Assembly (NCBI RefSeq): GCF_000685275.1 | Contig: NZ_ARYK01000011.1 | Span: 1 to 64,000 of the forward strand | Length of the DNA stretch: 64,000 nucleotides | Direction: 5' to 3' | From: Hyphomonas johnsonii MHS-2 | GTDB lineage: Bacteria; Pseudomonadota; Alphaproteobacteria; Caulobacterales; Hyphomonadaceae | Part shown: piece by piece, positions 1 through 64,000 of the stretch | How the letters are laid out: every line of letters begins with the position of its first letter | Numbering within the stretch: the first letter of the stretch is position 1 | Notes under the pieces: model-generated | Told to the model about the DNA's origin: nothing | The model's input: only the letters and a program-made list of their open reading frames with translations | Databases searched by the model: none | Made by a program: the position numbers and the translations under genes

Positions 1-144
1 CCGGAATCGGGCCTGGCTCCAGGCGGGTCGGCCATTCTTATCGCTATGCGAACATTTACAGCGTTTGGGTAGCCTGCCGTCACATTCATTGGCAGCATAA
101 CGGTATACCAACTCGAGATAGCGGCCTTTGGAGGAGTTTGAGTA

Positions 145-1563
145 ATGGGTTTTGGCAACATGACGAGACGCGGCGCAATCGCAGGTGGATCTGCCGCTGG
201 GGCGCTTGCCCTGACAGGATTTACCACCGGGTCCGAACAGCTTGCTGCGAGTGCTGCGGCCCCGTCAGATCCGTCCGCTGACCGTGTGCTGGCAAAATAC
301 CGCGCGCCCGAAAAGTTGAGCCACATGTTTGAGGCGCCCAAGCTGCTGAACACTGAGCGCGCCTACGCCATCATGGACAAGTACGGCCTGGATGGTCTGG
401 TCGCCTCCGTTCCCCATAATATCCAATACCTGTCCAGCCATCTCGGGCCGATGACGATGATGGGGCGCTCGTTCTCTGTTTACGCCTTCTTTCCGCGCAA
501 CGAGTCTGCGCCACCTGCGCTCATCGTCCCGGGCAGCATGGTCTACCACCTGGATTATCGGCCGACCTGGATGCCGATCGAGGTCTATACTTTCCCGGGT
601 GGTTCCACCACGGGCAAGGCAGATCCCCTGCCGTCGCCCTGGGCGCGCAGACTGCGGCCGGAAACCTTCAATGATCGCGATCTCCTGCTCATGGCAATCT
701 ATGCCGAGTTCGAGGGACGAACCAGCGCGAGCCCGCTGAGCGGCCTGGCCAAGGCGCTTACGAATGCAGGCCTTGCCAAGGGAAAGATCGGTTTTGACGA
801 TCCCCGTGTCGGATCGTGGCTCAATCAGGAATTGCTGCCGGATGTTCAATCGGTCGATGCGCTCAATATCTTTCCCGAAATCCGCATGGTGAAGACGCCG
901 AATGAACTGACTCTCCTGCGCGAGGCTTCAGTGAAGAATGAGGAGGCGCTGCTTTATGCGATCCATAATTCGAACGTAGGCGACCGTCTTGATGATATCG
1001 AGCAGCACCACAATACCCGTTGGGGTGCGCTCGGCGGTGATTCCCTGTGGTGCGTTACAAACCAGAGCGGCCTGGCCTCCGGGCGGATCGCAAAGGATAC
1101 CGTCACAAAGATCGACAGCGTCGGGCAGTATGAGGGCTACAGGGGCGATGTCGGACGCACGGTCGTCTGGGGAACGCCGACAGATGAAGTTATCTTGCGT
1201 CTTGAGACAAACTCCAAGGCCCTTGCGACTGTTTATGATGCCATCCATCCAGGCATGACGTTTGCCGAATCGGGCAAGATCGTCGCGGACGTCTTTGCCG
1301 AGGCAGGCATTCCGGGTGTCGGTGGGCCACATCCTGTTGGCCTTCAGCACACAGACCAACCATGGTCGACCGGCGCGGACGATGTGAAGCGTCTCCACGA
1401 ATTGATGATTTTTGAAGAGAACATGGTTTTCACCATGGACGTTCCTTACCACGAGCCTGGTCTTGGAACATCGCATGTTGAAGACATGATGGTCGTGAAG
1501 GCGAATGGTGGGTGCGAGCCCCTGTCGTCCGGCGACACCAGTCTGATCGTAAGACCAGCCTAG
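145..1563 (+). CDS. Tat-exported M24 (creatinase/Xaa-Pro peptidase-like) family protein
   Basis: M24 metallopeptidase-fold protein of 472 aa, probably periplasmic. The N-terminus has a twin-arginine signal (TRRGAIAGGSAAGALALTGF, from about residue 7). The C-terminal pita-bread domain shows the family metal-ligand pattern: D324 and D335 (ID...GYRGDVGRT), a His in PHPVGLQHTD (396-403), then FTMDVPY and SHVEDMMVV (E446). The fourth ligand, normally Glu in TIEPG, aligns with D432, so the metal site may be altered. The start is supported by GAGGAG about 8 nt upstream. The next same-strand gene is a TonB receptor 150 bp away, which suggests processing of a peptide-like or creatine/proline-like substrate in the periplasm. 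The substrate is unknown. The family is clear, the peptidase activity only inferred. Confidence 0.85.
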   Translation: MGFGNMTRRGAIAGGSAAGALALTGFTTGSEQLAASAAAPSDPSADRVLAKYRAPEKLSHMFEAPKLLNTERAYAIMDKYGLDGLVASVPHNIQYLSSHLGPMTMMGRSFSVYAFFPRNESAPPALIVPGSMVYHLDYRPTWMPIEVYTFPGGSTTGKADPLPSPWARRLRPETFNDRDLLLMAIYAEFEGRTSASPLSGLAKALTNAGLAKGKIGFDDPRVGSWLNQELLPDVQSVDALNIFPEIRMVKTPNELTLLREASVKNEEALLYAIHNSNVGDRLDDIEQHHNTRWGALGGDSLWCVTNQSGLASGRIAKDTVTKIDSVGQYEGYRGDVGRTVVWGTPTDEVILRLETNSKALATVYDAIHPGMTFAESGKIVADVFAEAGIPGVGGPHPVGLQHTDQPWSTGADDVKRLHELMIFEENMVFTMDVPYHEPGLGTSHVEDMMVVKANGGCEPLSSGDTSLIVRPA

Positions 1564-1713
1564 TATCGAAGGCAGTCAATCGTCAGCAATTGCAGGTCTT
1601 TCCGAGGTGCCTCGGAGGGAAACGGGGAAGTGCGTCCGCCAGTGAGGAAAATACGGAATTTCACGGGCGCGCTAATCAAGAGAAACCAACATAACTCTAA
1701 CGGGGTTCGGACA

Positions 1714-4053
1714 ATGCAATACAAAGAAAGACTTCTCGTCGCGACACTTTTGACTTCTACCAGCCTGGCTGCATTTGCAGTCCCGGCCTGGTCGCAGGAC
1801 GCCGGAGCGTCTGGCGAAGAGGCCGTGGAGGGATCACGGAGACTGGAGAATGTCGTCGTGACAGCTCGCAAGGCCGAGGAATCGCTGATCGATATTCCAC
1901 TTGCTGTGACAGCCATTACGTCCGCCCAGATCGAAGCACGCGACATCGAGAATATCGATGATATTGCCGCTTACACGCCGGGCTTCTCCAACCAGAGCCA
2001 GTCTGTCGGCCGCAACGACCGCGGGTTCAAGCAGTTTGTCATCCGTGGCATCATTCCCAATTCCGGCCTGGCAACGCGCGCGGCCGCAACAATGTTCGTG
2101 GACGGCGCGCCTGTGAGCGGCGGCAATATTTCCGGAATCTCGGACATCGAGCGTATTGAAGTTGTCAAAGGGCCGCAGAGTGCCTTCTTCGGGCGCGCCA
2201 CCTTTGCCGGGGCAATCAACCTGGTGACGCGAACGCCGTCATTTACGTACCAGGGCAAGGCGTCCGTCGATTACTCGAGCTTCAACACTGTTGACACGAC
2301 GGCAACCATCGAGGGCCCCCTGGTCGAGGACAAGCTGGCATTCCGCCTGAATGGCCGGTTTTACAATACCGAAGGGGCGTTCTCCAATTACGGCAATCCG
2401 GGCGACCGGCTTGGCGCCCGCTCGACGGAGTCGATTAGTGGGACGCTTTACGCCACGCCAACGCCGCAACTCACAGCCCGGCTTTTCGCAACGGCCTTTA
2501 CCGATAGCGACGGATCAGCTGCAAACGGACAGTTCGGGAGTGCCCAGCATAACTGCTTTACGGGAACCGTGGACTATTTTTGCGGCGAGCTCGGAACGGT
2601 GCCGTTCACCTCTATCCGGCGTGAAGATGACATTCGCCCGGCCGCATACGACCTGATGAAGAATGGCACGACGCTGCATGGCGGGAACTTCATTGACCAT
2701 CTCGGGCTCGAGCGTGAGGCCAAGCAGGTCCGTTTCCTGGCCGACTATGATTTCGAGAGCGGTTACACGCTGAGCGGTATCGCCGCCTACAGTGACAACA
2801 AGTGGGCCTTCCTCCAGACCCCGGCCCACTTCGACCCCACGGCATTTCCCAAGGCCGGCCTCTTCGGCGATGAATACAACCTGGTGCTTGGCAACACGCG
2901 GGATGAAGACATGACGCTGGAGGTCCGGTTGACGTCGCCCCAGGATCAGGCGCTTCGGTGGACTGCCGGCATCAATTACGTTGACGCCGAGACGAACAAC
3001 CTCACGCCAGGCGTGATTTCCATCGGCTACCGCATCCTGTCGCAGCACACGGTCAATTCGAACCAGACGACCGGTTATTTCGGCTCTGTTGCATATGACT
3101 TTTCAGACAGACTGACAGTGACGGCGGAAGGCCGCTACCAGGTTGATGACGTGTATCAGCAAACACGGTCGGGCGACTTTCCCGAATATGCGGAGAAGTA
3201 CGAGTCCTTCACGCCGCGCCTGATTGCAGAATACAAGCCGACCGACGAGACGACACTCTATGCGTCTTATTCCGAAGGCCGGCGGCCAGGCGAATTCAAT
3301 ACGCGCTACTTCGCTTTCTCTCCCGAGATCCAGGCTCAGCTGTCGTCCCAGACGGCTGTGTACCCGGCCGTCCCTGAAGATGAGCTTGAAATGTACGAAG
3401 TGGGCTTCAAAGGCACCGCCTTCGACAACCGGGCACGCTTCACATTGGCAGCCTATATGGGCGAATGGTCCAACCGGCACATTCCGCAATACCTGTTCTA
3501 TGAAGAAGACGGTGATCGTATCGACGTCCAGTTGACGGCGCCCGACGGTATCGTGGATCTGAAGGGTATCGAGCTGGAAGGCGCGTTCCAGGCGTCAGAT
3601 GAGTGGATGCTAGAGGGCACATTCAACGTGGCTGATACAGAGATTGTGCGGACGATTTGTGCTGAATGCCAGATCATTACCGGCGATCTGTCTCCGGAAG
3701 GCACACAGCTTCCATACTATCCGAAATATTCCGGAACGTTCGCTGCGACGTACGAACGGCCGGTCTGGAATGGTGAGTATAACGGCTTTGCCCGCATGGA
3801 TTACATCTATACCGGACGCCAGTATGCGACAGAATCAAATCTCGCCTGGGTTGGAGATTCCCATGTCGTCAACCTGCGCGTGGGTGTCGACACGGGAAAG
3901 TACCGTGTGGAAGTTTACGGCACCAACCTGCTTGATGATGATACGCCTGTCAGTCTGGCCCGGGGAACGGAGCCTGTGACAAACCTCCAGGCGATCACTG
4001 TTTCCCTGCGCAATCCGCCGACGGTCGGTATCCGTGGTTCGGTCAACTTCTGA
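1714..4053 (+). CDS. TonB-dependent receptor (outer membrane)
   Basis: Outer-membrane active-transport barrel of 779 aa. It begins with a Sec signal peptide (MQYKERLLVATLLTSTSLAA...AWSQ), followed by a TonB-box-like segment VVVTARKAEESL and the plug domain, with GPQSAFFGRATFAGAINLVTR as the plug end typical of the family. The strand-rich barrel ends in ...GIRGSVNF with a terminal Phe, as expected for BAM substrates. An in-frame ATG-like extension back to 1630 exists, but the signal peptide starts at 1714. The MetXxx plug style (sphingomonad/caulobacter class) is often linked to uptake of aromatic or other hydrophobic compounds. A strong terminator follows, then a symporter pair, so this gene probably supplies the outer-membrane step for the inner-membrane symporter. 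Ligand unknown. Confidence 0.93.
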   Translation: MQYKERLLVATLLTSTSLAAFAVPAWSQDAGASGEEAVEGSRRLENVVVTARKAEESLIDIPLAVTAITSAQIEARDIENIDDIAAYTPGFSNQSQSVGRNDRGFKQFVIRGIIPNSGLATRAAATMFVDGAPVSGGNISGISDIERIEVVKGPQSAFFGRATFAGAINLVTRTPSFTYQGKASVDYSSFNTVDTTATIEGPLVEDKLAFRLNGRFYNTEGAFSNYGNPGDRLGARSTESISGTLYATPTPQLTARLFATAFTDSDGSAANGQFGSAQHNCFTGTVDYFCGELGTVPFTSIRREDDIRPAAYDLMKNGTTLHGGNFIDHLGLEREAKQVRFLADYDFESGYTLSGIAAYSDNKWAFLQTPAHFDPTAFPKAGLFGDEYNLVLGNTRDEDMTLEVRLTSPQDQALRWTAGINYVDAETNNLTPGVISIGYRILSQHTVNSNQTTGYFGSVAYDFSDRLTVTAEGRYQVDDVYQQTRSGDFPEYAEKYESFTPRLIAEYKPTDETTLYASYSEGRRPGEFNTRYFAFSPEIQAQLSSQTAVYPAVPEDELEMYEVGFKGTAFDNRARFTLAAYMGEWSNRHIPQYLFYEEDGDRIDVQLTAPDGIVDLKGIELEGAFQASDEWMLEGTFNVADTEIVRTICAECQIITGDLSPEGTQLPYYPKYSGTFAATYERPVWNGEYNGFARMDYIYTGRQYATESNLAWVGDSHVVNLRVGVDTGKYRVEVYGTNLLDDDTPVSLARGTEPVTNLQAITVSLRNPPTVGIRGSVNF

Positions 4054-4066
4054 GCCATTTGACAAG

Positions 4067-4100
4067 AGGGCGCGGCTGACTTCAGCTGCGCCCTTTTCTT
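4067..4100 (+). terminator. Intrinsic terminator after the TonB receptor
   Basis: Stem AGGGCGCGGCTG (4067-4078) pairs with CAGCTGCGCCCT (4083-4094), 12 bp including one G-U pair, with a 4-nt loop and the tail TTTTCTT. It begins 14 nt after the receptor stop codon and ends only 23 nt before the next gene on the same strand. It therefore more likely lowers read-through than isolates two operons. Confidence 0.85.
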
Positions 4101-4122
4101 GCTTTTACCGGGGTGCATTTTG

Positions 4123-4410
4123 ATGAACGATGACGAAGCTGATGGCACGCGCGATGCCATCCGACGTGGTGCGCCACTCGATTTCGCGATCATGGGTGCA
4201 ATTGGCGGCCTCTACATGGCTTTCATGCTGGCATGCGTCTGGGCGCCGGAATGGCTTGGCTCGCGTACGGCTTTCACCGGTCCGCTTTCAGTTGGTCTTG
4301 TGCTGGGCCTCGGCCTGGTCGTCATCATTGTATTCTCCGCGATCGGGTATGACATGCTTCGCCGCAGGCAGGAGAAGGACGTGAAGCGCGCGTCGGAGCC
4401 GGGCGCATGA
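4123..4410 (+). CDS. DUF485 family small membrane protein
   Basis: Small inner-membrane protein of 95 aa with two predicted helices (FAIMGAIGGLYMAFMLACVWA and PLSVGLVLGLGLVVIIVFSAIG) and a basic C-terminus (DMLRRRQEKDVKRA). It matches the DUF485/YjcH layout: a short protein encoded directly before an ActP-type sodium/solute symporter. The stop overlaps the start of that symporter (ATGA), so the two are translationally coupled and probably form one transporter unit. An upstream in-frame start at 4099 would fall inside the terminator tail, so the ATG at 4123 is chosen, although its ribosome binding site is weak. Confidence 0.8.
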   Translation: MNDDEADGTRDAIRRGAPLDFAIMGAIGGLYMAFMLACVWAPEWLGSRTAFTGPLSVGLVLGLGLVVIIVFSAIGYDMLRRRQEKDVKRASEPGA

Positions 4411-5912
4411 ACGTCACAGCCTTTGTCATATTCCTCGCTTTCGTTGTCGTGACCTTGGGCATCACGACCTGGGCATCCCGTCGAAGCAGCTCACGCAGTG
4501 ATTTTTATACTGCGGGCGGAAATATCACCGGCTTCCAGAACGGCCTCGCATTTTCCGGGGATTTCCTCTCTGCAGCAGCTTTGCTCGGCGTGGCCGGCCT
4601 TTACTATCAGGCCGGTATGGATGGGCTGATCTATGGTCTGGGAGCGCTCATTGGCTGGCCGGCCTTGCTCTTCCTGTTTGCCGACCGGTTGAGGAAACTG
4701 GGGCGCTTTACGCTGACCGACGTCCTCTCGTCTCAACTGTCAGATCCTGGCGTTCGTATCTTCGCGTCAGTGGCCAACCTGATCGTGCTCCTTTTCTACA
4801 TGGTGTCCCAGGTGGTTGCGGCGGGCCTGCTCGTTGACCTGTTGCTGGGCATCGATTTCACGATTTCGGCCCTCCTGGTGGGTGCGTTGATGATCTGTTA
4901 CGTCGTGTTCGGCGGCATGGTTGCGACCACATGGGTCCAGATCACCAAGGCAGCGCTGCTCATCTTTGCCGCCTTCCTTCTCGGGTTTCTCGTGCTTCTT
5001 CGCTTTGACTTTGATATCCAGTCGATATTCACGATGGCAATGGACAAGCACCCGGCGGGCGAGAAGATCATGGCACCGGGCGGCCTGGTAACAGGGACGG
5101 GGGCGGCGATCTCACTTGGCCTGACCCTCATGTTCGGGCCTGCAGGGCTTCCCCACATCCTCATGCGCTTCTTCACTGTCCCCAATGCGGCAGAGGCGCG
5201 CAAGTCTGCCCTGATTGCCATCCTGATCATTGGCAGCTTCTGCTTCCTGATGATCATCATCGGGTTCGGCGCGATAGCGCTATTGTCAGGAGACCCGGCA
5301 TTCCTGGATGAGACCGGCAACATGGTGGGGGGCGGCAATATGGTGGCATTGCACCTGGCCGATGCCCTCGGGGGGAACCTGATGCTGGGCTTTGTGTCGG
5401 CTGTGGCATTTGCGACCATTCTGGCGGTTGTGGCAGGCATTACGCTTGCTGCTGCGGCGACCATTTCACACGACATCTATTCGACACTGGTGAAAAAGGG
5501 GGCTCAGACGGAAGCAGAAGAGCTTCGCGTCTCGCGCTGGGCAGCAGTTGGGTTCGGGGTCGTGAGCATCGCTCTCAGCCTCGCCTTCCAGCACGAGAAT
5601 GTGACGTTCCTGTCCGTATTCGCATTCGCCATCGCAGCCAGTGCCACCTTCCCCATCCTGTTGCTTTGCCTGTTCTGGAAGGGCCTGACGGGACCAGGCG
5701 CGGTATGGGGAGGTGTTGCAGGACTTCTGACGGCGCTCATCCTGCTGATCCTCGGTCCCTCGATCTGGGTGTCGGTCCTTGGACATGACACGCCGGTGTT
5801 TCCCTACCAGTACCCAACCATCGTTGCGATGCCGACGACTTTCGTCGTTGCTTTCATTGTCTCGATGATCGGGCGCTCCCAGGCAGTGCCCGGGCAGGCT
5901 GAAACGATCTGA
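4407..5912 (+). CDS. Sodium:solute symporter, ActP-like (SSS family)
   Basis: Inner-membrane cation/organic-acid symporter of 501 aa with about 13 hydrophobic helices. It carries the SSS-family opening (SDFYTAGGNITGFQNGLAFSG) and the segment FSGDFLSAAALLGVAGLYYQ seen in acetate permease ActP and relatives. DUF485 is encoded directly upstream with an ATGA overlap, the same arrangement as yjcH-actP. Substrates of this family are short monocarboxylates such as acetate, propionate or pyruvate; the one used here cannot be read from the sequence. Together with the TonB receptor and the downstream monooxygenase it suggests import of a small organic acid or of a breakdown product. Confidence 0.88.
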   Translation: MNVTAFVIFLAFVVVTLGITTWASRRSSSRSDFYTAGGNITGFQNGLAFSGDFLSAAALLGVAGLYYQAGMDGLIYGLGALIGWPALLFLFADRLRKLGRFTLTDVLSSQLSDPGVRIFASVANLIVLLFYMVSQVVAAGLLVDLLLGIDFTISALLVGALMICYVVFGGMVATTWVQITKAALLIFAAFLLGFLVLLRFDFDIQSIFTMAMDKHPAGEKIMAPGGLVTGTGAAISLGLTLMFGPAGLPHILMRFFTVPNAAEARKSALIAILIIGSFCFLMIIIGFGAIALLSGDPAFLDETGNMVGGGNMVALHLADALGGNLMLGFVSAVAFATILAVVAGITLAAAATISHDIYSTLVKKGAQTEAEELRVSRWAAVGFGVVSIALSLAFQHENVTFLSVFAFAIAASATFPILLLCLFWKGLTGPGAVWGGVAGLLTALILLILGPSIWVSVLGHDTPVFPYQYPTIVAMPTTFVVAFIVSMIGRSQAVPGQAETI

Positions 5913-6062
5913 AGGCCGTATTTGGGCCACCGGCGGGTGGCAGGGAGCTGCAGCGCAGCCTCGCGCTGTCGCTGGGCGAGCAATCCGGGATTACGTCACG
6001 CATGCCCTGCGGATTGATGGCACGTTCGCCTCGGACATTGGATCAGGAGCGGAGACATCATC

Positions 6063-6350
6063 ATGCCAGCCTTCATTGTTGCGACTGTCGAGATACAGGA
6101 TCTGGACAAGTTCAAAGCCTATGCCACGACGATTGCTGGGCTTGCCGAGCAGTATGGCGGCGAATCTGTCGTCAAGGGAGCAGCGATCGACGTGCTGGAG
6201 GGGAGCGCGCCAGCAGGTGAACGGATCGTGGTCACCCGCTTTCCGGATGAAGCGTCCGCCCGCGCCTATATTGCCGACCCTGTCTATGCCGACGGCAAGG
6301 CGAGGCGCGCTGGCGCGGCCACTGTGTGCATGCGGCTCGTCGTAACCTGA
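6063..6350 (+). CDS. DUF1330 domain protein
   Basis: Soluble protein of 95 aa with the dimeric alpha-beta-barrel (ferredoxin-like) fold of DUF1330. Hallmarks are the opening PAFIVATVEIQDLDKFKAYA, the central GGESVVKGAAIDVLEG, and FPDEASARAYIADPVY, the usual F-D...A..w..s..Y block. Members often sit beside catabolic oxidoreductases, as here, 52 bp before a flavin monooxygenase. Their biochemical role is undefined. The start ATG at 6063 is preceded by GGAGCGGAGA about 8 nt upstream. The 150 bp before it show no further gene. Confidence 0.8.
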   Translation: MPAFIVATVEIQDLDKFKAYATTIAGLAEQYGGESVVKGAAIDVLEGSAPAGERIVVTRFPDEASARAYIADPVYADGKARRAGAATVCMRLVVT

Positions 6351-6402
6351 TCTCACGCCACCGGCGGCGGACAGGGTGAGATCAAAGGGAAGGAGAAGCC
6401 TG

Positions 6403-7599
6403 GTGAAAAAATCTGCGCAAGTGTTGGTCATAGGCGCTGGACCTGTCGGAACGGTCGCCGCCTACAAGCTGGCTGAAAGCGGCATCGACGTGATGCTCGT
6501 GGAGGCAAATCCGGACTGCCCTGAGGATCTGCGCGCATCGACGCTGCATCCTCCCACCCTGGAAATGCTGGAGGCCATGGGCATCTTTCAGGAGATCGAC
6601 GCGATGGGGCTTCGCGCCCCAGTCTATCAGTACAGGGACAGGAAATCCGGAGAGACCTTCGAGTTTGATCTGGGGGAATTGTCCGACCTGACCCCCTTTC
6701 CCTTCCGGATGCAATGCGAGCAGTTCAAGTTGAGTCGCCTTCTTGCGGGCCGCCTTGCCGCACATCCTCGCGCACAGGTCCGGTTTGGTGAGCATGTCGT
6801 GTCCATGGAACAGGATGATGATGGCGTGACAGTCAATGTGGAAACACAAGGCGGGGAGGCTGCCTACCGTGTGGAATACGTGATCGGGTGTGACGGGGCC
6901 GGATCGGTTGCGCGCAAGCAGATCGGTATTGGTTTCGGCGGCTTCACCTATCCAGAGAAATTCGTGACTTACAGCACGACAGCGCCCCTGGAATCATATC
7001 TTCCCGGACTTGCGCAGGTCAATTATGTCGCCGATCCCGACGAATGGATGGTGCTTTTGCGGGTGCCGTCAGTGTGGCGTGTGCTTGTGCCGGCGCCGGA
7101 TGCAGACGACCAGTCACTCGTCTCCGACGCGCGTACCAGCGACGTGTTCGAACGCCTCACGGGGGACGGATCGATACGGACCGAGCATCGTACCATCTAC
7201 AATGTCCACCAGCGTGTGGCGGAGCAATATTTCCGGGGACGGGTCATTCTCGCTGGCGATGCGGCGCATCTCAACAACCCCCTTGGGGGATTCGGAATGA
7301 ACTCGGGAATCCATGATGCATGGAACCTCTGCGAGAAGCTGACCTCTGTGTTGCTTGCGAATGCTGAGGCGCCGGCGCTGCTGGCACAATACGAACGGCA
7401 GAGACGCAGTGTCATGCTGTCTTTTGTCCAGGAACAGACCATCCGGAACAAGCGCCAGCTTGAAAACAAGGACCCTGAAGCGCGCAAGGCTTATGTCAAC
7501 GATCTGCGCGCCATCCTGCTCGATGACGAGCGCCGCCGGGCATATCTCAAGGGACAGTCCATGATCACCAGTTACGGTCAGGAACGGGCTATCGCCTGA
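6403..7599 (+). CDS. FAD-dependent monooxygenase (PheA/TfdB/MhpA-type)
   Basis: Class A flavoprotein hydroxylase of 398 aa. Visible signatures are the dinucleotide-binding GAGPVGTVAAYKLAE near the N-terminus, a DG motif (VIGCDGAGSVARKQIG) and the FAD-ribityl GD motif (GDAAHLNNPLGGFGMNSGIHDA). The chosen start is the GTG at 6403, because AAGGAGA lies about 7 nt upstream and the Rossmann strand starts at once. The family hydroxylates aromatic or heteroaromatic acids with NAD(P)H and O2. It faces, tail to tail, the amidase/isomerase operon at 7642-10837, so it may provide the ring hydroxylation that feeds that operon. Its particular substrate is unknown. Confidence 0.85.
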   Translation: MKKSAQVLVIGAGPVGTVAAYKLAESGIDVMLVEANPDCPEDLRASTLHPPTLEMLEAMGIFQEIDAMGLRAPVYQYRDRKSGETFEFDLGELSDLTPFPFRMQCEQFKLSRLLAGRLAAHPRAQVRFGEHVVSMEQDDDGVTVNVETQGGEAAYRVEYVIGCDGAGSVARKQIGIGFGGFTYPEKFVTYSTTAPLESYLPGLAQVNYVADPDEWMVLLRVPSVWRVLVPAPDADDQSLVSDARTSDVFERLTGDGSIRTEHRTIYNVHQRVAEQYFRGRVILAGDAAHLNNPLGGFGMNSGIHDAWNLCEKLTSVLLANAEAPALLAQYERQRRSVMLSFVQEQTIRNKRQLENKDPEARKAYVNDLRAILLDDERRRAYLKGQSMITSYGQERAIA

Positions 7600-7641
7600 A
7601 GGCGCGCGCGAGGCGCGGCGGACACGAAATCTGATCTAGAG

Positions 7642-8280
7642 CTAGGATGCCGATCGCGCCGCCAGGACGCCGATCGCCCATTCCAGACTGACAACTTCTG
7701 CATACTTGGCATGAAGATCAAACAGGTTCGAATTGTGTGGGGCCTCGTGGCGATCACCGCAGGCTTCCTGGACGACAAAAGGGGCGAAGCCGTGCTGGAG
7801 CGCATCCAGCGCGCTCGCGCGAACACATCCGGATGTCGAAAAGCCTGCGATAAGGACAGTATCGACCTTCAGGGCCGACAATGTACTGGCCAGGCTCGTC
7901 CCGAAAAACGCAGACGCATATTGCTTCATCAACACGATGTCATTCGGGCCCGGTGCGAGTTCGTCCGGGAATCTGCCGAACGGGGATCCGGCCTCGAAGT
8001 GACGCAGGGCAGGTACCTTCTTGAAAAAGAGGCCCCCGTCCACGCCACCCGCCTGATAGTGGACGCCCGAAAGCACGACGGGAATACCCGCAGCGACAGA
8101 GGCGGCACGCAGGTGAACGGCAGCCTTGAGCGCAGTGTGTGCGCTGTCCCCGGCGTACAGGGGGCAGGCCGGATCCAGATAGGCCATTACCATGTCGACG
8201 ATCACCAGCGCAGGCCGGGTGCCAAAAGCGAGATGACCGGAAAAGCCTGCGTGTTCGTAGTCGGAATCAAGCTCGGTCAT
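7642..8280 (-). CDS. Isochorismatase-like cysteine hydrolase (amidase)
   Basis: Cysteine hydrolase of 212 aa with the full isochorismatase-fold triad visible: D29 (LVIVDMVMAY), K119 (IVLMKQYASAFFGT) and C152 (IAGFSTSGCVRASALDA). Family members with this triad hydrolyse C-N bonds in N-carbamoylsarcosine, nicotinamide, maleamate, ureidoacrylate or half-amides. It is the last gene of a four-gene minus-strand operon; its start overlaps the stop of the lyase-like gene by 4 nt (ATGA). With a maleate-isomerase-like enzyme and an imidase-like deacetylase in the same operon, a maleamate or similar half-amide is a reasonable substrate. That assignment is inference from context. Confidence 0.85.
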   Translation of the reverse strand: MTELDSDYEHAGFSGHLAFGTRPALVIVDMVMAYLDPACPLYAGDSAHTALKAAVHLRAASVAAGIPVVLSGVHYQAGGVDGGLFFKKVPALRHFEAGSPFGRFPDELAPGPNDIVLMKQYASAFFGTSLASTLSALKVDTVLIAGFSTSGCVRASALDALQHGFAPFVVQEACGDRHEAPHNSNLFDLHAKYAEVVSLEWAIGVLAARSAS

Positions 8281-9188
8281 GTTTCAGCCTCATATCTTGC
8301 ACCTAGTGCGTCGTATTCTTCGAGGCCGAGCTGCTCGTTGAGTTCATGCAGGGACATAATCGTGCCGGACAGAGATGTTGTCTCGCCGGTTTCGCCGAGA
8401 TGTTGCAGGGAGCGTGTGCCGGATTGCACCATGCCGCCCAGAATAATCAACGGATGGAGGGCAAGCGCGATACCAAACCCGGACAGCTCATCGCGTGTGG
8501 ATACCGGGCTTCCAGTGCCATCCACCAGGTTGTGGATGGTTGGCACCCTGGCGGCCAGGCGGTCCCCGATCATGGCCAGCTCCGTGATCGAACGCGGCCC
8601 TTCGACAAAGATGAGATCGGCGCCTGCTTCGAGATAGGCATCTGCGCGGTCGAGCGCGCCGTGAATGCCCTCAATCGCAAGTGCGTCTGTTCGCGCCGAG
8701 ATCAGGGTTGTTTCGCTCTTGCGGGCATCCACGCACGCTTCAATTTTCGCGGCCGCCTCCCGGACGGGAATGACTGACTTTCCGGAAAGGTGTCCGCAGC
8801 GCTTCGGGTAGGTCTGGTCCTCGATCTGGATCGCCGTTGCGCCGGCCGATTCGAGCGACCGGACAGCACGCCGGGCATGGATGGCGTTTCCGAAACCGGT
8901 ATCTGCATCCACGATCAACATCGCGCCCGTGGCGTCCGCAATGCGCGCGGTCGCGTCCACCAGCGTGGCGAGATCGAGAAACCCGAGATCGGGCAGCCCC
9001 ATGCGCGACATTGTAAGCGCAGCGCCAGACAGGAACTGGACATCGAATCCGGCCCGGCTGGCCAGGGTGGAGGACAAGCCATCCCACACGCCCGGAACAG
9101 ACAAGCAGCCCTTTGCGGCCGCGGCGCGGTTGGCGAGGTATGCCTTGAGGGTCACCTGTCCTGACCGGGTATGTGTGTCTCGTGGCAT
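8277..9188 (-). CDS. Isocitrate lyase/PEP mutase superfamily enzyme
   Basis: TIM-barrel C-C or P-C bond lyase of 303 aa. It has the superfamily opening (CLSVPGVWDGLSSTLASRAGFD), the Mg-binding block DADTGFGN (94-101) and the mobile-loop signature PKRCGH (128-133) of the methylisocitrate lyase, oxaloacetate decarboxylase and dimethylmalate lyase group. In the operon it lies between the polysaccharide-deacetylase-like gene, overlapping its end by 36 nt, and the isochorismatase-like gene (ATGA). It probably cleaves or decarboxylates the dicarboxylic or 2-hydroxy acid formed by its neighbours. Which reaction it performs is not resolved by the motifs. Confidence 0.85.
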   Translation of the reverse strand: MPRDTHTRSGQVTLKAYLANRAAAAKGCLSVPGVWDGLSSTLASRAGFDVQFLSGAALTMSRMGLPDLGFLDLATLVDATARIADATGAMLIVDADTGFGNAIHARRAVRSLESAGATAIQIEDQTYPKRCGHLSGKSVIPVREAAAKIEACVDARKSETTLISARTDALAIEGIHGALDRADAYLEAGADLIFVEGPRSITELAMIGDRLAARVPTIHNLVDGTGSPVSTRDELSGFGIALALHPLIILGGMVQSGTRSLQHLGETGETTSLSGTIMSLHELNEQLGLEEYDALGARYEAET

Positions 9189-10066
9189 GTCAGATAGTGA
9201 TCCGCAATTTCTTCACGCGTGGCGAACCAGACGCCCGGAAGCGATTTGGCGTGTTCGATGAATTCCCTCAGGGCACGGATTCGAAAGGCGCGCCCCGAGA
9301 CGTGCGGGTGCAGCCCGACATTCATGATCCGGCCGGATTTTCCGCCTTCTTCATACAGTACATCGAGCTCATCAATGAGGATGTCCCTGAACTCGTCGGT
9401 GGTGTGATTGCGCCGCGTGAGAAGGGTGAAGTCGTTTATTTCGTTGGAATAGGGGACAGACACAATCGGCCCATTGTCAGTCCGGATAAGATAGGGCTGA
9501 TCGTCGTTCATGATGTCGCAATAGAACTTGAAACCGTTTTGCTTGAGAATGCCACACGTGTTCAGGGTTCCGCGCAGGCTGGAGGACAGCCAGCCTGCGG
9601 GCTTACGGCCAACATGGCGCTCGTACATCTCGATGGAGCGCGTGATGATGTCGCTTTCCCCGGCCGGGTCGTGGGCATAATCGGTGAGCAGTTCGCCTTG
9701 CTCCCAATTGTGCGCAAGCAATTCCCAGCCGCGGGCGAGACAGGCTTCGACCATCTCGCTTCGCCGCTCGAACGTCACGGCATTCGTCGTGCACGATGCT
9801 TTCACACCGAGTTCGTCGAACAGGTCATAGAGGCGCCAGATGCCGATTCTCTGACCGTACTCGCGCCAGGAATAATTGGGGTAATCGGGTACATTTCCCG
9901 GCAATGTCGCCGGAAGAATCGGCGGCCCGCCGGCGTAGTAGGGCTGGTCTGTCTCCTTGACCAGGTCCCAGGTTTCCAGATTGAAGGTCAAGATGAGCGC
10001 GACCCGCGCATCATTGGGCCAGGTCAGCTTGCCTCTCCTGGGAAGCGGTACGTAGTCATAATCCAT
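9152..10066 (-). CDS. Polysaccharide deacetylase-fold hydrolase, PuuE/imidase-like
   Basis: NodB-fold enzyme of 304 aa. It has the short N-terminus of PuuE-type allantoinases and cyclic imidases (RVALILTFNLETWD), in which the usual metal-binding Asp pair is replaced by NLE, and a long insertion with PNYSWREYGQRIGIWRLYDLFDELG. Later blocks are LLAHNWEQGELLTDY and IMNVGLHPHVSGRAFRIRAL. Such proteins usually open amide rings (allantoin, cyclic imides) rather than deacetylating sugars. No signal peptide is visible, so it is cytoplasmic. It is second in the operon, 10 bp after the maleate-isomerase-like gene. A ring-opening role upstream of the half-amidase is inferred. Confidence 0.8.
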   Translation of the reverse strand: MDYDYVPLPRRGKLTWPNDARVALILTFNLETWDLVKETDQPYYAGGPPILPATLPGNVPDYPNYSWREYGQRIGIWRLYDLFDELGVKASCTTNAVTFERRSEMVEACLARGWELLAHNWEQGELLTDYAHDPAGESDIITRSIEMYERHVGRKPAGWLSSSLRGTLNTCGILKQNGFKFYCDIMNDDQPYLIRTDNGPIVSVPYSNEINDFTLLTRRNHTTDEFRDILIDELDVLYEEGGKSGRIMNVGLHPHVSGRAFRIRALREFIEHAKSLPGVWFATREEIADHYLTCHETHIPGQDR

Positions 10067-10075
10067 TGTCGGCCC

Positions 10076-10837
10076 CTAAAATTCTTCCAGTAACCTGCCA
10101 TACCCGGCAATTTTGTCGTGGATCCCCATGGACCTGAGTGCATGCCAGTAGGTTGCTGTATTTATTGCGATTACGGGCTTTTCCAGCCAGAATTCGGCTA
10201 TGCCTGCGACCTTTGCGAAGGCCAGGTTGGTGCCGCACTGGATGACGGCGTCGGCGCCCTCTGACACGTCCTGTGCCGCCCGTTTGAGCGTGCGCGGCGT
10301 CTCATGCGCGATTTTCATCGGCGAGGGCGACTTGAGGCCGATCAGGTTGACCACTTCAAAGCCGAGGTCTTCGAAGAATTTCCTGACATTGCGATCACCG
10401 ATCGGAGCATAGGGTGTGACGATGCCGATTTTCCTGATGTTTCCATAGGCGGCAATTGCCGCTTCGACAGCAGTCGAGCCCATGATCACCGGAACACCGC
10501 CGGTTCGCTCCAGCATTTTTTTGTACAGGCGCTCAGCACCCGAAGCGCCATCCCAGAACGTCTCGGCGGACATGCCCATGATCAGGCAGCCCGGGTCCAT
10601 GGTCATCGCCACGTCAACGCTGTCCATGGTTGCATTGCGGATATTGTTCAGCATCACCATGAAGCTGTCATCATCGGTGACGCTGGAATCGGGAATCGGG
10701 ATGCGGCAAAAGTGATTGGTTACGCCATGCGGACGAAAGTCGTCATATTCCGGCTGTACGCTCGTGTTGGTCGACGGCGCGATCACCGAATACTTCATGC
10801 GCCATCCCAGGGAATCAGTCAGCTCAAGATCCTCCAC
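10076..10837 (-). CDS. Maleate isomerase/arylmalonate decarboxylase-like (Asp/Glu racemase superfamily)
   Basis: Protein of 253 aa with the hallmark N-terminal block SVIAPSTNTSVQPEYD and two Cys at the positions used by two-cysteine members: C84 (MDPGCLIMG) and C201 (VIQCGTNLA). Arylmalonate decarboxylases keep only one of these, whereas maleate cis-trans isomerases and racemases keep both, so the isomerase reading is favoured. It is the promoter-proximal gene of the minus-strand operon and diverges from an MFS carrier. The start is uncertain: GTG 10837 keeps the conserved GWR before the first strand, while ATG 10798 is an alternative. Confidence 0.8.
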   Translation of the reverse strand: MEDLELTDSLGWRMKYSVIAPSTNTSVQPEYDDFRPHGVTNHFCRIPIPDSSVTDDDSFMVMLNNIRNATMDSVDVAMTMDPGCLIMGMSAETFWDGASGAERLYKKMLERTGGVPVIMGSTAVEAAIAAYGNIRKIGIVTPYAPIGDRNVRKFFEDLGFEVVNLIGLKSPSPMKIAHETPRTLKRAAQDVSEGADAVIQCGTNLAFAKVAGIAEFWLEKPVIAINTATYWHALRSMGIHDKIAGYGRLLEEF

Positions 10838-11058
10838 TAAAAGGCGTCCAGTCTCCGGGCCGGCCCATTTCGTCAGACGGGCTGACGTGTCCGGTCATCG
10901 ACAGTGTTCGCCATTTCAACTTCGGAGCATGATTGCCGCTTCAACGGGTTCTGCACACCAGAATTGGTGAAATGGTCGCGTGGTGAACATTCGCGGAGTG
11001 CGCTTTGCCAGCGCGAAAATCATTGATCATCATGCCCTGTTTCCAAAGGAGATGCTGC

Positions 11059-12312
11059 ATGGCTTCGGGTGCTGGAGAGTTCCGAAATGGTTGGCGGGCG
11101 ATTGTTGCGTGTGCGGCAGGCGTTGGCGTGGGGCTGACCGGGCTTCCGTTCTATACCTTTGGTATATTCATCACGCCGCTGTCAGATGACATGGGCTGGA
11201 GTCGGTCAATGATCGCGGCAGGCATGCTCTGCCTGAATGCCGGGGTCATATTCGTCGGCCCGCTGATTGGCCTGCTCATGGACCGGTTCGGCGTGAGGCT
11301 GATCGCCATCCCTTCGCTGATCGGCGTGGCGGTGGGTTTTTTCCTCTTGTCACTCTCCGGCCCGACGATCGGCAGTTTCTACATGGCGTGGTTGGCTGTT
11401 GCGGTGCTGGGCGCCGGAACCACCCCGCTGACCTGGACCCGCGCAATCTCGGAGCGTTTTGATCGCGCCCGCGGCCTGGCCCTGGGATTGACGCTTCTCG
11501 GCACCGGCCTTGCGAGCATTTTCGGCCCGCCCCTCATCCAGGAGCTGATTGCAACCGGTGGCTGGAGGAGCGGGTATCGCGGCATGGCTGGGTTCGTTCT
11601 TTTCGTCGCCGTGCCGCTCGCGGTGTTCGGATTGTGGCAACGCCGGGAACCGGTCGCCGCAAGAACCAGGGTGGCGGGCGTCGGTGCGGGCATGACATGG
11701 CCAGAGGCGGTCAAGACCAAGCGGTTCTGGTTGATCGCAGGCGGGATATTCCTAGTTATCGTCGGCCAGGCCAGTTCGACCGTGCATTTCGTGCCCTTGC
11801 TGCGCGACCGCGGGATCGAGGCGGGCACGGCGGCCGGTGTGGCGGGCCTGTTCGGGGCGTCGGTCATCATTGGCAGGATCGTGGTCGGCTATCTGCTTGA
11901 CCGGTTTCATGGACCGAAGATTGCACGGATATTTCTCAGCCTGCCTGCACTTGCGCTTCTCTTGCTGATCTGGCGGTCCGATCTTGCAACTGCGCGTGTC
12001 GCGGCCGTCCTCCTCGGCATTGCAGCGGGCGCGGAAGTCGACCTGCTGGCCTATTTCGTCAGTCGGTATTTCGGGCTGCGGAGCTATGGTGCGATTTATG
12101 GAACGGCCCTGTCTGCCTTCGGTCTCGGCGCTGGCTTCGGTCCGACCCTAGCGGGCCATGCCTATGATGTCGCGGGTAACTATGATGGCGCGCTCGTCGC
12201 AGGCGTTTGTGTGTTCCTGGCAGGCGTCGCCTGTCTCGGCTTCCTCGGCCGCTATCCTGCATTCACCTCAGACAGCGAGGCCCGAAAGGTGGTGTCGGAC
12301 GTTTTGAAATAG
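11059..12312 (+). CDS. MFS transporter
   Basis: Major facilitator of 417 aa with 12 predicted helices. The A-motif-like loop GLLMDRFGVRLIAIP follows helix 2 and GYLLDRFHGPKIARI lies between helices 8 and 9. The start at 11059 is favoured by AAAGGAGA about 6 nt upstream; starts at 10980-11005 would add a non-hydrophobic leader. The length and helix pattern fit monocarboxylate/oxalate-type carriers (OFA or MCT-like), but no substrate signature is visible. It is transcribed divergently from the amidase/isomerase operon across 221 bp, so it probably imports the compound that operon degrades. Confidence 0.85.
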   Translation: MASGAGEFRNGWRAIVACAAGVGVGLTGLPFYTFGIFITPLSDDMGWSRSMIAAGMLCLNAGVIFVGPLIGLLMDRFGVRLIAIPSLIGVAVGFFLLSLSGPTIGSFYMAWLAVAVLGAGTTPLTWTRAISERFDRARGLALGLTLLGTGLASIFGPPLIQELIATGGWRSGYRGMAGFVLFVAVPLAVFGLWQRREPVAARTRVAGVGAGMTWPEAVKTKRFWLIAGGIFLVIVGQASSTVHFVPLLRDRGIEAGTAAGVAGLFGASVIIGRIVVGYLLDRFHGPKIARIFLSLPALALLLLIWRSDLATARVAAVLLGIAAGAEVDLLAYFVSRYFGLRSYGAIYGTALSAFGLGAGFGPTLAGHAYDVAGNYDGALVAGVCVFLAGVACLGFLGRYPAFTSDSEARKVVSDVLK

Positions 12313-12418
12313 CGGGACGGGTTCCTGGCCATGTCAGGAGGCACATCACCAGCAGCGATCACCAGACGCTGGTTCCCCCACAATGCCAGTTCATGCGGCA
12401 CAGTCAGCAATGACGATA

Positions 12419-13084
12419 CTAGTCTGTCGAAACCATTTTTATGGTTTTCCACGCAGCGGTCTTTGCTTGATCAGGGGGAACGCCGAGCATTCGGAGTTGG
12501 TATTCGGCAGCGCGAGAGCCTCCCTCCTCGCCGATTTCGCCCCTGAGTCTTGCGAGTAGGAAGGCGTTCGAAATTCCCCCCATCGAATCGATCAACAGGG
12601 AGTCGACCGTGACGCTGAAGACGCCTTGACGGACACCCAGCTCGAGATCGCGTCTCAGGAATTCGGTGACTTGGCGGCGTAATTCGGGAACCGACTGGTA
12701 AGCACGGAAAAACGTCCAGCCCCAATTCATGCGTTCGCTCCCGACGTGGATGAACTGACGCGTCCCTCTTGCGACGCGTTCGACTGCGTTTTCGATCCCC
12801 GTCATGTCTGCTTCGAGTTGCCTGGCAATGTCGGTTGCGACCCGTGCCGTCACAACCGACGTGATATCCTCCTTGTCCTTGAAGTGACTATAGAATGTTC
12901 CGTTGGCGACGCCGGCTGTGCGGGTAATTTCGTTGACGGAGGCGGCTTCGAATCCGACGCGGGCAAAGACAGCGATCGCGGCGTCCATGAGCTGGGCCCG
13001 TGTACGCTCGCTCTTTCCAAGATTGCTCGCTTCGATAGCAAAAAGTTTGTCAGACACATCGGCCCCCATTCTGACCTGCTCCAT
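12419..13084 (-). CDS. TetR/AcrR family transcriptional regulator
   Basis: One-component repressor of 221 aa. The N-terminal helix-turn-helix is clear: RTRAQLMDAAIAVFARVGFE followed by SVNEITRTAGVANGTFYSHF, then an all-helical ligand domain. The start is ATG 13084 or the ATG 15 nt inside it (MGADVSDKLF), which has GGAG 9 nt upstream; the longer frame to 13237 runs into the repeat array and is unlikely. It diverges from the TonB receptor at 13250 across a 165-bp region holding three 18-bp repeats, so it probably controls the receptor and perhaps itself. Effector unknown. Confidence 0.88.
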   Translation of the reverse strand: MEQVRMGADVSDKLFAIEASNLGKSERTRAQLMDAAIAVFARVGFEAASVNEITRTAGVANGTFYSHFKDKEDITSVVTARVATDIARQLEADMTGIENAVERVARGTRQFIHVGSERMNWGWTFFRAYQSVPELRRQVTEFLRRDLELGVRQGVFSVTVDSLLIDSMGGISNAFLLARLRGEIGEEGGSRAAEYQLRMLGVPPDQAKTAAWKTIKMVSTD

Positions 13085-13112
13085 ACCGCAATAACGGGTA
13101 GTTGACAAATGT

Positions 13113-13166
13113 CTCAAAAATGAGGAGCATCCCAAAAATGAGCGATCTCCCAAAAAAAGGGGGCGG
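13113..13166. promoter_or_regulatory. Three tandem 18-bp repeats in a divergent TetR/TonB-receptor promoter
   Basis: Three head-to-tail units start exactly 18 bp apart: CTCAAAAATGAGGAGCAT (13113), CCCAAAAATGAGCGATCT (13131) and CCCAAAAAAAGGGGGCGG (13149). The first contains the small inverted repeat CTCA-AAAA-TGAG. They lie between the TetR gene (start 13084, leftward) and the receptor (start 13250, rightward), just after a TTGACA (13102-13107). The regular spacing suggests an iterated binding site. The binding protein is inferred to be the adjacent TetR. Confidence 0.5.
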
Positions 13167-13249
13167 TGTTTACCTGGTTCTTTGGTCCCGGACAGGGCGG
13201 GCCAATCGCTCTCAAATAAGACCGCCAAAAGCGGCATGGGGAGGAAAAA

Positions 13250-15703
13250 ATGAAAAAGAGTATCTGCGTTTCGGCGAAGCTTTGGGTGAGCCTTTCAGCA
13301 CTCGCTGTGGCGGTGGGCCCATTTGCAATGGCCCAGGAAGCAAGAGAACCTTCCGCCGATACGACAATCACATTCGACAAGGTCGTGGTAACTGCGCGCA
13401 AGCGTGAGGAGCGCCTTCAGGATGTGCCTGTCGTTGTGTCTGCTTTTGACAAGAAGCAACTTGAAGCGTTTGGATCCAGCGGATTTGAGGATATTTCGGA
13501 CTTCACGCCGTCGCTTGTAATTGACGAGAGCGGGGGGGCCGGTCTTGGCATGGTGGTGCTTCGGGGCATCTCCACTGGCGAGCTCAATACAACGAGTGAC
13601 CAGGCCGTCTCCATCAACGTTGATGGCGTCCAGTGGAGCAACGCCATGGCGTTGCGTTTTGGGCAATATGACGTTGAGCAGATCGAAGTCCTGAAGGGAC
13701 CTCAGGCGCTGTTCTTCGGAAAGAACAGTCCTGCGGGCATTCTCTCGTTGCGGACCAGTGATCCAACAACCGATCCGTTTGTGCAGCTGCGGATCGGATA
13801 CGAGGAAAACGCAGAACAGGTTAGCGGAGAGGCAATATTTTCAGGTCCCGTGACGGACACGCTGGCCGGCAGGCTGGTCCTGCGCGTTTCGGATCAGTCC
13901 GGTCCCTTCAGGAATCTGGCGCCGGGCGTTGCCTATCCGAGCACGCCGGACGTTGAAGAGCACTTTGCGCGCCTCAGCCTGATGTGGCAGCCGAGCGACC
14001 GGCTTAGCGCTCGCTTCAAACTGGGTCTTGCCGAAACCAAGGGGTCCAATCAAGGTGTTGAGGGCCGGTTCGGGTGCGATACGTCGGGGTTGCCGGCACC
14101 AATCAGCGGTCCGATCGAGACTTGCCAGGTGGACGAAGACTTCGTCAAATCCGACCCGGATCCGAATCTGGCAACTGTGTCCGACAAATTCCGGGCAAAG
14201 CCGTCTGGCGAAACGTCGATGGTCCTGAGCTCGCTTGAGATCAACTACGATGTCACAGACTCTCTGACGGTTACAAGTCTCACCGGATATTCGGATCTGA
14301 AGAATTTCGACTATTCGAACCTCCTGCCAATCCTTCCTGTCCTTTTTGTCAGCGGGCGAGACCAAAAGGAACAGTCGCTTTCCCAGGAATTCAGGTTGGC
14401 CAGCAATTCTGATGGCCCCCTGAATTTCATGGTAGGAATGTTTGCGGACGACCGTAAGATCGATGCTGGACGTGCCATGTTGGTGCCGGCGCCGGCCCCG
14501 CCTTTCCCCGCCGGCGCAAGCCTGCTGTTTGAAAACGACCAGACCGTGGACGCCAATTCAGCGTCTGTATTCGGGCAGTTGATCTGGGATTTGAGTGATA
14601 CACTCGAATTGTCCGGCGGCGCTCGCTACACGGAAGAAACCAAGAAGCTGTCGGGGCGCGGTGCATTGACACCCACCGGGTTCGGTCTTGTCTTGCCAGG
14701 CGTTTATACCCCGCCTGTGGTCGGATCGGGCCCATTCATGGCGTCCCCGGATGAACTGACATACGAGAACCTGTCACCAGAACTCACGCTGGCCTGGCGC
14801 CCCAACACGAACCTGACGCTGTTCGGCAGTTACAAGGAGGGTTTCAAGTCTGGTGGCTTCAACACGTCAGTGACCGGCGGTGCAACCCTTGCAACCGTGC
14901 CCAGCGATCAGAGCTTCAATGAAGAGTTGGTCAAGGGGTTCGAGATCGGCGTGAAGTCGGAGCCGGTGCCGGGACTCCTGCTGAACGGCGCAGTTTTCAC
15001 CTATGACTATGATGACATCCAGTTGACCACATTTGACCTGACCGGAGGCGGAATTGCCACTCGGGTCGTCAACGCAGCTGAAGCGAAGACGCAGGGCGTC
15101 GAGCTCGATACCCGCTGGCAACCGGAGACCATCCAGGGGCTGTCCGTCCTGGGAAGCCTTGCGTACACGGATGCAAAATACACCAGCGATCTCTTCTTCC
15201 AGTGTAACGGAATGCAGATCGCAGGATTGCTCCCTGGTTGCGACTATGTCGCTCAACCGGGTGGGATTGCACCTGTCACGCCAGGGACAGGCGACGCCCA
15301 GAATCTGAAGGGGGAATCGCTATTGAGAGCACCCGAATGGTCGGGGTCTCTGGGCTTCCTTTACGATTCGGCGCTGACTGAAACGCTGCGCTACAAGTTC
15401 AACGGCAATGCCAGTTATACCAGCAGTTTCGACAGCAATGTCAGGTACGATCCAAGGGCGGTTCAGGACCCGTTCTGGATTCTGAACGCAAGTTTCGGGA
15501 TCTACTCGGCCGACGGGCGCTGGTCGCTGGATCTGATTGGACGCAACCTGACCAATGAGATCGTGATGTCGGGCAGTGGCGGTGTCCTGCCGGCAGGTGG
15601 CACGGTTGCCAATGTGTCGCCGGGCGAACTTCAGGGACCCGCCGGGCGTCCGCGATCAGTCCTTTTGCAACTGACCTATCGTCCCTTCAGCCGCGACAGG
15701 TAA
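13250..15703 (+). CDS. TonB-dependent receptor (outer membrane)
   Basis: Outer-membrane transporter of 817 aa: Sec signal peptide ending at ...GPFAMAQ, TonB-box-like VVVTARKREERLQDVPVVVS, a plug with GPQALFFGKNSPAGILSLRT, and a beta-barrel to the C-terminus (LLQLTYRPFSRDR). The start ATG at 13250 has GGGGAGG about 7 nt upstream. It belongs to the same broad receptor class as the one at 1714, used for aromatic compounds, steroids, terpenoids and similar ligands in sphingomonads and caulobacters. It heads the catabolic cluster that runs to 27644 and is probably its outer-membrane entry point. A TetR gene and repeats upstream imply ligand-dependent control. Confidence 0.93.
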   Translation: MKKSICVSAKLWVSLSALAVAVGPFAMAQEAREPSADTTITFDKVVVTARKREERLQDVPVVVSAFDKKQLEAFGSSGFEDISDFTPSLVIDESGGAGLGMVVLRGISTGELNTTSDQAVSINVDGVQWSNAMALRFGQYDVEQIEVLKGPQALFFGKNSPAGILSLRTSDPTTDPFVQLRIGYEENAEQVSGEAIFSGPVTDTLAGRLVLRVSDQSGPFRNLAPGVAYPSTPDVEEHFARLSLMWQPSDRLSARFKLGLAETKGSNQGVEGRFGCDTSGLPAPISGPIETCQVDEDFVKSDPDPNLATVSDKFRAKPSGETSMVLSSLEINYDVTDSLTVTSLTGYSDLKNFDYSNLLPILPVLFVSGRDQKEQSLSQEFRLASNSDGPLNFMVGMFADDRKIDAGRAMLVPAPAPPFPAGASLLFENDQTVDANSASVFGQLIWDLSDTLELSGGARYTEETKKLSGRGALTPTGFGLVLPGVYTPPVVGSGPFMASPDELTYENLSPELTLAWRPNTNLTLFGSYKEGFKSGGFNTSVTGGATLATVPSDQSFNEELVKGFEIGVKSEPVPGLLLNGAVFTYDYDDIQLTTFDLTGGGIATRVVNAAEAKTQGVELDTRWQPETIQGLSVLGSLAYTDAKYTSDLFFQCNGMQIAGLLPGCDYVAQPGGIAPVTPGTGDAQNLKGESLLRAPEWSGSLGFLYDSALTETLRYKFNGNASYTSSFDSNVRYDPRAVQDPFWILNASFGIYSADGRWSLDLIGRNLTNEIVMSGSGGVLPAGGTVANVSPGELQGPAGRPRSVLLQLTYRPFSRDR

Positions 15704-15714
15704 CCTCCGCCTTG

Positions 15715-15754
15715 TTGCCTGGGCGCTGACATTCGGCGCCTGGGCAATTTTTTT
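15715..15754 (+). terminator. Intrinsic terminator after the TonB receptor
   Basis: Stem TTGCCTGGGCGC (15715-15726) pairs with GCGCCTGGGCAA (15736-15747) over 12 bp with two G-U pairs, a 9-nt loop and an uninterrupted run of seven T. Only 23 bp separate it from the next gene, too few for a full promoter, so transcription of the catabolic genes probably depends on read-through past it. Confidence 0.88.
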
Positions 15755-15777
15755 CCTCCTTCACAGCGGAGTGTCTT

Positions 15778-16656
15778 GTGAAACTTGCAACCTTTATCCA
15801 CCATGACGTGCAGCGTATCGGCATCGTTGTTCACGACGGTCTGATCGATCTGTCAGCTGCTGCACCAGAATTGCCGCGCGACATGATTGGCTTCCTTGAG
15901 GCCGGAGATGCGGCCATGGCGCGCGCGCGTGCCATTTCCAAAAAACCAGACCACCTGCTGGCCCTCGACGCCGTTGCATTGCAGGCGCCTGTGCCAAGGC
16001 CGGGTAAGGTGCTGGGTATTGGATTGAATTATGCTGACCATGTTGCCGAGTCGGGGCGCACTCCGCCTGAACACCAGATATGGTTCAACAAGCAGCGCGA
16101 AAGTATCACGGGGCCCGGCGCAGAGATTGTCCTGCCTTCCGTGTCCCCCATGCTCGATTATGAAGTCGAGCTCTGCTTCATTATCGGCAAAAGCTGCCGT
16201 CATGTTCCGAAAGACAGGGCCCATGAGGTCATTGCGGGGTTCTGCATCGGCAATGACGTGACCGTTCGTGATTGGCAATTGCGTACACCGACAATGACGA
16301 TTGGCAAATCCTTCGACACGCACGGTCCGCTTGGTCCGTGGTTGGTCACGTCAGACGAAGTCGGAGACCCACACGCGCTTGATCTTAAGTGCTGGGTCAA
16401 CGGCGAATTGCGTCAGAGTTCGAACACCAGGCACCTGATTTATGATTGCTATGATCAGGTTAGCCACCTAACCCAGGCTTTCACGCTGTCTCCCGGGGAC
16501 GTCATATTCTCGGGAACGCCGGGCGGTGTCGGCATGGCCCAGAAGCCGCCTCGTTTCCTGAAGACAGGAGACAGTGTGCGGCTGGAAATCGACAAGCTGG
16601 GCCGACTGGAAAACTGCGTCGCTGCTGAAACGCTCGAGGTGCGGATCGATGACTGA
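15778..16656 (+). CDS. Fumarylacetoacetate hydrolase (FAH) family protein
   Basis: Enzyme of 292 aa of the FAH superfamily (hydrolases, decarboxylases and isomerases acting on 2-oxo/enol acids from ring cleavage). Visible are the small N-terminal domain, then PRPGKVLGIGLNYADHVAESG, the metal-binding block MLDYEVELCFIIGK, and conserved NDVTVRDWQ, GKSFDTHGPLGPW and SGTPGGVG. GTG start with GGAG about 7 nt upstream. It is the first gene of the operon behind the receptor terminator; its end overlaps the MFS gene by 8 nt. Downstream of the extradiol dioxygenase reaction it would hydrolyse or decarboxylate the ring-fission product. The exact substrate is inferred only from context. Confidence 0.88.
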   Translation: MKLATFIHHDVQRIGIVVHDGLIDLSAAAPELPRDMIGFLEAGDAAMARARAISKKPDHLLALDAVALQAPVPRPGKVLGIGLNYADHVAESGRTPPEHQIWFNKQRESITGPGAEIVLPSVSPMLDYEVELCFIIGKSCRHVPKDRAHEVIAGFCIGNDVTVRDWQLRTPTMTIGKSFDTHGPLGPWLVTSDEVGDPHALDLKCWVNGELRQSSNTRHLIYDCYDQVSHLTQAFTLSPGDVIFSGTPGGVGMAQKPPRFLKTGDSVRLEIDKLGRLENCVAAETLEVRIDD

Positions 16657-18004
16657 GGTCACCAGCGTGACGACATCCGTCAGACCACCGCGGGTAGGGC
16701 TGTATCCCTACTACGTTCTGGTCCTCTTGATGCTGGTTACGATGATCAACTTCATCGACCGTCAGCTGATTGCGATCCTGTCACCGTCCATCCAGGCCGA
16801 TCTGGGGCTGACGGACTGGCAGATGGGAGCGGTCAAAGGCATCTTTTTTGCCTTGCTGTATGCCTTTCTGGGCATTCCGATTGCCCGCCTCGCGGATCGG
16901 ACGAACCGGACAGCGATCGTGGCCTCGGCGATTGCGGGGTGGTCTGTTTTCACCATGTTGTGTGGTGCGACGCAGAACTTCATGCAGCTCGCGATGGCGC
17001 GCGTGGGCGTCAGTATCGGCGAAGCCGGTGGCACCGCACCGGCACATTCGATCCTGTCTGATTACTTCCCGAAGGAGCAGCGAGGGTTTGCCCTGTCGGT
17101 GGTCAATATCGGTGTGCCGTTGGGCATTGGATTTTCGTTCCTCGGTGGCGGCTGGCTCGTAACGACGTTCGATTGGCGCACGACGTGCGTGATCATGGGC
17201 ATTCCGGGGCTGCTAGTTGCGCTTTTGGTCGCGATAACTGTCCGGGAGCCGGAGCGGGGGCGGCTGGACCTAGAGCCGCCGACCGGCCGGTCGCCCAGGA
17301 AGCCCTCAAGTGATCTGTCCGAGATCTTGAAGACAGCCAGACACATGCTTGCGATTCCAACCTTCAGGGCCTTCGCGATTGCCGGGGCAATCGCCGCCAT
17401 GGCGAGTTACGCGAAGAGCACATGGATCGTCGACTTCTTTACCCGTGCACACGCAGATGTTCCGCCGATGTATGTTTTTACTGCACTCGGACTGACCCAG
17501 GCGGTGGCGAACACAGCCGGCATATTCCTCAGCGGGTATCTGGTCGACCGCCTGTCGAAGCGAACCCGGGCAGTGTACGCATGGGTGCCCGCAATCTGTC
17601 TCGGGATACTGTTTCCGCTCTGGGGCTTGTGCCTATGGGTGGACTCCTTCTGGGTCGCGATCGCCCTCCAGGTGCCTATCTGCTTCTTCGGAAGTACATT
17701 CCTGGGGCCAAGTTTTGCGCTTGCCCAGACGCTTTCACCGGTTGCGGTGCGGTCCGTCACTGCGGCCCTCTTCCTGCTCATCATCAATCTGGTCGGAATG
17801 GGGCTCGGTCCGACATTCGTGGGCTTTCTGTCCAGTGGGCTCATGGCGCAGTTCGGGCCGGATTACAGCCTGAGGATCGCGCTGAGCGCGCTGCTGGCAG
17901 GCTACCTCGTCGCATCGGTCATCTACATGCGCGCGTCCGAGGGGATCGACGCAGACTGGGCGCGCGCCACGGGCCATCAGCACAACAAGGCAGACCATCA
18001 GTAG
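16649..18004 (+). CDS. MFS transporter, spinster-like
   Basis: Twelve-helix carrier of 451 aa. Its N-terminal helix is YYVLVLLMLVTMINFIDRQL, with the FIDRQ motif typical of spinster-type/aromatic-acid MFS proteins, followed by the loop GIPIARLADRTNRTAIV. It starts inside the end of the FAH gene (ATGACTGA, 8-nt overlap), which shows translational coupling. A longer frame from 16574 lies wholly within the FAH gene and is rejected. Likely imports the aromatic substrate across the inner membrane after entry through the TonB receptor; substrate unknown. Confidence 0.87.
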   Translation: MTEVTSVTTSVRPPRVGLYPYYVLVLLMLVTMINFIDRQLIAILSPSIQADLGLTDWQMGAVKGIFFALLYAFLGIPIARLADRTNRTAIVASAIAGWSVFTMLCGATQNFMQLAMARVGVSIGEAGGTAPAHSILSDYFPKEQRGFALSVVNIGVPLGIGFSFLGGGWLVTTFDWRTTCVIMGIPGLLVALLVAITVREPERGRLDLEPPTGRSPRKPSSDLSEILKTARHMLAIPTFRAFAIAGAIAAMASYAKSTWIVDFFTRAHADVPPMYVFTALGLTQAVANTAGIFLSGYLVDRLSKRTRAVYAWVPAICLGILFPLWGLCLWVDSFWVAIALQVPICFFGSTFLGPSFALAQTLSPVAVRSVTAALFLLIINLVGMGLGPTFVGFLSSGLMAQFGPDYSLRIALSALLAGYLVASVIYMRASEGIDADWARATGHQHNKADHQ

Positions 18005-18063
18005 CGATACGTCACGACACAGCGCGGCGCTCGGGCGTCAATATTTCCAAGAAAGGTTCTATC

Positions 18064-19041
18064 ATGACCAAATTACCGATCATCAAAGTCCGGGACGTCA
18101 TCTTTCCCAGACTGCAGGCGCCTGACCTCGATGCGATGGAAGCCTTCCTCCTCGATTTCGGGATGCTGCGGGCACGCCGAACGCAAGACACGCTTTATAT
18201 GCGCGGCGCAGGCGCGGCACCGTTCGTCCACGTGACCCATTTGGGACCGGCTGGATTTCGCGGATTTGCCTTTGAAGCAGCTTCACGCGAGGACCTCGAG
18301 AAAATTGCGGCATCTGACGGCTTTTCCAAGATCGAGGAGCTCGATTCGCCCGGGAAGGGCTGGCGAACGGTTGCCATCGACCCGATTGGCCTGGAGGTGG
18401 AGGTCGTATTCGGGATAGAACAAGCGCCCCCCAGCGAGGCTATTGAAGCGCGCAAGCTCAATATGGGAACCCGATTTCAGCGGATCGGGGAAGCACAACG
18501 CATCGGGCGGGGCCCCAGCCGCATCAAACGGTTCGGCCACCTGCAACTCAACGTTCCGGACCCGCAGGCCTCTTTCACATGGTATCATGAGCGTTTCGGG
18601 ATCCTGATCTCCGATACGATCGACCTGGCCCCGAATACGCCCGTCGCCATGTTCAATCGGTGCGACAAGGGAGGCGAACCGGCCGACCATCATACGATCC
18701 TGTTCACCAACAGTGCGTCGACCACCAACGCGATTCCCGGGCTCAATCATGTGTCCTGGGAGGTGTTCGATTTCGACGACGTGCTGGCAGGGCACGAATA
18801 CCTGGAAGCAAAGAAGCGAACTGCCGAGTGGGGCGTAGGTCGCCACCTGCTCGGAAGTCAGGTCTTTGATTACTGGAGCGACCCCTGGGGACATATCCAT
18901 GAGCATTGGACAGACGGCGACCAGCTTGATGCTTCGACGCCGGCTGGCTCACATGGCTTGCATGACGCTGCAGCCAGCCAGTGGGGACCGGATGTGCCCG
19001 AATCATACCGGCGGACAAGCGCGAAAGTGGTTGCAGGATGA
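18064..19041 (+). CDS. VOC-superfamily extradiol-type dioxygenase
   Basis: Two-module vicinal-oxygen-chelate protein of 325 aa, as in BphC/catechol 2,3-dioxygenases. The three Fe ligands of extradiol enzymes can be placed in the second half: H159 (RFGHLQLNV), H229 (GLNHVSWEV) and E280 (WGHIHEHWTDGD). Predicted role: meta cleavage of a catechol-like ring with O2. ATG 18064 is preceded by GAAAGG; the much longer upstream frame is out of family. It overlaps the flavin hydroxylase start by 4 nt. The hydroxylase, dioxygenase and FAH-type hydrolase form a classic hydroxylate-cleave-hydrolyse series. Confidence 0.85.
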   Translation: MTKLPIIKVRDVIFPRLQAPDLDAMEAFLLDFGMLRARRTQDTLYMRGAGAAPFVHVTHLGPAGFRGFAFEAASREDLEKIAASDGFSKIEELDSPGKGWRTVAIDPIGLEVEVVFGIEQAPPSEAIEARKLNMGTRFQRIGEAQRIGRGPSRIKRFGHLQLNVPDPQASFTWYHERFGILISDTIDLAPNTPVAMFNRCDKGGEPADHHTILFTNSASTTNAIPGLNHVSWEVFDFDDVLAGHEYLEAKKRTAEWGVGRHLLGSQVFDYWSDPWGHIHEHWTDGDQLDASTPAGSHGLHDAAASQWGPDVPESYRRTSAKVVAG

Positions 19042-20714
19042 TGGTCGACATTCCCGTTCTCATCGTCGGAGGTGGGCCCGTTGGCCTTATGGGGGCTCAT
19101 CTTTTCGACCAACGGGGCATCTCGGCACTTGTCGCCGAGCGGTATCCCGGGCGGCTCGGAGCACCCAAAGCACACGCATTGAATGCCCGTTCGCTTGAAA
19201 TCTGTTGCGCCGCTGGTCTGCCCATGGACGACATTCACGCTGCGAGGACGGCCGCAGATGAGGGGGCATTCGTCAGGTTTGTCACCAATCTCTCTGGCCA
19301 GGAGATCGGGCGCTTGCCCTATGAACGGCAGGACGATGCCGTGCGTGAGTACACGCCATGGCCGCTGATAAACATACAACAACCCAGGTTCGAACGGATC
19401 CTGGAGAAAGAACTGGAGGGCAAGTCACATGTGCGCTTGCAGCGCCAACTGGAATGGCTCGGCTGTGACGCTGTTACCGACAGTGTTGTATCACGCCTGC
19501 ATGACCATGCCTCCGGCCAGGACATCACGTTGCGGAGCCGCTACCTGATTGGCGCAGATGGTGCTGCAAGCCAGGTGCGGGACGCGGCCGCGATCACCAT
19601 GAAAGGTCCGGGATCACTCGCGCACAATGTTTCAATTCATTTTGAAGCTGATCTCAGCGAAGTGGTGAAAGACCGCCCAGCGATCCTCTATTTCATGTTC
19701 GGACTTGGAACCGGAACTGTGCTGATCGCCTATGACATCAAGAGCACGTGGGTGCTGATGCATTCCTACAACCCGGCACGTGAATCGTACGACCATTTTG
19801 ACACGTCCACCTGCGAGCGGCTTGTGCGTCAGGCGATCGGGCGGGATGTACCCTTTACGATCAAGGGCATAAATCCATGGACGATGGCGGCCCAGGTCGC
19901 GAGTGAGTACCGATCCAGGAATATATTTCTCGCAGGAGATGCAGCGCATCGCTTTCCGCCGTCCGGCGGTCTTGGACTGAACACCGGCCTCGCCGACATA
20001 GAAAATCTCGCATGGAAGATCGCTGCAGTCGAGCGCGGGGAGGCGGGTGATCGCCTGCTGAACACCTATGATGAAGAACGCCGGTATGTTGCCAAGACCA
20101 ATACCGGACAGAGCGTGGCGAATTCGATGCGGATGCGTGTGTTGCTGCAGGCTCTCGGCCAGGAGTTCGGAAAGGACCTTGATGGTGCCGGCCTGAGCGC
20201 CTCCCTTTCAGACCCATCCCGGAAGTCGGCAATCGATGCAGCGGTCCTTCACCAGAAGGAACACTTCGACAGCCTACGCCTGCAACTGGGATACATCTAT
20301 GGCGACAAGCGCGACATGGACGAAGGGAGCCCTATAGACCGCTATGAGCCGAAAGCGGTCGTCGGGGCATACCTTCCGCATACGCTTTTGGATACCGGGC
20401 GATCTACTCACGATCTTGTCGAGCCTGTCGGTCTGACATTGATCGCAGCGCCAGATGCTGAAGTTCTCGCCGATGAGGCGTGGGACTTCGACATGCCTGT
20501 GACGGCGAAAATCGAGGGGCGTGATTTCGAAGTCAGCGGGGCGCCCTGGTGGCAGCGCATGGGTATCGGGCGAGATGGCTGGCTCCTTGTCAGGCCAGAC
20601 CGCCACATTCTGCTCGTTGGAAAGGCTCTGACATCCGGCACGGCGACTTTGATAGCGCAGTCAGTTTCCGAATGGTCGGGCGGCGCCGTGCACCCATGCG
20701 CGGAGGTCGCGTAA
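19038..20714 (+). CDS. FAD-dependent aromatic hydroxylase
   Basis: Class A flavin monooxygenase of 558 aa. Motifs: PVLIVGGGPVGLMGAHLF (Rossmann), the DG block YLIGADGAASQVRDAAA, and FLAGDAAHRFPPSGGLGLNT (FAD GD motif). After about residue 380 comes the thioredoxin-like C-terminal domain usual for phenol hydroxylase/MhpA relatives (DRHILLVGKALTSG near the end). ATG 19038 overlaps the stop of the dioxygenase gene (ATGATG), and its own stop overlaps the SDR start (TAATG). Predicted to form the catechol used by the dioxygenase. Substrate not determined. Confidence 0.88.
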   Translation: MMVDIPVLIVGGGPVGLMGAHLFDQRGISALVAERYPGRLGAPKAHALNARSLEICCAAGLPMDDIHAARTAADEGAFVRFVTNLSGQEIGRLPYERQDDAVREYTPWPLINIQQPRFERILEKELEGKSHVRLQRQLEWLGCDAVTDSVVSRLHDHASGQDITLRSRYLIGADGAASQVRDAAAITMKGPGSLAHNVSIHFEADLSEVVKDRPAILYFMFGLGTGTVLIAYDIKSTWVLMHSYNPARESYDHFDTSTCERLVRQAIGRDVPFTIKGINPWTMAAQVASEYRSRNIFLAGDAAHRFPPSGGLGLNTGLADIENLAWKIAAVERGEAGDRLLNTYDEERRYVAKTNTGQSVANSMRMRVLLQALGQEFGKDLDGAGLSASLSDPSRKSAIDAAVLHQKEHFDSLRLQLGYIYGDKRDMDEGSPIDRYEPKAVVGAYLPHTLLDTGRSTHDLVEPVGLTLIAAPDAEVLADEAWDFDMPVTAKIEGRDFEVSGAPWWQRMGIGRDGWLLVRPDRHILLVGKALTSGTATLIAQSVSEWSGGAVHPCAEVA

Positions 20715-21493
20715 TGAAACTCGGAATAGAAGGAAAGAAGGCGCTGGTGTGCGCGTCTTCAAAAGGCCTGGGCTATGCGTGTGCGCTTGCGTTGTCGCGG
20801 GAAGGCGCGCGGGTCACGATCAATGGCCGCGACGAAGCAACGCTTGGTTTGGCAAGAGACAGCATCGAATCAGAGACCGGGCATCCTGTCGACATGATCG
20901 TTGCGGATGTCAGCTCGCAGGAAGGGCGGGAGCGCATCGTCGAGACAAGTCAGGATACCGACATATTGGTCAATAATAATGGTGGCCCGCCGCCAGGTTC
21001 CTTTGAAAACTGGAGCGAAGAGGATTGGACTGGGGCGGTTCAGGCAAACATGATCCCTGCCTTGATGCTGATCAAAAACCTGTTACCTGGCATGCGCTCG
21101 CGCGCGTTCGGTCGGATCGTCAACATTACCAGCGCAATGGTGAAATCTCCCCGGGCACCGATGGCGCTTTCAGCGGCCGCCCGCACAGGACTGACTGCGG
21201 CGTGCAAGGCGATCGTGCCTGAGATTGCGCGCGACAATGTCACGATCAACTTCATGCTTCCTGAACGTTTCGACACTGACCGCCAGGTCGGCATGGCAAA
21301 GCTGTTGGCAAAGCGGCGGCAGATATCCTACGCCGACGCCCGGATCGAGATTGCCAATTCGATTGCTGCGCGCCGCTTCGGCCGCCCAGACGAGTTCGGG
21401 GCGACATGCGCGTTCCTTTGCAGTGAGCATGCGGGGTTCATTTCCGGTCAGAATATTCAGCTTGATGGAGGATCCTATGCCGGCCTGTTTTGA
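20714..21493 (+). CDS. Atypical SDR family oxidoreductase without YxxxK
   Basis: Rossmann-fold short-chain dehydrogenase-like protein of 259 aa. The cofactor loop is CASSKGLG (13-20), followed by NNNGGPPPG and the catalytic-strand block GRIVNITSAMVKSPRAP. S140 is in place, but the expected Tyr and Lys are S153 and R157 (ALSAAARTGL), so the normal proton relay is missing. A subgroup with the NNNGGPPPG block and this substitution is commonly annotated as 3-oxoacyl-ACP reductase; its chemistry is not established. The C-terminus (GQNIQLDGGSYAGLF) is normal. It overlaps both neighbours, so it is a full operon member. Confidence 0.85.
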   Translation: MKLGIEGKKALVCASSKGLGYACALALSREGARVTINGRDEATLGLARDSIESETGHPVDMIVADVSSQEGRERIVETSQDTDILVNNNGGPPPGSFENWSEEDWTGAVQANMIPALMLIKNLLPGMRSRAFGRIVNITSAMVKSPRAPMALSAAARTGLTAACKAIVPEIARDNVTINFMLPERFDTDRQVGMAKLLAKRRQISYADARIEIANSIAARRFGRPDEFGATCAFLCSEHAGFISGQNIQLDGGSYAGLF

Positions 21494-23057
21494 CCGAGCC
21501 TGTCGGCCGCCCCGGAAAGCCCGCAGCGCGCCTCTATTCGGCTCAGCACTGATGGCGCTCTTCCTGACGAGCCTGGTGGCGGCCTGTTCATCGCCTGCGA
21601 CGAGGGCGGGAGAACCGGTCGATCCGGTAGAGGCGGCTGAACGGGCAGTGCCCAACATCATTATCCTTCTGGCGGACGACATGGGATGGAATGACGTTGG
21701 TTTCCACGGGAGCGAAATCCGGACACCCAATCTCGACCGCCTGGCCGCAGAAGGTGTCGTCCTCGACCGGTTCTATGTGCAGCCAACATGCAGTCCCACA
21801 CGGTCTGCGCTGATGACCGGGAAGGCGGCCTTTCGCCTCGGCGTCTTTGCGCCGCTGTCGAAAAACAACGCCACAGGCCTTCCGATCAGCGAGACCCTGC
21901 TGCCGGAATACTTGAAGACAGCGGGATACAGCACCGCGTTAACCGGAAAGTGGCACCTCGGGGCGCGTCACAGGGCCTATCTTCCGAACCAACGGGGCTT
22001 TGACTATTTCTACGGAAACCTTACCGGCGGAATTGGGTATTGGGACCACGTCCATGGAGGCGGGTATGATCTCCAGCGTAATGGGGTGGCTGCCCGGGAT
22101 AGCGGCTACATAACGGACCTGATCGGTCATGACGCAAGGAGAGTCATCCGATCACGCAAGGCAAATCAGCCTTTCTTCCTGTATGTCGCGTTCAACGCCC
22201 CGCACCTTCCAAATGAGGCGCCCGAGCAAGCGATTGCGCAATATGGCCCGATCGACCGGCAGGACCGGCGTGTTCATGCCGCCATGGTAAGTGAACTGGA
22301 CCGGCAGGTCGGGCAGATCCTCGATACACTGGAAGACGAAGGAATCCTGGACAACACGCTCATCTGGTTCATGAGCGACAATGGCGGGCTCATCGAGGCG
22401 CCGCAATCTGTCCGGAACATGACAGACGCCGAGAGGCGGGCGCACCTCGAGACGCAATATGGCGTGCCGGTGTCCCAGCGCTTCCTCGATTTCGTTCGCA
22501 TCAACCAGACCGAAGGCGGGTCCGACAATGGGCCATTGAAAGGCGGGAAAGGAACCGTGTGGGAAGGTGGGACGCGGGTTCCGTCCGTCGTCTACTGGAA
22601 GGGGACGCTGGCGCCGGGGCACCGGCCCGACATGGTGACGGTCCAGGATGTCCTGCCGACCCTCCTGTCGGTTGCGGGCCTTGCGAAACCCGCTGCGCCG
22701 ATTGATGGGCGGGACGTCTGGCCTCTCATCCAGTCCGGGGCCACGCCTGATGAACGCGCCTATGTGGTTCAGGCGCGTCATGGCGGCCTGGACCTCGCTT
22801 TGTATCAGTATCCATGGAAACTCGTTCAGCCATCAACAGGAGCGGCCATGCTGTTCGATGTCGAGGCGGACCCTTCAGAGAGCAGGGACCTTGCAGCAGA
22901 CTATCCCGACATTCTGGCCGCTCTTCAAAAAGTCCTGACCGACTTTCCACGAGGGAGAGACGTCGCCGAACCGTTCGACAGGATCATGCAGGATCCGGAC
23001 TTTTTCGGCGGCGAAGAAGACCGTGTGCCCTGGGCGGACCAGGTGGTTGACGACTGA
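21477..23057 (+). CDS. Sulfatase (formylglycine-dependent), predicted lipoprotein
   Basis: Alkaline-phosphatase-fold sulfatase of 526 aa. N-terminal lipobox LVAAC at C37 predicts an outer-envelope lipoprotein. The active site is complete: metal Asp pair D67/D68 (LLADDMGWND), the formylglycine signature C105-S-P-T-R109, GKWHLG (K158, H160) and MSDNGG. C105 must be oxidised to formylglycine, and a matching FGE is encoded at the end of the same cluster (26661). The start ATG at 21477 has GGAGG 5 nt upstream and lies 17 nt inside the SDR gene. Predicted to remove sulfate from an imported or surface-bound organosulfate; aryl or alkyl specificity is not readable. Confidence 0.92.
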   Translation: MPACFDRACRPPRKARSAPLFGSALMALFLTSLVAACSSPATRAGEPVDPVEAAERAVPNIIILLADDMGWNDVGFHGSEIRTPNLDRLAAEGVVLDRFYVQPTCSPTRSALMTGKAAFRLGVFAPLSKNNATGLPISETLLPEYLKTAGYSTALTGKWHLGARHRAYLPNQRGFDYFYGNLTGGIGYWDHVHGGGYDLQRNGVAARDSGYITDLIGHDARRVIRSRKANQPFFLYVAFNAPHLPNEAPEQAIAQYGPIDRQDRRVHAAMVSELDRQVGQILDTLEDEGILDNTLIWFMSDNGGLIEAPQSVRNMTDAERRAHLETQYGVPVSQRFLDFVRINQTEGGSDNGPLKGGKGTVWEGGTRVPSVVYWKGTLAPGHRPDMVTVQDVLPTLLSVAGLAKPAAPIDGRDVWPLIQSGATPDERAYVVQARHGGLDLALYQYPWKLVQPSTGAAMLFDVEADPSESRDLAADYPDILAALQKVLTDFPRGRDVAEPFDRIMQDPDFFGGEEDRVPWADQVVDD

Positions 23058-23084
23058 GCGGGACACCCCAGGAAGGACGACGGT

Positions 23085-24083
23085 TTGTACACATTGTATG
23101 GTGCGCTTGGATCCCCTTACTCCATGAAAATGCGGGCGCTTTTGAGATATCGCCGCCTGCCGCATATATGGGCGCATGGAAAATCTGCAGCGGCCGCGCG
23201 TAAGCAGGTCAAGGTGCCGGTCATCCCGATTCTTGAAATGCCGGACGGGACATTTCGCAACGACTCCACGCCACTCATCTACGAACTTGAGGCAATTCAC
23301 CAGGCGAGATCGGTCGTTCCCGTTGACCCGGCAGCTGCCTTCCTCGCGCACCTGCTGGAGGACTTCGCGGACGAATGGATGACAAAGGCGATGTTCGCCT
23401 ATCGGTGGCTGGATCCGGTTGGCAGTGTTCAGGTAAGCAGATGGCTCTCATTCGATGCGCTTGAGGGGGGCGGCCTGCAGCAGAGCCAGGCCCATGCTGA
23501 GGCTTTCAGGAAACGCCAGGTCGACCGCATTGGACTCGTCGGCTGTACGCCCGGGAATTTCGCTCTGATCGAGGCAACGACGCGGGGTGTGCTTGCCGCG
23601 CTGGAAGCGCATGTGGTTGACGGGACCTGCTTCTTTGGCGACCGCCCGAGTCTCGCTGAGTTTGCCCTGTTTGGGCAGATATCCCAGCTCGGGACTGATC
23701 CTGCCTCACAAAAAATGATGCAAGGCGACTATCCCTATACGTATCGATGGCTTTTGCACATGGATGACATGTCTGGCTGCGAAGGTGACTGGCACGGCCC
23801 AGCGGACTTCACGCCGCAGGTGGTCGAGCGATTGCTGGCCATCGTGGGCGAAGTTTACCTTCCATTCCTGGTGTCCAATTCTAGGGCAATTCTGGCAGGG
23901 TCGGAAGAATTGTCCCTATCTGCAATGGGATGCACATATACCCAACCGGTCTTCAGGTATCAGATGAAGTGCCTGGCAGAAATTCGCAGGCATTATGCGA
24001 AGATTCCCGCGTCTGAAAAAGCAACCCTGACGGAGCTTCTCCAGAGAACTGGATGTCTGGACTACGTGCAGGAGGCAGCCTGA
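23085..24083 (+). CDS. Glutathione S-transferase-like protein
   Basis: Protein of 332 aa with an N-terminal thioredoxin/GST fold (LYGALGSPYSMKMRALLRYR, then VPVIPILEMPDGTFRNDSTPLIYELE, the cis-Pro and Glu/Ser glutathione-binding segment) and a helical C-terminal region longer than in ordinary GSTs. TTG start with GGAAGGA about 9 nt upstream. It follows the sulfatase by 27 bp. In aromatic clusters such proteins isomerise or dehalogenate ring-cleavage products, or conjugate electrophilic intermediates; which applies here is unknown. The long C-terminal extension resembles a group of uncharacterised GST-N proteins. Confidence 0.78.
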   Translation: MYTLYGALGSPYSMKMRALLRYRRLPHIWAHGKSAAAARKQVKVPVIPILEMPDGTFRNDSTPLIYELEAIHQARSVVPVDPAAAFLAHLLEDFADEWMTKAMFAYRWLDPVGSVQVSRWLSFDALEGGGLQQSQAHAEAFRKRQVDRIGLVGCTPGNFALIEATTRGVLAALEAHVVDGTCFFGDRPSLAEFALFGQISQLGTDPASQKMMQGDYPYTYRWLLHMDDMSGCEGDWHGPADFTPQVVERLLAIVGEVYLPFLVSNSRAILAGSEELSLSAMGCTYTQPVFRYQMKCLAEIRRHYAKIPASEKATLTELLQRTGCLDYVQEAA

Positions 24084-24183
24084 CTGAACCTGAATCCTTT
24101 TTAGTGGCCAGCGGGACGACTCTGCAAGTTCGCCCGCCGCAGCCTCATGACAACAGCCATTGCGATGAGAGAGGTACCCTGCA

Positions 24184-24978
24184 GTGCGAGAATTCCTTCA
24201 AATAGAAAATACCGGCCATGTGCGGACAATTTCGCTCAACAGGCCGGAGCGGAAGAATGCGCTCAATGATGAGCTGGCATGGGCGATCGTGCAGGCGATC
24301 GAAGCCGCGGCATCCGATGACTCCGTGTGGGTGGTAGCTCTGAAGGGGGCGGGGGATGCGTTCTGTTCAGGGCTTGATCTGTCGGGCAATACACCCTTTT
24401 CGGCCCTCACTCCGCAAACCGCCCTGATTGACGATCTGCACTGGGTTGGCCGGTTTCTCCTGTCCATCAGGAAGCTGTGCGACAAGCCGGTTGTCGGGGG
24501 GATAAATGGCGCTGCTGTTGGAGCGGGCCTTGGCCTCGCAATGGCGACGGACGTCCGGTTGGTAAGCCGGAACGCCAAACTCATTGCCGGTTACACCCGT
24601 ATCGGCGGGTCGCCGGATGCTGGGCTCACGATCACACTCACAGAGGCCATGGGCTATGAAAAGGCGCTGCGCTTCATGATGGAAAACCGGACGGTCGACG
24701 GCGCGGCAGCGGTCGATCTGGGGCTCGCTGGTGAAGTGGTAGACGCGGCCGACTTTGAAGCTCGACTGGAAGAATACTGCCAGGAGCTCTGTCAATGGTC
24801 GCCCATTGCCCTGCGCCTTCTCAAACGGGGGTTGGTCAAGGCGCTGGAGTCTTCCGACATGGAACAGCAGCTTCGCTATGAATTGGCAAACATCCGCAGG
24901 GCATTTGCAAGTGAGGACGCAAGGGAAGCGCGCCAGGCGTTTTCCGAGAAACGTATTCCGGTTTTTGAAGGGCGGTAG
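24184..24978 (+). CDS. Crotonase-fold enzyme, PaaG-like active site
   Basis: Enoyl-CoA hydratase/isomerase superfamily protein of 264 aa. Oxyanion-hole segments are present (GDAFCSGLDLSG and GGINGAAVGAGLGLAMATD). The two catalytic Glu of true hydratases are absent: the position in GGCELA is Gly, and the one in QPE is Tyr. Instead D145 lies in GSPDAG, the position of the catalytic Asp in the isomerase PaaG (PDSG). So isomerisation or another CoA-thioester reaction is more likely than hydration. GTG start at 24184. The next gene, an acyl-CoA synthetase, starts 9 bp after its stop. Confidence 0.87.
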   Translation: MREFLQIENTGHVRTISLNRPERKNALNDELAWAIVQAIEAAASDDSVWVVALKGAGDAFCSGLDLSGNTPFSALTPQTALIDDLHWVGRFLLSIRKLCDKPVVGGINGAAVGAGLGLAMATDVRLVSRNAKLIAGYTRIGGSPDAGLTITLTEAMGYEKALRFMMENRTVDGAAAVDLGLAGEVVDAADFEARLEEYCQELCQWSPIALRLLKRGLVKALESSDMEQQLRYELANIRRAFASEDAREARQAFSEKRIPVFEGR

Positions 24979-24986
24979 GACACATC

Positions 24987-26606
24987 ATGAAATGGCATTT
25001 CGCTGACGTACTGGAGACGGTTACCGCCCTCGTGCCCGACCACCCCGCGCTTGTTTCCGATCATCGGGTCCGAAGCTGGCGAGCCTATGAAGACCGCGCC
25101 TCGCGGCTCGCAAAGGCGCTTGTTTCGTCCGGTCTGGAACCTGGTGCAAAAGTTGCCATTTATGCCCGGAATTCCAGTGAATTTCTCGAAGCCCAGTTTG
25201 CTGTCTTCAAGGCGCGGGCTGTGCCGGTCAATGTGAACTACCGGTATGTCGAAGATGAACTCAGATACTTGTTCTGCAATGCTGATGTTGAAGCTGTCTT
25301 CTTTGATGCAGGATTTGCCGCGAGGCTGGCGGCGATACAGGATGATATCCCGCGGCTGAAGCTAAAGGTCGTGATCGGCGATGCGCCGGGCCTGGGCCTG
25401 CCAGACGCGGAGCCGTACGAGCAGCTCGTCTCCCGCCATGAGCGCCTGGATCGTCTGCGCTACGATGAGACGGATCGTTACATGTTGTATACAGGCGGGA
25501 CGACCGGCATGCCGAAGGGGGTCGTCTATGAACATAAGGGCCTGATCACGGGTCTATTGGGAACACTGCTTGGCCCCGACACGCCAGTGACGCCTGAGGT
25601 GCTGATTGAGCGGGTCCGGCAACTGGCAGCCAGCGGGGAGGGGCCCGTATCGATGCCGGTCTGTCCACTCATGCATGCGACGGGTATGTGGATCGGTGCA
25701 TTTCGGGCGCATTTTCTTGGCGGTGCAGTGGCGACTCTGGACAGTGAAGTGTTCGATCCGCATGCTGTCTGGTCTTTCATTGAGCGTCACCGGGTGAGCG
25801 CAATCGCGATTGTCGGAGATGCCTTTGCGCGGCCGCTGCTCGCAGCGCTCCAGGAGGCCGACGAGCAAGGCCGTCCATACGACGTATCCGCTCTGAGGTC
25901 GATTGGATCGTCGGGGGTCATGTTTTCATCCGAAGTCAAAATGGGGTTGCTCGCCTACGCAGATGTCCAGATCCGCGATGCCATAGGTTCGACCGAGGGA
26001 AGCATGGGGGCTTCAATTGTCTCGAGGCAATCGCCGCCAGGGCAAACCGCGCAGTTTGCGTTCAATCGCACGACCCGAGTGTTCAACGAAAGGGATTTGG
26101 ATGTCACTCCAGGTTCGGATGAAATCGGAATGATCGCCAATGGTGGCTTCGTGCCGGTCGAATACTACAAGGATCCTGAAAAGAGCGCCCGAACATTTCG
26201 GGAGGTTGGCGGTCAGCGCTACGCGTTTTCAGGTGACTTTGCAAAGGTCGCTGCGGACGGCACCTTGATCCTGTTGGGGCGCGGTTCGAACTGCATCAAC
26301 ACAGGCGGTGAAAAAGTGTTTCCCGAGGAAGTCGAGGAGGCCCTCAAGGGGCATGACTCAATCTGGGACGCCCTGGTTGTTGGGGTGCCGGATAAGCGGT
26401 TCGGGGAAAAGGTGGTTGCGGTTGTGTCACCCGCGCCCGGCATGTGTGTCGATACCGATGCCGTTGACGCGTTCGTCCGCCAGCGTATCGCAGGATACAA
26501 AACGCCTCGGAAAGTGATTGAAGTTGCAGACATTCGCCGGGCGGACAATGGCAAGGGTGACTATGGATGGGCAAAGGCCATCGCACTCGAGGTATTGGAA
26601 AATTGA
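24987..26606 (+). CDS. Acyl-CoA synthetase (AMP-binding enzyme)
   Basis: ANL-superfamily ligase of 539 aa activating a carboxylic acid to its CoA thioester with ATP. Motifs: P-loop-like YTGGTTGMPKGV, SSGVMFSSEVK region, IGSTEGSMG (A5), YAFSGDFAKVAADGTLILLGRG (A7/A8 with Asp and Arg), INTGGEKVFPEEVE (A8) and a C-terminal Lys in NGKGDYGWAK (A10). It belongs to the medium/aryl/steroid-acid type group rather than the acetyl-CoA synthetases. It supplies substrate to the crotonase encoded just upstream. The CoA route indicates that a side chain or ring fragment is degraded as a thioester. Confidence 0.9.
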   Translation: MKWHFADVLETVTALVPDHPALVSDHRVRSWRAYEDRASRLAKALVSSGLEPGAKVAIYARNSSEFLEAQFAVFKARAVPVNVNYRYVEDELRYLFCNADVEAVFFDAGFAARLAAIQDDIPRLKLKVVIGDAPGLGLPDAEPYEQLVSRHERLDRLRYDETDRYMLYTGGTTGMPKGVVYEHKGLITGLLGTLLGPDTPVTPEVLIERVRQLAASGEGPVSMPVCPLMHATGMWIGAFRAHFLGGAVATLDSEVFDPHAVWSFIERHRVSAIAIVGDAFARPLLAALQEADEQGRPYDVSALRSIGSSGVMFSSEVKMGLLAYADVQIRDAIGSTEGSMGASIVSRQSPPGQTAQFAFNRTTRVFNERDLDVTPGSDEIGMIANGGFVPVEYYKDPEKSARTFREVGGQRYAFSGDFAKVAADGTLILLGRGSNCINTGGEKVFPEEVEEALKGHDSIWDALVVGVPDKRFGEKVVAVVSPAPGMCVDTDAVDAFVRQRIAGYKTPRKVIEVADIRRADNGKGDYGWAKAIALEVLEN

Positions 26607-26660
26607 AACAGATGGAGGTTGAGGCGTGTCGTTTGTGCTGACCGTCTCGGGACACAGGAA

Positions 26661-27644
26661 ATGACCGGCCACACATCGCGCCCGATCCTGGCGCAGGCCG
26701 CGGTGTGGGCGGCAGTTACCGTCTTCACTCTGGTAGGCTGTGATCGCGCGCCTGCTGGTGAGACAGCGCCAGCGCGCACCGAGCCAAGCTGCCCGGCTGC
26801 GCCTGGCGTCCAGACAGTAGACGTCCCGTCTGGTGATTTCCTGATGGGTTCGCAAGATACCTATCCGGAAGAAGCTCCGGTGCGTGCAACGGAAGTTGCA
26901 GCGTTTTCCCTGGACGCAACGGAGGTGACCAATGCTGAGTTTTCCGAATTTGTGGGCGCGACAGGCTATACGACCGTAGCTGAGCGAAAGCCAGATCCGG
27001 CCAGAGTTCCCAGAGGTGCGCCACGTGAGTTCTTCCTGCCGGGGGCTGTTGTGTTCACTCAACCTGACACGCCGACGCAGACGTGGTGGCGCTATGTTCC
27101 CGGTGCAAACTGGCGTCATCCGGAAGGGCCCGGTAGCGATATTCGCGGGAAAGCGAACTATCCTGTCGTACAGGTCGCCTATTCTGATGCATCTGCCTAC
27201 GCGGCCTGGAAAGGCCGGCGCCTGCCGAGCGAAGCTGAATGGGAGTACGCGGCCCGTTCAGGCCGCGCGGCGACACGTTACGCATGGGGCGATGAGGCCG
27301 ACTCGAAAGGCTCCCGGCGGGCCAACACCTGGCAGGGGCTCTTCCCGATCACGAATACTGCCGATGACGGATTTGAACTGCGGGCGCCTGTTGGATGCTT
27401 CGCGCCCACGCCTTGGGGACTCTACGACATGATCGGGAATGTTTGGGAGTGGACGAGCACGCCATATGGCGCCGGAATCGCACAACAGGGCGAACCGGTA
27501 CTCGCCATCAAGGGCGGCTCATTCCTCTGCGCTCCGAACTTCTGCGCGCGGTATCGCCCGCCTGCCAGGCAAGGTCAGGAAGCGGGACTTCCGACAAATC
27601 ACATTGGCTTTCGCACCGCAAAAAGTGCAGCGCCATCAAGATGA
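26661..27644 (+). CDS. Formylglycine-generating enzyme (SUMF1/FGE type), predicted lipoprotein
   Basis: FGE-sulfatase domain protein of 327 aa. Typical blocks: VPSGDFLMGSQDTYPEEAPV, FSLDATEVTNAEFSEFV, YPVVQVAYSDASAYAAW, RLPSEAEWEYAARSG, YDMIGNVWEWTS and KGGSFLCAPNFCARYR. Both copper/active Cys, C290 and C295, are kept with the same 4-residue spacing as in human FGE, so it is probably a true activator and not one of the many Cys-less homologs. The lipobox LVGC at C27 places it in the envelope, in the same compartment as the lipoprotein sulfatase at 21477. A TTG at 26619 would extend it, but ATG 26661 gives a better signal peptide. Confidence 0.88.
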   Translation: MTGHTSRPILAQAAVWAAVTVFTLVGCDRAPAGETAPARTEPSCPAAPGVQTVDVPSGDFLMGSQDTYPEEAPVRATEVAAFSLDATEVTNAEFSEFVGATGYTTVAERKPDPARVPRGAPREFFLPGAVVFTQPDTPTQTWWRYVPGANWRHPEGPGSDIRGKANYPVVQVAYSDASAYAAWKGRRLPSEAEWEYAARSGRAATRYAWGDEADSKGSRRANTWQGLFPITNTADDGFELRAPVGCFAPTPWGLYDMIGNVWEWTSTPYGAGIAQQGEPVLAIKGGSFLCAPNFCARYRPPARQGQEAGLPTNHIGFRTAKSAAPSR

Positions 27645-27767
27645 CGGCATGCCCCTAGTAGGGATCCAGCGGACTATGATCCCGTGCGGCCCATCTGTAA
27701 GGGGCGGGTCAATTCCTATCGTCCTGGACGGCTAGGCACCGCCTCGTGCCCTAGAAAGTGTAAATTC

Positions 27768-28125
27768 CTAGAGAGTTGCGTGTTTAACATTACAACGTCG
27801 ATTGAGTTGTGGCGTCAAACAGAATGGCTCACGGGTGCGCAACCGCATGTCTTCCGGATTGTTCCAGCTTCCCACGGTTTCAAAATGCACACCAAAGCGC
27901 TGCATATAGACGAAATTGTCATGAAGGGCCTCCCGCTAATGGTCTTCCCAATCAGAGGGGTGGGCGTTCGAGTCCCTCATTGGTCCATGTCCGAAACGCC
28001 TCGCTGGACATGACCTTGCGCGGCCAGACCTCAGTCCGAGAGCATTGGCTGTGACGTTCACCGATGAACGTCGTTACTTCGTCGCTGAGGCCAATGTATT
28101 TAAGCTGCTTCGTTCCCCTGCCAGC
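27768..28125 (-). pseudogene. Possible decayed coding fragment, family unknown
   Basis: The 494 bp between the FGE gene and the TetR gene hold no intact gene. Read on the minus strand, 28125-27952 is open and gives protein-like sequence ending SEAFRTWTNEGLERPPL. A different frame then continues with an in-frame stop and the stretch ALHDNFVYMQRFGVHFETV followed by WNNPEDMRLRTREP, ending at 27768. Codon use looks coding, but frame and stop are broken. I cannot name a family. It may be the remains of one gene or chance. Confidence 0.3.
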
Positions 28126-28138
28126 AAGCTTCAGATTC

Positions 28139-28801
28139 CTACAGTATCGACTGGAAGGCCTGAATCTTGTTTGCAAGAATTTTCATGCCTCTCGGCGTTG
28201 CAGCGCCGCGCAGGACAAGAGCATAACCAAGAGCTGCGGTTGGCAGGAGCTTGTCAGTTGCGAGTGCGCCCATTGACCATGAGAGCATTACACCGTTTGC
28301 AAATAATGACAGCATTCTCTCAAGGGTATCAGCCGGGTAGGCAGGTGCCAGCAGGCCCTCCTGCTGGGCATCAGAAATCAGAGCCTCCCACGCCTGGCTG
28401 TTACGCTCCAGACGTTCTGGGGTTGCGAGCCCTGTATCTTTGGCGCCCTGAACATCCAGAAGCGCCTTCCAGAGCGGCCGGTAGAAATCCGGATCTTCCG
28501 TGAAATAGCTGGTCGCGAGCGCGTGTGCATCGAACAGGCGTTCAAGCGCATTGTCGGCTTTGAGCTTGCTGAACCGCTCCGCGAAATCGCGCTCGTCCTC
28601 GAACACGGCCAAGACCACCGCATGCTTGGAGCCGAACAGGTTGTAGGGCGTTGCCAAGCTAACGTCCGCCCGTTTGGCGATCATGCGCATCGAAAGATCT
28701 GTGTCGCCGGTCTCCCGGATCAGATCGCGCGCCGCACGGACAATGCGTGACCTGCGCTCCGCTTTCGCCCGCTCCCGCTTGCCAGGTGCAGCGGTCACCA
28801 T
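28139..28801 (-). CDS. TetR/AcrR family transcriptional regulator
   Basis: Repressor-type protein of 220 aa with an N-terminal HTH (RRSRIVRAARDLIRETGDTD then RMIAKRADVSLATPYNLFGS) and a helical ligand-binding domain. It is the last gene of the minus-strand operon that starts at 33478, only 24 bp behind the FAD oxidoreductase. The start could be ATG 28801 or a GTG at 28819. A likely target is the perfect palindrome at 33514-33533 in front of the operon, giving autoregulation by a repressor encoded at the operon end. That link is inferred from position. Confidence 0.85.
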   Translation of the reverse strand: MVTAAPGKRERAKAERRSRIVRAARDLIRETGDTDLSMRMIAKRADVSLATPYNLFGSKHAVVLAVFEDERDFAERFSKLKADNALERLFDAHALATSYFTEDPDFYRPLWKALLDVQGAKDTGLATPERLERNSQAWEALISDAQQEGLLAPAYPADTLERMLSLFANGVMLSWSMGALATDKLLPTAALGYALVLRGAATPRGMKILANKIQAFQSIL

Positions 28802-28825
28802 GATGCCGGACTCAACCACTCTGCT

Positions 28826-30334
28826 TCACGCCCCTTGCGCGATGCGGTCGATATCCGCCTGGAAGTTCAATGACAACGCCTTCATCATCTCCGTCCGCTC
28901 AGGGCCCGGCTTGGGCGGATAGGCTGCCGCATTGCGTTTTTTTCCCCGCAGCCAGTAGTAGATGACCTTGGTCAGATTACGGGGGCTGCCAAGCCATTTG
29001 TTCGGATGTTCGAGCATGTGGAATCCACGCATCGCATCACGCAACAGGTCAATGTCATTGCGCACCGCGATCGCAACGCCATCCTCGAAGAAGCTTTCAA
29101 TCAGTTTTGACCGGAAACGCTTGCGATAGCCGGGGGTGAGCGCCTGGCGGGCGCGTTTGATTGCCCCGCGATCCTGTGTGCGCTGGTTGATGTAGTAGGG
29201 CCGCAATTCAGCGTGCAGAAGCTTGTGATAAGTCAGGGCGCGCGCCGCGGGATCCGTGGACTCCGCCAGCGCTTTCCTGAGCAATTGGGCACTCGCTGCT
29301 GCGAAGGAACAACCGCGCCCGTAAAGCGGGTTTGTCCGGATCAGGGTATCGCCCAACGCGAAGTATCCTCGCGTAGCGGGCTTGTTGTCGACAACGACAT
29401 CGCGCCACCGGCTGATGAGATCCCCCATGCCGTGCACGCGCCCGACCGGCACTGACCGCTCGGCATTTGTCCAGGGTGCCAGTCCCGGCATCAGAAGGGT
29501 AAGATTGTGGAAAAGGTCCGGGTCCAGGATGGCCTTGCGAAGTTCCATCTCCACTTCCGGAACAGCAATGGTGATCGAGAAGCATCCATTGTCTCCCGGA
29601 AACACGCCGAACTTCAGGAATCCCAGATCGCCTGTGGCAGGCGGATTGCCGAGCCTTGGCGGCTCCTCCATGCCAGGCTTGAGGCGGTAGTGCCGTGTGA
29701 AATAGAGAATCCCCGAGGATTCCTGTTCTTCCTTGAAATGGATGCACTCTTCCTTGATCTGGTCGATCAGGAAGCCGCTTTTGCCAGAGGAATCCACGAC
29801 AATGTCAGCTACCAGCGTTTCGTCGTCGTCGTCGAACTTGCCGGAAACGCCCAGCACATCGACGATGCCGTCTTCGGCCTTCTTGGTGACAAGTCGGCGC
29901 ACCAGGAAACCCGACTTGATTGCAACGTTCGGGAGTGCCTCGACATAGCGGCGCATGGCGAGTTCGAGCGTCGTTCGCCGGCTTGTGATGATGGTCAGTT
30001 CGGCATCGTTCGGAACGGGCTGGTAAGATTCCAGCTGCGCTTGCGTGAGCATTGATTCAAATGGAATTTCCCTGACACCCAAATTAAGCAGGTCTTCGAG
30101 AAGCCGCGGGTGATCTCGCGTGAGCATTGTCCTGAGCCGGGCCAGGAAGGCATGGCTCTGGCGCAATTGTCCTACGCCCGTATGGCGCCATTCCTCGAAC
30201 ACCGTATCAGGATCGTCGCTCGGGGGTGGGGCATCACGTTCCAGAATGGTGATGCTCCGGCCCGTCTGCGCCAGGGTAAGCGCCGTACAGAGACCACCGA
30301 TGCCTGCGCCAACGATGATGACTGTTTCGTTCAT
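28826..30334 (-). CDS. FAD-dependent oxidoreductase
   Basis: Flavoprotein of 502 aa with the classic N-terminal motif VIIVGAGIGGLCTALTLAQTG and Glu-ending second strand (ITILERD), a central DSSGKSGFLIDQI (the DG-like block) and ALGDTLIRTNPLYGRGCSFA (GD motif). This arrangement is that of the FAD-binding-3/halogenase-like group with a long insertion and an Arg/Lys-rich C-terminus, not the PheA group seen elsewhere in the window. The start overlaps the stop of the epoxide hydrolase gene by 4 nt. With an epoxide hydrolase next to it, an epoxidising monooxygenase function is an attractive guess, but no substrate can be named. Confidence 0.82.
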   Translation of the reverse strand: MNETVIIVGAGIGGLCTALTLAQTGRSITILERDAPPPSDDPDTVFEEWRHTGVGQLRQSHAFLARLRTMLTRDHPRLLEDLLNLGVREIPFESMLTQAQLESYQPVPNDAELTIITSRRTTLELAMRRYVEALPNVAIKSGFLVRRLVTKKAEDGIVDVLGVSGKFDDDDETLVADIVVDSSGKSGFLIDQIKEECIHFKEEQESSGILYFTRHYRLKPGMEEPPRLGNPPATGDLGFLKFGVFPGDNGCFSITIAVPEVEMELRKAILDPDLFHNLTLLMPGLAPWTNAERSVPVGRVHGMGDLISRWRDVVVDNKPATRGYFALGDTLIRTNPLYGRGCSFAAASAQLLRKALAESTDPAARALTYHKLLHAELRPYYINQRTQDRGAIKRARQALTPGYRKRFRSKLIESFFEDGVAIAVRNDIDLLRDAMRGFHMLEHPNKWLGSPRNLTKVIYYWLRGKKRNAAAYPPKPGPERTEMMKALSLNFQADIDRIAQGA

Positions 30335-31293
30335 CCGTCGATCTCTCGCAGGAAGGAAAGGATGGTGTCGTTGACCGCTTCAGGCGCTTCCTGCTGGGTC
30401 CAGTGGCCAATTTTCGGGATCAGCTTGTTGATGCGCAGGTCGGTAACGAAGTGCGGCATGATCTTGATCGCTTCTTCTGCCATCATCACGACGCCATCAT
30501 TGCCACCCGCAACAAAGAACGCCGGTTGGGAGACAGTTTGCGGCGCGTCTTTTGTCAACTCCCAGGTCAGGTCGTGGTTGCGATAGTAGTTCAATGGCCC
30601 GCGCATACCGGAGCGTCGGAATTCGCCTTCGTAGAAATCGAGGTCTGCCTCCGTCACCCAGGCCGGGAGCGTCACCGGATCGGGCAAACCGGAGAACATG
30701 TCATCATCCTCCGTTTTCACGGGCAGGGCGGTCAAATCTGTTTCGCCGCCCGCCATGACAAGGAACTTCTTCAAGGCGAGGCGAATATCGGCTTCGAACT
30801 CCGCTTCGGCCACGCCAGGCTCGAAAAAGTAGAGCTGGTAGAAGAATTGTCCCTTGAACATCTCGCGCATGAGCGCCATCGGCGGCACAAGCGAGCGTGG
30901 CATGAACGGAACGGACAAAGCCCCGACGGCCCGCACTACATCAGGATGGTTCAGTGCGGTCGCCCAGGCCGTGGGAGCACCCCAGTCATGCCCGATCACT
31001 ACGGCCGATTCCTTTCCAAGCGCCGGAACGAGGCCGATAATGTCGTTGACCACCTCGACCTGATTATATGCCTCGATCTCGGCAGGCTTGTCGCTCTTCC
31101 CATAGCCGCGCATGTCGGGGGCAACGACGTGATACCCCGCGTCGGCCAGAGGTCTGAACTGGTGCCGCCACGAATACCAGGACTCCGGAAATCCATGGAG
31201 CAGCAAGACGAGCGGGCCTTCGCCAGCCTCGGCGATATTCAGCTCTATCCCGTTGGTCCCAATTCGCCGCTGGGACACGCCCGGCCAGCTCAT
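30331..31293 (-). CDS. Alpha/beta hydrolase, epoxide hydrolase type
   Basis: Hydrolase of 320 aa. Oxyanion motif HGFPESWYSWR (33-43) and nucleophile elbow GHDWGA with D103, both diagnostic of soluble epoxide hydrolases and their relatives. The lid region carries FYEGEFRRSGMRGPLNYYRN, with lid Tyr as in sEH, and the catalytic His is in IGHWTQQEAP. Predicted reaction: opening of an epoxide to a diol. It overlaps both neighbours by ATGA, so it is co-translated with the FAD oxidoreductase downstream and the amidohydrolase upstream. Confidence 0.88.
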   Translation of the reverse strand: MSWPGVSQRRIGTNGIELNIAEAGEGPLVLLLHGFPESWYSWRHQFRPLADAGYHVVAPDMRGYGKSDKPAEIEAYNQVEVVNDIIGLVPALGKESAVVIGHDWGAPTAWATALNHPDVVRAVGALSVPFMPRSLVPPMALMREMFKGQFFYQLYFFEPGVAEAEFEADIRLALKKFLVMAGGETDLTALPVKTEDDDMFSGLPDPVTLPAWVTEADLDFYEGEFRRSGMRGPLNYYRNHDLTWELTKDAPQTVSQPAFFVAGGNDGVVMMAEEAIKIMPHFVTDLRINKLIPKIGHWTQQEAPEAVNDTILSFLREIDG

Positions 31294-32975
31294 GCCGCAA
31301 CCGTTTTGGCTTCAGGTCCGGGAAGGACTTCACCACACGCGTCCTTGTATCCGCCTTGCTTCGTCCAGGCGATGGCGCCGCTAACGATCACCGTCTCGAT
31401 GCCGTGAGAATCGCGAACATAGCGATATCCGTCCCCGGGCACGTCGTTGACGAATTTCTCTTCGCCGCGCTTTACGGTGGCGGGATCAAAAACGGTAATG
31501 TCCGCCACATAGCCAGGCTGCAGGAGGCCGCGCTCCGGGATCCCCCAGATCGCCGCTGTATCGGACGTGATCTTCTTCACAGCCGATTCGAGGCTCATTG
31601 CCTTCAGGTCACGGACAAAGTGGGAGAAGAGATACCCTGTATCGCCATAGGTCGAGAAAGACAGGATGTGCGCGCCGCCATCGCTTGCGCCAATATGGAC
31701 GTGGGGGTGATTGAGAAGGCCACCGACAGCGGCGGAGTCATTGTGCCCCATGCCGGATGCCAGGAAGTGGGCGTCCAGGTCTTCTTCCAGTGACAGGTCA
31801 ATCATCGCTTCAACCGGCGTTGTCCCACGCTGCTCGGCAATCTCTGCCAACGTTTGACCGATATATTTCTGGTTCGCATCCGTTTTTCCGTGACGGAAAA
31901 CCAGGTTCGGCCAGAGTGGTGCAAGGGCTGCTGCTTCCTCAATCAGCTTCTTGCGATTATCCTTGTCGGCGAAGGCTGCCATGATGTCGTCAGGCGTGCC
32001 AAACCGCATGATGTGATACCAGGACGGAAAGCGGATGAACAACAGGCTGGGAACGGCGAAGCTGAAACTGATATCGATCGGCCGGGTTTGAACCTGGGGC
32101 CAAACGCGTGCACCCCGCGCAAACTGTTCATCCACACGCTTCATGACCCGCGCCACGGCATCGACGTTGTCTGCGTTCAGAAAGACAGGTGAGAAGGTGG
32201 TCGGAATATTGTGCTTCAGCGATGTTTCGGCGAGCTGGTCGAGGCGTGCAATCGTCAGGTCGGCATCATAGAATTCCGGTACGATCTGCAGCACGCGGCC
32301 AAATTCACCGAGCACACTGGCAAGCGCATCGATTTCCCGGGCATCCGCAAAGCGACTGGGCACAGGCTGCAGGCGCTCATCCATGTCGACATAGCTTGTC
32401 GACAGGCCGACAGCGCCCGCTTCAAGACATTGGCGCAAGACAGCCTGCATGCCCGCGATTTCCGCGTCCGTCGCGGTGCGCTCCATGGCGGCGTCATTCA
32501 TGACCCAAAGACGGATCACACTGTGGCCGACCAGCGGCGCCACGTTTATGGCAAGATCCTTGCGGATGCGCGTTATGTATTCGCTGAACGTTTCCCAGTC
32601 CCATACGACGCCTTCTTCGAAGGCCTTCAGCGGCATTTCTTCGATCTGGTTGAACATGCCCACCAGTTTCATGCGATGCTTGGCCTTGAGGGGGGCGAGC
32701 GACAAGGAGCAGTTGCCCGAAACGATGGTTGTTACACCGTGCGAGAGCGCAGGCTTGGCGCAGCCGTCCCACAGCAATTGGGCGTCAAAGTGGGTGTGGG
32801 GGTCAATAAAGCCTGGCGTGACCACTTTGTCCGTAGCGTCGATCTCTTCGCGCGCCGCACCGGTTATCTCGCCGATCTCGACGATCCGGTTTCCCTTTAC
32901 GGCTACATCTGCCTTGTATGCAGGTGCTCCCGAACCATCGACGACATTTCCGTTTCTGATGACAAGATCATGCAT
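31290..32975 (-). CDS. D-aminoacylase/N-acyl-amino-acid deacylase family amidohydrolase
   Basis: Amidohydrolase of 561 aa. The metal-binding HxH is in TPGFIDPHTHFDAQLLWD, followed by SHGVTTIVSGNCSLSLAP, in which the Cys of GNC is the bridging ligand used by D-aminoacylases. The late Asp is in HIGASDGGAHIL. C-terminal DITVFDPATVKRGEEKFVNDVPG is the typical closing beta-strand domain. Relatives hydrolyse N-acyl-D-amino acids, dihydro-rings or related amides; many marine homologs are uncharacterised. Fifteen bp separate it from the upstream small gene. No signal peptide, so cytoplasmic. Confidence 0.87.
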   Translation of the reverse strand: MHDLVIRNGNVVDGSGAPAYKADVAVKGNRIVEIGEITGAAREEIDATDKVVTPGFIDPHTHFDAQLLWDGCAKPALSHGVTTIVSGNCSLSLAPLKAKHRMKLVGMFNQIEEMPLKAFEEGVVWDWETFSEYITRIRKDLAINVAPLVGHSVIRLWVMNDAAMERTATDAEIAGMQAVLRQCLEAGAVGLSTSYVDMDERLQPVPSRFADAREIDALASVLGEFGRVLQIVPEFYDADLTIARLDQLAETSLKHNIPTTFSPVFLNADNVDAVARVMKRVDEQFARGARVWPQVQTRPIDISFSFAVPSLLFIRFPSWYHIMRFGTPDDIMAAFADKDNRKKLIEEAAALAPLWPNLVFRHGKTDANQKYIGQTLAEIAEQRGTTPVEAMIDLSLEEDLDAHFLASGMGHNDSAAVGGLLNHPHVHIGASDGGAHILSFSTYGDTGYLFSHFVRDLKAMSLESAVKKITSDTAAIWGIPERGLLQPGYVADITVFDPATVKRGEEKFVNDVPGDGYRYVRDSHGIETVIVSGAIAWTKQGGYKDACGEVLPGPEAKTVAA

Positions 32976-32990
32976 TGCCGTATCCTTCTC

Positions 32991-33239
32991 TCACTGGTCG
33001 TTTGAATTCATGAATCTGTTCGAGGACGCTTCGAGCGCGTCACGCACGTGTCCCCATCCTCGCCCGACCAACTGATCGGGGTGTTCTGCACGGCACGATT
33101 CCAGCAGGATCCGAACGGCATGTTCGTCCAGCGCGACGGGCGTCTCCCCACCATTCTCGAACCGGATCGTCACCATCAGTCCAGCCTCGCCATCATGCGT
33201 GGCAGCCAGCTGGACGCGACTGATGACGGCGCCACTCAT
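32991..33239 (-). CDS. Small conserved-looking protein of unknown function
   Basis: Protein of 82 aa: SGAVISRVQLAATHDGEAG, then MVTIRFENGGETPVALDEHA and RILLESCRAEHPDQLVGRGW. I do not recognise a family. The start overlaps the stop of the upstream small gene (TGATG), a strong sign of real coupled translation; a TTG one codon earlier is also possible. It sits between the LysM-like gene and the amidohydrolase, so it may be a small accessory subunit or binding partner of an operon enzyme. No signal peptide or membrane segment. Confidence 0.65.
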   Translation of the reverse strand: MSGAVISRVQLAATHDGEAGLMVTIRFENGGETPVALDEHAVRILLESCRAEHPDQLVGRGWGHVRDALEASSNRFMNSNDQ

Positions 33240-33478
33240 CAACTCGCCAACGGCGGCTCGACGAAGATCACGTCGCTGGGAAGGATCGGGTTCGCTGAGC
33301 CGGCGTGGCCCATGCCGGCAGCAGCGCGCATGAAGACATGCAGGTTCCAGCTTTGCAGTTTTGCCACCGCTTCATCCTCAGCCAAACCGGGGAGTTCGCG
33401 TTTCGCAATTTCGTTCCAGGTGTCTCCTTCAGACGGGAGAATCGATTTTCGCACTTGTGTAAGGCCTTCGACTGCCAT
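33239..33478 (-). CDS. Small LysM-like domain protein, first gene of operon
   Basis: Protein of 79 aa. The stretch LPSEGDTWNEIAKRELPG followed by KLQSWNLHVFMR and NPILPSDVIFVEPPL has the look of a single LysM domain: GDTxxxIA start, W/N in the middle, L.P.D.I.V at the end. No signal peptide is present, so a cell-wall role is doubtful; cytoplasmic LysM-like proteins of this size occur in phage and polyketide contexts. First gene of the operon, 36 bp downstream of the palindrome at 33514-33533. Function unknown. Confidence 0.65.
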   Translation of the reverse strand: MAVEGLTQVRKSILPSEGDTWNEIAKRELPGLAEDEAVAKLQSWNLHVFMRAAAGMGHAGSANPILPSDVIFVEPPLAS

Positions 33479-33513
33479 GAGTTTTCTTCCCCAGCTTTCC
33501 TGCTTCTCGAACG

Positions 33514-33533
33514 AATTAGAATGCGTTCTAATT
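33514..33533. promoter_or_regulatory. Perfect palindromic operator candidate
   Basis: AATTAGAATGCGTTCTAATT: 8-bp arms are perfect inverted repeats around TGCG. It lies 36 bp before the start of the minus-strand operon 33478-28139, whose last gene is a TetR regulator. The core TAGAAT-GC-GTTCTA is one base from the TAGAAC-NN-GTTCTA shape of KstR-type TetR operators, which suggests a CoA-thioester or lipid-like effector. Binding is inferred. Confidence 0.65.
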
Positions 33534-33539
33534 TTTGTA

Positions 33540-34434
33540 GCAAGATGTTCCGTCGGGGAACGGGCGCGAAATCCAGTAAATTTCTTGGCATGGGAGCGAC
33601 CATTTCGCTGAGAGTGACAGGACTTGATCCTGCGCTACGCGCCGTGCTGCGGCCCGCTGACGGCATGGCACAAAAGGCTCGCGATTATCGAAGACAGGTT
33701 GGCAATGGGCAGATGCTGCCTCCATTCCCTTTGCTCAGAGGCAAGCAATCTTCAGCGCTCATGGGGTATATCTACATCATTGTGATGCGCGAGCGGAAAT
33801 CGGACGTAGATCGTTAGGGGAGTTGGATGACTGCGAGCAAAGCTGTGGCGTAGTGAATTGGGTTCCCCGCCAACTTCCGAGGCCAAATGCGAGAGAGGGG
33901 CGCCTCAGTTCGGCTCCCTTTGAAGGCGCCCGTGCGACGGTTATCGGGATTTTCCTGCGTGTAACCAGCTGCCAGGGCAGGAAGTACCAAGGCGTCGGCC
34001 TGCCTTGTTGTTCTGGCGATCGGTGAAGCGCACCCAGTCTGCCCGGTTCTGGGATATGCCGCGTACTCTGATCGCAAAGGCGTGGGGTCAATTGTCTGGG
34101 GGCGACGGTTTGGCACGAGACGTTCATCTGAGGGCAGGCCCCCGTACTTGGCCCGGAGATCATTCGGTCGATACTGATGTTCAAGAGCGGGCCTTGGTAT
34201 GAACGTCTTTTAGGGAGTCCTGCCTCCTGTTCAGACCGAAGTTGCTTCCGGCTTGCGATGCGGCCCTGGCGCGAGAATGCACTTCAACAGGCCTGCAGCA
34301 CGTGCTGGCGAAACGTTGCCCGCAGCAGGTACTTCCCGCCGTGACCTCGTTAGTTCGGATATTGACCATTAGGCAGCCTATACTGCCTACAGCGGTGAAT
34401 TGCAGGGTGTAAGCAGCGGGGCAGATGATGTCCG
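33540..34434. other. Gene-poor stretch of about 0.9 kb
   Basis: No convincing coding region on either strand; the open frames here have no recognisable domain and no start context. It contains the probable IS6 relic at 33752-33811 and a 7-bp inverted repeat TAGGCAG/CTGCCTA with a 6-bp spacer at 34370-34389, behind the cytidylyltransferase gene and lacking a U-tract. The stretch separates the catabolic operon from the sphingolipid locus. Confidence 0.6.
33752..33811 (-). pseudogene. Probable small relic of an IS6-type transposase
   Basis: The minus strand reads IYVRFPLAHHNDVDIPHER then stop. YVRFPL, N.V and the final ER align with the N-terminal region of IS6-family transposases. A 16-nt block here (33792-33807) is identical to the block at 63375-63390, inside the much clearer IS6 relic at the right end. 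The match is short and decayed. Confidence 0.35.
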
Positions 34435-35154
34435 TCAAAAGGATAGGGATTCGAGCGCCTTAAAATCCTCGACCGTGTCGACTTCCGCCCAGGCACGGCC
34501 CTGAATGGAGAATGTCTCCACCTCTCCCGTCGTGCGGGCAATGGCATCAATCGCCTTGAGGAACCACGCGGAGACGCCATCCTGAGTGCGCATCATCTGC
34601 TCGAGCTTGGCACGGAACAAGCCCGGACCGGACCCCATGAATCTCAAGAGGCCGATCGACTCTGCATGGCTGACGGACTGACCCAATGACTTGCCGATGG
34701 CCTTCAGGTGCGTACCTTCCAGAGTCACTTTCATGTCATCGGAATCATAGGATGCCTTGCGGTCGATGGTTACCTGAATGGGCCGGGCCGGGCTCGACAG
34801 GACATCCTGCAGGAGGGCGACTTCAAACAGGGTGTCTCCATTTATCAGCAGGAAATCCTCGTTCATTTGCTCGCGGACCATCCAGCAGGTCGCAAGGTTG
34901 TCGGCAACCTGGAAGAACGGATTGAAGAATGCAGAGGCCTTTAGCGGGCCGCTGCGTCCGGCAAGCTCAGCCTCGACGAGGCCCGGCAGGAATCCCGTCA
35001 CGACGGTGGCCTGCCGTATGCCAGCTCTTTCCAGTGTATCCAGCTGGCAACCAAGCAGGGTGGTGTTTTTAACGGGCAGCATGCACTTCGGCATACTTTC
35101 AGTCAGTGGCAGAAGGCGCGAGCCGCGGCCGGCGCTCAATATGATGGCTTTCAT
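34435..35154 (-). CDS. Sugar-phosphate/phospho-alcohol nucleotidyltransferase (LicC/CpgD-like)
   Basis: NTP-transferase-fold protein of 239 aa with the signature MKAIILSAGRGSRLLPLTES followed by KCMLPV (the Lys of the G-rich loop), and metal-binding DFLLINGDTLFE. The short length without a C-terminal beta-helix is that of cytidylyltransferases acting on small phospho-alcohols (phosphocholine, inositol phosphate, phosphoglycerol). It overlaps the HAD gene by 4 nt and leads on to a CDP-alcohol phosphotransferase, so it probably makes the CDP-alcohol donor. In Caulobacter a cytidylyltransferase (CpgD) near the ceramide genes forms the activated phosphoglycerol for ceramide diphosphoglycerate; this gene may be its counterpart. 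Confidence 0.8.
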   Translation of the reverse strand: MKAIILSAGRGSRLLPLTESMPKCMLPVKNTTLLGCQLDTLERAGIRQATVVTGFLPGLVEAELAGRSGPLKASAFFNPFFQVADNLATCWMVREQMNEDFLLINGDTLFEVALLQDVLSSPARPIQVTIDRKASYDSDDMKVTLEGTHLKAIGKSLGQSVSHAESIGLLRFMGSGPGLFRAKLEQMMRTQDGVSAWFLKAIDAIARTTGEVETFSIQGRAWAEVDTVEDFKALESLSF

Positions 35155-35840
35155 GCAACCTCCGATGTGCCACTTGTGTGCGGATAACCGCTCGCAATCC
35201 GATAGTCCACCACCCTGACCTGATGGCCTGGCGCGGCGCGGCGTAAGCCGCGGGAGGGGTTGACCGCAATCCCGTGGTCGGCCTGAGCCAGCATGGCGAG
35301 ATCGGAAACATGATCGCTATAGGCGAAGACCGGGCCATGAAATCGGCAGTCGTCAATCCGGCGCAATTTTTCGGTGCCATAGCAATTGAGACCGGCCAGT
35401 CTTGGGGGACGAACCTTACCGCCCGTGGTCCAGTCAAGGCGGGTCGCGATGACCTGGTCGAAGCCGAGCGCTGCCGCAAGCCGGTCTGCCAGAAGGTCTA
35501 CTGCGGCGGTCGCAATGACGAGGCGGTCACCGCGTCGGGCATGCCACTTTATCGCGGCGACAGCACCGGGGTGCAGCCCCTGCGCGACTTCGCGTGCGAT
35601 GAACGTGTCGGCAGCCTCCTCCAATGCGTCACGGTCGAGCCAGGCAAGTGTTCGCAAGCTGTGGGCCTTGACCGAGTCGCGGCTGGCGAGGCCCATCTTG
35701 TGTGCGATGCCATGTCCGATCAGCCACGGCAGGCGTAGCAGGAACGGGACCCGCGCACGGTTCACAAAGAAGACGAACCGCGTCCACGTTGGTGCGCGCG
35801 TGATCGTTTTATCGAGATCGAAAATGGCCGTTCCGGGCAT
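35151..35840 (-). CDS. HAD-IB family phosphatase
   Basis: HAD hydrolase of 229 aa. Motif I is GTAIFDLDKTITRAPTW near the N-terminus, motif II lies in LVIATAAVDLLA, and the C-terminal AYSDHVSDLAMLAQA provides motif IV. This is the SerB/PGP-like IB subclass. The start ATG at 35840 puts motif I at the N-terminus and leaves 5 nt after the upstream stop; the longer frame to 36056 lies within the neighbouring gene. Genes on both sides handle CDP-alcohol lipids, so it may dephosphorylate a lipid phosphate intermediate such as a PGP-type product. Confidence 0.85.
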   Translation of the reverse strand: MPGTAIFDLDKTITRAPTWTRFVFFVNRARVPFLLRLPWLIGHGIAHKMGLASRDSVKAHSLRTLAWLDRDALEEAADTFIAREVAQGLHPGAVAAIKWHARRGDRLVIATAAVDLLADRLAAALGFDQVIATRLDWTTGGKVRPPRLAGLNCYGTEKLRRIDDCRFHGPVFAYSDHVSDLAMLAQADHGIAVNPSRGLRRAAPGHQVRVVDYRIASGYPHTSGTSEVA

Positions 35841-35845
35841 GATGG

Positions 35846-36982
35846 CTAACTCTCCATCCAGACGACCGGTTTGTCCGGTTGTGCGAGCGCCTGGAACAAC
35901 CGGACACCATGAAAAACGAGGCAGAGGATCGTCCAGACGGCAATTGCCACAAATCCCCAGCCGGGCTGGCCAACCAGGACAGCCAGCATGAAGATAAGCA
36001 TGTTCGGGTTGCGCCGCGCGGTAATGACGCGCGCGCGTGAATCGATCGGACGCCACACATGAATGTGAAAGCCGAAATACCGCATGAAGAATCCTTCTTC
36101 GAGGCGGTTCAGGACGTACCCGACAAGAATCGCACCCAGTGACATGAAAAGGAGCCCGTCGGAGGGGCCGCCGGGTGCCTGCATGAGCCCGTGAAATATT
36201 GCCCAGTACCAGAAGGGTGGATGGATCAGGTCGATGCCGTGATCGTAGATGTTGCCCCAGCGTGAATAGGTCATGGTGGTGCGGGCAAGCTTGCCGTCAA
36301 CCGTATCAAGGAACGTCATGCTCCATGCGGCCAAGATGCCAGGGAGCCATGCGCCTATCCAGAAAAACCAGAACGCAAGACAGACAAAGCCGAGGCTGGC
36401 CGTCGTGACCATGTTGGGTGACAGGTGCAGCCGGGCGGCGAGACGCGTGGCGTGAAAGGCGGGGATTGGCCAAGCATATTTGGTAACGAGGTCCGTAACC
36501 CCTTTATACGATCCCTTGAAGAGGACGCGCTCGACCTTGTGGGGCGGTGTTTCCTGCAGGGATAGCGCGTAGGGGGCTTCTCGCTTGCGGAGGGCTTTGT
36601 CATAGGGGTCTGCAAAGTCATTGACGTTGCCTGGGGTCAGGCCAGCGGCGCGCAAGGTCTCCGGGTCGGCAATGGTTTGCCCGACCAGGCCGGCGAAACG
36701 GTCGGCCTCAACCTCGTCGGGCAGGTGAAGGGCGGCAAGGCGCTGACCGGAACCGGAGCCATCCTCGACGAGCAGGGCAGCGCCAGGGGTTGCCAGCAAC
36801 GTACGCTGCAGGGCAGGTGACAACACCCACTCCATGCCCGTCAGCAACCGGCCGTCCTGCGTGCCGACCTTGGCAGCGCCGACCTTGGTCCACGACCGGC
36901 GCTGCCATTCGGCCAGATCAAGGCCCCAGAGCCTCACGGAAGTCTCACCAAGCAGGCGGACCACGACATGTGGTTTTGTCAT
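35846..36982 (-). CDS. CDP-alcohol phosphatidyltransferase with N-terminal extension
   Basis: Membrane enzyme of 378 aa. The first ~160 residues are a soluble, NTP-transferase-like region (VRLWGLDLAEWQRRSW), followed by the membrane part with the intact CAPT motif DGKLAR-x8-G-NIY-D-HGI-D (DG-x2-AR-x8-G-x3-D-x3-D). The layout resembles bifunctional or fused phospho-alcohol transferases such as inositol-phosphate lipid synthases. It transfers a phospho-alcohol from a CDP-alcohol to a second alcohol. In this locus ceramide, ceramide phosphate or glycerophosphate are candidate acceptors. TTG 37000 is an alternative start; ATG 36982 is chosen. Confidence 0.85.
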   Translation of the reverse strand: MTKPHVVVRLLGETSVRLWGLDLAEWQRRSWTKVGAAKVGTQDGRLLTGMEWVLSPALQRTLLATPGAALLVEDGSGSGQRLAALHLPDEVEADRFAGLVGQTIADPETLRAAGLTPGNVNDFADPYDKALRKREAPYALSLQETPPHKVERVLFKGSYKGVTDLVTKYAWPIPAFHATRLAARLHLSPNMVTTASLGFVCLAFWFFWIGAWLPGILAAWSMTFLDTVDGKLARTTMTYSRWGNIYDHGIDLIHPPFWYWAIFHGLMQAPGGPSDGLLFMSLGAILVGYVLNRLEEGFFMRYFGFHIHVWRPIDSRARVITARRNPNMLIFMLAVLVGQPGWGFVAIAVWTILCLVFHGVRLFQALAQPDKPVVWMES

Positions 36983-37062
36983 TCTAAAAATACGCCTCAA
37001 AATTCTTTGCGAAGTGATAGGGTCAACCGATACGCTGGTCCCTGTAAAGGAATGAGGTCCTT

Positions 37063-37503
37063 ATGAACAGAAACGCGACATTTGAAACTTTCGGCGGGAT
37101 GCGAACACTTGTCGCAGACTACCGTCACTGGAGTGTCCAGGCGCGCCCCCGGCAAGTGACCCTCGGTGCCATGGTTCTCCTGTCTCATGGCCCGGCGCAC
37201 AGTTTTTCGGAACTTCCGCCGGAGGCCTTTGTCGAGCTCTCGCACGTCGTTGGCGATATCGAGGCGACTGCCGCTGCGACGTTCGGCTACGCCAAGATCA
37301 ATTACCTGATGTTGATGATGGTCGATCCGCATGTGCATTTCCATGTGCTTCCCCGCTACGATGCACCGGTGGAATTCGAAGGAGTGGCCTATCCTGATCC
37401 GGGTTGGCCCGGTCAGCCCGACCTTGGCGCATCGGCGGGGCTTGCTGATGCTGTCCGTGTCGCGTCCGTGCTGAAGGCGGCATGGCCGAAATCGCGTGTC
37501 TGA
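37063..37503 (+). CDS. HIT family protein
   Basis: Histidine-triad hydrolase of 146 aa. The triad is H90-V-H92-F-H94 (DPHVHFHVLPRYD), preceded by INYLMLMMVD as in Fhit/galT-type members. HIT proteins hydrolyse or transfer nucleoside monophosphates. It stands alone on the + strand between two minus-strand blocks of the sphingolipid locus, with the CDP-alcohol gene start only 80 bp away, so the two share a divergent promoter region. Cleaning up CMP- or AMP-linked by-products of the nucleotidyltransferases would fit; this is inference. Confidence 0.85.
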   Translation: MNRNATFETFGGMRTLVADYRHWSVQARPRQVTLGAMVLLSHGPAHSFSELPPEAFVELSHVVGDIEATAAATFGYAKINYLMLMMVDPHVHFHVLPRYDAPVEFEGVAYPDPGWPGQPDLGASAGLADAVRVASVLKAAWPKSRV

Positions 37504-37544
37504 TCCAGTCAGGAGCGGCTGAGGCTCACGGTGCGCAACGATCA

Positions 37545-38336
37545 TCACCTTGCTCGGGTGAAGATGTCGCGGACCAGTTCCAGGTCGCGGGTGGAATCGA
37601 CATCAATCGCTGCCTCGGCGAACGGCAGGAGCACTGCTTTTATCCTTGTTCCAAGGCGTTTCGAAACCGTCTCGAACACCTTCTCCACCCCTGGACGACC
37701 AATCAGGATGTGCAGCGCCGTCAAAGGGCCAAAACGCCAGGCAATAAGCCAGGGGCGTTTGCGGTCCTGTTCCGCAGCGCGCCAGAAGCGCACGGCCCGC
37801 AAGGCATCAGGGGTCGCGATGTAAAACAGGTTGCAACCTGAAAGCTCCGGTCCCCCGAGCGACAGGTAGGTCCGCTTCGTTTGTGGATAGACGGATTCGA
37901 TCGTCTGGCGTGTTGCCAGACCCACCGTCAGGTCGGCGTCGCCTGCAATGGCCTCCCGTAGAAAATGATCGACCATCTGAGGAGTCAGGAGGGCGTGGTC
38001 ACAGGTTGTCACCAGCAGGGGGATCGGAACATCCAGGCCAAGTGCTCCGAGCAGGCTGGCTGCAGGCCCGCCTTCCACGGAGATGACGCCCCTCACGGGC
38101 AGGCCACCGCTCGCACGCTGAAGCAATTCATCGTCAAGGCCGGAGACATGAACCGGTTCTCGCACGCGCCGGCTAAGGGTCAGCGCTCGCAGCACCCTCG
38201 CGAGCATGGGTTCGCCCTGAATGTCGATAAGCGCCTTGCTTGGTACGCGTTCGGATACGCAAAGGGGGTCGCCGCTGGCGCGTGCGCCAGCGAGGACGAG
38301 CGCTGAGACAGGCGGTAACCGCTCTGGTCCGGTCAT
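37545..38336 (-). CDS. MobA-like nucleotidyltransferase
   Basis: NTP-transferase-like protein of 263 aa. The opening VSALVLAGARASGDPLC with downstream PSKALIDIQGEPML reproduces the GG-x-GTR...K-L...G-PM pattern of MobA-type enzymes, and LLVTTCDHALLTPQMVDHFL gives the metal-binding Asp. Start ATG 38336 overlaps the stop of the ceramide synthase gene (ATGA); the longer frame is rejected. It is a second nucleotidyltransferase in the sphingolipid locus and is probably used for head-group activation rather than for molybdopterin, since no moa/mob gene is nearby. Confidence 0.75.
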   Translation of the reverse strand: MTGPERLPPVSALVLAGARASGDPLCVSERVPSKALIDIQGEPMLARVLRALTLSRRVREPVHVSGLDDELLQRASGGLPVRGVISVEGGPAASLLGALGLDVPIPLLVTTCDHALLTPQMVDHFLREAIAGDADLTVGLATRQTIESVYPQTKRTYLSLGGPELSGCNLFYIATPDALRAVRFWRAAEQDRKRPWLIAWRFGPLTALHILIGRPGVEKVFETVSKRLGTRIKAVLLPFAEAAIDVDSTRDLELVRDIFTRAR

Positions 38337-39517
38337 AACGCTTTGTCGTAAATGCGATAAGTCTTGTAGCGGGGAGCAGCGTAGACCGAGACAAGTTTGA
38401 TGAGATCCCGGTTGGTCTCGAGAATCCACGATGCCTCGACTTCCCGGACGCCCCGTGCGTGCTGCGCTGCAAAGGCCGCCTCACAGCTCGCGACCATGGC
38501 CAGCATGCCCCGACGGGTCTTGTGAAATTTTCGCCGCATGCCGGCAAGCGGCAGTCTGGCTGTCCGCGTGCCCCGCAGGTTCAAGCGGTGCAGCAATTGC
38601 AGCCAGCCGAAGGGCAACAACCGGCCATCGAGCCCCTCTGTTGCCTCGTTCAGGTTTGGCAGCACCAATGTGAAACAGGCCGGTTCGCCGTCGATCAGGC
38701 CGATCCATAGCCCGTCGCGTCGTATCAGCGGCTTCAATTCGTTAGCCAGGTGCGTGATCTCGTCTTTGCCGAATGGTACAAAGCCCCAATTGTTGGACCA
38801 TGCATCGTCGAAGATATCGAGAACGAGATTGATTTCGCCCTTGTAGTCCTGCGAGTTCAGCATGCGCACTTCGAGGCCGGGATCACGGCCGAAGGCCTCC
38901 TTGAGCTTGCGGATTTTTTCAGGCACCCGGTAGGGCTCGCCAAGCGAGCACATATAGGCATGCAGGTCCATCGCCTTGGTGTAGTGGCACGCTTCCAGCG
39001 CCGGCGCATAGTCAGGCCGGCCGTGCGGCATCATCATCACCGGGGGGGTGTCAAACCCGTCCACCAGCAAGCCGCATTCCTCATTGACCGAAAAATTGAA
39101 CGGCCCGGCGATTCTCTTCATGCCGCGTGAGCGCAGCCAGTCTTCGGCGGCCTGCATGAGTGCACCGACGACTTCGCCGTCTGGCGAAATTGTATCCAGA
39201 AAACCAAAGTGCCCTGTCGCATCCTTGTGCACTTCAAGGTGGGCCGGATTGATGAAAGCGGCGACGCGCCCAACCACGTCATTGCCTCGGCGCGCGACCA
39301 TCAGGACGTGCTCCATGCGCGCAAGCGACGGGTTCTTGGCGGGGTCAATCTGCGCCGCCCGCTCGAATCGAAGTGGCGCACGCCAGTCCTCAAGATGCCC
39401 GTAGGCTTCGTAGGGGACCTCGAGGAACGCCTTTCGGTCGGCCGTCGTTTGCAGCGGGCGGATCGAGATGTCGCCGTTTGTCGAAGGCTTCGTCCGGACC
39501 AATGTGTCGTCGGTCAT
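38333..39517 (-). CDS. bcerS: Bacterial ceramide synthase-like N-acyltransferase
   Basis: GNAT-fold protein of 394 aa with LEVPYEAYGHLEDWRAPLRF and RMEHVLMVARRGNDVVGRVAAFIN near the N-terminus, DGFDTPPVMMMPHGRPDY in the middle and WILETNRDLIKLVSVY near the C-terminus, all characteristic of the large uncharacterised-looking acyltransferases found beside bacterial spt genes. In Caulobacter the homologous gene near spt is required for N-acylation of the sphingoid base. Here it lies about 5 kb from spt with the same neighbours, so ceramide synthesis is a strong inference. It shows no relation to eukaryotic Lass/LAG1 synthases. ATGA overlap on both sides. Confidence 0.8.
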   Translation of the reverse strand: MTDDTLVRTKPSTNGDISIRPLQTTADRKAFLEVPYEAYGHLEDWRAPLRFERAAQIDPAKNPSLARMEHVLMVARRGNDVVGRVAAFINPAHLEVHKDATGHFGFLDTISPDGEVVGALMQAAEDWLRSRGMKRIAGPFNFSVNEECGLLVDGFDTPPVMMMPHGRPDYAPALEACHYTKAMDLHAYMCSLGEPYRVPEKIRKLKEAFGRDPGLEVRMLNSQDYKGEINLVLDIFDDAWSNNWGFVPFGKDEITHLANELKPLIRRDGLWIGLIDGEPACFTLVLPNLNEATEGLDGRLLPFGWLQLLHRLNLRGTRTARLPLAGMRRKFHKTRRGMLAMVASCEAAFAAQHARGVREVEASWILETNRDLIKLVSVYAAPRYKTYRIYDKAL

Positions 39518-40002
39518 TCCTGCAGCTCGATCTGGATCAGTGTCGAGCCGTCACCGGCCTCGAAAGCAGCATCCTTGAAACGGGGCATGCCGAAACCCAA
39601 TGGCTTGTTGTTCGACAGCGCAAAGGGTTCGGCCGGCAACCTGTTCCACTTGCGGGCAAGGTCACGATCACCGTTCAGGTCATTGTAGGCTGCCAGTGCG
39701 TAGGTCCCGGCCGCGTTGATATCGAAGCACACGGTCTGCGTGCCGTCCGTGGCTGGCACACGAATACGGTGCAGTCTGGATGCCTTCCGGAGAAAATCGT
39801 GCACGCTGGGAGCATACAGTTCAACCGTCAGGATCCCTCCAGCCCTTACGCCCGCGACGTCAACCTGGATTTGCGGCGCGTGCGAACCGCATACCGCTGG
39901 CGCTTCATGCTGGCGGATATCCAGGGTCTGGCCCGAGTCTGCGATTGCCCCGGTCGCAAGCAAGGCCGGAGCAAGGAGCAATGCCTTCGAGACTTTCAAC
40001 AT
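39514..40002 (-). CDS. DUF2141 secreted protein
   Basis: Exported protein of 162 aa. N-terminal signal MLKVSKALLLAPALLATGAIA, then a single beta-sandwich DUF2141 domain: GVRAGGILTVELYAPSVHDF, AGTYALAAYNDLNGDRDL (the acidic DxNGD loop) and LSNNKPLGFGMPRFKDAAF. ATG 40002 has GGAGG 5 nt upstream. The downstream ceramide synthase starts in its stop codon. DUF2141 proteins are periplasmic and of unknown role. Being first in an operon with ceramide synthase suggests a periplasmic factor for sphingolipid handling. Confidence 0.85.
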   Translation of the reverse strand: MLKVSKALLLAPALLATGAIADSGQTLDIRQHEAPAVCGSHAPQIQVDVAGVRAGGILTVELYAPSVHDFLRKASRLHRIRVPATDGTQTVCFDINAAGTYALAAYNDLNGDRDLARKWNRLPAEPFALSNNKPLGFGMPRFKDAAFEAGDGSTLIQIELQE

Positions 40003-40155
40003 GATCCTCCAAATCTGACGCAAACGTGACGTATCGGTTAAGATGACATTATAGTAATGACAAGGTGACGGTCGTATCAATGGAAGCCTGCAGCAGGGGC
40101 TGTTCGGGCACTGTCGCAATGCGGCAGATTCAGCTGACGGGAGATTGCGCAAGGG

Positions 40156-41334
40156 ATGATCGTGAAGCTCGATCGCTATCTGCTGCAAAGCTGCCTCGGC
40201 CTGTTTGGCGGGCTGACCATGCTCGCGCTTGCCTTGCTGCTGCTTGAACGGCTGATACGCATCATCGATATCGTCTCCGGGTCCAACGATACGGTCGTGG
40301 CGGCCAGCCTGATGGTGGCGAATCTTGTCCCTCATTACCTCGACCTTGCCCTGCCAGGGGCATTCCTGATCGCCATGATCATCACCATTGACCGGCTCAG
40401 TCGTTCTGGCGAAATCGTCGCCCTGATGGCGGCGGGTGTGTCGCTGTACCGGATCGTCACACCTTACCTCGGGCTGGCTATCATACTGGCCGTGGTGTCG
40501 TTGTTCATATCCGGGTTCCTGCAACCCTTGTCGCGCTACAATTACCGACAGGTCGTGTATGACCTGCAAAACGAATCTGTCGTGACGGCATTCCAGGAGC
40601 GCAAGTTCGTCCAACTCAAGGATCGTATTGTCTGGACCGACCATGTGGACGGCTCCAAGCGTAATCTGGGGCAGACCTTCATTCTCGAAACCGAGCCGGA
40701 TGGCGCACGCCACTTCCTGACAGGGCAAACCGGCGAGTTGAATGAGATGGGGGATGGGACCATCATCATTTCGCTCAACAATGGAGCGGGCGGGACCGTC
40801 GGCGGGGCCGATGAATCCGGCTCGAACCATACAGTGTCTTACGGCCAGCTGAGTTGGCCGATGCCGACCCCTGATGGTGACTTTCGCAAGCGGGGCCAGG
40901 ACGAGCGCGAGCTGGTCTTGCCGGAACTCGTCGCTGCATCAAAGGGGGCGAGTGACGCTGCGATCGACCCGGTTGTTGCCAATGCGAGTTTCCATGACCG
41001 TGTGAGCCGCGCCGCGATATTACCCATCCTGCCATTGATTGGCGTCATCCTCGGACTCAACCTTGGCCGCACGCCGCGTTCCGGTGGTATCGCGATTGGT
41101 ATCCTCCTTCTTCTGTCGGTCCAGAAAATCCTGGAATACGGCTTGGCATTGGCCGAACGCGGCGCTGTTCCGGCATGGGCCGGCTTCTGGCCGGTCGTCC
41201 TGGTTCTTGCCGTGGCGGCGCTTTTCATGTTCCGCCGCCTTGCTCACGGTCACATACTGTTCGGGCCAGGGCGGGTTCGCCGGCGATGGAAATCGCTCCC
41301 GGCTAAACGCGTGAGTGACACCACCCAGATATGA
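40156..41334 (+). CDS. LptF/LptG-like (YjgP/YjgQ) permease
   Basis: Inner-membrane permease of 392 aa with the LptF/G architecture: three helices near the N-terminus (LFGGLTMLALALLLLERLIR and PGAFLIAMIITIDRLSRSGE, with the family motif SRSGEIVALMAAGVS), a periplasmic beta-jellyroll (VVYDLQNESVVTAFQERKF... up to ~300) and three C-terminal helices (AAILPILPLIGVILGLNLGR onward). It overlaps the second permease gene (ATGA), and kinase and nucleotidyltransferase genes follow in the same unit. A bona fide LPS-exporter role cannot be excluded, but the setting points to export of sphingolipid. Confidence 0.88.
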   Translation: MIVKLDRYLLQSCLGLFGGLTMLALALLLLERLIRIIDIVSGSNDTVVAASLMVANLVPHYLDLALPGAFLIAMIITIDRLSRSGEIVALMAAGVSLYRIVTPYLGLAIILAVVSLFISGFLQPLSRYNYRQVVYDLQNESVVTAFQERKFVQLKDRIVWTDHVDGSKRNLGQTFILETEPDGARHFLTGQTGELNEMGDGTIIISLNNGAGGTVGGADESGSNHTVSYGQLSWPMPTPDGDFRKRGQDERELVLPELVAASKGASDAAIDPVVANASFHDRVSRAAILPILPLIGVILGLNLGRTPRSGGIAIGILLLLSVQKILEYGLALAERGAVPAWAGFWPVVLVLAVAALFMFRRLAHGHILFGPGRVRRRWKSLPAKRVSDTTQI

Positions 41335-42386
41335 CAAGCCGCCTTTCGCGTTACCTGTCGGTGCTATTTTTGCAGCGCCTTTTCATCACCTTGTTCGGCA
41401 TGGTGACGCTGCTCGGTGTGCTCGATGCGCTTGGCAATGCTGACCTTGTGCCAGACGGTGCGGGATTGGTGGGGCAGGTGAGATACATGGTGCTCAGGAT
41501 GCCCATCCTGTTCGACCGGACGTTCGTGTTCGGGCTCCTGTTGGCCGTCCTGCTAACGTACGCGTCTCTGTATCGACGAAACGAACTGGTCATCATATCA
41601 GGCTCCGGCTTGTCGGTTTTTGGTCAGGTCCGCGCTCTTGCTCCTGCTGTTATTTTTGTCAGCGTCGTATCTGCAATCGGGATTGACCAGATCAATCCGG
41701 TTGCCAGCAAAGCGCTGGAGGATTGGCTCGGCACCTCTGTCCTGCGCGAGAATTCGCAGACGCCGGAGCGCGTGTGGTTGTCCGATGGCCGGTTGCTCGT
41801 CGAAGTCGCTGGAATGCAGAACGAACGCCTGTCTGGCCTGACGATTTTCGAACGTGATGCGAACGGCGCCGTGATTGCTGTCACGACGGCAGGCACGGCA
41901 AGCCCGGTCGCGGGCGGGTGGCGGCTTGAAGATACCGAGCAGCAGCGATTCGACGGGCGAACACCGCAGAACGATACGTTCTGGTCCAGCGCGCAGACCC
42001 CCGACAGTCTTCACCTCCTGTTGACGGAGCCGCGTGACCTTGCGCTCGCAGACCTGCTTGCTCTCCACCGGATGCGGGGCTCCGGCAGTCGCCCGGCCAG
42101 CGCATACCTGCTTTGGGCGCTACACCGGATTTCGCTACCGCTTGCAGCCCTTGCGGTCCTCATGCTCGCAGTTCCGATCATGCAGCTTTACGGCCGGCGT
42201 GACAGCAGCGACATTGCCCTGGCGCGCGGCGTGGCGGCGGGGTTTGTCTTCATGGTCACGGACGGTGTGCTCAAGACGCTTGCCGAGAGCGGTCGTTTCA
42301 GCGCCCCGCTCGCGGTCGCCCTGCCAATACTCGGTCTGGCCTTGGCCGGTTTATGGCTGGCCCTTGGTCGGGAAGTTCAAAAATGA
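41331..42386 (+). CDS. LptF/LptG-like (YjgP/YjgQ) permease
   Basis: Second permease of the pair, 351 aa: N-terminal helices (FLQRLFITLFGMVTLLGVLD, FDRTFVFGLLLAVLLTYASL), the family segment SLYRRNELVIISGSGLS, a jellyroll region (~120-250) and three C-terminal helices (LPLAALAVLMLAVPIMQLYG...). As with LptF and LptG, two such proteins would form a heterodimer driven by a separate LptB-type ATPase, which is not encoded in this window. Start and stop overlap both neighbours by ATGA, so it is tightly co-translated with the lipid kinase gene. Confidence 0.87.
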   Translation: MTSRLSRYLSVLFLQRLFITLFGMVTLLGVLDALGNADLVPDGAGLVGQVRYMVLRMPILFDRTFVFGLLLAVLLTYASLYRRNELVIISGSGLSVFGQVRALAPAVIFVSVVSAIGIDQINPVASKALEDWLGTSVLRENSQTPERVWLSDGRLLVEVAGMQNERLSGLTIFERDANGAVIAVTTAGTASPVAGGWRLEDTEQQRFDGRTPQNDTFWSSAQTPDSLHLLLTEPRDLALADLLALHRMRGSGSRPASAYLLWALHRISLPLAALAVLMLAVPIMQLYGRRDSSDIALARGVAAGFVFMVTDGVLKTLAESGRFSAPLAVALPILGLALAGLWLALGREVQK

Positions 42387-43348
42387 GGGCCCCGGTTGGG
42401 CTGGTCGTAAATCCGCGGAGTCATACCGTCCGGCGGAAAGGCTCTGTTTTGGAAGCGGCCGCCGCCAATATGCCGGGTGTGTCGCTGGTGAAGCTCGATG
42501 ACTTCAACCATCTTGAGGTCCAGATGGCTGGCCTCGCGCGCCAAGGGGTCCGGCAGGTCTATGTCGAAGGCGGCGACGGCACCTTGCAGGCCGTGCTGAC
42601 AGCCAGCCTTGCACCCCGGTCAGGTTTCGACGACGTGCCCGAATTTGCAATCCTGCCGGGCGGCAGCACAAATCTTGCCTACAAGGTCTTCGGCCTGAAA
42701 CTGAAGACTCAAAATGTGGCGCGCGCGTACATAGAGCGCCGTGCCCAGCAGGGCGACAGGCTTGCCACGGCCTGGCACAGAGCGCTGGTCGTCGACAACG
42801 CAAGCCTGGCAAGCCCCGCAATTGGATTTCTCCTGTCGACCGGGTCTCTGGCACGCGCCATGGCGTACACGCAGCAGCAACTGCATGGCGAGGGGCATCG
42901 CGGATCACTTGCCATCGCGGGGGCGATGGCACGGCTCATGGCGAGGCCCAGCCGGCATCTTGGCCGTGATGGCCAACCTGTGCTCTGCCCCAGTCCGCTG
43001 ACGGTCGAAGCGCCACAGTTTCGGGTGGAAGGCAGTCATGCGCTCAGCCTGATGACAACCCTGCCTTCGCTCAACCTTCGCCTCCGGCCTTTCTGGGGTG
43101 AGGGAGCTGCACCCATCGCGGTCACACACGCCGGCTGGCCGATCAAGGGTCTACATGCTGCACTGCTGAAGGTATTGGTCGGTCAGGCAGGTCACCGCAT
43201 GGTCCAGCATGGGCTGGTCAGTCATCGCGCCGACGCTGTCAGGTTGGACTACAAGGGGTGGATCATGCTTGATGGAGAAATGCTGCCCGCCCCCCCCGAC
43301 GGACATCTCGCAGTCGGCGTCACACCGCCGATAAGGTTCATGAGATGA
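42383..43348 (+). CDS. Lipid kinase (diacylglycerol/ceramide kinase-like)
   Basis: Kinase of 321 aa with the DAGK catalytic domain: GLVVNPRSHTVRRKG, nucleotide loop VEGGDGTLQA (GGDGT 63-67), and ILPGGSTNLAYKVFGL. In Caulobacter the homologous gene next to spt (cpgB) phosphorylates ceramide on the way to ceramide phosphoglycerate lipids; the same position here supports ceramide as substrate, but diacylglycerol or sphingoid base cannot be excluded. It is flanked by ATGA overlaps with the LptG-like and nucleotidyltransferase-like genes. No membrane helix. Confidence 0.83.
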   Translation: MRAPVGLVVNPRSHTVRRKGSVLEAAAANMPGVSLVKLDDFNHLEVQMAGLARQGVRQVYVEGGDGTLQAVLTASLAPRSGFDDVPEFAILPGGSTNLAYKVFGLKLKTQNVARAYIERRAQQGDRLATAWHRALVVDNASLASPAIGFLLSTGSLARAMAYTQQQLHGEGHRGSLAIAGAMARLMARPSRHLGRDGQPVLCPSPLTVEAPQFRVEGSHALSLMTTLPSLNLRLRPFWGEGAAPIAVTHAGWPIKGLHAALLKVLVGQAGHRMVQHGLVSHRADAVRLDYKGWIMLDGEMLPAPPDGHLAVGVTPPIRFMR

Positions 43349-44268
43349 TAGAGGATTCGGTGCGTGAGGGCCTGCGCGAGATTGTACGTGCTGACCAGCT
43401 GCCGCTTAACCGGGCGGCAGCCTGCATGGCTGATGCGATCCGTGCGAAGCACCCCGGTGCCGTGCGCGCACTCATCTTTTACGGCTCAGCCCTGCGGATG
43501 GGAGAGCGCGCCGACAAGATGCTGGATTTCTACGTTATCGTCGACAGTTACCGAGCGATCCACGGGGTGGGTGTGAAACAGTTTGCGTCATTCCTCGTTC
43601 CTCCAAGCGTCCATTTCCTTGAGGTCGTGGATGGCGATGGCGTGCGGCTGCGCAGCAAGTACGCCATCGTATCGGAAAAGGCCTTTCACCGGCGCACGCG
43701 CGGCGATGCATTCGAGTCGATGCTGTGGGCACGCTTTGCCCAGCCAGCAACCATCATTACCGACGATCCGGCTGTTCACGACGCCCTCATCGACACGTTG
43801 GCAAGCGCCTGTGCGAAGCTCGCCAGGGAAGTTGCGCCGATGCTGGACGAGCCCGTCCAACCGCTTGACCCTTGGGTGAGGGGCCTGACCGAGAGTTACC
43901 GAACCGAGCTACGCCCGGAAACGCCCGAGGCCCGTGCGCAAGAGATTGTCGGTCGATTTGAGGACCGCTACCGCAAACTCACGTCTCTGCTCTTTGCCCA
44001 GCAACCCCCGCCATCAACTGGCCGCGGTGCGGCGGCCGCGCTTTGCCGGGTGCGCTGGTTCCTGCGGCGGGTCATCGGCAAACCCGTCGGAGCGCTGCGC
44101 GTACTAAAGGCCGCCGCGACCTTCGATGCGGGACTCGACTACATCCTCGAAAAAATCGAAGGCCACTCTGGCGTGACGCTTGTTGTCAGCGAGAATGAGC
44201 GGAATCACCCGGTGCTGCATGCGCCAGTTCTGGCTTGGCGCCTTTTCCGAGCCGGGGCTTTCCGCTGA
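43345..44268 (+). CDS. Nucleotidyltransferase-fold protein, Tam41-like
   Basis: Protein of 307 aa with a Pol-beta-type nucleotidyltransferase signature: ALIFYGSALRMGERADKMLDFYVIVDSY, i.e. YGS followed by the D-x-V-x-V metal site. This form resembles mitochondrial CDP-diacylglycerol synthase Tam41. The later helical part (AAALCRVRWFLRRVIGKPVG) looks membrane-associated. It is co-translated with the ceramide/DAG kinase (ATGA), so it may turn the phosphorylated lipid into a CDP- or other activated form. It ends 10 bp from the convergent spt gene. Family assignment rests on motifs alone. Confidence 0.7.
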   Translation: MIEDSVREGLREIVRADQLPLNRAAACMADAIRAKHPGAVRALIFYGSALRMGERADKMLDFYVIVDSYRAIHGVGVKQFASFLVPPSVHFLEVVDGDGVRLRSKYAIVSEKAFHRRTRGDAFESMLWARFAQPATIITDDPAVHDALIDTLASACAKLAREVAPMLDEPVQPLDPWVRGLTESYRTELRPETPEARAQEIVGRFEDRYRKLTSLLFAQQPPPSTGRGAAAALCRVRWFLRRVIGKPVGALRVLKAAATFDAGLDYILEKIEGHSGVTLVVSENERNHPVLHAPVLAWRLFRAGAFR

Positions 44269-44278
44269 ACTGGGCCGT

Positions 44279-45484
44279 TTAACTGACCAGATCCGACAGG
44301 GCGTTGAACACTTCGAGGATCTGATCAATTTCGCTTTCGCTATGTGCGGCAGACACACTCAGTCTCAGCAGGGATTTGGCTTGTGGCGTTGCCGGCGGCA
44401 CAGCGAGATTGACGTAAACTCCGGCCTCCAGGAGTGCGTTCCACTCGCGCACGGCTGTCGTCTCGTCTGCCCTTGGCAGGGCAATGATCGGCCCGGGGGC
44501 GGAGGCAGGTTCGAAGCCTGCTGCCCGCAGGCCGGAATGGAGTTGGTTGGCACGATCCCAAAGGCGCCTGCCAAGCTCATCGCTACCGGCAATCGTGGCG
44601 AGCGCCGCGCGCGCGGCCGCAATGTTTGCCGGCGACCCGGATGCGGTGAACAGGTATGGGCGGCTGACAAGGCGTGTGTATTCAAAGGATTCATGGCGCG
44701 ACACGCAAAAACCGCCAAGCGAGGCAAAGCTTTTCGAAAATGTGCCGGACAGGAAATCAACCTTGTCGAGAACCCCCTGCGCCTGCGCAACACCTCGCCC
44801 GCGTTCGCCGTAGCAGCCCACCGAATGGGCCTCGTCAACGTACAGGAACGCGCCATGCTCGCTGGCCACGTCAACGAACTCTGCCAGTGGAGCAACGTCG
44901 CCCAGCATGGAATACAGGCCCTCAACCACGATCAGGCGTGCGCCGTCATCCGGAAGGCGTGAGAGGCGCTTGGCTAGGTCTTCCGGGCTGTTGTGGCGGA
45001 ACCGGATTGTCTCGGCATCGCTCAGGCGGCAGCCATCATAGATGCAGGCGTGACTGTCGGCGTCGATCAGCAGATGGTCTCCGCGCCCGACGAGGGCACT
45101 TATGGCTGCGAGGTTCGCCTGGTATCCGGTTGTGAATACGATGGCCGAGGCAGCGTTGAAGTAGGCCTTCAGGGCTGTTTCAAGTTCCAGATGCTCGCGG
45201 AATGTACCGTTGGCCAGACGGCTTCCGGTCGTGGCGGTCCCTTGATGGTCGATGGCTGCCTTGGCAGCGGTTGTGCAGGCTTCTGAGAAGGTCAGGCCAA
45301 GATAATTGTTGGTTCCAGCCAGGATAACTTCGCGTGAACCTACTCGCGCTCGCGTAGGTGACAGGATTTCGTCAAACACCATGCCGAAGGGCTGCGTCCC
45401 AAGGGTCGCAACGCCGTGATAGCGCTCAGCCAGCTTTTCGAATTTTTCGAAAATGTCGTTTTTCTTCATGCCACTGTCAAACAT
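44279..45484 (-). CDS. spt: Serine palmitoyltransferase (alpha-oxoamine synthase)
   Basis: PLP enzyme of 401 aa joining serine to an acyl thioester to give 3-ketosphinganine. Visible residues: VILAGTNNYLGLTF and GSRLANGTFREHLELE (AOS family), H144 stacking over PLP (IDADSHACIYDG), D217 and H220 (LYVDEAHSVGCYG), and the Schiff-base K251 (GTFSKSFASLGG). The Spt reading over KBL or ALAS rests on context: a dedicated ACP with 8-nt overlap, a CerR-like reductase, an acyl-ACP synthetase and a ceramide synthase. Start ATG 45484, with ATG 45469 as alternative. Confidence 0.88.
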   Translation of the reverse strand: MFDSGMKKNDIFEKFEKLAERYHGVATLGTQPFGMVFDEILSPTRARVGSREVILAGTNNYLGLTFSEACTTAAKAAIDHQGTATTGSRLANGTFREHLELETALKAYFNAASAIVFTTGYQANLAAISALVGRGDHLLIDADSHACIYDGCRLSDAETIRFRHNSPEDLAKRLSRLPDDGARLIVVEGLYSMLGDVAPLAEFVDVASEHGAFLYVDEAHSVGCYGERGRGVAQAQGVLDKVDFLSGTFSKSFASLGGFCVSRHESFEYTRLVSRPYLFTASGSPANIAAARAALATIAGSDELGRRLWDRANQLHSGLRAAGFEPASAPGPIIALPRADETTAVREWNALLEAGVYVNLAVPPATPQAKSLLRLSVSAAHSESEIDQILEVFNALSDLVS

Positions 45485-45728
45485 TGGTCAATTGCCCGAT
45501 TGTTTCCACAAGGTCCCGGACGGTATCAATGCTGGACGCGACCTCTACCGGAAAGCTGATGTCATAAATGTCTTCAATTTCCATGACGATATCGAAAATT
45601 TCAACGGAATCGATTTCGAGATCGGCGCTGATGCGCACGTCCGGCGTAATCAGAATATCGGCATGTGCATGGGCCTTGAGTATCTTGGATACATTTTCAA
45701 ATACGTGAGAATCTTGCACGTTACACAT
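45477..45728 (-). CDS. Dedicated acyl carrier protein for sphingolipid synthesis
   Basis: ACP of 83 aa. The phosphopantetheine serine is S41 in LEIDSVEIFDIVMEIED; helices before and after are typical, and the protein is acidic. ATG 45728 overlaps the end of the reductase gene, and its stop overlaps the spt start. In Caulobacter the equivalent ACP (AcpR) carries the acyl chain condensed by Spt, loaded by the adjacent acyl-ACP synthetase. The longer in-frame extension to 45779 runs into the reductase and is not used. Confidence 0.88.
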   Translation of the reverse strand: MCNVQDSHVFENVSKILKAHAHADILITPDVRISADLEIDSVEIFDIVMEIEDIYDISFPVEVASSIDTVRDLVETIGQLTNV

Positions 45729-46704
45729 CCCTTTTTTCGATCCCGCCGCGATGTACAGGCCGGAACCCGCCAGGAGCAAGAAACGGGGCGAGACAGCGCG
45801 CCATTGTCACGTCGAGTGCTGTCGGTAGTTCGATGGCCCTATCAGCGAGCCAGTCGCCCGCCTGCAGTTCGCGCACCTTTCCGGTCGAGAAGACATGGGG
45901 TCTGCCTGTAATACGGGCGGTGCCATCTGCAATAAAACCAGCAGCATCGAAAAGCAAGGCAGGCACGGCCAGCATGTTGATCTTGCGTCCTGTCACGCGG
46001 GCTGCGCTGTCTGCAATATCGTTCCAGCGCAGGCTGAGGTGACCGGCAGGAGTCATCACCTCGGATCTCGGTTTGTCATCGCGTGCGCGCCGGGCCAGCA
46101 GAGCTGCCAGGTCGTCGACGTCTATCACCGAAAACCTGTAATTCCTCGCGCGGCCCCCCGGTACGGGGAGAAGCCCCCTTGCGAGCAGTCTGAACATCGT
46201 TTGCGTTGCAGAATCTTCTGGTCCGATCACCGCTGGTGCCCTGATTATGCTAACAGGCATTGTCCCTGCCGCGTCGCGCGCAAGGCGTTCCCCCGCAGCC
46301 TTGGACCGGGCATAGGCCGATACGTCCGCTCGTGTCGCCGTAAGGGATGACACATGAATGAAGTGCCGGACTCCGGCGTCCCTGGCGATTCCGGCCAGCA
46401 GGCCTGTGGCGGCTGCATTTACTTGATCGAATTCTGCATTGCTGCGCGCCTTCGTGAGGCCGGCGAGGTGTATGATGACGTCTGTATCGGTCGCCAGGCG
46501 CTCAAGCGCGTCCGGGTCCCTGAGATCACCGGCCACCCACTCAAGGCCGGGCCGGGGCTCCATCTTGCGGCCGGATGCGGGCCGAGCGAGGACCTTGACC
46601 GAAACACCTTGCTCAAGCAGCAGCGGTAATAATTTCCGGCCCACAAACCCGGTCGCGCCCGTCAGGCCGATGCGTGTGTGGTCGGGGATAGATGTGCGGG
46701 CGAT
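45721..46704 (-). CDS. cerR: NAD-dependent epimerase-like ceramide/ketosphinganine reductase (CerR type); start codon uncertain
   Basis: Extended-SDR protein of about 327 aa. The Rossmann glycine motif IGLTGATGFVGRKLLPLL is encoded only if translation begins upstream of 46644, yet the first ATG/GTG/TTG in this frame is GTG 46644, which lies inside the motif. Between the synthetase stop (46711) and the motif only non-standard codons such as ATC (46704 or 46689) are available; 46704 is taken here as the working start. Other features: HFIHVSSLTATRADVSAYARSKAA (Ser, Tyr, Lys of SDRs) and SIIRAPAVIGPED. In Caulobacter the homolog between acp and acyl-ACP synthetase genes is CerR. Function strong by synteny, start weak. 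Confidence 0.8.
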   Translation of the reverse strand: MARTSIPDHTRIGLTGATGFVGRKLLPLLLEQGVSVKVLARPASGRKMEPRPGLEWVAGDLRDPDALERLATDTDVIIHLAGLTKARSNAEFDQVNAAATGLLAGIARDAGVRHFIHVSSLTATRADVSAYARSKAAGERLARDAAGTMPVSIIRAPAVIGPEDSATQTMFRLLARGLLPVPGGRARNYRFSVIDVDDLAALLARRARDDKPRSEVMTPAGHLSLRWNDIADSAARVTGRKINMLAVPALLFDAAGFIADGTARITGRPHVFSTGKVRELQAGDWLADRAIELPTALDVTMARCLAPFLAPGGFRPVHRGGIEKRDV

Positions 46705-46710
46705 TGCTGA

Positions 46711-48450
46711 TCAGGCCCCGAGTGTGCCTGCGACGACATTGCCCTGCCTTTGCGGCACAAAATCACCCGCGAGAAAGCCGATGCGCGCGGCCGCCCGGCT
46801 CAATTTTCCGGAGCTGGTTGTCGGCAAGGAACGGATGGCGACGAACTCGACAGACACTGGCGCACCTGTTGCCGCGCGGGTCGCCGCCGAGATGTCGCGC
46901 CTGAGTTCAGCGCGAACGGCTTCATCGCGTGACCGACATTCGGCCAGGAGCAGGATTTTGATCGCGCCATTTTCGTCCTGTACGTCGAATGCAGCCGAGC
47001 GGGCGATGTTCCGACCACCGGCTTCCTGTGCGACGCCTTCAATATCCTGTGGCCAGATATTGCGACCATTCCAGAGGATCAGGTCCTTTGAGCGTCCGGT
47101 GATGACAAGCTCGTCCTCATTCCAGTAGCCTAGGTCGCCCGTTTCGAGCCAGCCATCCTCATTGGTAAGAGGCTGCAACGGTTCATTCACGCGGAAATAG
47201 CCTGCGGCGATGGATGGACCGCGCACGATAATGCGGCCGACTTGCCGGTCGCCCAGCGCTTCGTCGTTGTCATTGACGATCCGCAGGTCGAGCGAAGGCA
47301 GCGGGCGGCCGCTGGACACGAATCTCCGGGCTGTTCCCTCAAACGTCAGGTCGGAAGCGGGCAGGGCGCGGCCGGACGTCTGCATCCTCGCCAGATCGAT
47401 GTCGTCTGTTCGCAGGCCCGCCCTGAGGGGCGCGAACGACACCGCAAGCGTTGCTTCTGCCAGTCCGTAGCTTGAGACAAAGGCGGACGGATCGAACCCG
47501 GATGGAGCGAAGGTCTGCGTGAAGGCCGACAGCGCCTCGCTACGCACCATGTCGCCGCCGATGCCTGCGGCTCGCCAGGATGAAAGATCCAACACCTCAC
47601 CGCGATAACGACGGGCGCAGAGTTCATAACCAAAACTCGGGCTGTAGGAGAGCGTGCCGCGGTTTTCGCTGATAAGTTTGAGCCAAGTGCCGGGGCGTCG
47701 GGCAAAATCCGACGGCGACAGGAAATCAATCGACAGCTGGGAATACAGGGGGGCGATAAAGAAGCCGACCAGGCCCATGTCGTGATATAGCGGTAGCCAA
47801 GACACGGCCCGGTCGCCCTCAACAACCTGCAAGCCTTCCTGAATGATCGCGCGACAATTTGCAGAAACGCTCGCTTGTGTTGCCACAATGCCCTTGGGCT
47901 GGCTCGTGCAACCGGATGAGAACTGGATGTACGACAGGTCGTTCGCGCCGTGCCGCAGCGCAAGTGCGGTGCCGGATGGAAGGTCGGAACCTGACATGTC
48001 AACTACACGTACCGACGTTCCCGATAGTGCCGAATTGATGATATCCCGGACGGAGGCTGGCGTCATCAAGGCAGCAAGGCCGGCCTGTCTGACCATCTGT
48101 CCGACCTGGCGCTCGTAAATCTTGCGCCCGCCGAAGGCCGCGGGCAGGCTGAGCGGGGCAGGCACCATGCCGGCATATTGACAGGCCATGAAAGCAGTCA
48201 CGAAGTCTGCAGAGGTTTCTGCGACAAGGCCGATGCGGGACTCGCGCGCGAATGCGGCGGCCAGTTGGCCGGCCATGCCCAAGGCGTTGTTTCGTAGCTC
48301 ACCATAGGTGAGACTATTCATCAGGCGTCCGTCTGAATGATAGAAATTGACACCCGAATTGCCTTCGGCCGCATAGTCCAGTGCGTCACATATTGTCTCG
48401 AATGTCCCCGCGCGTAGTTCAATCCCTGCCGTCGTTGCTGTTGGTTTCAA
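46711..48450 (-). CDS. Fatty acyl-AMP ligase/acyl-ACP synthetase for sphingolipid synthesis
   Basis: ANL enzyme of 579 aa of the FAAL group. P-loop IQFSSGCTSQPKGIVATQ; WLPLYHDMGLVGFFIAPLYS and FVSSYGLAEATLAVSF are typical FAAL blocks; WLETGDLGYWNEDELVITGRSKD is motif A7-A8. FAALs activate a fatty acid as AMP and pass it to an ACP. Here the ACP is encoded two genes downstream, as in Caulobacter, where the corresponding enzyme charges the spt-linked ACP. First gene of the minus-strand unit ending with spt; the 485 bp upstream must hold its promoter. ATG start at 48450. Confidence 0.87.
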   Translation of the reverse strand: MKPTATTAGIELRAGTFETICDALDYAAEGNSGVNFYHSDGRLMNSLTYGELRNNALGMAGQLAAAFARESRIGLVAETSADFVTAFMACQYAGMVPAPLSLPAAFGGRKIYERQVGQMVRQAGLAALMTPASVRDIINSALSGTSVRVVDMSGSDLPSGTALALRHGANDLSYIQFSSGCTSQPKGIVATQASVSANCRAIIQEGLQVVEGDRAVSWLPLYHDMGLVGFFIAPLYSQLSIDFLSPSDFARRPGTWLKLISENRGTLSYSPSFGYELCARRYRGEVLDLSSWRAAGIGGDMVRSEALSAFTQTFAPSGFDPSAFVSSYGLAEATLAVSFAPLRAGLRTDDIDLARMQTSGRALPASDLTFEGTARRFVSSGRPLPSLDLRIVNDNDEALGDRQVGRIIVRGPSIAAGYFRVNEPLQPLTNEDGWLETGDLGYWNEDELVITGRSKDLILWNGRNIWPQDIEGVAQEAGGRNIARSAAFDVQDENGAIKILLLAECRSRDEAVRAELRRDISAATRAATGAPVSVEFVAIRSLPTTSSGKLSRAAARIGFLAGDFVPQRQGNVVAGTLGA

Positions 48451-48935
48451 AGCGAACTGCCCCTGAGTCTTCGATCTAAATCCTAATGATTTGCTCTATA
48501 CACGCAATACTCCAAGTTGAAGTCACAAGATTGGCATGTGTCATATAACCAACTGACGCAGGTCAGGAGGACGGACTCATTGCAGCCACCAGGTGCGGCG
48601 GCTTGCAGGTCATTCGTTTTCCGATGCTTGCTGACCCACCCCGCGGCTAGCAGACCAACCCATGATCGGCAGGGATCGAGCCAGGTATTGTGCTCAATGC
48701 GCATGAGACAACCAGAAGCAACCATCTCATTGTCGTCGCCCCGGTGGCGACGATAAATCACGCTCAGCAAAGACCGGAAGCCCCTTTTGGGCCGAGCCAC
48801 TGATGGGTTGTTGTCGATTTTCCTGCCGAACCTGCGACGAATTCGGCAATTTGCAGGTGATATGGAGCGTCTGCGCAAATGGTCAGTTTGAACAGGACGC
48901 GGGAAGAGGGAGGGGGCGGCCTTCGGAGAAGTATG
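48451..48935. other. Intergenic region before the acyl-ACP synthetase unit
   Basis: About 485 bp between two minus-strand genes. A 131-residue open frame on the minus strand lacks any domain or ribosome binding site and is not accepted. The stretch probably carries the promoter for the synthetase-reductase-ACP-spt unit close to 48460-48540, but no convincing -35/-10 pair stands out. Confidence 0.5.
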
Positions 48936-50291
48936 TCAGCGTGCGCCACCGCGCGTATCGTCGGCGACTATGCTGCTGGCAGTTGCGTTCACTGCGCGCC
49001 GGAATACGGCGTAGAGGCAGGCGACAAGCATCAGGGAGCTGCAAACGGTCGCCCAAGCTGCACCAATGAGGCCGAATGCCTGGATCATCCAGACCAGGAG
49101 CGGGACGTAAACAGCAGCGACGATCACCCTGACCAGCAGGACCTGCCAAGGCCTGCCGAGCGCCACGAGAGCTGGCTCGACAACGACACCGCACAGCTCG
49201 ACGGCTGCCGCGATTGTCAGCACGACCAGGACGGAATAGACGAAAGAATAGGCATCCCCGCCTACCAGATCGAGGGCGAACCGGCCAAAAATTGCCATGA
49301 TGGCCACCGCCAGTATGCCAGCCATGCCGGCGGCAACGGATGAACGGACGACCACTCGTCTGACGTCTTCGTAGGCGCCCAAGGCGAGCTTCGCGAGTTC
49401 GGGATAGACGGATCGGGCGAGGGCGAGGGTCGGCTTGTGTATTGCGCCTGCCAATTGCGTGGCGATCTTCAGACCGCCTGCTGCAACGCTGTCGAGCGCC
49501 CAACCGACGGCCAGCACGGGAAACTGCTTCCAGACAAGGCGCAGGGATGTTGTGAGATTCGTCGCCCAGGCGAATTTCCAGATGTCTGGGTTTTCCCCTA
49601 CGACGCCGCGCAGTCTTGGGCCCTTCGTGTGCACGTGACCGGCATTTCGGCGTTTGACTTCTCGTAGGCTGGCCCACCAGATCGCGGCGGTCGTCGCCAG
49701 TTCGGCAAGGCTCCACGCGACAAGGTACCCGAGGATCGAGGCACCGGTTAGCCAGGCCAGCAACGCGCCTGCGAGGCGCATCGCCGGCAGCACTGTTTCC
49801 GCGTATGCGGCGGTGTCGAAGCGATCGAACAGACGCAAGATGCCTGTGGGTGTGCCCCTCAGCCCGAACAGCAAGGACGTACAGAACAGAAGTGCGAGGG
49901 TCTGCTCTTCGCCAGACCACCCTAACTGTCCGCCCACAAGGTAGACGCCTGCGATACCGAGCGCGGCACCCACCAGGGCGGCCCCGATGTCGAGAAGGAC
50001 CGTGAACCATATGACCCGCCGCAGTTTGCCATAATCACCGGCGGCCTCATGTGCGGCGCCATAGCGGATAAGTGTCTGCCAGGACTGGAACTGGGCGAGG
50101 TTTGAGACGGCCTGTCCGTATGACAGGATAAGTGCAAACACACCAAACCGCTCCGCGCCGAGGCTTTGAGCGGCCAGTCCCAAATAGACCAGACTGAATA
50201 CGCCCCCGACGCCCTTGCCCGCCAACAGCCAGCCTGCATTTCGAATGGCGCGTTTGATGGGCCCGTCATCTTGCCTGACTTTGATCGTCAA
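48936..50291 (-). CDS. Polysaccharide/lipid flippase-like membrane protein (MOP superfamily)
   Basis: Integral membrane protein of 451 aa with about 12-14 helices. N-terminal basic region then NAGWLLAGKGVGGVFSLVYLGLAAQSLGAERFGVFALIL, the standard start of Wzx/oligosaccharide flippases, and late helices (VIVAAVYVPLLVWMIQAFGL, GAAWATVCSSLMLVACLYAVF). It may flip a lipid-linked glycan or glycosphingolipid, which would fit the neighbouring ceramide locus, but it is a separate transcription unit and no glycosyltransferase is adjacent. Role therefore inferred only in outline. Confidence 0.82.
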   Translation of the reverse strand: MTIKVRQDDGPIKRAIRNAGWLLAGKGVGGVFSLVYLGLAAQSLGAERFGVFALILSYGQAVSNLAQFQSWQTLIRYGAAHEAAGDYGKLRRVIWFTVLLDIGAALVGAALGIAGVYLVGGQLGWSGEEQTLALLFCTSLLFGLRGTPTGILRLFDRFDTAAYAETVLPAMRLAGALLAWLTGASILGYLVAWSLAELATTAAIWWASLREVKRRNAGHVHTKGPRLRGVVGENPDIWKFAWATNLTTSLRLVWKQFPVLAVGWALDSVAAGGLKIATQLAGAIHKPTLALARSVYPELAKLALGAYEDVRRVVVRSSVAAGMAGILAVAIMAIFGRFALDLVGGDAYSFVYSVLVVLTIAAAVELCGVVVEPALVALGRPWQVLLVRVIVAAVYVPLLVWMIQAFGLIGAAWATVCSSLMLVACLYAVFRRAVNATASSIVADDTRGGAR

Positions 50292-50687
50292 CGTGTTGTC
50301 CTTGTGGCCCTGACCGGGCCCTTCTGCGCATGGAAGAAATCCGTCACCAGCACATCTTTCAACTGGGCGAACCGCTCGCCTGATACAGGCAGACCTGATT
50401 TATTTATGCGGGTCTGGCAAGCTCTTGGGGTTCGTCATGTGTGCTTTCATGAGAGGGCGATCCCGTTTCTACAAGGGCAGAATTCGAGGAATCTCGATCT
50501 GAAGGACAGGGTCGTGTGTCGGTGCGGGTTGCAGACTTTTGCTGTGATTGGCGCCTGATGGAGCTTACCTGTCGCGATCAGTCAAATGCGAACCCGTCTT
50601 GCGTTACTCGTGGACGAGAAGGTGCTGGCGACGAGAAGGTCGCGCGGTGGCACTTCAAGTTCGAATAACAGTCTATCGCGGCCTGCT
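50292..50687. other. Intergenic stretch, no gene seen
   Basis: About 395 bp between the flippase start and the BKACE-like gene end. No coding frame with domain features, no hairpin with U-tract and no repeat longer than expected by chance were found. It separates the sphingolipid locus from the amino-acid operon and holds the flippase promoter region. Confidence 0.5.
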
Positions 50688-51536
50688 TCAACGGTAACGG
50701 CGCAGCTTGAACGCTTTGCGAGCGCCGTCGGCGCTCATGGGTGACAGGCCGAGTGACCCAAGTGCGGCGGCCACTTCACCCACCCGCGAGGCATTGGATC
50801 CCGCCAGCGATCCATCGGCCATGAGAAAATTGTTCTCAAACCCGACACGGACATGCCCCCCACTCCTGGCGGCCTCCGACAGCAGATTTGTTTCGCCCTG
50901 TCCAAATGCACAGGCGGCCCAAACGGGCTTGGCAGCGGGGCTTTCATCCAGCGCATCCAGCATCGCCCGCAATTCAAGCGTGTCACTCTGAGATTCACTG
51001 CGATAGCGACCGACGACCAACAAAATGAAGGGCAGCTCTTCGCCATAGACGCCATCTGCCCGCAAGTCTGAAAACCGCCGCACATCATCCGCGTCATAGA
51101 GGATATGCTGCACCCAGATGCTTTCGCGTCGGCAATCTGCCAGGAACTGGCGATAGGTGGCGACTTCCTCCTGCGATCCGTTGGGGGACAACTCTCGCAA
51201 TGCTACCGAACAGGATTCGGGTCGAACGCTTTCCACGACGGCAATCTGGGCGGTGCGATCAAATATGCCGGCAGATTCCGTCGTGATCTGAATGATGAGG
51301 TCACTTCCCGTCTGATCGCGAACAGCGTTGATCGCGGCCTTGTAGGCATCTGCTGACAATGAGTGACGACCTTCTGCATCCCGTACATGCAGATGCAGCA
51401 GGCTGGCCCCTTCGGCCACGCATGCGGCCGCATCCGCGGCAATGTCTTCGGGAGAAAGAGGCAGGGCCGGATGGTCTGCCCGCAACTTCCTCGCACCGTT
51501 CGGCGCTACCGAGATCAGGCGCTCGGGATTGTTCAT
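50688..51536 (-). CDS. BKACE family (3-keto-5-aminohexanoate cleavage enzyme-like)
   Basis: Zn-dependent beta-keto acid cleavage enzyme of 282 aa (former DUF849). The metal site HLHVRD (H48, H50) is near the N-terminus, with conserved PNG at 12-14, IQITTESAG, and GGHVRVGFENNFLMADG close to the C-terminus. BKACE members cleave a beta-keto acid with acetyl-CoA into a CoA ester and acetoacetate. The start overlaps the stop of the aminotransferase (ATGA): the transaminase would create the keto function that this enzyme then cleaves. Substrate not known; members act on many amino- or carnitine-like keto acids. Confidence 0.87.
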   Translation of the reverse strand: MNNPERLISVAPNGARKLRADHPALPLSPEDIAADAAACVAEGASLLHLHVRDAEGRHSLSADAYKAAINAVRDQTGSDLIIQITTESAGIFDRTAQIAVVESVRPESCSVALRELSPNGSQEEVATYRQFLADCRRESIWVQHILYDADDVRRFSDLRADGVYGEELPFILLVVGRYRSESQSDTLELRAMLDALDESPAAKPVWAACAFGQGETNLLSEAARSGGHVRVGFENNFLMADGSLAGSNASRVGEVAAALGSLGLSPMSADGARKAFKLRRYR

Positions 51537-52864
51537 GCCGAAACCGGAAGCGCCGCCTTGATCGCTCTCTCCAGACGCTCGACCAGGATTGCAATTTCGG
51601 ACTCGCTGATGATGTAGGGCGGCGCAATCAGCACATGATCTCCCAAGCCATCTCCCGCCGACCCGCGCCCGGGGTAAATGATCAGTCCGGCTTCCATCGC
51701 GGCGTCCTTGATGCGTTGGTCGAGACGTAGTTCTGCAGGGAAGGGCCGCTGCGTCGCCGTATCTTCGACGAGCTCGACTCCGATCATCAGGCCCCGGCCG
51801 CGAACGTCTCCTGCAATTCCGAGCGGTCCGAGCGCCTCTGATAGCATATCGCGCAGGATCTGGCCTTTGCGTACGACGCTGTCCAGAAGTCCCTCCTCCT
51901 CGATGACCATTTGCACCGCCAGCGCAGCTGCGGTGGCCATCGGGTGGCCCATATAGGTGTGTCCGTGCTCGAACCGTCCCCTCCCGGCGGTGACAACGTC
52001 ATGGACTTTTTTATGCAGTAGCGTCGCGCCGATCGGCTGGTATCCTCCACCAAGGCCTTTCGCCATGACAAGGATGTCCGGCGTCACGCCTTCCTGCTTC
52101 ATGGCAAACAGCGTCCCGGTTCGCCCCATGCCGCACATGACTTCATCTGCGATCATAAGAACGCCGTGCCGCGTACAGATTTCGCGAATCCGCTTGAAGT
52201 AGCCAATGTCGGCCGCCACAGCCCCCAGGGTCGCGCCGACAACGGGTTCAGCGATAAAGGCAGCTACCCGGCCGGGACCGACGCGCAGTATTTCTTCTTC
52301 GAGCGCATCCGCCGTGCGCATGGCGTACGCCTGCTCGGATTCGCCGGGGCGAGCGTGCCTGTATCGATAGCAGGGCGCAATAAAATGACACGGCGCAAGC
52401 AGCGGCTCGTACGGCGCCCGGCGCCCTTGATTGCCGCTGATCGACAACGCGCCAAGCGTAGCGCCATGATAGCTGAACTGGCGGGCGATAAACACAGTTC
52501 TGTCATTAGCGCTATTGGCGACATGGAACTGACGCGCAAGCTTCAGGGCCGTTTCAATGGCCTCTGACCCTCCTGATGTGAAGACAACATGATCCAGCCC
52601 CTCCGGCGCGCGCTGCGTGAGAAATTCCGCAAGTTCTTCACCGGGTTCGTGTGTGAAGAATGCCGTGTGTGCGAATGCAAGCTTGCGGGCTTGTTCGCAC
52701 ATGGCTTCCACGACACGGGGATGGCCGTGCCCTAAAGCAGATACGGCTGCGCCGCCCGACCCATCCAGATAATGCTTGCCGGATGTGTCAAAAAGCCATG
52801 CGCCACTGCCGCCGGCTGCGACTGGCAATGTCTTCCCAGGACTACGATGAAGGATTGAAGTCAT
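51533..52864 (-). CDS. Class III (omega) aminotransferase
   Basis: Fold-type I PLP enzyme of 443 aa. GSGGAAVSALGHGHPRVVEA, TSGGSEAIETALKLARQFH, D240 (LMIADEVMCGMGRTG) binding the pyridinium, and the Schiff-base K269 (LVMAKGLGGGYQPIGA). This is the omega-amino-acid/diamine group of aminotransferases, which give aldehydes or keto acids. It is co-translated with the BKACE gene and diverges from a LysR gene across 105 bp, which probably controls it. Substrate is likely a beta- or omega-amino acid freed by the peptidase genes on the other side; inference. Confidence 0.88.
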   Translation of the reverse strand: MTSILHRSPGKTLPVAAGGSGAWLFDTSGKHYLDGSGGAAVSALGHGHPRVVEAMCEQARKLAFAHTAFFTHEPGEELAEFLTQRAPEGLDHVVFTSGGSEAIETALKLARQFHVANSANDRTVFIARQFSYHGATLGALSISGNQGRRAPYEPLLAPCHFIAPCYRYRHARPGESEQAYAMRTADALEEEILRVGPGRVAAFIAEPVVGATLGAVAADIGYFKRIREICTRHGVLMIADEVMCGMGRTGTLFAMKQEGVTPDILVMAKGLGGGYQPIGATLLHKKVHDVVTAGRGRFEHGHTYMGHPMATAAALAVQMVIEEEGLLDSVVRKGQILRDMLSEALGPLGIAGDVRGRGLMIGVELVEDTATQRPFPAELRLDQRIKDAAMEAGLIIYPGRGSAGDGLGDHVLIAPPYIISESEIAILVERLERAIKAALPVSA

Positions 52865-52932
52865 TATGAACTGTCCGCGCGAGAATTTACGTACAGATCA
52901 TTCAGAATTAACGTATGCGTCAACAGAAAATC

Positions 52933-52961
52933 TTGACATTATCCATTACTAAAAGTAATAC
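52933..52961 (+). promoter_or_regulatory. LysR promoter with embedded palindrome
   Basis: TTGACA (52933-52938), 17-bp spacer and TAATAC (52956-52961) form a near-consensus promoter reading toward the LysR gene. Inside it lies ATTACT-AAA-AGTAAT (52945-52959), a perfect inverted repeat with the T-N11-A form of LysR-type boxes. A transcript starting about 7 nt after the -10 would begin nearly at the ATG (52970), implying a leaderless or very short-leader mRNA. Confidence 0.6.
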
Positions 52962-52969
52962 TTAGAAGA

Positions 52970-53902
52970 ATGAACTATCGCCTCTTCGAAGTATTTCATG
53001 CTGTCATGCTGTCCGGTACGGTGAGCAGCGCCGCCGCCGAGTTGGGCGTTTCCCAGCCATCGGTGACAAAGAGCATCAAGCAGTTGGAGAGCGAACTCGG
53101 TTATCTTCTGTTTGACCGAATATCGGGGCGGTTGCAGCCGACGCCCGCAGCTTTGGTATTGCTCAAGGAGACAGAACGCGCGCGCAGCGCTTTCGAAGAC
53201 CTGACGGCTTCGGCACTTCGCCTTCGCTCTGGAGCCAGCCGGCACTTGCGGATTGTCACCACCCCGGCCCTGGGACTCGATCTTGTGCCGGACGCTGTCA
53301 TGGCATTCAGGTCGACGGATCCGGAAATGCGTTTCACCATTTCGACGCGGCATTCCGGTGAGGTTCTGTCGGAAATTTCAAGGCCTGCTTACGGATTTGA
53401 CATGGGGCTGGTGTTTGATGCCTCAACGCGATCAGTATCCGTTGGGGCCATTCCCATCGGACAAGTGCCAGTTGTTTGCGTTTCGAAACGGGGAACGCTG
53501 GGCGACATTTCCGCTGAGGAACTGGGCAAGACGCTTTTCCAGCATGAACTCGTGGCGCTGGAGGCGACCGAGCCACTTGGGAGAATGCTGGCGGAGATTG
53601 GCGTTGCGGCGGGGTGGCGTGGTGATCCGCTGCTTCGCGTTCAAACCTATCAGATGGCGTGCAGCCTGGCCCAGCGCGGCGCCGGCCTTGCAATTGTAGA
53701 CGCCATGAGCGCGATTCATGCCGCTGAGCACGATCCCGGCATTGATCTGCACGCATTGCCCAAGGCGCTCACCCTGCCGGTCAACATGGTTTATCCGCTT
53801 GGCAAGGGGCTCGACGTTCCTGTCCGAGCGTTGATTGACGACCTGTCTGCAAGTCTGCGCAAGCGGCTGGCCGTCATGTCGAAGCGCATGGAGAGTCGGT
53901 AG
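52970..53902 (+). CDS. LysR-type transcriptional regulator
   Basis: LTTR of 310 aa: N-terminal winged HTH (YRLFEVFHAVMLSGTVSSAA, then LGVSQPSVTKSIKQLESELG and LLFDRISGRLQPTPAALVLL) and a periplasmic-binding-like effector domain. It resembles the opine/amino-acid responsive branch (OccR/NocR type). It is transcribed divergently from the aminotransferase-BKACE operon and precedes the TonB receptor/peptidase operon by 134 bp, so it may control both. ATG 52970 has AGAAG a few nt upstream. Confidence 0.88.
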   Translation: MNYRLFEVFHAVMLSGTVSSAAAELGVSQPSVTKSIKQLESELGYLLFDRISGRLQPTPAALVLLKETERARSAFEDLTASALRLRSGASRHLRIVTTPALGLDLVPDAVMAFRSTDPEMRFTISTRHSGEVLSEISRPAYGFDMGLVFDASTRSVSVGAIPIGQVPVVCVSKRGTLGDISAEELGKTLFQHELVALEATEPLGRMLAEIGVAAGWRGDPLLRVQTYQMACSLAQRGAGLAIVDAMSAIHAAEHDPGIDLHALPKALTLPVNMVYPLGKGLDVPVRALIDDLSASLRKRLAVMSKRMESR

Positions 53903-54036
53903 GGTTTCTTCGAATACAAGTATAACTAAAAAGAATATAAACCCTCATGCAATAATTTTGTTTACATTTTTTCATTTCTGGTTTTTGCTTCGAATCTGCA
54001 CGGCGGGAGGTCGTGTTTTTCAGGCGGGGAATAGAC

Positions 54037-57003
54037 GTGAAAAAAGCATCATCGATCAAGGCGGGACTTCTCGGCAGCGTTGCACTGCTGGCATTTCCAT
54101 CTGTGGCGCAAGAAGTCGGCCAGGTGCCGCCTCCGGCGGACGAGGACACACTGGTTGCTGAAAAAGTTGTAGTGATCGGATCTTATCTACAGGGAGTAGG
54201 TGATTCCGGAGCCCTGCCTGTCACGGTTATTGGCCGGGACGAACTGGACGCATCAGGCGGGCTTTCGACAGGTGAACTGCTTGCAAACCTGCCGTCGATT
54301 GGCGACATCGAATTCACTGACAACAATACCGGCACCAATGGTGCGCGGGGTGATGTGACCGGGATCAACTTACGTGGGCTGGGTTCGGGCCGTTCACTTG
54401 TCCTGGTCAACGGGCGTCGGATTGTCGGTCACCCGCAATCGGAGTCAGTTGATAGTGTGCCTGTCACATTTACCAACGTGAACTCGATTCCTGCCAACCT
54501 GATTCAGCGCGTTGAAGTGCTGCGCGATGGGGCGTCGGCTCTGTACGGCTCAGACGCGATTGCGGGCGTCGTGAACCTGTCATTGTACGAGGATTATGAC
54601 GGCACGTATGCTTCTCTTCGCTACGGCGAAAGCACCGAAACGAGTCTGACTGAACTGTCGGCTTCGCTGCGGCACGGTTTCAAGTTCGCAAGCGGCAAGA
54701 CGCACATGACAATTGCTGGTTCTTACTACGAGCGTGGCGATGTCAGTTCGACAGAGCTTCCGGAATGGTATTCGACACTTGACCGGCGCGATCTGCTGCC
54801 AGCCGACTGGCTCGGCGACACACAATTCGACAACACGTCGACCATTGGTCCTTATGGGCGCTTCCAGTCTGGGATGTTGAACGGGGATGGGACGTTCACA
54901 GGGGTGCGTGTTCGCCAGGGAGGCGCCAACCTCACGTCGAGCAGCGGCGTGTTTCACCTCCAGCCGGATGCGTTTCCGGGTAGTGTCGCCTCGCTTGGCA
55001 ATGGCATTTCGATTGATGACGGCAGTCAAGACCGAGAGCTGCGGTATAATTTCTATGCAGATGAAACCGTCATTCCAAAAGTCAACCGGACCAATCTCGC
55101 TCTGACTTTTACCCATGACCTGGACAGCGGATTTCAGGTGTTCGGCGAAGGCATGTATTATGGCTCAGAATCCGACACGCAGCGTGCGCCCGGGCCGTTT
55201 GATGCTTCACTGGCGCTGATCATTGTTCCGGCATCAAACTACTATAACCCGTTCGGGGCGGTTGGCAGTCCCAACCGCGTGGCTGGGATTGATGCACCGG
55301 CGGAGGGGCTGGACCTTGTCATCCAGGGCTATCGGCCGCTCGAGCTGGGACCACGCAAAATCAAGGTGAACCAGGACCTCTATCGGCTCCTCGGCGGTGT
55401 TCGCGGTGAGTTCGGCGGATGGGATGTTGAGAGCGCACTTGGTTGGTCGGAAGCGGATGCGCGGGACGAAGAGTTCAACCGCCAGTCCAAAACCTTGTTG
55501 CAGGACCAGATATCCCTTTCAACGCCAGATGCGTTCAACCCGTTTGGCGGTCCTGACGCCAATCCAGAGAGTGTTCTCTCGAAAATCAGAATCAGTTCGG
55601 TGCGTGTCGCCGAGTCGTCAATGGTGACCTGGGACGCCAAAGCGTCCAGGCCTGACCTGTTCAGCCTGCCGGGCGGCGACGTCGGTGCTGCGATTGGTGT
55701 CGACTTCCGGCACGAGAAAATCTTCGATGACTCCGACCCGCGCCTTGATGGGACAATGACGTTCACAAACGGCGCGATTCCCGATGAGAGTGACCTCGTC
55801 GGCGTATCGGCGACCCGAGATTTCGGCGGCGACCGCGATACATCAGCTGTTTTTGCCGAACTTAATGTGCCGCTGATTGGTGAAGCCAATCGCTTTCCCC
55901 TCGTTCATGCACTTGACCTGCAACTGGCTGCACGGTTCGAGAATGCGTCGGACTATGGCGATAGCCTGAAGCCAAAAGTCGCTGCGCACTGGTTCATTGT
56001 TCCGTCTCTGTCTGTTCGCGCGGCGTATGGTGAAGGCTTCAGGGCGCCAAACCTCGTTCAGATCAACCAGGGAACGATTACACGGCGCAATCAAGGGGAT
56101 GCCGATCCCTATCGGGAAGATGTTACCGGCACACCAAACGATATCGGCGATACATATCGCACGTCGACGCGCTTCGGGAATCCTGACCTGGAGGCTGAGG
56201 AGAGCGAAAGCACGGTGCTGGGCATCGTATTCGATCCTGATGATACGGTGCTCGATGGCCTTCGTGTTTCCGTTGACTACTTCAAGGTAGAGACGACGAA
56301 TGCGATCACGGTGATCGGCGTGGATCGTCTTCTCGACGATGACTTTGCCCGGCTGACCGCTGGCCAGGCTGGCAATCCCAACGTCATCCGCGGAGCTGCG
56401 ACACCGACAGATATTGCCGCTTTCGATGCTTACAATCTGGCAAACCCCGGTACGCAGCGCGCACCCGTTGGCGAAGTTCTGAATGTAATTGACGGGTATG
56501 TGAATCTCGATGGGCGGGAAGTGTCCGGCTACGATATGTCCGTGTCTTATGAGACACGCGAAACTGCGGTCGGGAATTTCCGGTTCGGGGTTAACGCGAC
56601 GAAGCTCGATACGTTTGAAGAGACGCGCGACGGAGCAACTTTTGATGAGCTGCGTCGCAACGGCAATCCTGAATGGCGTGGCAGTGCCTCGGTGACCTGG
56701 AGCATGGGAGGCTGGCAGTCCGGATGGCAAGTCCGTTATGTCTCCGATGTCGAAGATACCAGCGCGACCAACGATACAACCGGCGATCTGTGGCAGGTCG
56801 ATGATTGGTACTCCATCAATGGGTATGTTTCCTACGAGTTTGATCAGGGCATCGGTCCGCTTGGTGGAACGGGTATCAAGCTCGGAGTCAGAAACCTCGC
56901 GAACGAGTTGCCCCCACGCGCCGATGAAAGCCCTGGTTACCTTTCCGGCCTGTATCCCATTGAGGGTCGGGTCATTTACGGCGAAATTTCGAAGTCCTTC
57001 TAG
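54037..57003 (+). CDS. TonB-dependent receptor, large type
   Basis: Outer-membrane receptor of 988 aa. GTG start at 54037 with GGGGA 7 nt upstream gives a clean signal peptide (MKKASSIKAGLLGSVALLAFPSVAQ). TonB-box-like EKVVVIGSYLQG is followed by a plug with LRGLGSGRSLVLVNGRRIVG and LRDGASALYGSDAIAGVVN, a block shared with receptors of the sphingomonad type used for sugars and peptides. C-terminal strand ends ...VIYGEISKSF. It is the first gene of a unit with hydrolase, carboxypeptidase and GGT genes, so a peptide or amino-acid conjugate is a likely ligand. Confidence 0.92.
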   Translation: MKKASSIKAGLLGSVALLAFPSVAQEVGQVPPPADEDTLVAEKVVVIGSYLQGVGDSGALPVTVIGRDELDASGGLSTGELLANLPSIGDIEFTDNNTGTNGARGDVTGINLRGLGSGRSLVLVNGRRIVGHPQSESVDSVPVTFTNVNSIPANLIQRVEVLRDGASALYGSDAIAGVVNLSLYEDYDGTYASLRYGESTETSLTELSASLRHGFKFASGKTHMTIAGSYYERGDVSSTELPEWYSTLDRRDLLPADWLGDTQFDNTSTIGPYGRFQSGMLNGDGTFTGVRVRQGGANLTSSSGVFHLQPDAFPGSVASLGNGISIDDGSQDRELRYNFYADETVIPKVNRTNLALTFTHDLDSGFQVFGEGMYYGSESDTQRAPGPFDASLALIIVPASNYYNPFGAVGSPNRVAGIDAPAEGLDLVIQGYRPLELGPRKIKVNQDLYRLLGGVRGEFGGWDVESALGWSEADARDEEFNRQSKTLLQDQISLSTPDAFNPFGGPDANPESVLSKIRISSVRVAESSMVTWDAKASRPDLFSLPGGDVGAAIGVDFRHEKIFDDSDPRLDGTMTFTNGAIPDESDLVGVSATRDFGGDRDTSAVFAELNVPLIGEANRFPLVHALDLQLAARFENASDYGDSLKPKVAAHWFIVPSLSVRAAYGEGFRAPNLVQINQGTITRRNQGDADPYREDVTGTPNDIGDTYRTSTRFGNPDLEAEESESTVLGIVFDPDDTVLDGLRVSVDYFKVETTNAITVIGVDRLLDDDFARLTAGQAGNPNVIRGAATPTDIAAFDAYNLANPGTQRAPVGEVLNVIDGYVNLDGREVSGYDMSVSYETRETAVGNFRFGVNATKLDTFEETRDGATFDELRRNGNPEWRGSASVTWSMGGWQSGWQVRYVSDVEDTSATNDTTGDLWQVDDWYSINGYVSYEFDQGIGPLGGTGIKLGVRNLANELPPRADESPGYLSGLYPIEGRVIYGEISKSF

Positions 57004-57019
57004 GGGAGATCGCCAGTCG

Positions 57020-57907
57020 ATGAGCGGGCCAGAAATTGATCGCCGCCACCTGCTCATGGGCCTGTGTTTTGCGGGGACGGCGTGTGCCGGGGCATTGCGG
57101 GCTCCGGCCACGCTTTCGGGAAGCAGAGCGCGCCTTGTCTTCACTGATTGGTCCGGACCGGCTCTGCCTGTCTGGACCTATCGGCCGGCGCAGGCAGGAG
57201 CGCATTCGCCGCTCGTCTTTGTCATGCACGGTCAGGGACGCAATGCGGAGGAGTATCGTGACCAGTGGGCCCCAGTTGCTGAGGCAGCGCGCCTGAACAT
57301 CGCGGTGCCGGAATTCAGCAGGGCCGACTTTCCGGATGCACGCAGCTACAATCAGGGTAATCGGTATTCACCTGACGGTGCATCAATCGATCAGGCGCTT
57401 TGGTCCTTCTCAGCGTTGGAACCAATGTTTGATACATTGCGCACGACGATGGGGCTGACGGCATTGCGATACAGCATCTACGGCCATTCCGCCGGTGCGC
57501 AATTTGTCCATCGGTTCCTGTTGTTTGAGCCGGCGGCGCGCGTGCACCGCGCTGTTAGTGCAAATGCCGGCTGGTATACAATGCCCGACCCGAACATCCC
57601 GACGCCGTTCGGGTTGGGTGGTGCGGGGATTTCAGACGACCAGGTGCGCAAATGGCTCGCGCGGCCATTGACGATTCTGCTCGGGACAGATGATACGGAT
57701 ACGACCCAGTCCTCGCTCAATCGGTCTCCGGAAGCCATGGTTCAGGGGCGCCACCGGCTTGATAGGGGGCGCGCTTTTCTGGAGGCAGGCCGGGTTCGCG
57801 CCGAAGCGCTGGCCGTGCCGCTGGGTTGGCGTCTCGCCTATGCGCCGGGTGTTGCGCATGACAATACGAGGATGGCCCCACATGCTGTCGCACATCTTGA
57901 AGTCTAG
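57020..57907 (+). CDS. Exported alpha/beta hydrolase
   Basis: Hydrolase of 295 aa. The N-terminus DRRHLLMGLCFAGTACAGAL has the RR and hydrophobic run of a Tat-type signal. The nucleophile elbow is GHSAGA with S157, the oxyanion region VFVMHGQGRNAEEY, and the C-terminal His lies near AHDNTRMAPHA. The layout is that of poly-3-hydroxybutyrate depolymerase/PHB-like esterases and related extracellular hydrolases. It follows the TonB receptor by 17 bp and overlaps the carboxypeptidase gene by 26 nt. Substrate may be an ester or amide entering through the receptor. Confidence 0.8.
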   Translation: MSGPEIDRRHLLMGLCFAGTACAGALRAPATLSGSRARLVFTDWSGPALPVWTYRPAQAGAHSPLVFVMHGQGRNAEEYRDQWAPVAEAARLNIAVPEFSRADFPDARSYNQGNRYSPDGASIDQALWSFSALEPMFDTLRTTMGLTALRYSIYGHSAGAQFVHRFLLFEPAARVHRAVSANAGWYTMPDPNIPTPFGLGGAGISDDQVRKWLARPLTILLGTDDTDTTQSSLNRSPEAMVQGRHRLDRGRAFLEAGRVRAEALAVPLGWRLAYAPGVAHDNTRMAPHAVAHLEV

Positions 57908-59060
57908 GTATTTCCTCACTGCGTGTCTGGTTCTCTTGCCTGGATGTGTCAGCGATCCTGATTGGCACTTGCCCGCATTCCAGAACGGTCCGGTCTGCGT
58001 TTATGAAGGCGTCGCGTTTTCAGGCGATTTTGAGTCGGGTCGCCTGACAGCTTGCGAGCAAACGGGCACCAATCAGTTCAGTTTGTATGTCCGACCAGAA
58101 GACACCCCGATTAACCCGAGTAGCTGGTATGCCTTTTCGATAGACGCCCGCTCGCAGGCAGATCTCAGCCTGACGTTGACGTACATTCACGGTAAGCACC
58201 GCTACGCGCCACAGATTAGTCGAGATGACGGCCTGACGTGGGCTGCGCTTCCTGATGCACCAGAACCGGGTGCCACGTCAGCGACAATAAGCGTTGATGT
58301 CAGGAAAGGGCACACGCTGATTGCCGCTCAACCTCTTTTCGGCCTGGATCACTACCGTGCCTGGTTGCGGCAGGCTGCAACGAGGCCAGGTGTCGCCTAT
58401 CAGCAAATAGGCGTGTCCGAAGCAGGCCGGGATATTGAAGCTCTGACATTCGGCGCAGAAGGTGCGCCTGTCCTGGTCCTGATGGGCCGCCAGCACCCGC
58501 CTGAGATCACCGGAGCACTGGCGCTGGAGGCGTTTGTCGGCCGATTGCTTGAGAGCGATCCGCTGGCGGTCCGATTCCGCGATGGGTTTCGCGTGGCGGT
58601 CGCGCCGGTCTTGAACCCCGATGGAGTCGCGCTCGGACAGTGGCGACACAATACGCGCGGCGTGGATATCAATCGTGACTGGGGGCCATTTACGCAAGCA
58701 GAAACGCGCGCTGCGCGTGACTGGCTTGCCAGTCTCGGTGAGCTTGCCGTTGCCATGGACTTTCATTCGACGTGGAAGGATACGCTCTACACGCAGCCAG
58801 ATGGCGCAGACGGTAGCCGCCCCGAATTTGCGGGCGCACTGTCTGACCGCTTGGTGCACTCCCTGGGCGAAGGCGCGCCACATCGCGACGCGTCACACAA
58901 TCCTGACTTGGCGACGTCAAAGACGTGGATCCACGAAACATACAAGATTCCCGCGCTGACCTATGAAGTCGGTGATTCCACGCCTGGCGACGAAACTATC
59001 CGTATCGCCCGATTGGCGGCGGAAGAAACAATGGCTCTGCTTCTGGGAGAAAATGAATGA
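57882..59060 (+). CDS. M14 family zinc carboxypeptidase, predicted lipoprotein
   Basis: Protein of 392 aa. Lipobox LLPGC at C22. An N-terminal beta domain (to ~150) is followed by the M14 catalytic domain with all key residues: H205 and E208 (MGRQHPPE), NTRGVDINRDW (substrate Arg/Asn region), H295 (MDFHSTW) and catalytic E362 (LTYEVGDST). The domain combination is like that of M14 peptidases with an N-terminal cytosolic-carboxypeptidase-type domain. It would trim C-terminal residues of peptides in the periplasm. Start inside the previous gene; ATGA overlap with GGT. Confidence 0.87.
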   Translation: MLSHILKSRYFLTACLVLLPGCVSDPDWHLPAFQNGPVCVYEGVAFSGDFESGRLTACEQTGTNQFSLYVRPEDTPINPSSWYAFSIDARSQADLSLTLTYIHGKHRYAPQISRDDGLTWAALPDAPEPGATSATISVDVRKGHTLIAAQPLFGLDHYRAWLRQAATRPGVAYQQIGVSEAGRDIEALTFGAEGAPVLVLMGRQHPPEITGALALEAFVGRLLESDPLAVRFRDGFRVAVAPVLNPDGVALGQWRHNTRGVDINRDWGPFTQAETRAARDWLASLGELAVAMDFHSTWKDTLYTQPDGADGSRPEFAGALSDRLVHSLGEGAPHRDASHNPDLATSKTWIHETYKIPALTYEVGDSTPGDETIRIARLAAEETMALLLGENE

Positions 59061-60793
59061 TACGGATCTTGGCAATCGGGTTGGCCGCGCAGGCTCTTAT
59101 AGTCCTGCAGGCAGGTGCGGATCCTGCCGGAATTGTCAGTTCAGCTTCGCCTGAGGCCACGTCGGCGGGCGTCGAGATTTTGGAACAGGGCGGAAATGCG
59201 ATGGATGCTGCCATTGCGGTTCAATTCGCACTTGGCGTGACCGAGCCAGCGATGTCGGGCCTTGGGGGGCAGTCTCAGATCATCCTTCAACGACCGGGAG
59301 AGGCACCGGTGGTCATCAACGGCACGTCCTTTGCGCCCGGACGCTTGCCGGATACGGTTGACCCGGCAGACCTGAAGACGGGGTGGACCGCGATGACAGT
59401 GCCATCGACGGTCAAGGTCATGGATTTTGCGCACCGCCAATATGGCGGTGGTGAGATAGCCTGGGCTGACTTGCTGGAACCTGCGATCCGCTATGCCGAA
59501 GACGGTTTTGTTGTGGGCAATTTTCGCGCAAAGGTCTATGCGCACACTGAAGAGGCTTTGCTTAAGTCACCGACAATCGTGCCCTTTGTCGTCATGCCGG
59601 ATGGTCATGTACCAGCCAAGGGTGACCTGATGCGCCAGCCTGTCCTGGCAGACACACTCAGGCGGCTGGCAACAGCAGGAGCAGATGATTTCTACACCGG
59701 GGAAATTGCCGGAGCGATTGCGGACGACATGGCCCGTTACGGCGGCTGGATTACTCGCGCAGATCTTGCGGCAACGTCTGACCCACGGATTATGGCACCC
59801 CTGTCGACAAGTTATCGCGGCGTTCAGGTCTACACACTTCCGCCGCCGGCAGGCGGCTGGGTCATGCTGTTGGCCTTGAACCTCCTGGAGCAGTTTCCAG
59901 CAGAACACCTTGCCCAAGAGAGCCCGGCCCGGACCGAGGCGCTCCTGCAAGCCCTGCAGGCGGCTCATCGTGCCCGGCATGATTTGCCGGAGTCGGACCT
60001 GGTGAACTATGAATCTGATATCCGGGCGCGCCTGTCGAAAGCGCATGCTGGCAGTCTTTCCAGCGCCTTCGTACCGCCGGGAGGGGAAACCACGCATTTC
60101 AGTGTCATGGATGCAGACGGAATGGTTGTGTCCGTGACGGCCAGCATCGATTCCTATTTTGGCGCCCGGGTGGCCAGCCCGTCTCTGGGGTTCTTCTACA
60201 ACAACTATATGCAGTCTTTCGATCTGGAACCAGGTCGGCCATTTTCGCTGAAGCCTCGCGGAATGGCCTATTCCTCAATGAGTTCGACGATCGTGACGCG
60301 AGACTCAAATCCCGTCTTGGTCCTGGGTAGCCCCGGTAGCGAGCGGATCATCTCGACCGTTGCGCAGGTGATCAGCCATTGGGTCGACGTGGGCGCAGGA
60401 ATTGAAGCCGCAGTCGATGCACTGCGCGTCCACGTGGCGGTGGACGCGGAGGATGGCCGGGACAATGCCTATCTGGAGGGGCCCGTTGAAGGGGTTGATC
60501 TCGCCCGACTTGGCCTCGATCTCAGCACAGCAAGTGACGCGTACATCCAGCGGGACCGCAACGCATATTTCGGGGGAGTGCATGCGCTTGCTCTTGAAAC
60601 ACCAGGCTGGGTTGGCGCTGCTGACCCACGGCGCGACGGCGTCGTCGGCTATACGGATACCAGAGCGGCATCAATTGGCCAGTGTGGTTTTCCGCCTCAA
60701 AACGGTGAGCATGCTGTTCGAGGCGATGAGCGAGCCTCTGGTGTGCCTGGTGAAAGGTTAAGGCACGAACCTTCCGAGGGCATCTGCCAGTAA
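59057..60793 (+). CDS. ggt: Gamma-glutamyltransferase family protein
   Basis: N-terminal nucleophile hydrolase of 578 aa with a signal peptide-like start. The autoprocessing/nucleophile Thr is T345 in GGETTHFSVMD; earlier blocks SPEATSAGVEILEQGGNAMDAAIAVQFALGVTEPAMSGLGG are standard. Late family block ...GSPGSERIISTVAQV is present. The usual end ADPRRDGVVG is followed here by about 44 extra residues rich in charged and small amino acids, with no family similarity, which suggests a late frameshift or read-through. It hydrolyses or transfers gamma-glutamyl groups from peptides such as glutathione conjugates in the periplasm. Confidence 0.87.
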   Translation: MIRILAIGLAAQALIVLQAGADPAGIVSSASPEATSAGVEILEQGGNAMDAAIAVQFALGVTEPAMSGLGGQSQIILQRPGEAPVVINGTSFAPGRLPDTVDPADLKTGWTAMTVPSTVKVMDFAHRQYGGGEIAWADLLEPAIRYAEDGFVVGNFRAKVYAHTEEALLKSPTIVPFVVMPDGHVPAKGDLMRQPVLADTLRRLATAGADDFYTGEIAGAIADDMARYGGWITRADLAATSDPRIMAPLSTSYRGVQVYTLPPPAGGWVMLLALNLLEQFPAEHLAQESPARTEALLQALQAAHRARHDLPESDLVNYESDIRARLSKAHAGSLSSAFVPPGGETTHFSVMDADGMVVSVTASIDSYFGARVASPSLGFFYNNYMQSFDLEPGRPFSLKPRGMAYSSMSSTIVTRDSNPVLVLGSPGSERIISTVAQVISHWVDVGAGIEAAVDALRVHVAVDAEDGRDNAYLEGPVEGVDLARLGLDLSTASDAYIQRDRNAYFGGVHALALETPGWVGAADPRRDGVVGYTDTRAASIGQCGFPPQNGEHAVRGDERASGVPGERLRHEPSEGICQ

Positions 60794-60936
60794 ACGCATA
60801 CTGGCCACGCGGACCGGTTTTGGGCTGTCGCGACCGCTCCAATTTATTCACAGTGTCCGTTTGCAGGTAAGTCAGCATACGGAAAACGTAGACTGTATGT
60901 AATAGTCATTGACGATCTAGGGGGATTATCGAGGCA

Positions 60937-62190
60937 ATGAACAAAGCGCTGGCCTTTTGGTTTGAGATGGTTCTCTGGAAGCGCATATTGATCGCGCTCG
61001 TTTTAGGCGGTGTTGTCGGAGCGCTCGTCGGCGACAGCATAGTCAATATCTCCTGGGTTGGTGCGCTCTTTGTGCGCCTGATCAAGATGTTGATTGTGCC
61101 CCTTGTGTTCGTCACCCTGGTGTCGGGTGTTGTGTCGATGCACGACCCCAAGCGACTGGGCTCCATAGGCGGTCGTGCGATAATTTTGTATCTTGGAACG
61201 ACCCTGGCGGCGATCGCTATCGGTCTTGTCTTGGCTGTGATCGTGAGACCCGGTGTGGGCATTGATCTCTCCAGCGCCAGTCCGGCAGAGTTTCAGGCGC
61301 CGATAGATTTGAAGGACCGCTTGCTATCCATCGTTCCCGTGAACCCGTTCGCCGCGTTTGCGCAGGCAGACCTGTTGGCGATCATCTTTTTTGCGCTCCT
61401 CACAGGTGCTGGACTCCTCATGATAGGCGAGAAAGGGCGGCCCCTTGCAGCCAATTTCGAATCCGCTACAGAGCTGATGCTCAAGATGACGGGCCTCGTC
61501 ATGGAATTCGCACCGTTTGGCGTTTTCGCCTTGGTTGCAGTTGTGATGGGCACGACCGGTCCGCAGACATTCGTATACCTTTTCCTGCTTTCGATCGTCG
61601 TTCTGGTTGGGTGCGCCTTGCAGGTATTCGTTACGCAGGTCCTACTTCTTAAGCTATTGGCGCGATTACCAGTATTGCCATTCCTGCGCGGCGTCAGAGA
61701 GGCGCAGCTTGTTGCATTCTCAACCTCGTCAAGCTCCGCAACCCTTCCGGCCAGCCTCTCCGCGGCAGAACACAATTTGGGGATCAAGCCCGCTGTTGCG
61801 TCGTCCGTCTTGCCATTGGGCGCGACGATCAACATGGACGGAACGGCGCTTTATGTCGGTGTTGTCACCATCTTTTCTACTCAGGCATTCGGTATTCCGC
61901 TCGATTTTTCAGACTATGTCCTGATTGGACTAACGACCACTCTTGTGTCTGTGGGCACGGCGTCCGTCCCATCAGCATCTCTCTTCCTCTTGGCTGCCGT
62001 ACTTGAAAGCGTCGGAATGAGCCCCGCGCAGACCGCACTCGTGGTCGGTTTCATCCTGCCGTTTGACAGGGTACTGGATATGACCCGCACAGTCGTGAAT
62101 GTTACTGGCGACCTGTGCGTTGCGACCATCGTGGCCCGATGGGAAGGGGAGATAGATACTGACATCTACAAGGCGCGACCGGTCGAATAG
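60937..62190 (+). CDS. Dicarboxylate/amino acid:cation symporter (SLC1/DAACS family)
   Basis: Symporter of 417 aa with the glutamate-transporter fold. Re-entrant loop serine motif TSSSSATLPASL and the TM7 motif GATINMDGTALY are intact, and NVTGDLCVATIVA in TM8 carries the substrate Asp. The family moves glutamate, aspartate or C4-dicarboxylates with Na+ or H+. It lies 143 bp after the GGT gene on the same strand; the gap holds no terminator that I can see. It would take up the glutamate freed by the gamma-glutamyltransferase and carboxypeptidase. Confidence 0.9.
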   Translation: MNKALAFWFEMVLWKRILIALVLGGVVGALVGDSIVNISWVGALFVRLIKMLIVPLVFVTLVSGVVSMHDPKRLGSIGGRAIILYLGTTLAAIAIGLVLAVIVRPGVGIDLSSASPAEFQAPIDLKDRLLSIVPVNPFAAFAQADLLAIIFFALLTGAGLLMIGEKGRPLAANFESATELMLKMTGLVMEFAPFGVFALVAVVMGTTGPQTFVYLFLLSIVVLVGCALQVFVTQVLLLKLLARLPVLPFLRGVREAQLVAFSTSSSSATLPASLSAAEHNLGIKPAVASSVLPLGATINMDGTALYVGVVTIFSTQAFGIPLDFSDYVLIGLTTTLVSVGTASVPSASLFLLAAVLESVGMSPAQTALVVGFILPFDRVLDMTRTVVNVTGDLCVATIVARWEGEIDTDIYKARPVE

Positions 62191-62495
62191 GTTAGAAGGA
62201 AATTCTTCCAGTAGCCTGATCTTGTCTGGGCATGCGCCTGGAGGTGCCTTGTCCTGCCCGCCAGCCTCAGGAAATGTCATCTCAAGGTCGGTTCCTCTCA
62301 CAATACCCCCGCACCCACACTAGAGTTCGGCTCAAACTGAAACGAGCGGACTCCCTTCGTCGATGGCGCGAACTTTAGCGACTGGTGCACATTAAACTGA
62401 CGTCGCCAGTTTGGCGCGATTATGAATCAGTTTCTGCTAGCTGCTTAGTCTTCTAATACCTGGAAAGATGTGAGCCAGGCAGGAGAGCCGGATTA
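62191..62495. other. Intergenic region with an inverted repeat
   Basis: About 305 bp without a gene. AAACTG (62394-62399) and CAGTTT (62407-62412) are perfect inverted arms around a 7-bp spacer, about 85 bp before the next gene, and may be an operator. No terminator with a U-tract is evident behind the symporter. Confidence 0.4.
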
Positions 62496-63011
62496 ATGGA
62501 GGGTGCTATGCGGGAAGAGAATGCGCGATTGGACGAATTGTTAAGCCAGCACGAGATTTACGAGGTGCTGACGCGCTATTGCCGTGGCGTCGACCGCGGT
62601 GACGTGGAAGTGCTGCGTTCGGTTTATCATCAGGATGCGACGGACGATCACGGCATGTTCAAGGGCCGCGGAGTTGATTTCAGTGAATGGATCGTCGATT
62701 GGATGCGCGATAATCTTCGCGCCTGCCAGCATTTTATCGGAAATTTCCGCTGTGATCTGCAAGGGGAAGTGGCCCTTACTGAAACTTACTGCATTTCGTT
62801 TAGTGAGTATAAAGACGGTAGAAATTCAACGGTTTTCAGTCGCTTTATCGATCGGTTTGAGAGGCGAGACGGGGTGTGGAAGATTGCGGATCGTCTCCTC
62901 GTTCCGGATCTGTCGCGTTCTGATCCGGCAAGTCCGGGATTCGGCGCTGTCCAAGGCTGGGATTTCACCTGGGGCAGTCGCGACTCCTCCGACCCGTCCT
63001 ACCGCCGCTAA
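62496..63011 (+). CDS. SnoaL-like (NTF2-fold) protein
   Basis: Cone-shaped NTF2-like fold protein of 171 aa: HEIYEVLTRYCRGVDRGDVE, LRSVYHQDATDDHGMFKGRG, and ETYCISFSEYKDGRNS...RFIDRFERRDGVWKIADRLL, the standard SnoaL_4 sequence with catalytic-type Asp/His pockets. Relatives include scytalone-dehydratase-like enzymes and ring-hydroxylating dioxygenase beta subunits, often in steroid or aromatic operons. It stands alone. ATG 62496 follows AGGAGA; ATG 62508 (GGAGGG upstream) is an equally good start. Reaction unknown. Confidence 0.78.
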   Translation: MEGAMREENARLDELLSQHEIYEVLTRYCRGVDRGDVEVLRSVYHQDATDDHGMFKGRGVDFSEWIVDWMRDNLRACQHFIGNFRCDLQGEVALTETYCISFSEYKDGRNSTVFSRFIDRFERRDGVWKIADRLLVPDLSRSDPASPGFGAVQGWDFTWGSRDSSDPSYRR

Positions 63012-63027
63012 ACGCATTTCTTCCCTG

Positions 63028-63053
63028 CGATTTCCCTGCTAGCAGGGAAATCG
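63028..63053. terminator. Perfect 26-nt palindrome after the SnoaL-like gene
   Basis: The 13-bp arms CGATTTCCCTGCT and AGCAGGGAAATCG are perfectly complementary with no spacer (practically a 4-nt loop). It begins 16 nt after the stop. There is no run of T behind it on either strand, so it is not a textbook terminator; a 3'-end stabiliser or a protein site is also possible. A similar GC-box with AT flanks is common downstream of genes in alphaproteobacteria. Confidence 0.5.
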
Positions 63054-63322
63054 GGCCAAACCTGACCACCGAAAAGGCAAACGGTGACGGCGCGTCATTT
63101 TGGCCCGGCGTGAGGCGAGTTGTCTGTAAACCATCAGAGATTGGTTGCGGAACAGCCGCCCAAGTCCCGGAAAGTCCGGCAATAAATGTCGGGCTATGGG
63201 AAGTCGCTGAATTCGGCAGACTGGCTGGCGGTGCTGTCAGTCTAATACGAGCCAGTCTCCGATATTCGCGGACGAGCAGGTGTTAGGCGATGAGAAGATC
63301 GCGCCACTCGTGAAGAGCGGCG

Positions 63323-63460
63323 TCACGCATCGATGCCGCGCTGGCGGAGCAGGTCCTCTACATCGCGAAGTGATAGCGGAAATCGGACGTGCTTGAGCGC
63401 AGCGAGATGGATGATCTCGGGCGAAGTACTGAAGGAGGGAAAGGGTTTCTTGGCTATATT
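63323..63460 (-). pseudogene. Remnant of an IS6-family transposase (N-terminus only)
   Basis: The minus strand reads AKKPFPSFSTSPEIIHLAAL, then KHVRFPLSLRDVEDLLRQRG and a stop after ID-A. SPEII...VRFPLSLRDVEDLL...RGID is the N-terminal zinc-finger/HTH-proximal region of IS6-type DDE transposases. The DDE domain is missing: the sequence stops about 45 codons in and has no standard start codon. It is a dead insertion-sequence fragment, with no inverted repeats found. Confidence 0.75.
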
Positions 63461-63653
63461 CTAAGCCCAAGCGCCAGAATTGGTCACCTAATTCCCGGTG
63501 GCCCGGACAACACCCTAAAGAGGTCGCTGACAATTCCTGTGATAAAGGGGCCAAGCCTCACGCCGATTATGGTCGGCAGGGTCAGGGTGACCGCGGACGT
63601 GAGCGTACCGCTGTCTCAGGCATGCCGTCCGCTCACGTATCCGTTGCAGCAGA

Positions 63654-63803
63654 CTAGTCGTCCGCGTGTGCGATCTTGGCGCAGATACCACCAAGGCTGG
63701 ACGTGACCTCAATCTGGCAACTCAGCCGTGAGTTACCGTGCCGGTGTTCTGTGCTATCGAGCAAGGCATATTCAAGCTCATCCATTTCCGGAAGGGATTT
63801 CAG
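63654..63803 (-). pseudogene. C-terminal half of a [2Fe-2S] ferredoxin (remnant)
   Basis: Minus strand, 49 codons: LKSLPEMDELEYALLDSTEH, then RHGNSRLSCQIEVTSSLGGI and a short basic end. LLD-x-NSRLSCQIEVT is the conserved end of adrenodoxin/terpredoxin-type ferredoxins that serve cytochrome P450s, with the last cluster Cys in LSCQ. The first three cluster Cys (CxxxxxCxxC) are absent in the upstream frame, and the preceding frame is unrelated sequence. The fragment is therefore broken; no P450 gene is visible in the window. Confidence 0.55.
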
Positions 63804-64000
63804 AACAATTTGGTATCTTCCCGGTCGCCGGCCATGCTGAGGTCCGGGACCACCGCCGGCTGCCCAAAGTACTTGGCCATTCGATCTCTCAACCACTGCA
63901 CGGTTGCGTTCCATCATTGGACGAATATAATAAAGCATCGGTCGTCCGACTGGCGTGTCGCGTCACAAAGCGCCATGGCTTCAGTTTAGGCGGTTAGCAT
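63804..64000. other. Window end, unassigned
   Basis: Minus-strand frames here are open but unplaced. One reads ...VQWLRDRMAKYFGQPAVVPD then LSMAGDREDTKLF and a stop, and could be the end of a gene entering from beyond the window. No family is recognised and no start is in view. Confidence 0.3.

Follow-up and report, generated by a model that had tools for sequence, protein, structure and literature searches.

A putative, nearly complete Caulobacter-type gene set for charged ceramide lipid synthesis and export in Hyphomonas johnsonii MHS-2

The inositol phosphoceramide pathway of Bacteroides thetaiotaomicron places a phospho-head group on ceramide, as does the pathway proposed below, although the two are likened by description only. 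The closest described system is that of Caulobacter crescentus, in which the genes for ceramide phosphoglycerate (CPG, and CPG2 with a second phosphoglycerate) are found at CC_1168-CC_1152 (PMC11324152). CPG2 partially supports survival of Caulobacter without LPS and is the presumptive polymyxin target in that organism. Escherichia coli BL21(DE3) also has five clustered ceramide genes, a likeness drawn from description rather than sequence comparison, and the section describing them names these five only (PMC9386255).

The DNA analyzed here (the window) comprises the first 64,000 nucleotides of contig NZ_ARYK01000011.1 of Hyphomonas johnsonii MHS-2. As judged from sequence, its ceramide locus is a nearly complete Caulobacter-type gene set for synthesis and export of a charged ceramide lipid, and the cluster is a further example of the set already published for H. 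neptunium, in which 16 of the 17 Caulobacter genes were reported (PMC11324152). Like the C. crescentus cluster, the locus has the five ceramide genes, CpgA to CpgD, a CC_1153-like enzyme, LptF2/LptG2, a flippase and, by position, a HIT protein. Unlike that cluster, it has a HAD phosphatase and no CC_1158-type metallophosphoesterase, carries a DUF2141 gene, differs in gene order, has a decayed gene at the CC_1167 position, and no LptC2 (CC_1168) was found (comparison with PMC11324152). The preliminary description called such loci rare. This was an overstatement: CPG2-type clusters occur in alpha-, beta- and gammaproteobacteria, H. neptunium among the hosts (PMC11324152), and of 299 genomes sampled from the order to which the window belongs, 46 have a cpgA match (E<=1e-25). 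The comparison names four candidates for the CPG2 pathway, the HAD phosphatase, a TagF-like transferase, a Tam41-type CpgC and the DUF2141 protein. If their proposed roles are right, two enzymes that published accounts lack or have discounted (HAD and TagF/TarL-like) become visible.

Locus layout and proposed pathway

The spt, acpR, cerR and aasR genes form a single minus-strand unit (44279-48450) and cerS lies 4.8 kb away, close to the 5 kb first estimated. The five ceramide genes first described were upheld by family models and synteny, the cerS match being weak. Nearby is most of the CC_1168-CC_1152 set: the kinase, CpgA, CpgC, CpgD, the CC_1153-like transferase, the flippase and a second LptF/LptG pair, with the cluster extending as far as the flippase (end 50291). 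Family searches recovered the neighbors given in the preliminary description (lipid kinase, HAD, CDP-alcohol phosphotransferase and two nucleotidyltransferases) as well as LptF and LptG. As gene order is identical in all seven other spt-positive Hyphomonas genomes (the contigs of G014 and G033 stop before aasR), the arrangement is more than chance. A comparison of the flanking DNA covered 1-7 kb. The locus of G015 (L023), which is probably H. neptunium, shares this order with HAD, HIT and DUF2141 included, but the TagF-like gene that follows cpgD is open there and broken in the window. The claim that head-group and transport functions were apparently full is upheld with qualifications. The genes match published CPG2 clusters and function is read across from Caulobacter, but the genome lacks a CC_1158 ortholog, its gene at the CC_1167 position has decayed, and a Pfam search of the whole genome gave no LptC.

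The family and fold matches, the Met/Lys spacing of CpgD, the conserved order and the two LptF/LptG pairs make it quite probable that this is a working cluster through which an anionic CPG/CPG2-type phosphoceramide is made and moved to the outer membrane. By analogy with the published Caulobacter roles, AasR would charge AcpR with a fatty acid, Spt would condense the fatty acid with serine, and CerS and CerR would complete the ceramide. CpgB would phosphorylate the ceramide, and CpgC, given its Tam41 fold, probably activates the ceramide-1-phosphate with CTP, whereas CpgD would make CDP-glycerate. CpgA and the CC_1153-like enzyme would provide the second phosphoglycerate, as their counterparts are genetically required for this step in Caulobacter. 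The product would be trimmed or completed by a phosphatase, on balance HAD, and moved outward by the Wzx-like flippase and the second LptF/LptG pair. A more elaborate version must be regarded as tentative: HAD replaces CC_1158, the TagF/TarL-like protein is a CDP-glycerate transferase that adds or extends phosphoglycerate, and CpgA works in concert with the flippase, a link suggested by the joined reading frames of a related family.

The phosphatase beside cpgA

In loci of the Caulobacter type the neighbor of cpgA is a metallophosphoesterase (CC_1158), whereas in Hyphomonas that place is taken by a HAD-IB phosphatase (35151-35840, minus strand; PF12710, 5.2e-30). The HAD protein scores just over the TIGR01490 cut-off (99.0 versus 98.3 bits), and its residues Asp8, Asp10, Thr12, Lys158, Asp176 and Asp180 are invariant in 30 of 30 sequences. 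Its gene starts near 35840, which corrects an earlier start at 36056. The window's own genome gave no match to the CC_1158-type metallophosphoesterase at 1e-10. In Caulobacter CC_1158 is reportedly not essential for CPG2, and it is absent from the six other published clusters (PMC11324152). Azotobacter vinelandii, Pseudomonas luteola, Nitrosomonas eutropha and Sphingomonas wittichii are reported as lacking CC_1158. The main text of PMC11324152 contains neither "phosphatase" nor "haloacid".

The two enzymes were looked for in 49 loci, those having a cpgA match among 57 listed of 188 (48 genomes, G059 being represented twice, and the window excluded). The distance to cpgA is 3-78 bp in the 27 loci that have HAD next to it and 68-299 bp in the 20 that have the metallophosphoesterase there; two loci have neither and none has both. 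Genome-wide ortholog searches were done on 37 and 41 genomes picked from the cpgA-positive set, with thresholds (about 1e-28 for HAD and about 3e-45 for the metallophosphoesterase) set post hoc where the strong hits parted from the weak ones, and with the metallophosphoesterase of G184, G193, G279 and G169 scored from the locus only. Exactly one of the two enzymes was present at the ortholog level in 40 of 41 genomes. G521 carries two HAD genes, one close to cpgA and the other unlinked, and its weak metallophosphoesterase (33%, 2.2e-13) is some 4 kb away from cpgA. We took genome codes f2 and f1 to be Caulobacteraceae and Hyphomonadaceae and the order to be Caulobacterales, based on taxonomy and cluster layout.

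This exclusivity is inseparable from shared ancestry, because the CpgA tree requires one switch (locus states) or two (genome-wide states) and contains only two to three independent pairs. The tree was made quickly and some of its branches, several in number, are long; it covers 59 loci within a 4-kb limit, a single locus for each genome and that of the window among them. There is an appreciable, though lesser, chance that HAD and the metallophosphoesterase are not equivalents but just mark two cluster lineages, a reading that bears on the phosphatase alone and accommodates G411, in which the genome-wide search found neither ortholog. However, both enzymes are of phosphatase type and both are found beside cpgA, CC_1158 has a published lipid phenotype, and one enzyme is retained away from cpgA in five genomes (HAD in G222 and G587, metallophosphoesterase in G157, G404 and G423). 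The balance of the genomic evidence tips toward the HAD protein, rather than a CC_1158 metallophosphoesterase, as the likely pathway phosphatase of the Hyphomonas lineage. If so, HAD may be a non-orthologous substitute for CC_1158 in the lineages from which CC_1158 is reported missing.

Head-group and export genes

The cpgD-like phosphoglycerate cytidylyltransferase gene (CC_1152; 34435-35154, minus strand) matches PF00483 (2.9e-10). Met141 and Lys155 of its product have the same 14-residue spacing as CpgD Met147 and Lys161, a placement made by spacing and not by use of the C. crescentus sequence. The cpgA-like CDP-alcohol phosphotransferase gene (CC_1159; 35846-37000, minus strand; PF01066, 3.6e-7) and the MobA-like nucleotidyltransferase gene (CC_1153; 37545-38336, minus strand; PF12804, 2.9e-12, and synteny) are followed on the plus strand by those of the cpgB-like ceramide kinase (CC_1160; 42353-43348; PF00781, 1.1e-11) and the cpgC-like Tam41-fold nucleotidyltransferase (CC_1161; 43345-44268). 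The kinase has GGDG and lacks CxxxCxxC, the pattern published for CpgB. CpgA and CpgC were assigned via loci of Caulobacter layout rather than by direct comparison with C. crescentus sequences. At the sequence level CpgC gave no Tam41 match in Pfam or the PDB, but its FYG...DFY motif is invariant (13 of 13 sequences) and its structure model (pLDDT 81, pTM 0.80) aligns with Tam41 7ecd over 223 residues (Z 17.8, rmsd 3.2), the best non-Tam41 row having Z 7.0; Foldseek also returned Tam41 (E 7.2e-7). The model indicates that CpgC is probably a Tam41-type CDP-lipid synthase.

The same genes could be read as making a ceramide with another head group, such as a phosphoinositol- or phosphocholine-like group. 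CpgD is one of the sugar/choline-phosphate cytidylyltransferases, its nearest solved relative being the CTP:phosphocholine cytidylyltransferase 1jyk (8.8e-11), and CpgA resembles inositol-phosphate transferases, matching archaetidylinositol and phosphatidylinositol phosphate synthase models, all under their cut-offs. Moreover, CpgD and CpgA each match one part of the bifunctional inositol enzyme model NF041135, again under cut-off. However, the exact spacing of the CpgD Met/Lys pair and the retention of the CPG2 genes as one block speak against this, and another head group seems unlikely.

The CPG/CPG2 reading also draws on the export genes. A Wzx-like flippase (CC_1166; 48936-50291, minus strand; PF01943, 3.7e-12) has syntenic copies of 60-67% identity in five Hyphomonas loci. 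In eight related genomes flippase and CpgA share a single reading frame. The N-terminal halves of two fused proteins scanned had no Polysacc_synt Pfam match at E<=0.01, whereas that of the one protein tested by BLAST matched the flippases of G053 (8e-50) and of the window (4e-32). The second LptF (lptF2; 40156-41334, plus strand; PF03739, 4.9e-58) and second LptG (lptG2; 41331-42386, plus strand; PF03739, 5.7e-47; TIGR04408 176.2 bits, under the cut-off of 240) constitute one of two LptF/LptG pairs in the genome, the other being at G000:C1. The LptC model PF06835, which matches in Caulobacter vibrioides, found nothing anywhere in the genome, a housekeeping copy included.

The HIT-family gene (37063-37503, plus strand; PF01230, E 0.0025, and synteny) scores 18.9 bits, under the cut-off of 21.5, but its HVHFH triad is intact at residue 90, and copies 68-89% identical adjoin cpgA in all seven other Hyphomonas. 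This plus-strand gene is the conserved reading, and a 183-residue minus-strand ORF (36997-37548) is apparently spurious. Both HIT as CC_1157 and the TagF-like gene as CC_1167 were assigned by position in Caulobacter-layout loci rather than from C. crescentus sequences. The DUF2141 gene adjoins cerS (39514-40002, minus strand; PF09912, 6e-20); the first part of its longer ORF was dropped as antisense to lptF2. Its product has, by eye, a signal-peptide-like start, and the gene travels with cerS/spt: of the 80 spt loci named, 35 have a complete copy. The structure model (pLDDT 87, pTM 0.78) had no Foldseek match at E<=0.001 and its best Z, 8.4 over 92 residues, was to a secretin pilotin. As this likeness is a common structural arrangement, no function is claimed.

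The CC_1167-position remnant and the ceramide genes

At 33983-34331 on the plus strand tblastn found what is left of the N-terminal part of a decayed TagF/TarL-like gene (PF04464-related). Three collinear pieces, each in a different frame and one of them interrupted by a stop, correspond to residues 3-119 of a G033 protein 372 residues long (joint E 5.4e-15), with scores of 46.6, 29.3 and 27.7 bits versus a best single score of 21.9 in 200 shuffled segments. The window's own genome has no match to the CC_1167-like gene at 1e-8, whereas all seven other spt-positive Hyphomonas carry it (one copy split over two frames). CC_1167 has been called "probably unrelated" in print. PF04464 matches 10 of 16 of the relatives' CC_1167-position proteins at E<=0.1 (best 2.3e-8), although two single family members fell below cut-off, and a PDB profile search with the family gave matches to Cps3D (0.0054) and TarL (0.23). 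The TagF/TarL-like protein is a natural candidate user of the CDP-glycerate made by CpgD. Such a transferase would bring teichoic-acid-like chemistry to a Gram-negative sphingolipid, and its loss here would predict a head group shorter than in sister species.

Three of the ceramide genes of the minus-strand unit are acpR (CC_1163; 45477-45719; PF00550, 1e-6), which is directly upstream of spt and has the phosphopantetheine serine (LEIDSVEIF), cerR (CC_1164; 45721 to about 46665; PF01370, 6.8e-18), and aasR (CC_1165; 46711-48450), the acyl-AcpR synthetase gene, whose product scores 664.3 bits with NF006624, a fatty acyl-AMP ligase model with a cut-off of 600. CerR is of the NAD epimerase/dehydratase family and a presumptive NAD-dependent reductase. 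Its start codon is uncertain, as no ATG, GTG or TTG precedes the Rossmann motif, GATGFVG being upstream of the first GTG (46644). The GNAT-like ceramide synthase gene cerS (CC_1154; 38333-39517, minus strand) has a weak Pfam GNAT match (PF00583, E 0.015) and synteny, with homologues close to spt in many fetched loci.

The broken CC_1167-like gene, the lack of a canonical cerR start and the patchy occurrence of spt (8 of 42 Hyphomonas, requiring at least four gains or losses on a genus tree that omits one of the 42, G026, which had no LptF match) could mean that this strain's cluster is in decay, with ceramide or CPG as its only product. We consider this improbable, as the 16 other listed genes are open and in conserved order, the motif residues of HAD, CpgC, the kinase, ACP, SPT and HIT are intact, and the CC_1167-like gene is missing from most cpgA- or spt-positive genomes anyway (present in 18 of 47 searched).

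That spt (CC_1162; 44279-45484, minus strand) encodes a KBL/AONS-type enzyme and the locus is unrelated to sphingolipids, the doubt raised in the preliminary description, has almost nothing in its favor beyond the common alpha-oxoamine synthase family, since the protein scores 569.5 bits with NF047599, a curated model of serine palmitoyltransferase (cut-off 500), fails the cut-offs for AONS (307.6 versus 426.45) and both glycine C-acetyltransferase models (253.7 versus 493 and 288.5 versus 460), has bacterial SPTs as its nearest solved structures (2x8u, E 1e-122) far before KBL 1fc4 (3e-58), and is adjoined by its ACP, reductase and synthetase partners. In a search of PHROGs phage families at 1e-10 neither spt nor cpgA had a match, and aasR matched one unnamed family.

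The Hyphomonas johnsonii cluster and its distribution

The preliminary description placed five ceramide genes in the window, with spt, ACP, reductase and synthetase in one unit and the synthase apart, and both the observation and its interpretation proved right. The genes aasR, cerR, acpR and spt follow one another on the minus strand (48450 to 44279), separated by at most ~50 bases, and cerS lies at 38333-39517. The minus strand also carries cpgD-like, HAD-IB phosphatase (HAD), cpgA-like, CC_1153-like and DUF2141 genes, the plus strand carries HIT, lptF2, lptG2, kinase and cpgC-like genes, and a Wzx-like flippase is at 48936-50291, giving 16 open-frame genes in the cluster. The start of cerR may be the CTG at 46665 or an ATC: no ATG, GTG or TTG is found from the aasR stop to the GATGFVG Rossmann motif (46644-46713, minus strand), and the first GTG would cut that motif.

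The Caulobacter cluster comprises 17 genes: besides the five for ceramide, six more have been shown to contribute to forming CPG2, and LptC2/LptF2/LptG2 and the flippase are the probable transporters; H. neptunium has all but a CC_1158 ortholog (PMC11324152). Specificity of AcpR/AasR has been shown (PMC9386255), CpgB is a ceramide kinase (PMC10331486), the product of CpgD is CDP-glycerate (PMC12275187) and CpgD structures with substrate residues are available (PMC13228409). Comparison with these papers makes the window locus a further member of a cluster type that is already published, in a genus already named in print. Its value lies in candidates for the unassigned pathway steps.

Gene order is identical in the seven other spt-positive Hyphomonas genomes, two of which (G014 and G033) have contigs that end before aasR. 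Protein identity across these clusters is lowest for cerR and the kinase (49%) and highest for spt (93%). Among the nearest spt relatives in the named collection were Hyphomonas sp. BRH_c22 (93%), an Alphaproteobacteria MAG (91%) and H. polymorpha PS728 (77%). Of 299 genomes of the order, 46 have a cpgA match, as do 10 of the 398 genomes sampled phylum-wide; both counts include the window's own genome. By chemotaxonomy, alphaproteobacterial sphingolipids were formerly taken as limited to Sphingomonadales (PMC7179689), a view that the predicted gene content contradicts. Outside the order, genome G319 has three cpgA-like genes within 22 kb (C11:237109-259304, in part locus L203), at and beside its sphingolipid cluster.

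Within Hyphomonas, spt is present in 8 of 42 genomes. On an LptF/LptG tree of 41 of these the trait requires five changes, at least four of them forced by well-supported branches, and thus the cluster has been repeatedly lost or moved. Within the short flanks compared, the window shares with the other species only a TagF-like remnant, a weak LysR match and, with G013, a short stretch at 33245-33478. Adjoining the cluster at 50688-53902 are genes for a beta-keto acid cleavage enzyme, a class III aminotransferase and a divergently oriented LysR regulator; apart from that weak LysR match, none of them was found in the short flanks available for the other Hyphomonas clusters. A tRNA-His called by ARAGORN at 29949-30044 (plus strand) is probably a false positive; it lies within a 502-codon FAD-oxidoreductase-like ORF of the opposite strand.

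CpgD, CpgB and CpgC

Window CpgD has Met141 and Lys155 at the spacing of CpgD Met147 and Lys161, Trp197 near its expected place (spacing 56 compared with 54) and the GxGxR arginine at position 13 (spacing 128 compared with 131); all four residues are invariant in an alignment of three Hyphomonas proteins. Like CpgB, the window kinase contains GGDG and lacks CxxxCxxC.

The CpgC mechanism has been described as yet unidentified (PMC12275187), and a CDP-DAG-synthase InterPro domain was noted previously in CC_1161 (PMC11324152). An FYG...DFY motif is invariant among 13 CpgC homologues. The CpgC sequence matched no Pfam family and, in the PDB, gave only a weak nucleotidyltransferase match (E 0.21). 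The predicted model (pLDDT 81, pTM 0.80) matched Tam41 CDP-DAG synthases (Foldseek E 7.2e-7), with Z scores of 17.8, 15.5 and 14.8 for three Tam41 entries and 7.0 for the next row. This structural match strengthens the case that the product is CDP-ceramide, which on the basis of fold is likely.

A candidate transferase

In 13 of 17 f2 loci (probably Caulobacteraceae) one gene family lies directly upstream of the flippase, at the place expected for CC_1167. CC_1167 was called probably unrelated, although the cofitness of its mutants is 0.57 for spt and 0.54 for CC_1159 (PMC11324152). Ten of 16 family members match PF04464 (CDP-glycerol glycerophosphotransferase) at E<=0.1, the strongest at 2.3e-8, and a profile search of the PDB ranked TagF-like Cps3D (E 0.0054) and TarL (E 0.23) highest. 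Now that CDP-glycerate is known as the CpgD product, the TagF-like protein would be a natural candidate for the transferase that uses it.

Family matches were obtained in 18 of 47 genomes searched, including the seven other spt-positive Hyphomonas. In G013, G015, G008, G034 and G029 the gene follows cpgD; in G033 the two are convergent, and in G014 the gene lies ~38 kb away. The G029 copy consists of two overlapping frames and may be broken or misassembled. Two ORFs adjoining the G033 gene (L021:12376-13654) appear by eye to be pieces of an IS256-type transposase. The window genome gave no family match at 1e-8; a decayed N-terminal remnant (residues 3-119) is spread over three frames at 33983-34331 on the plus strand.

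Genes beside cpgA and cerS

In f2 loci, which have the Caulobacter layout, a calcineurin-like metallophosphoesterase is divergent beside cpgA (L033:11954-12973, PF00149) and fits CC_1158, for which a phosphoesterase domain has been described. In Hyphomonas the HAD adjoins cpgA. Among 49 cpgA loci the HAD was adjacent in 27, the metallophosphoesterase in 20, neither in 2 and both in none; with a 4-kb limit and other orders included (59 loci) the counts were 29 HAD only, 22 metallophosphoesterase only, 7 neither and 1 both, the last (G521) with a weak metallophosphoesterase match. Genome-wide searches found no metallophosphoesterase match better than 1.2e-18 in 24 HAD-adjacent genomes and no HAD match better than 2.6e-14 in 13 metallophosphoesterase genomes. 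At ortholog level, with thresholds set afterwards from the gap in matches, the tally was 27 HAD, 13 metallophosphoesterase and 1 neither (G411). HAD orthologs lie away from cpgA in G222, G587 and G521 (the last with a second, weaker HAD near cpgA), and the metallophosphoesterase is unlinked to it in G157, G404 and G423. Motif residues are kept in both families. On the CpgA tree the two phosphatases require one or two switches (three for HAD against all other states) and give two to three independent pairs; statistically, the pattern is therefore not separable from shared ancestry. On balance we favor a shared function, and no more strongly than that.

A HIT gene, assigned to CC_1157 by position, is no more than 1.8 kb from cpgA in most f1 (probably Hyphomonadaceae), f2 and f5 loci and, among loci of the related family f4, in G156 only; the window copy has an intact triad. 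In Hyphomonas, and in most of the Parvularculaceae and Marinicaulis loci fetched, the gene next to cerS, often placed between it and spt, encodes a DUF2141 protein whose start resembles a signal peptide; of 80 named spt loci, 35 have a complete copy. The word DUF2141 is absent from the main text of PMC11324152, and of the three papers that a literature search gave for it, none concerns sphingolipids, judged by title.

In eight f4 genomes flippase-like and CpgA parts occupy a single open frame. Seven frames are complete (L158, L159, L163-L166 and L168) and encode 824-837 residues when counted from the first ATG; the other (L162) runs off its contig. In the main text of PMC11324152, the word fusion appears solely in the name of an instrument. 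The N-terminal part of one fused protein matched the G053 flippase at 8e-50, and the fusion suggests that head-group completion is coupled to flipping.
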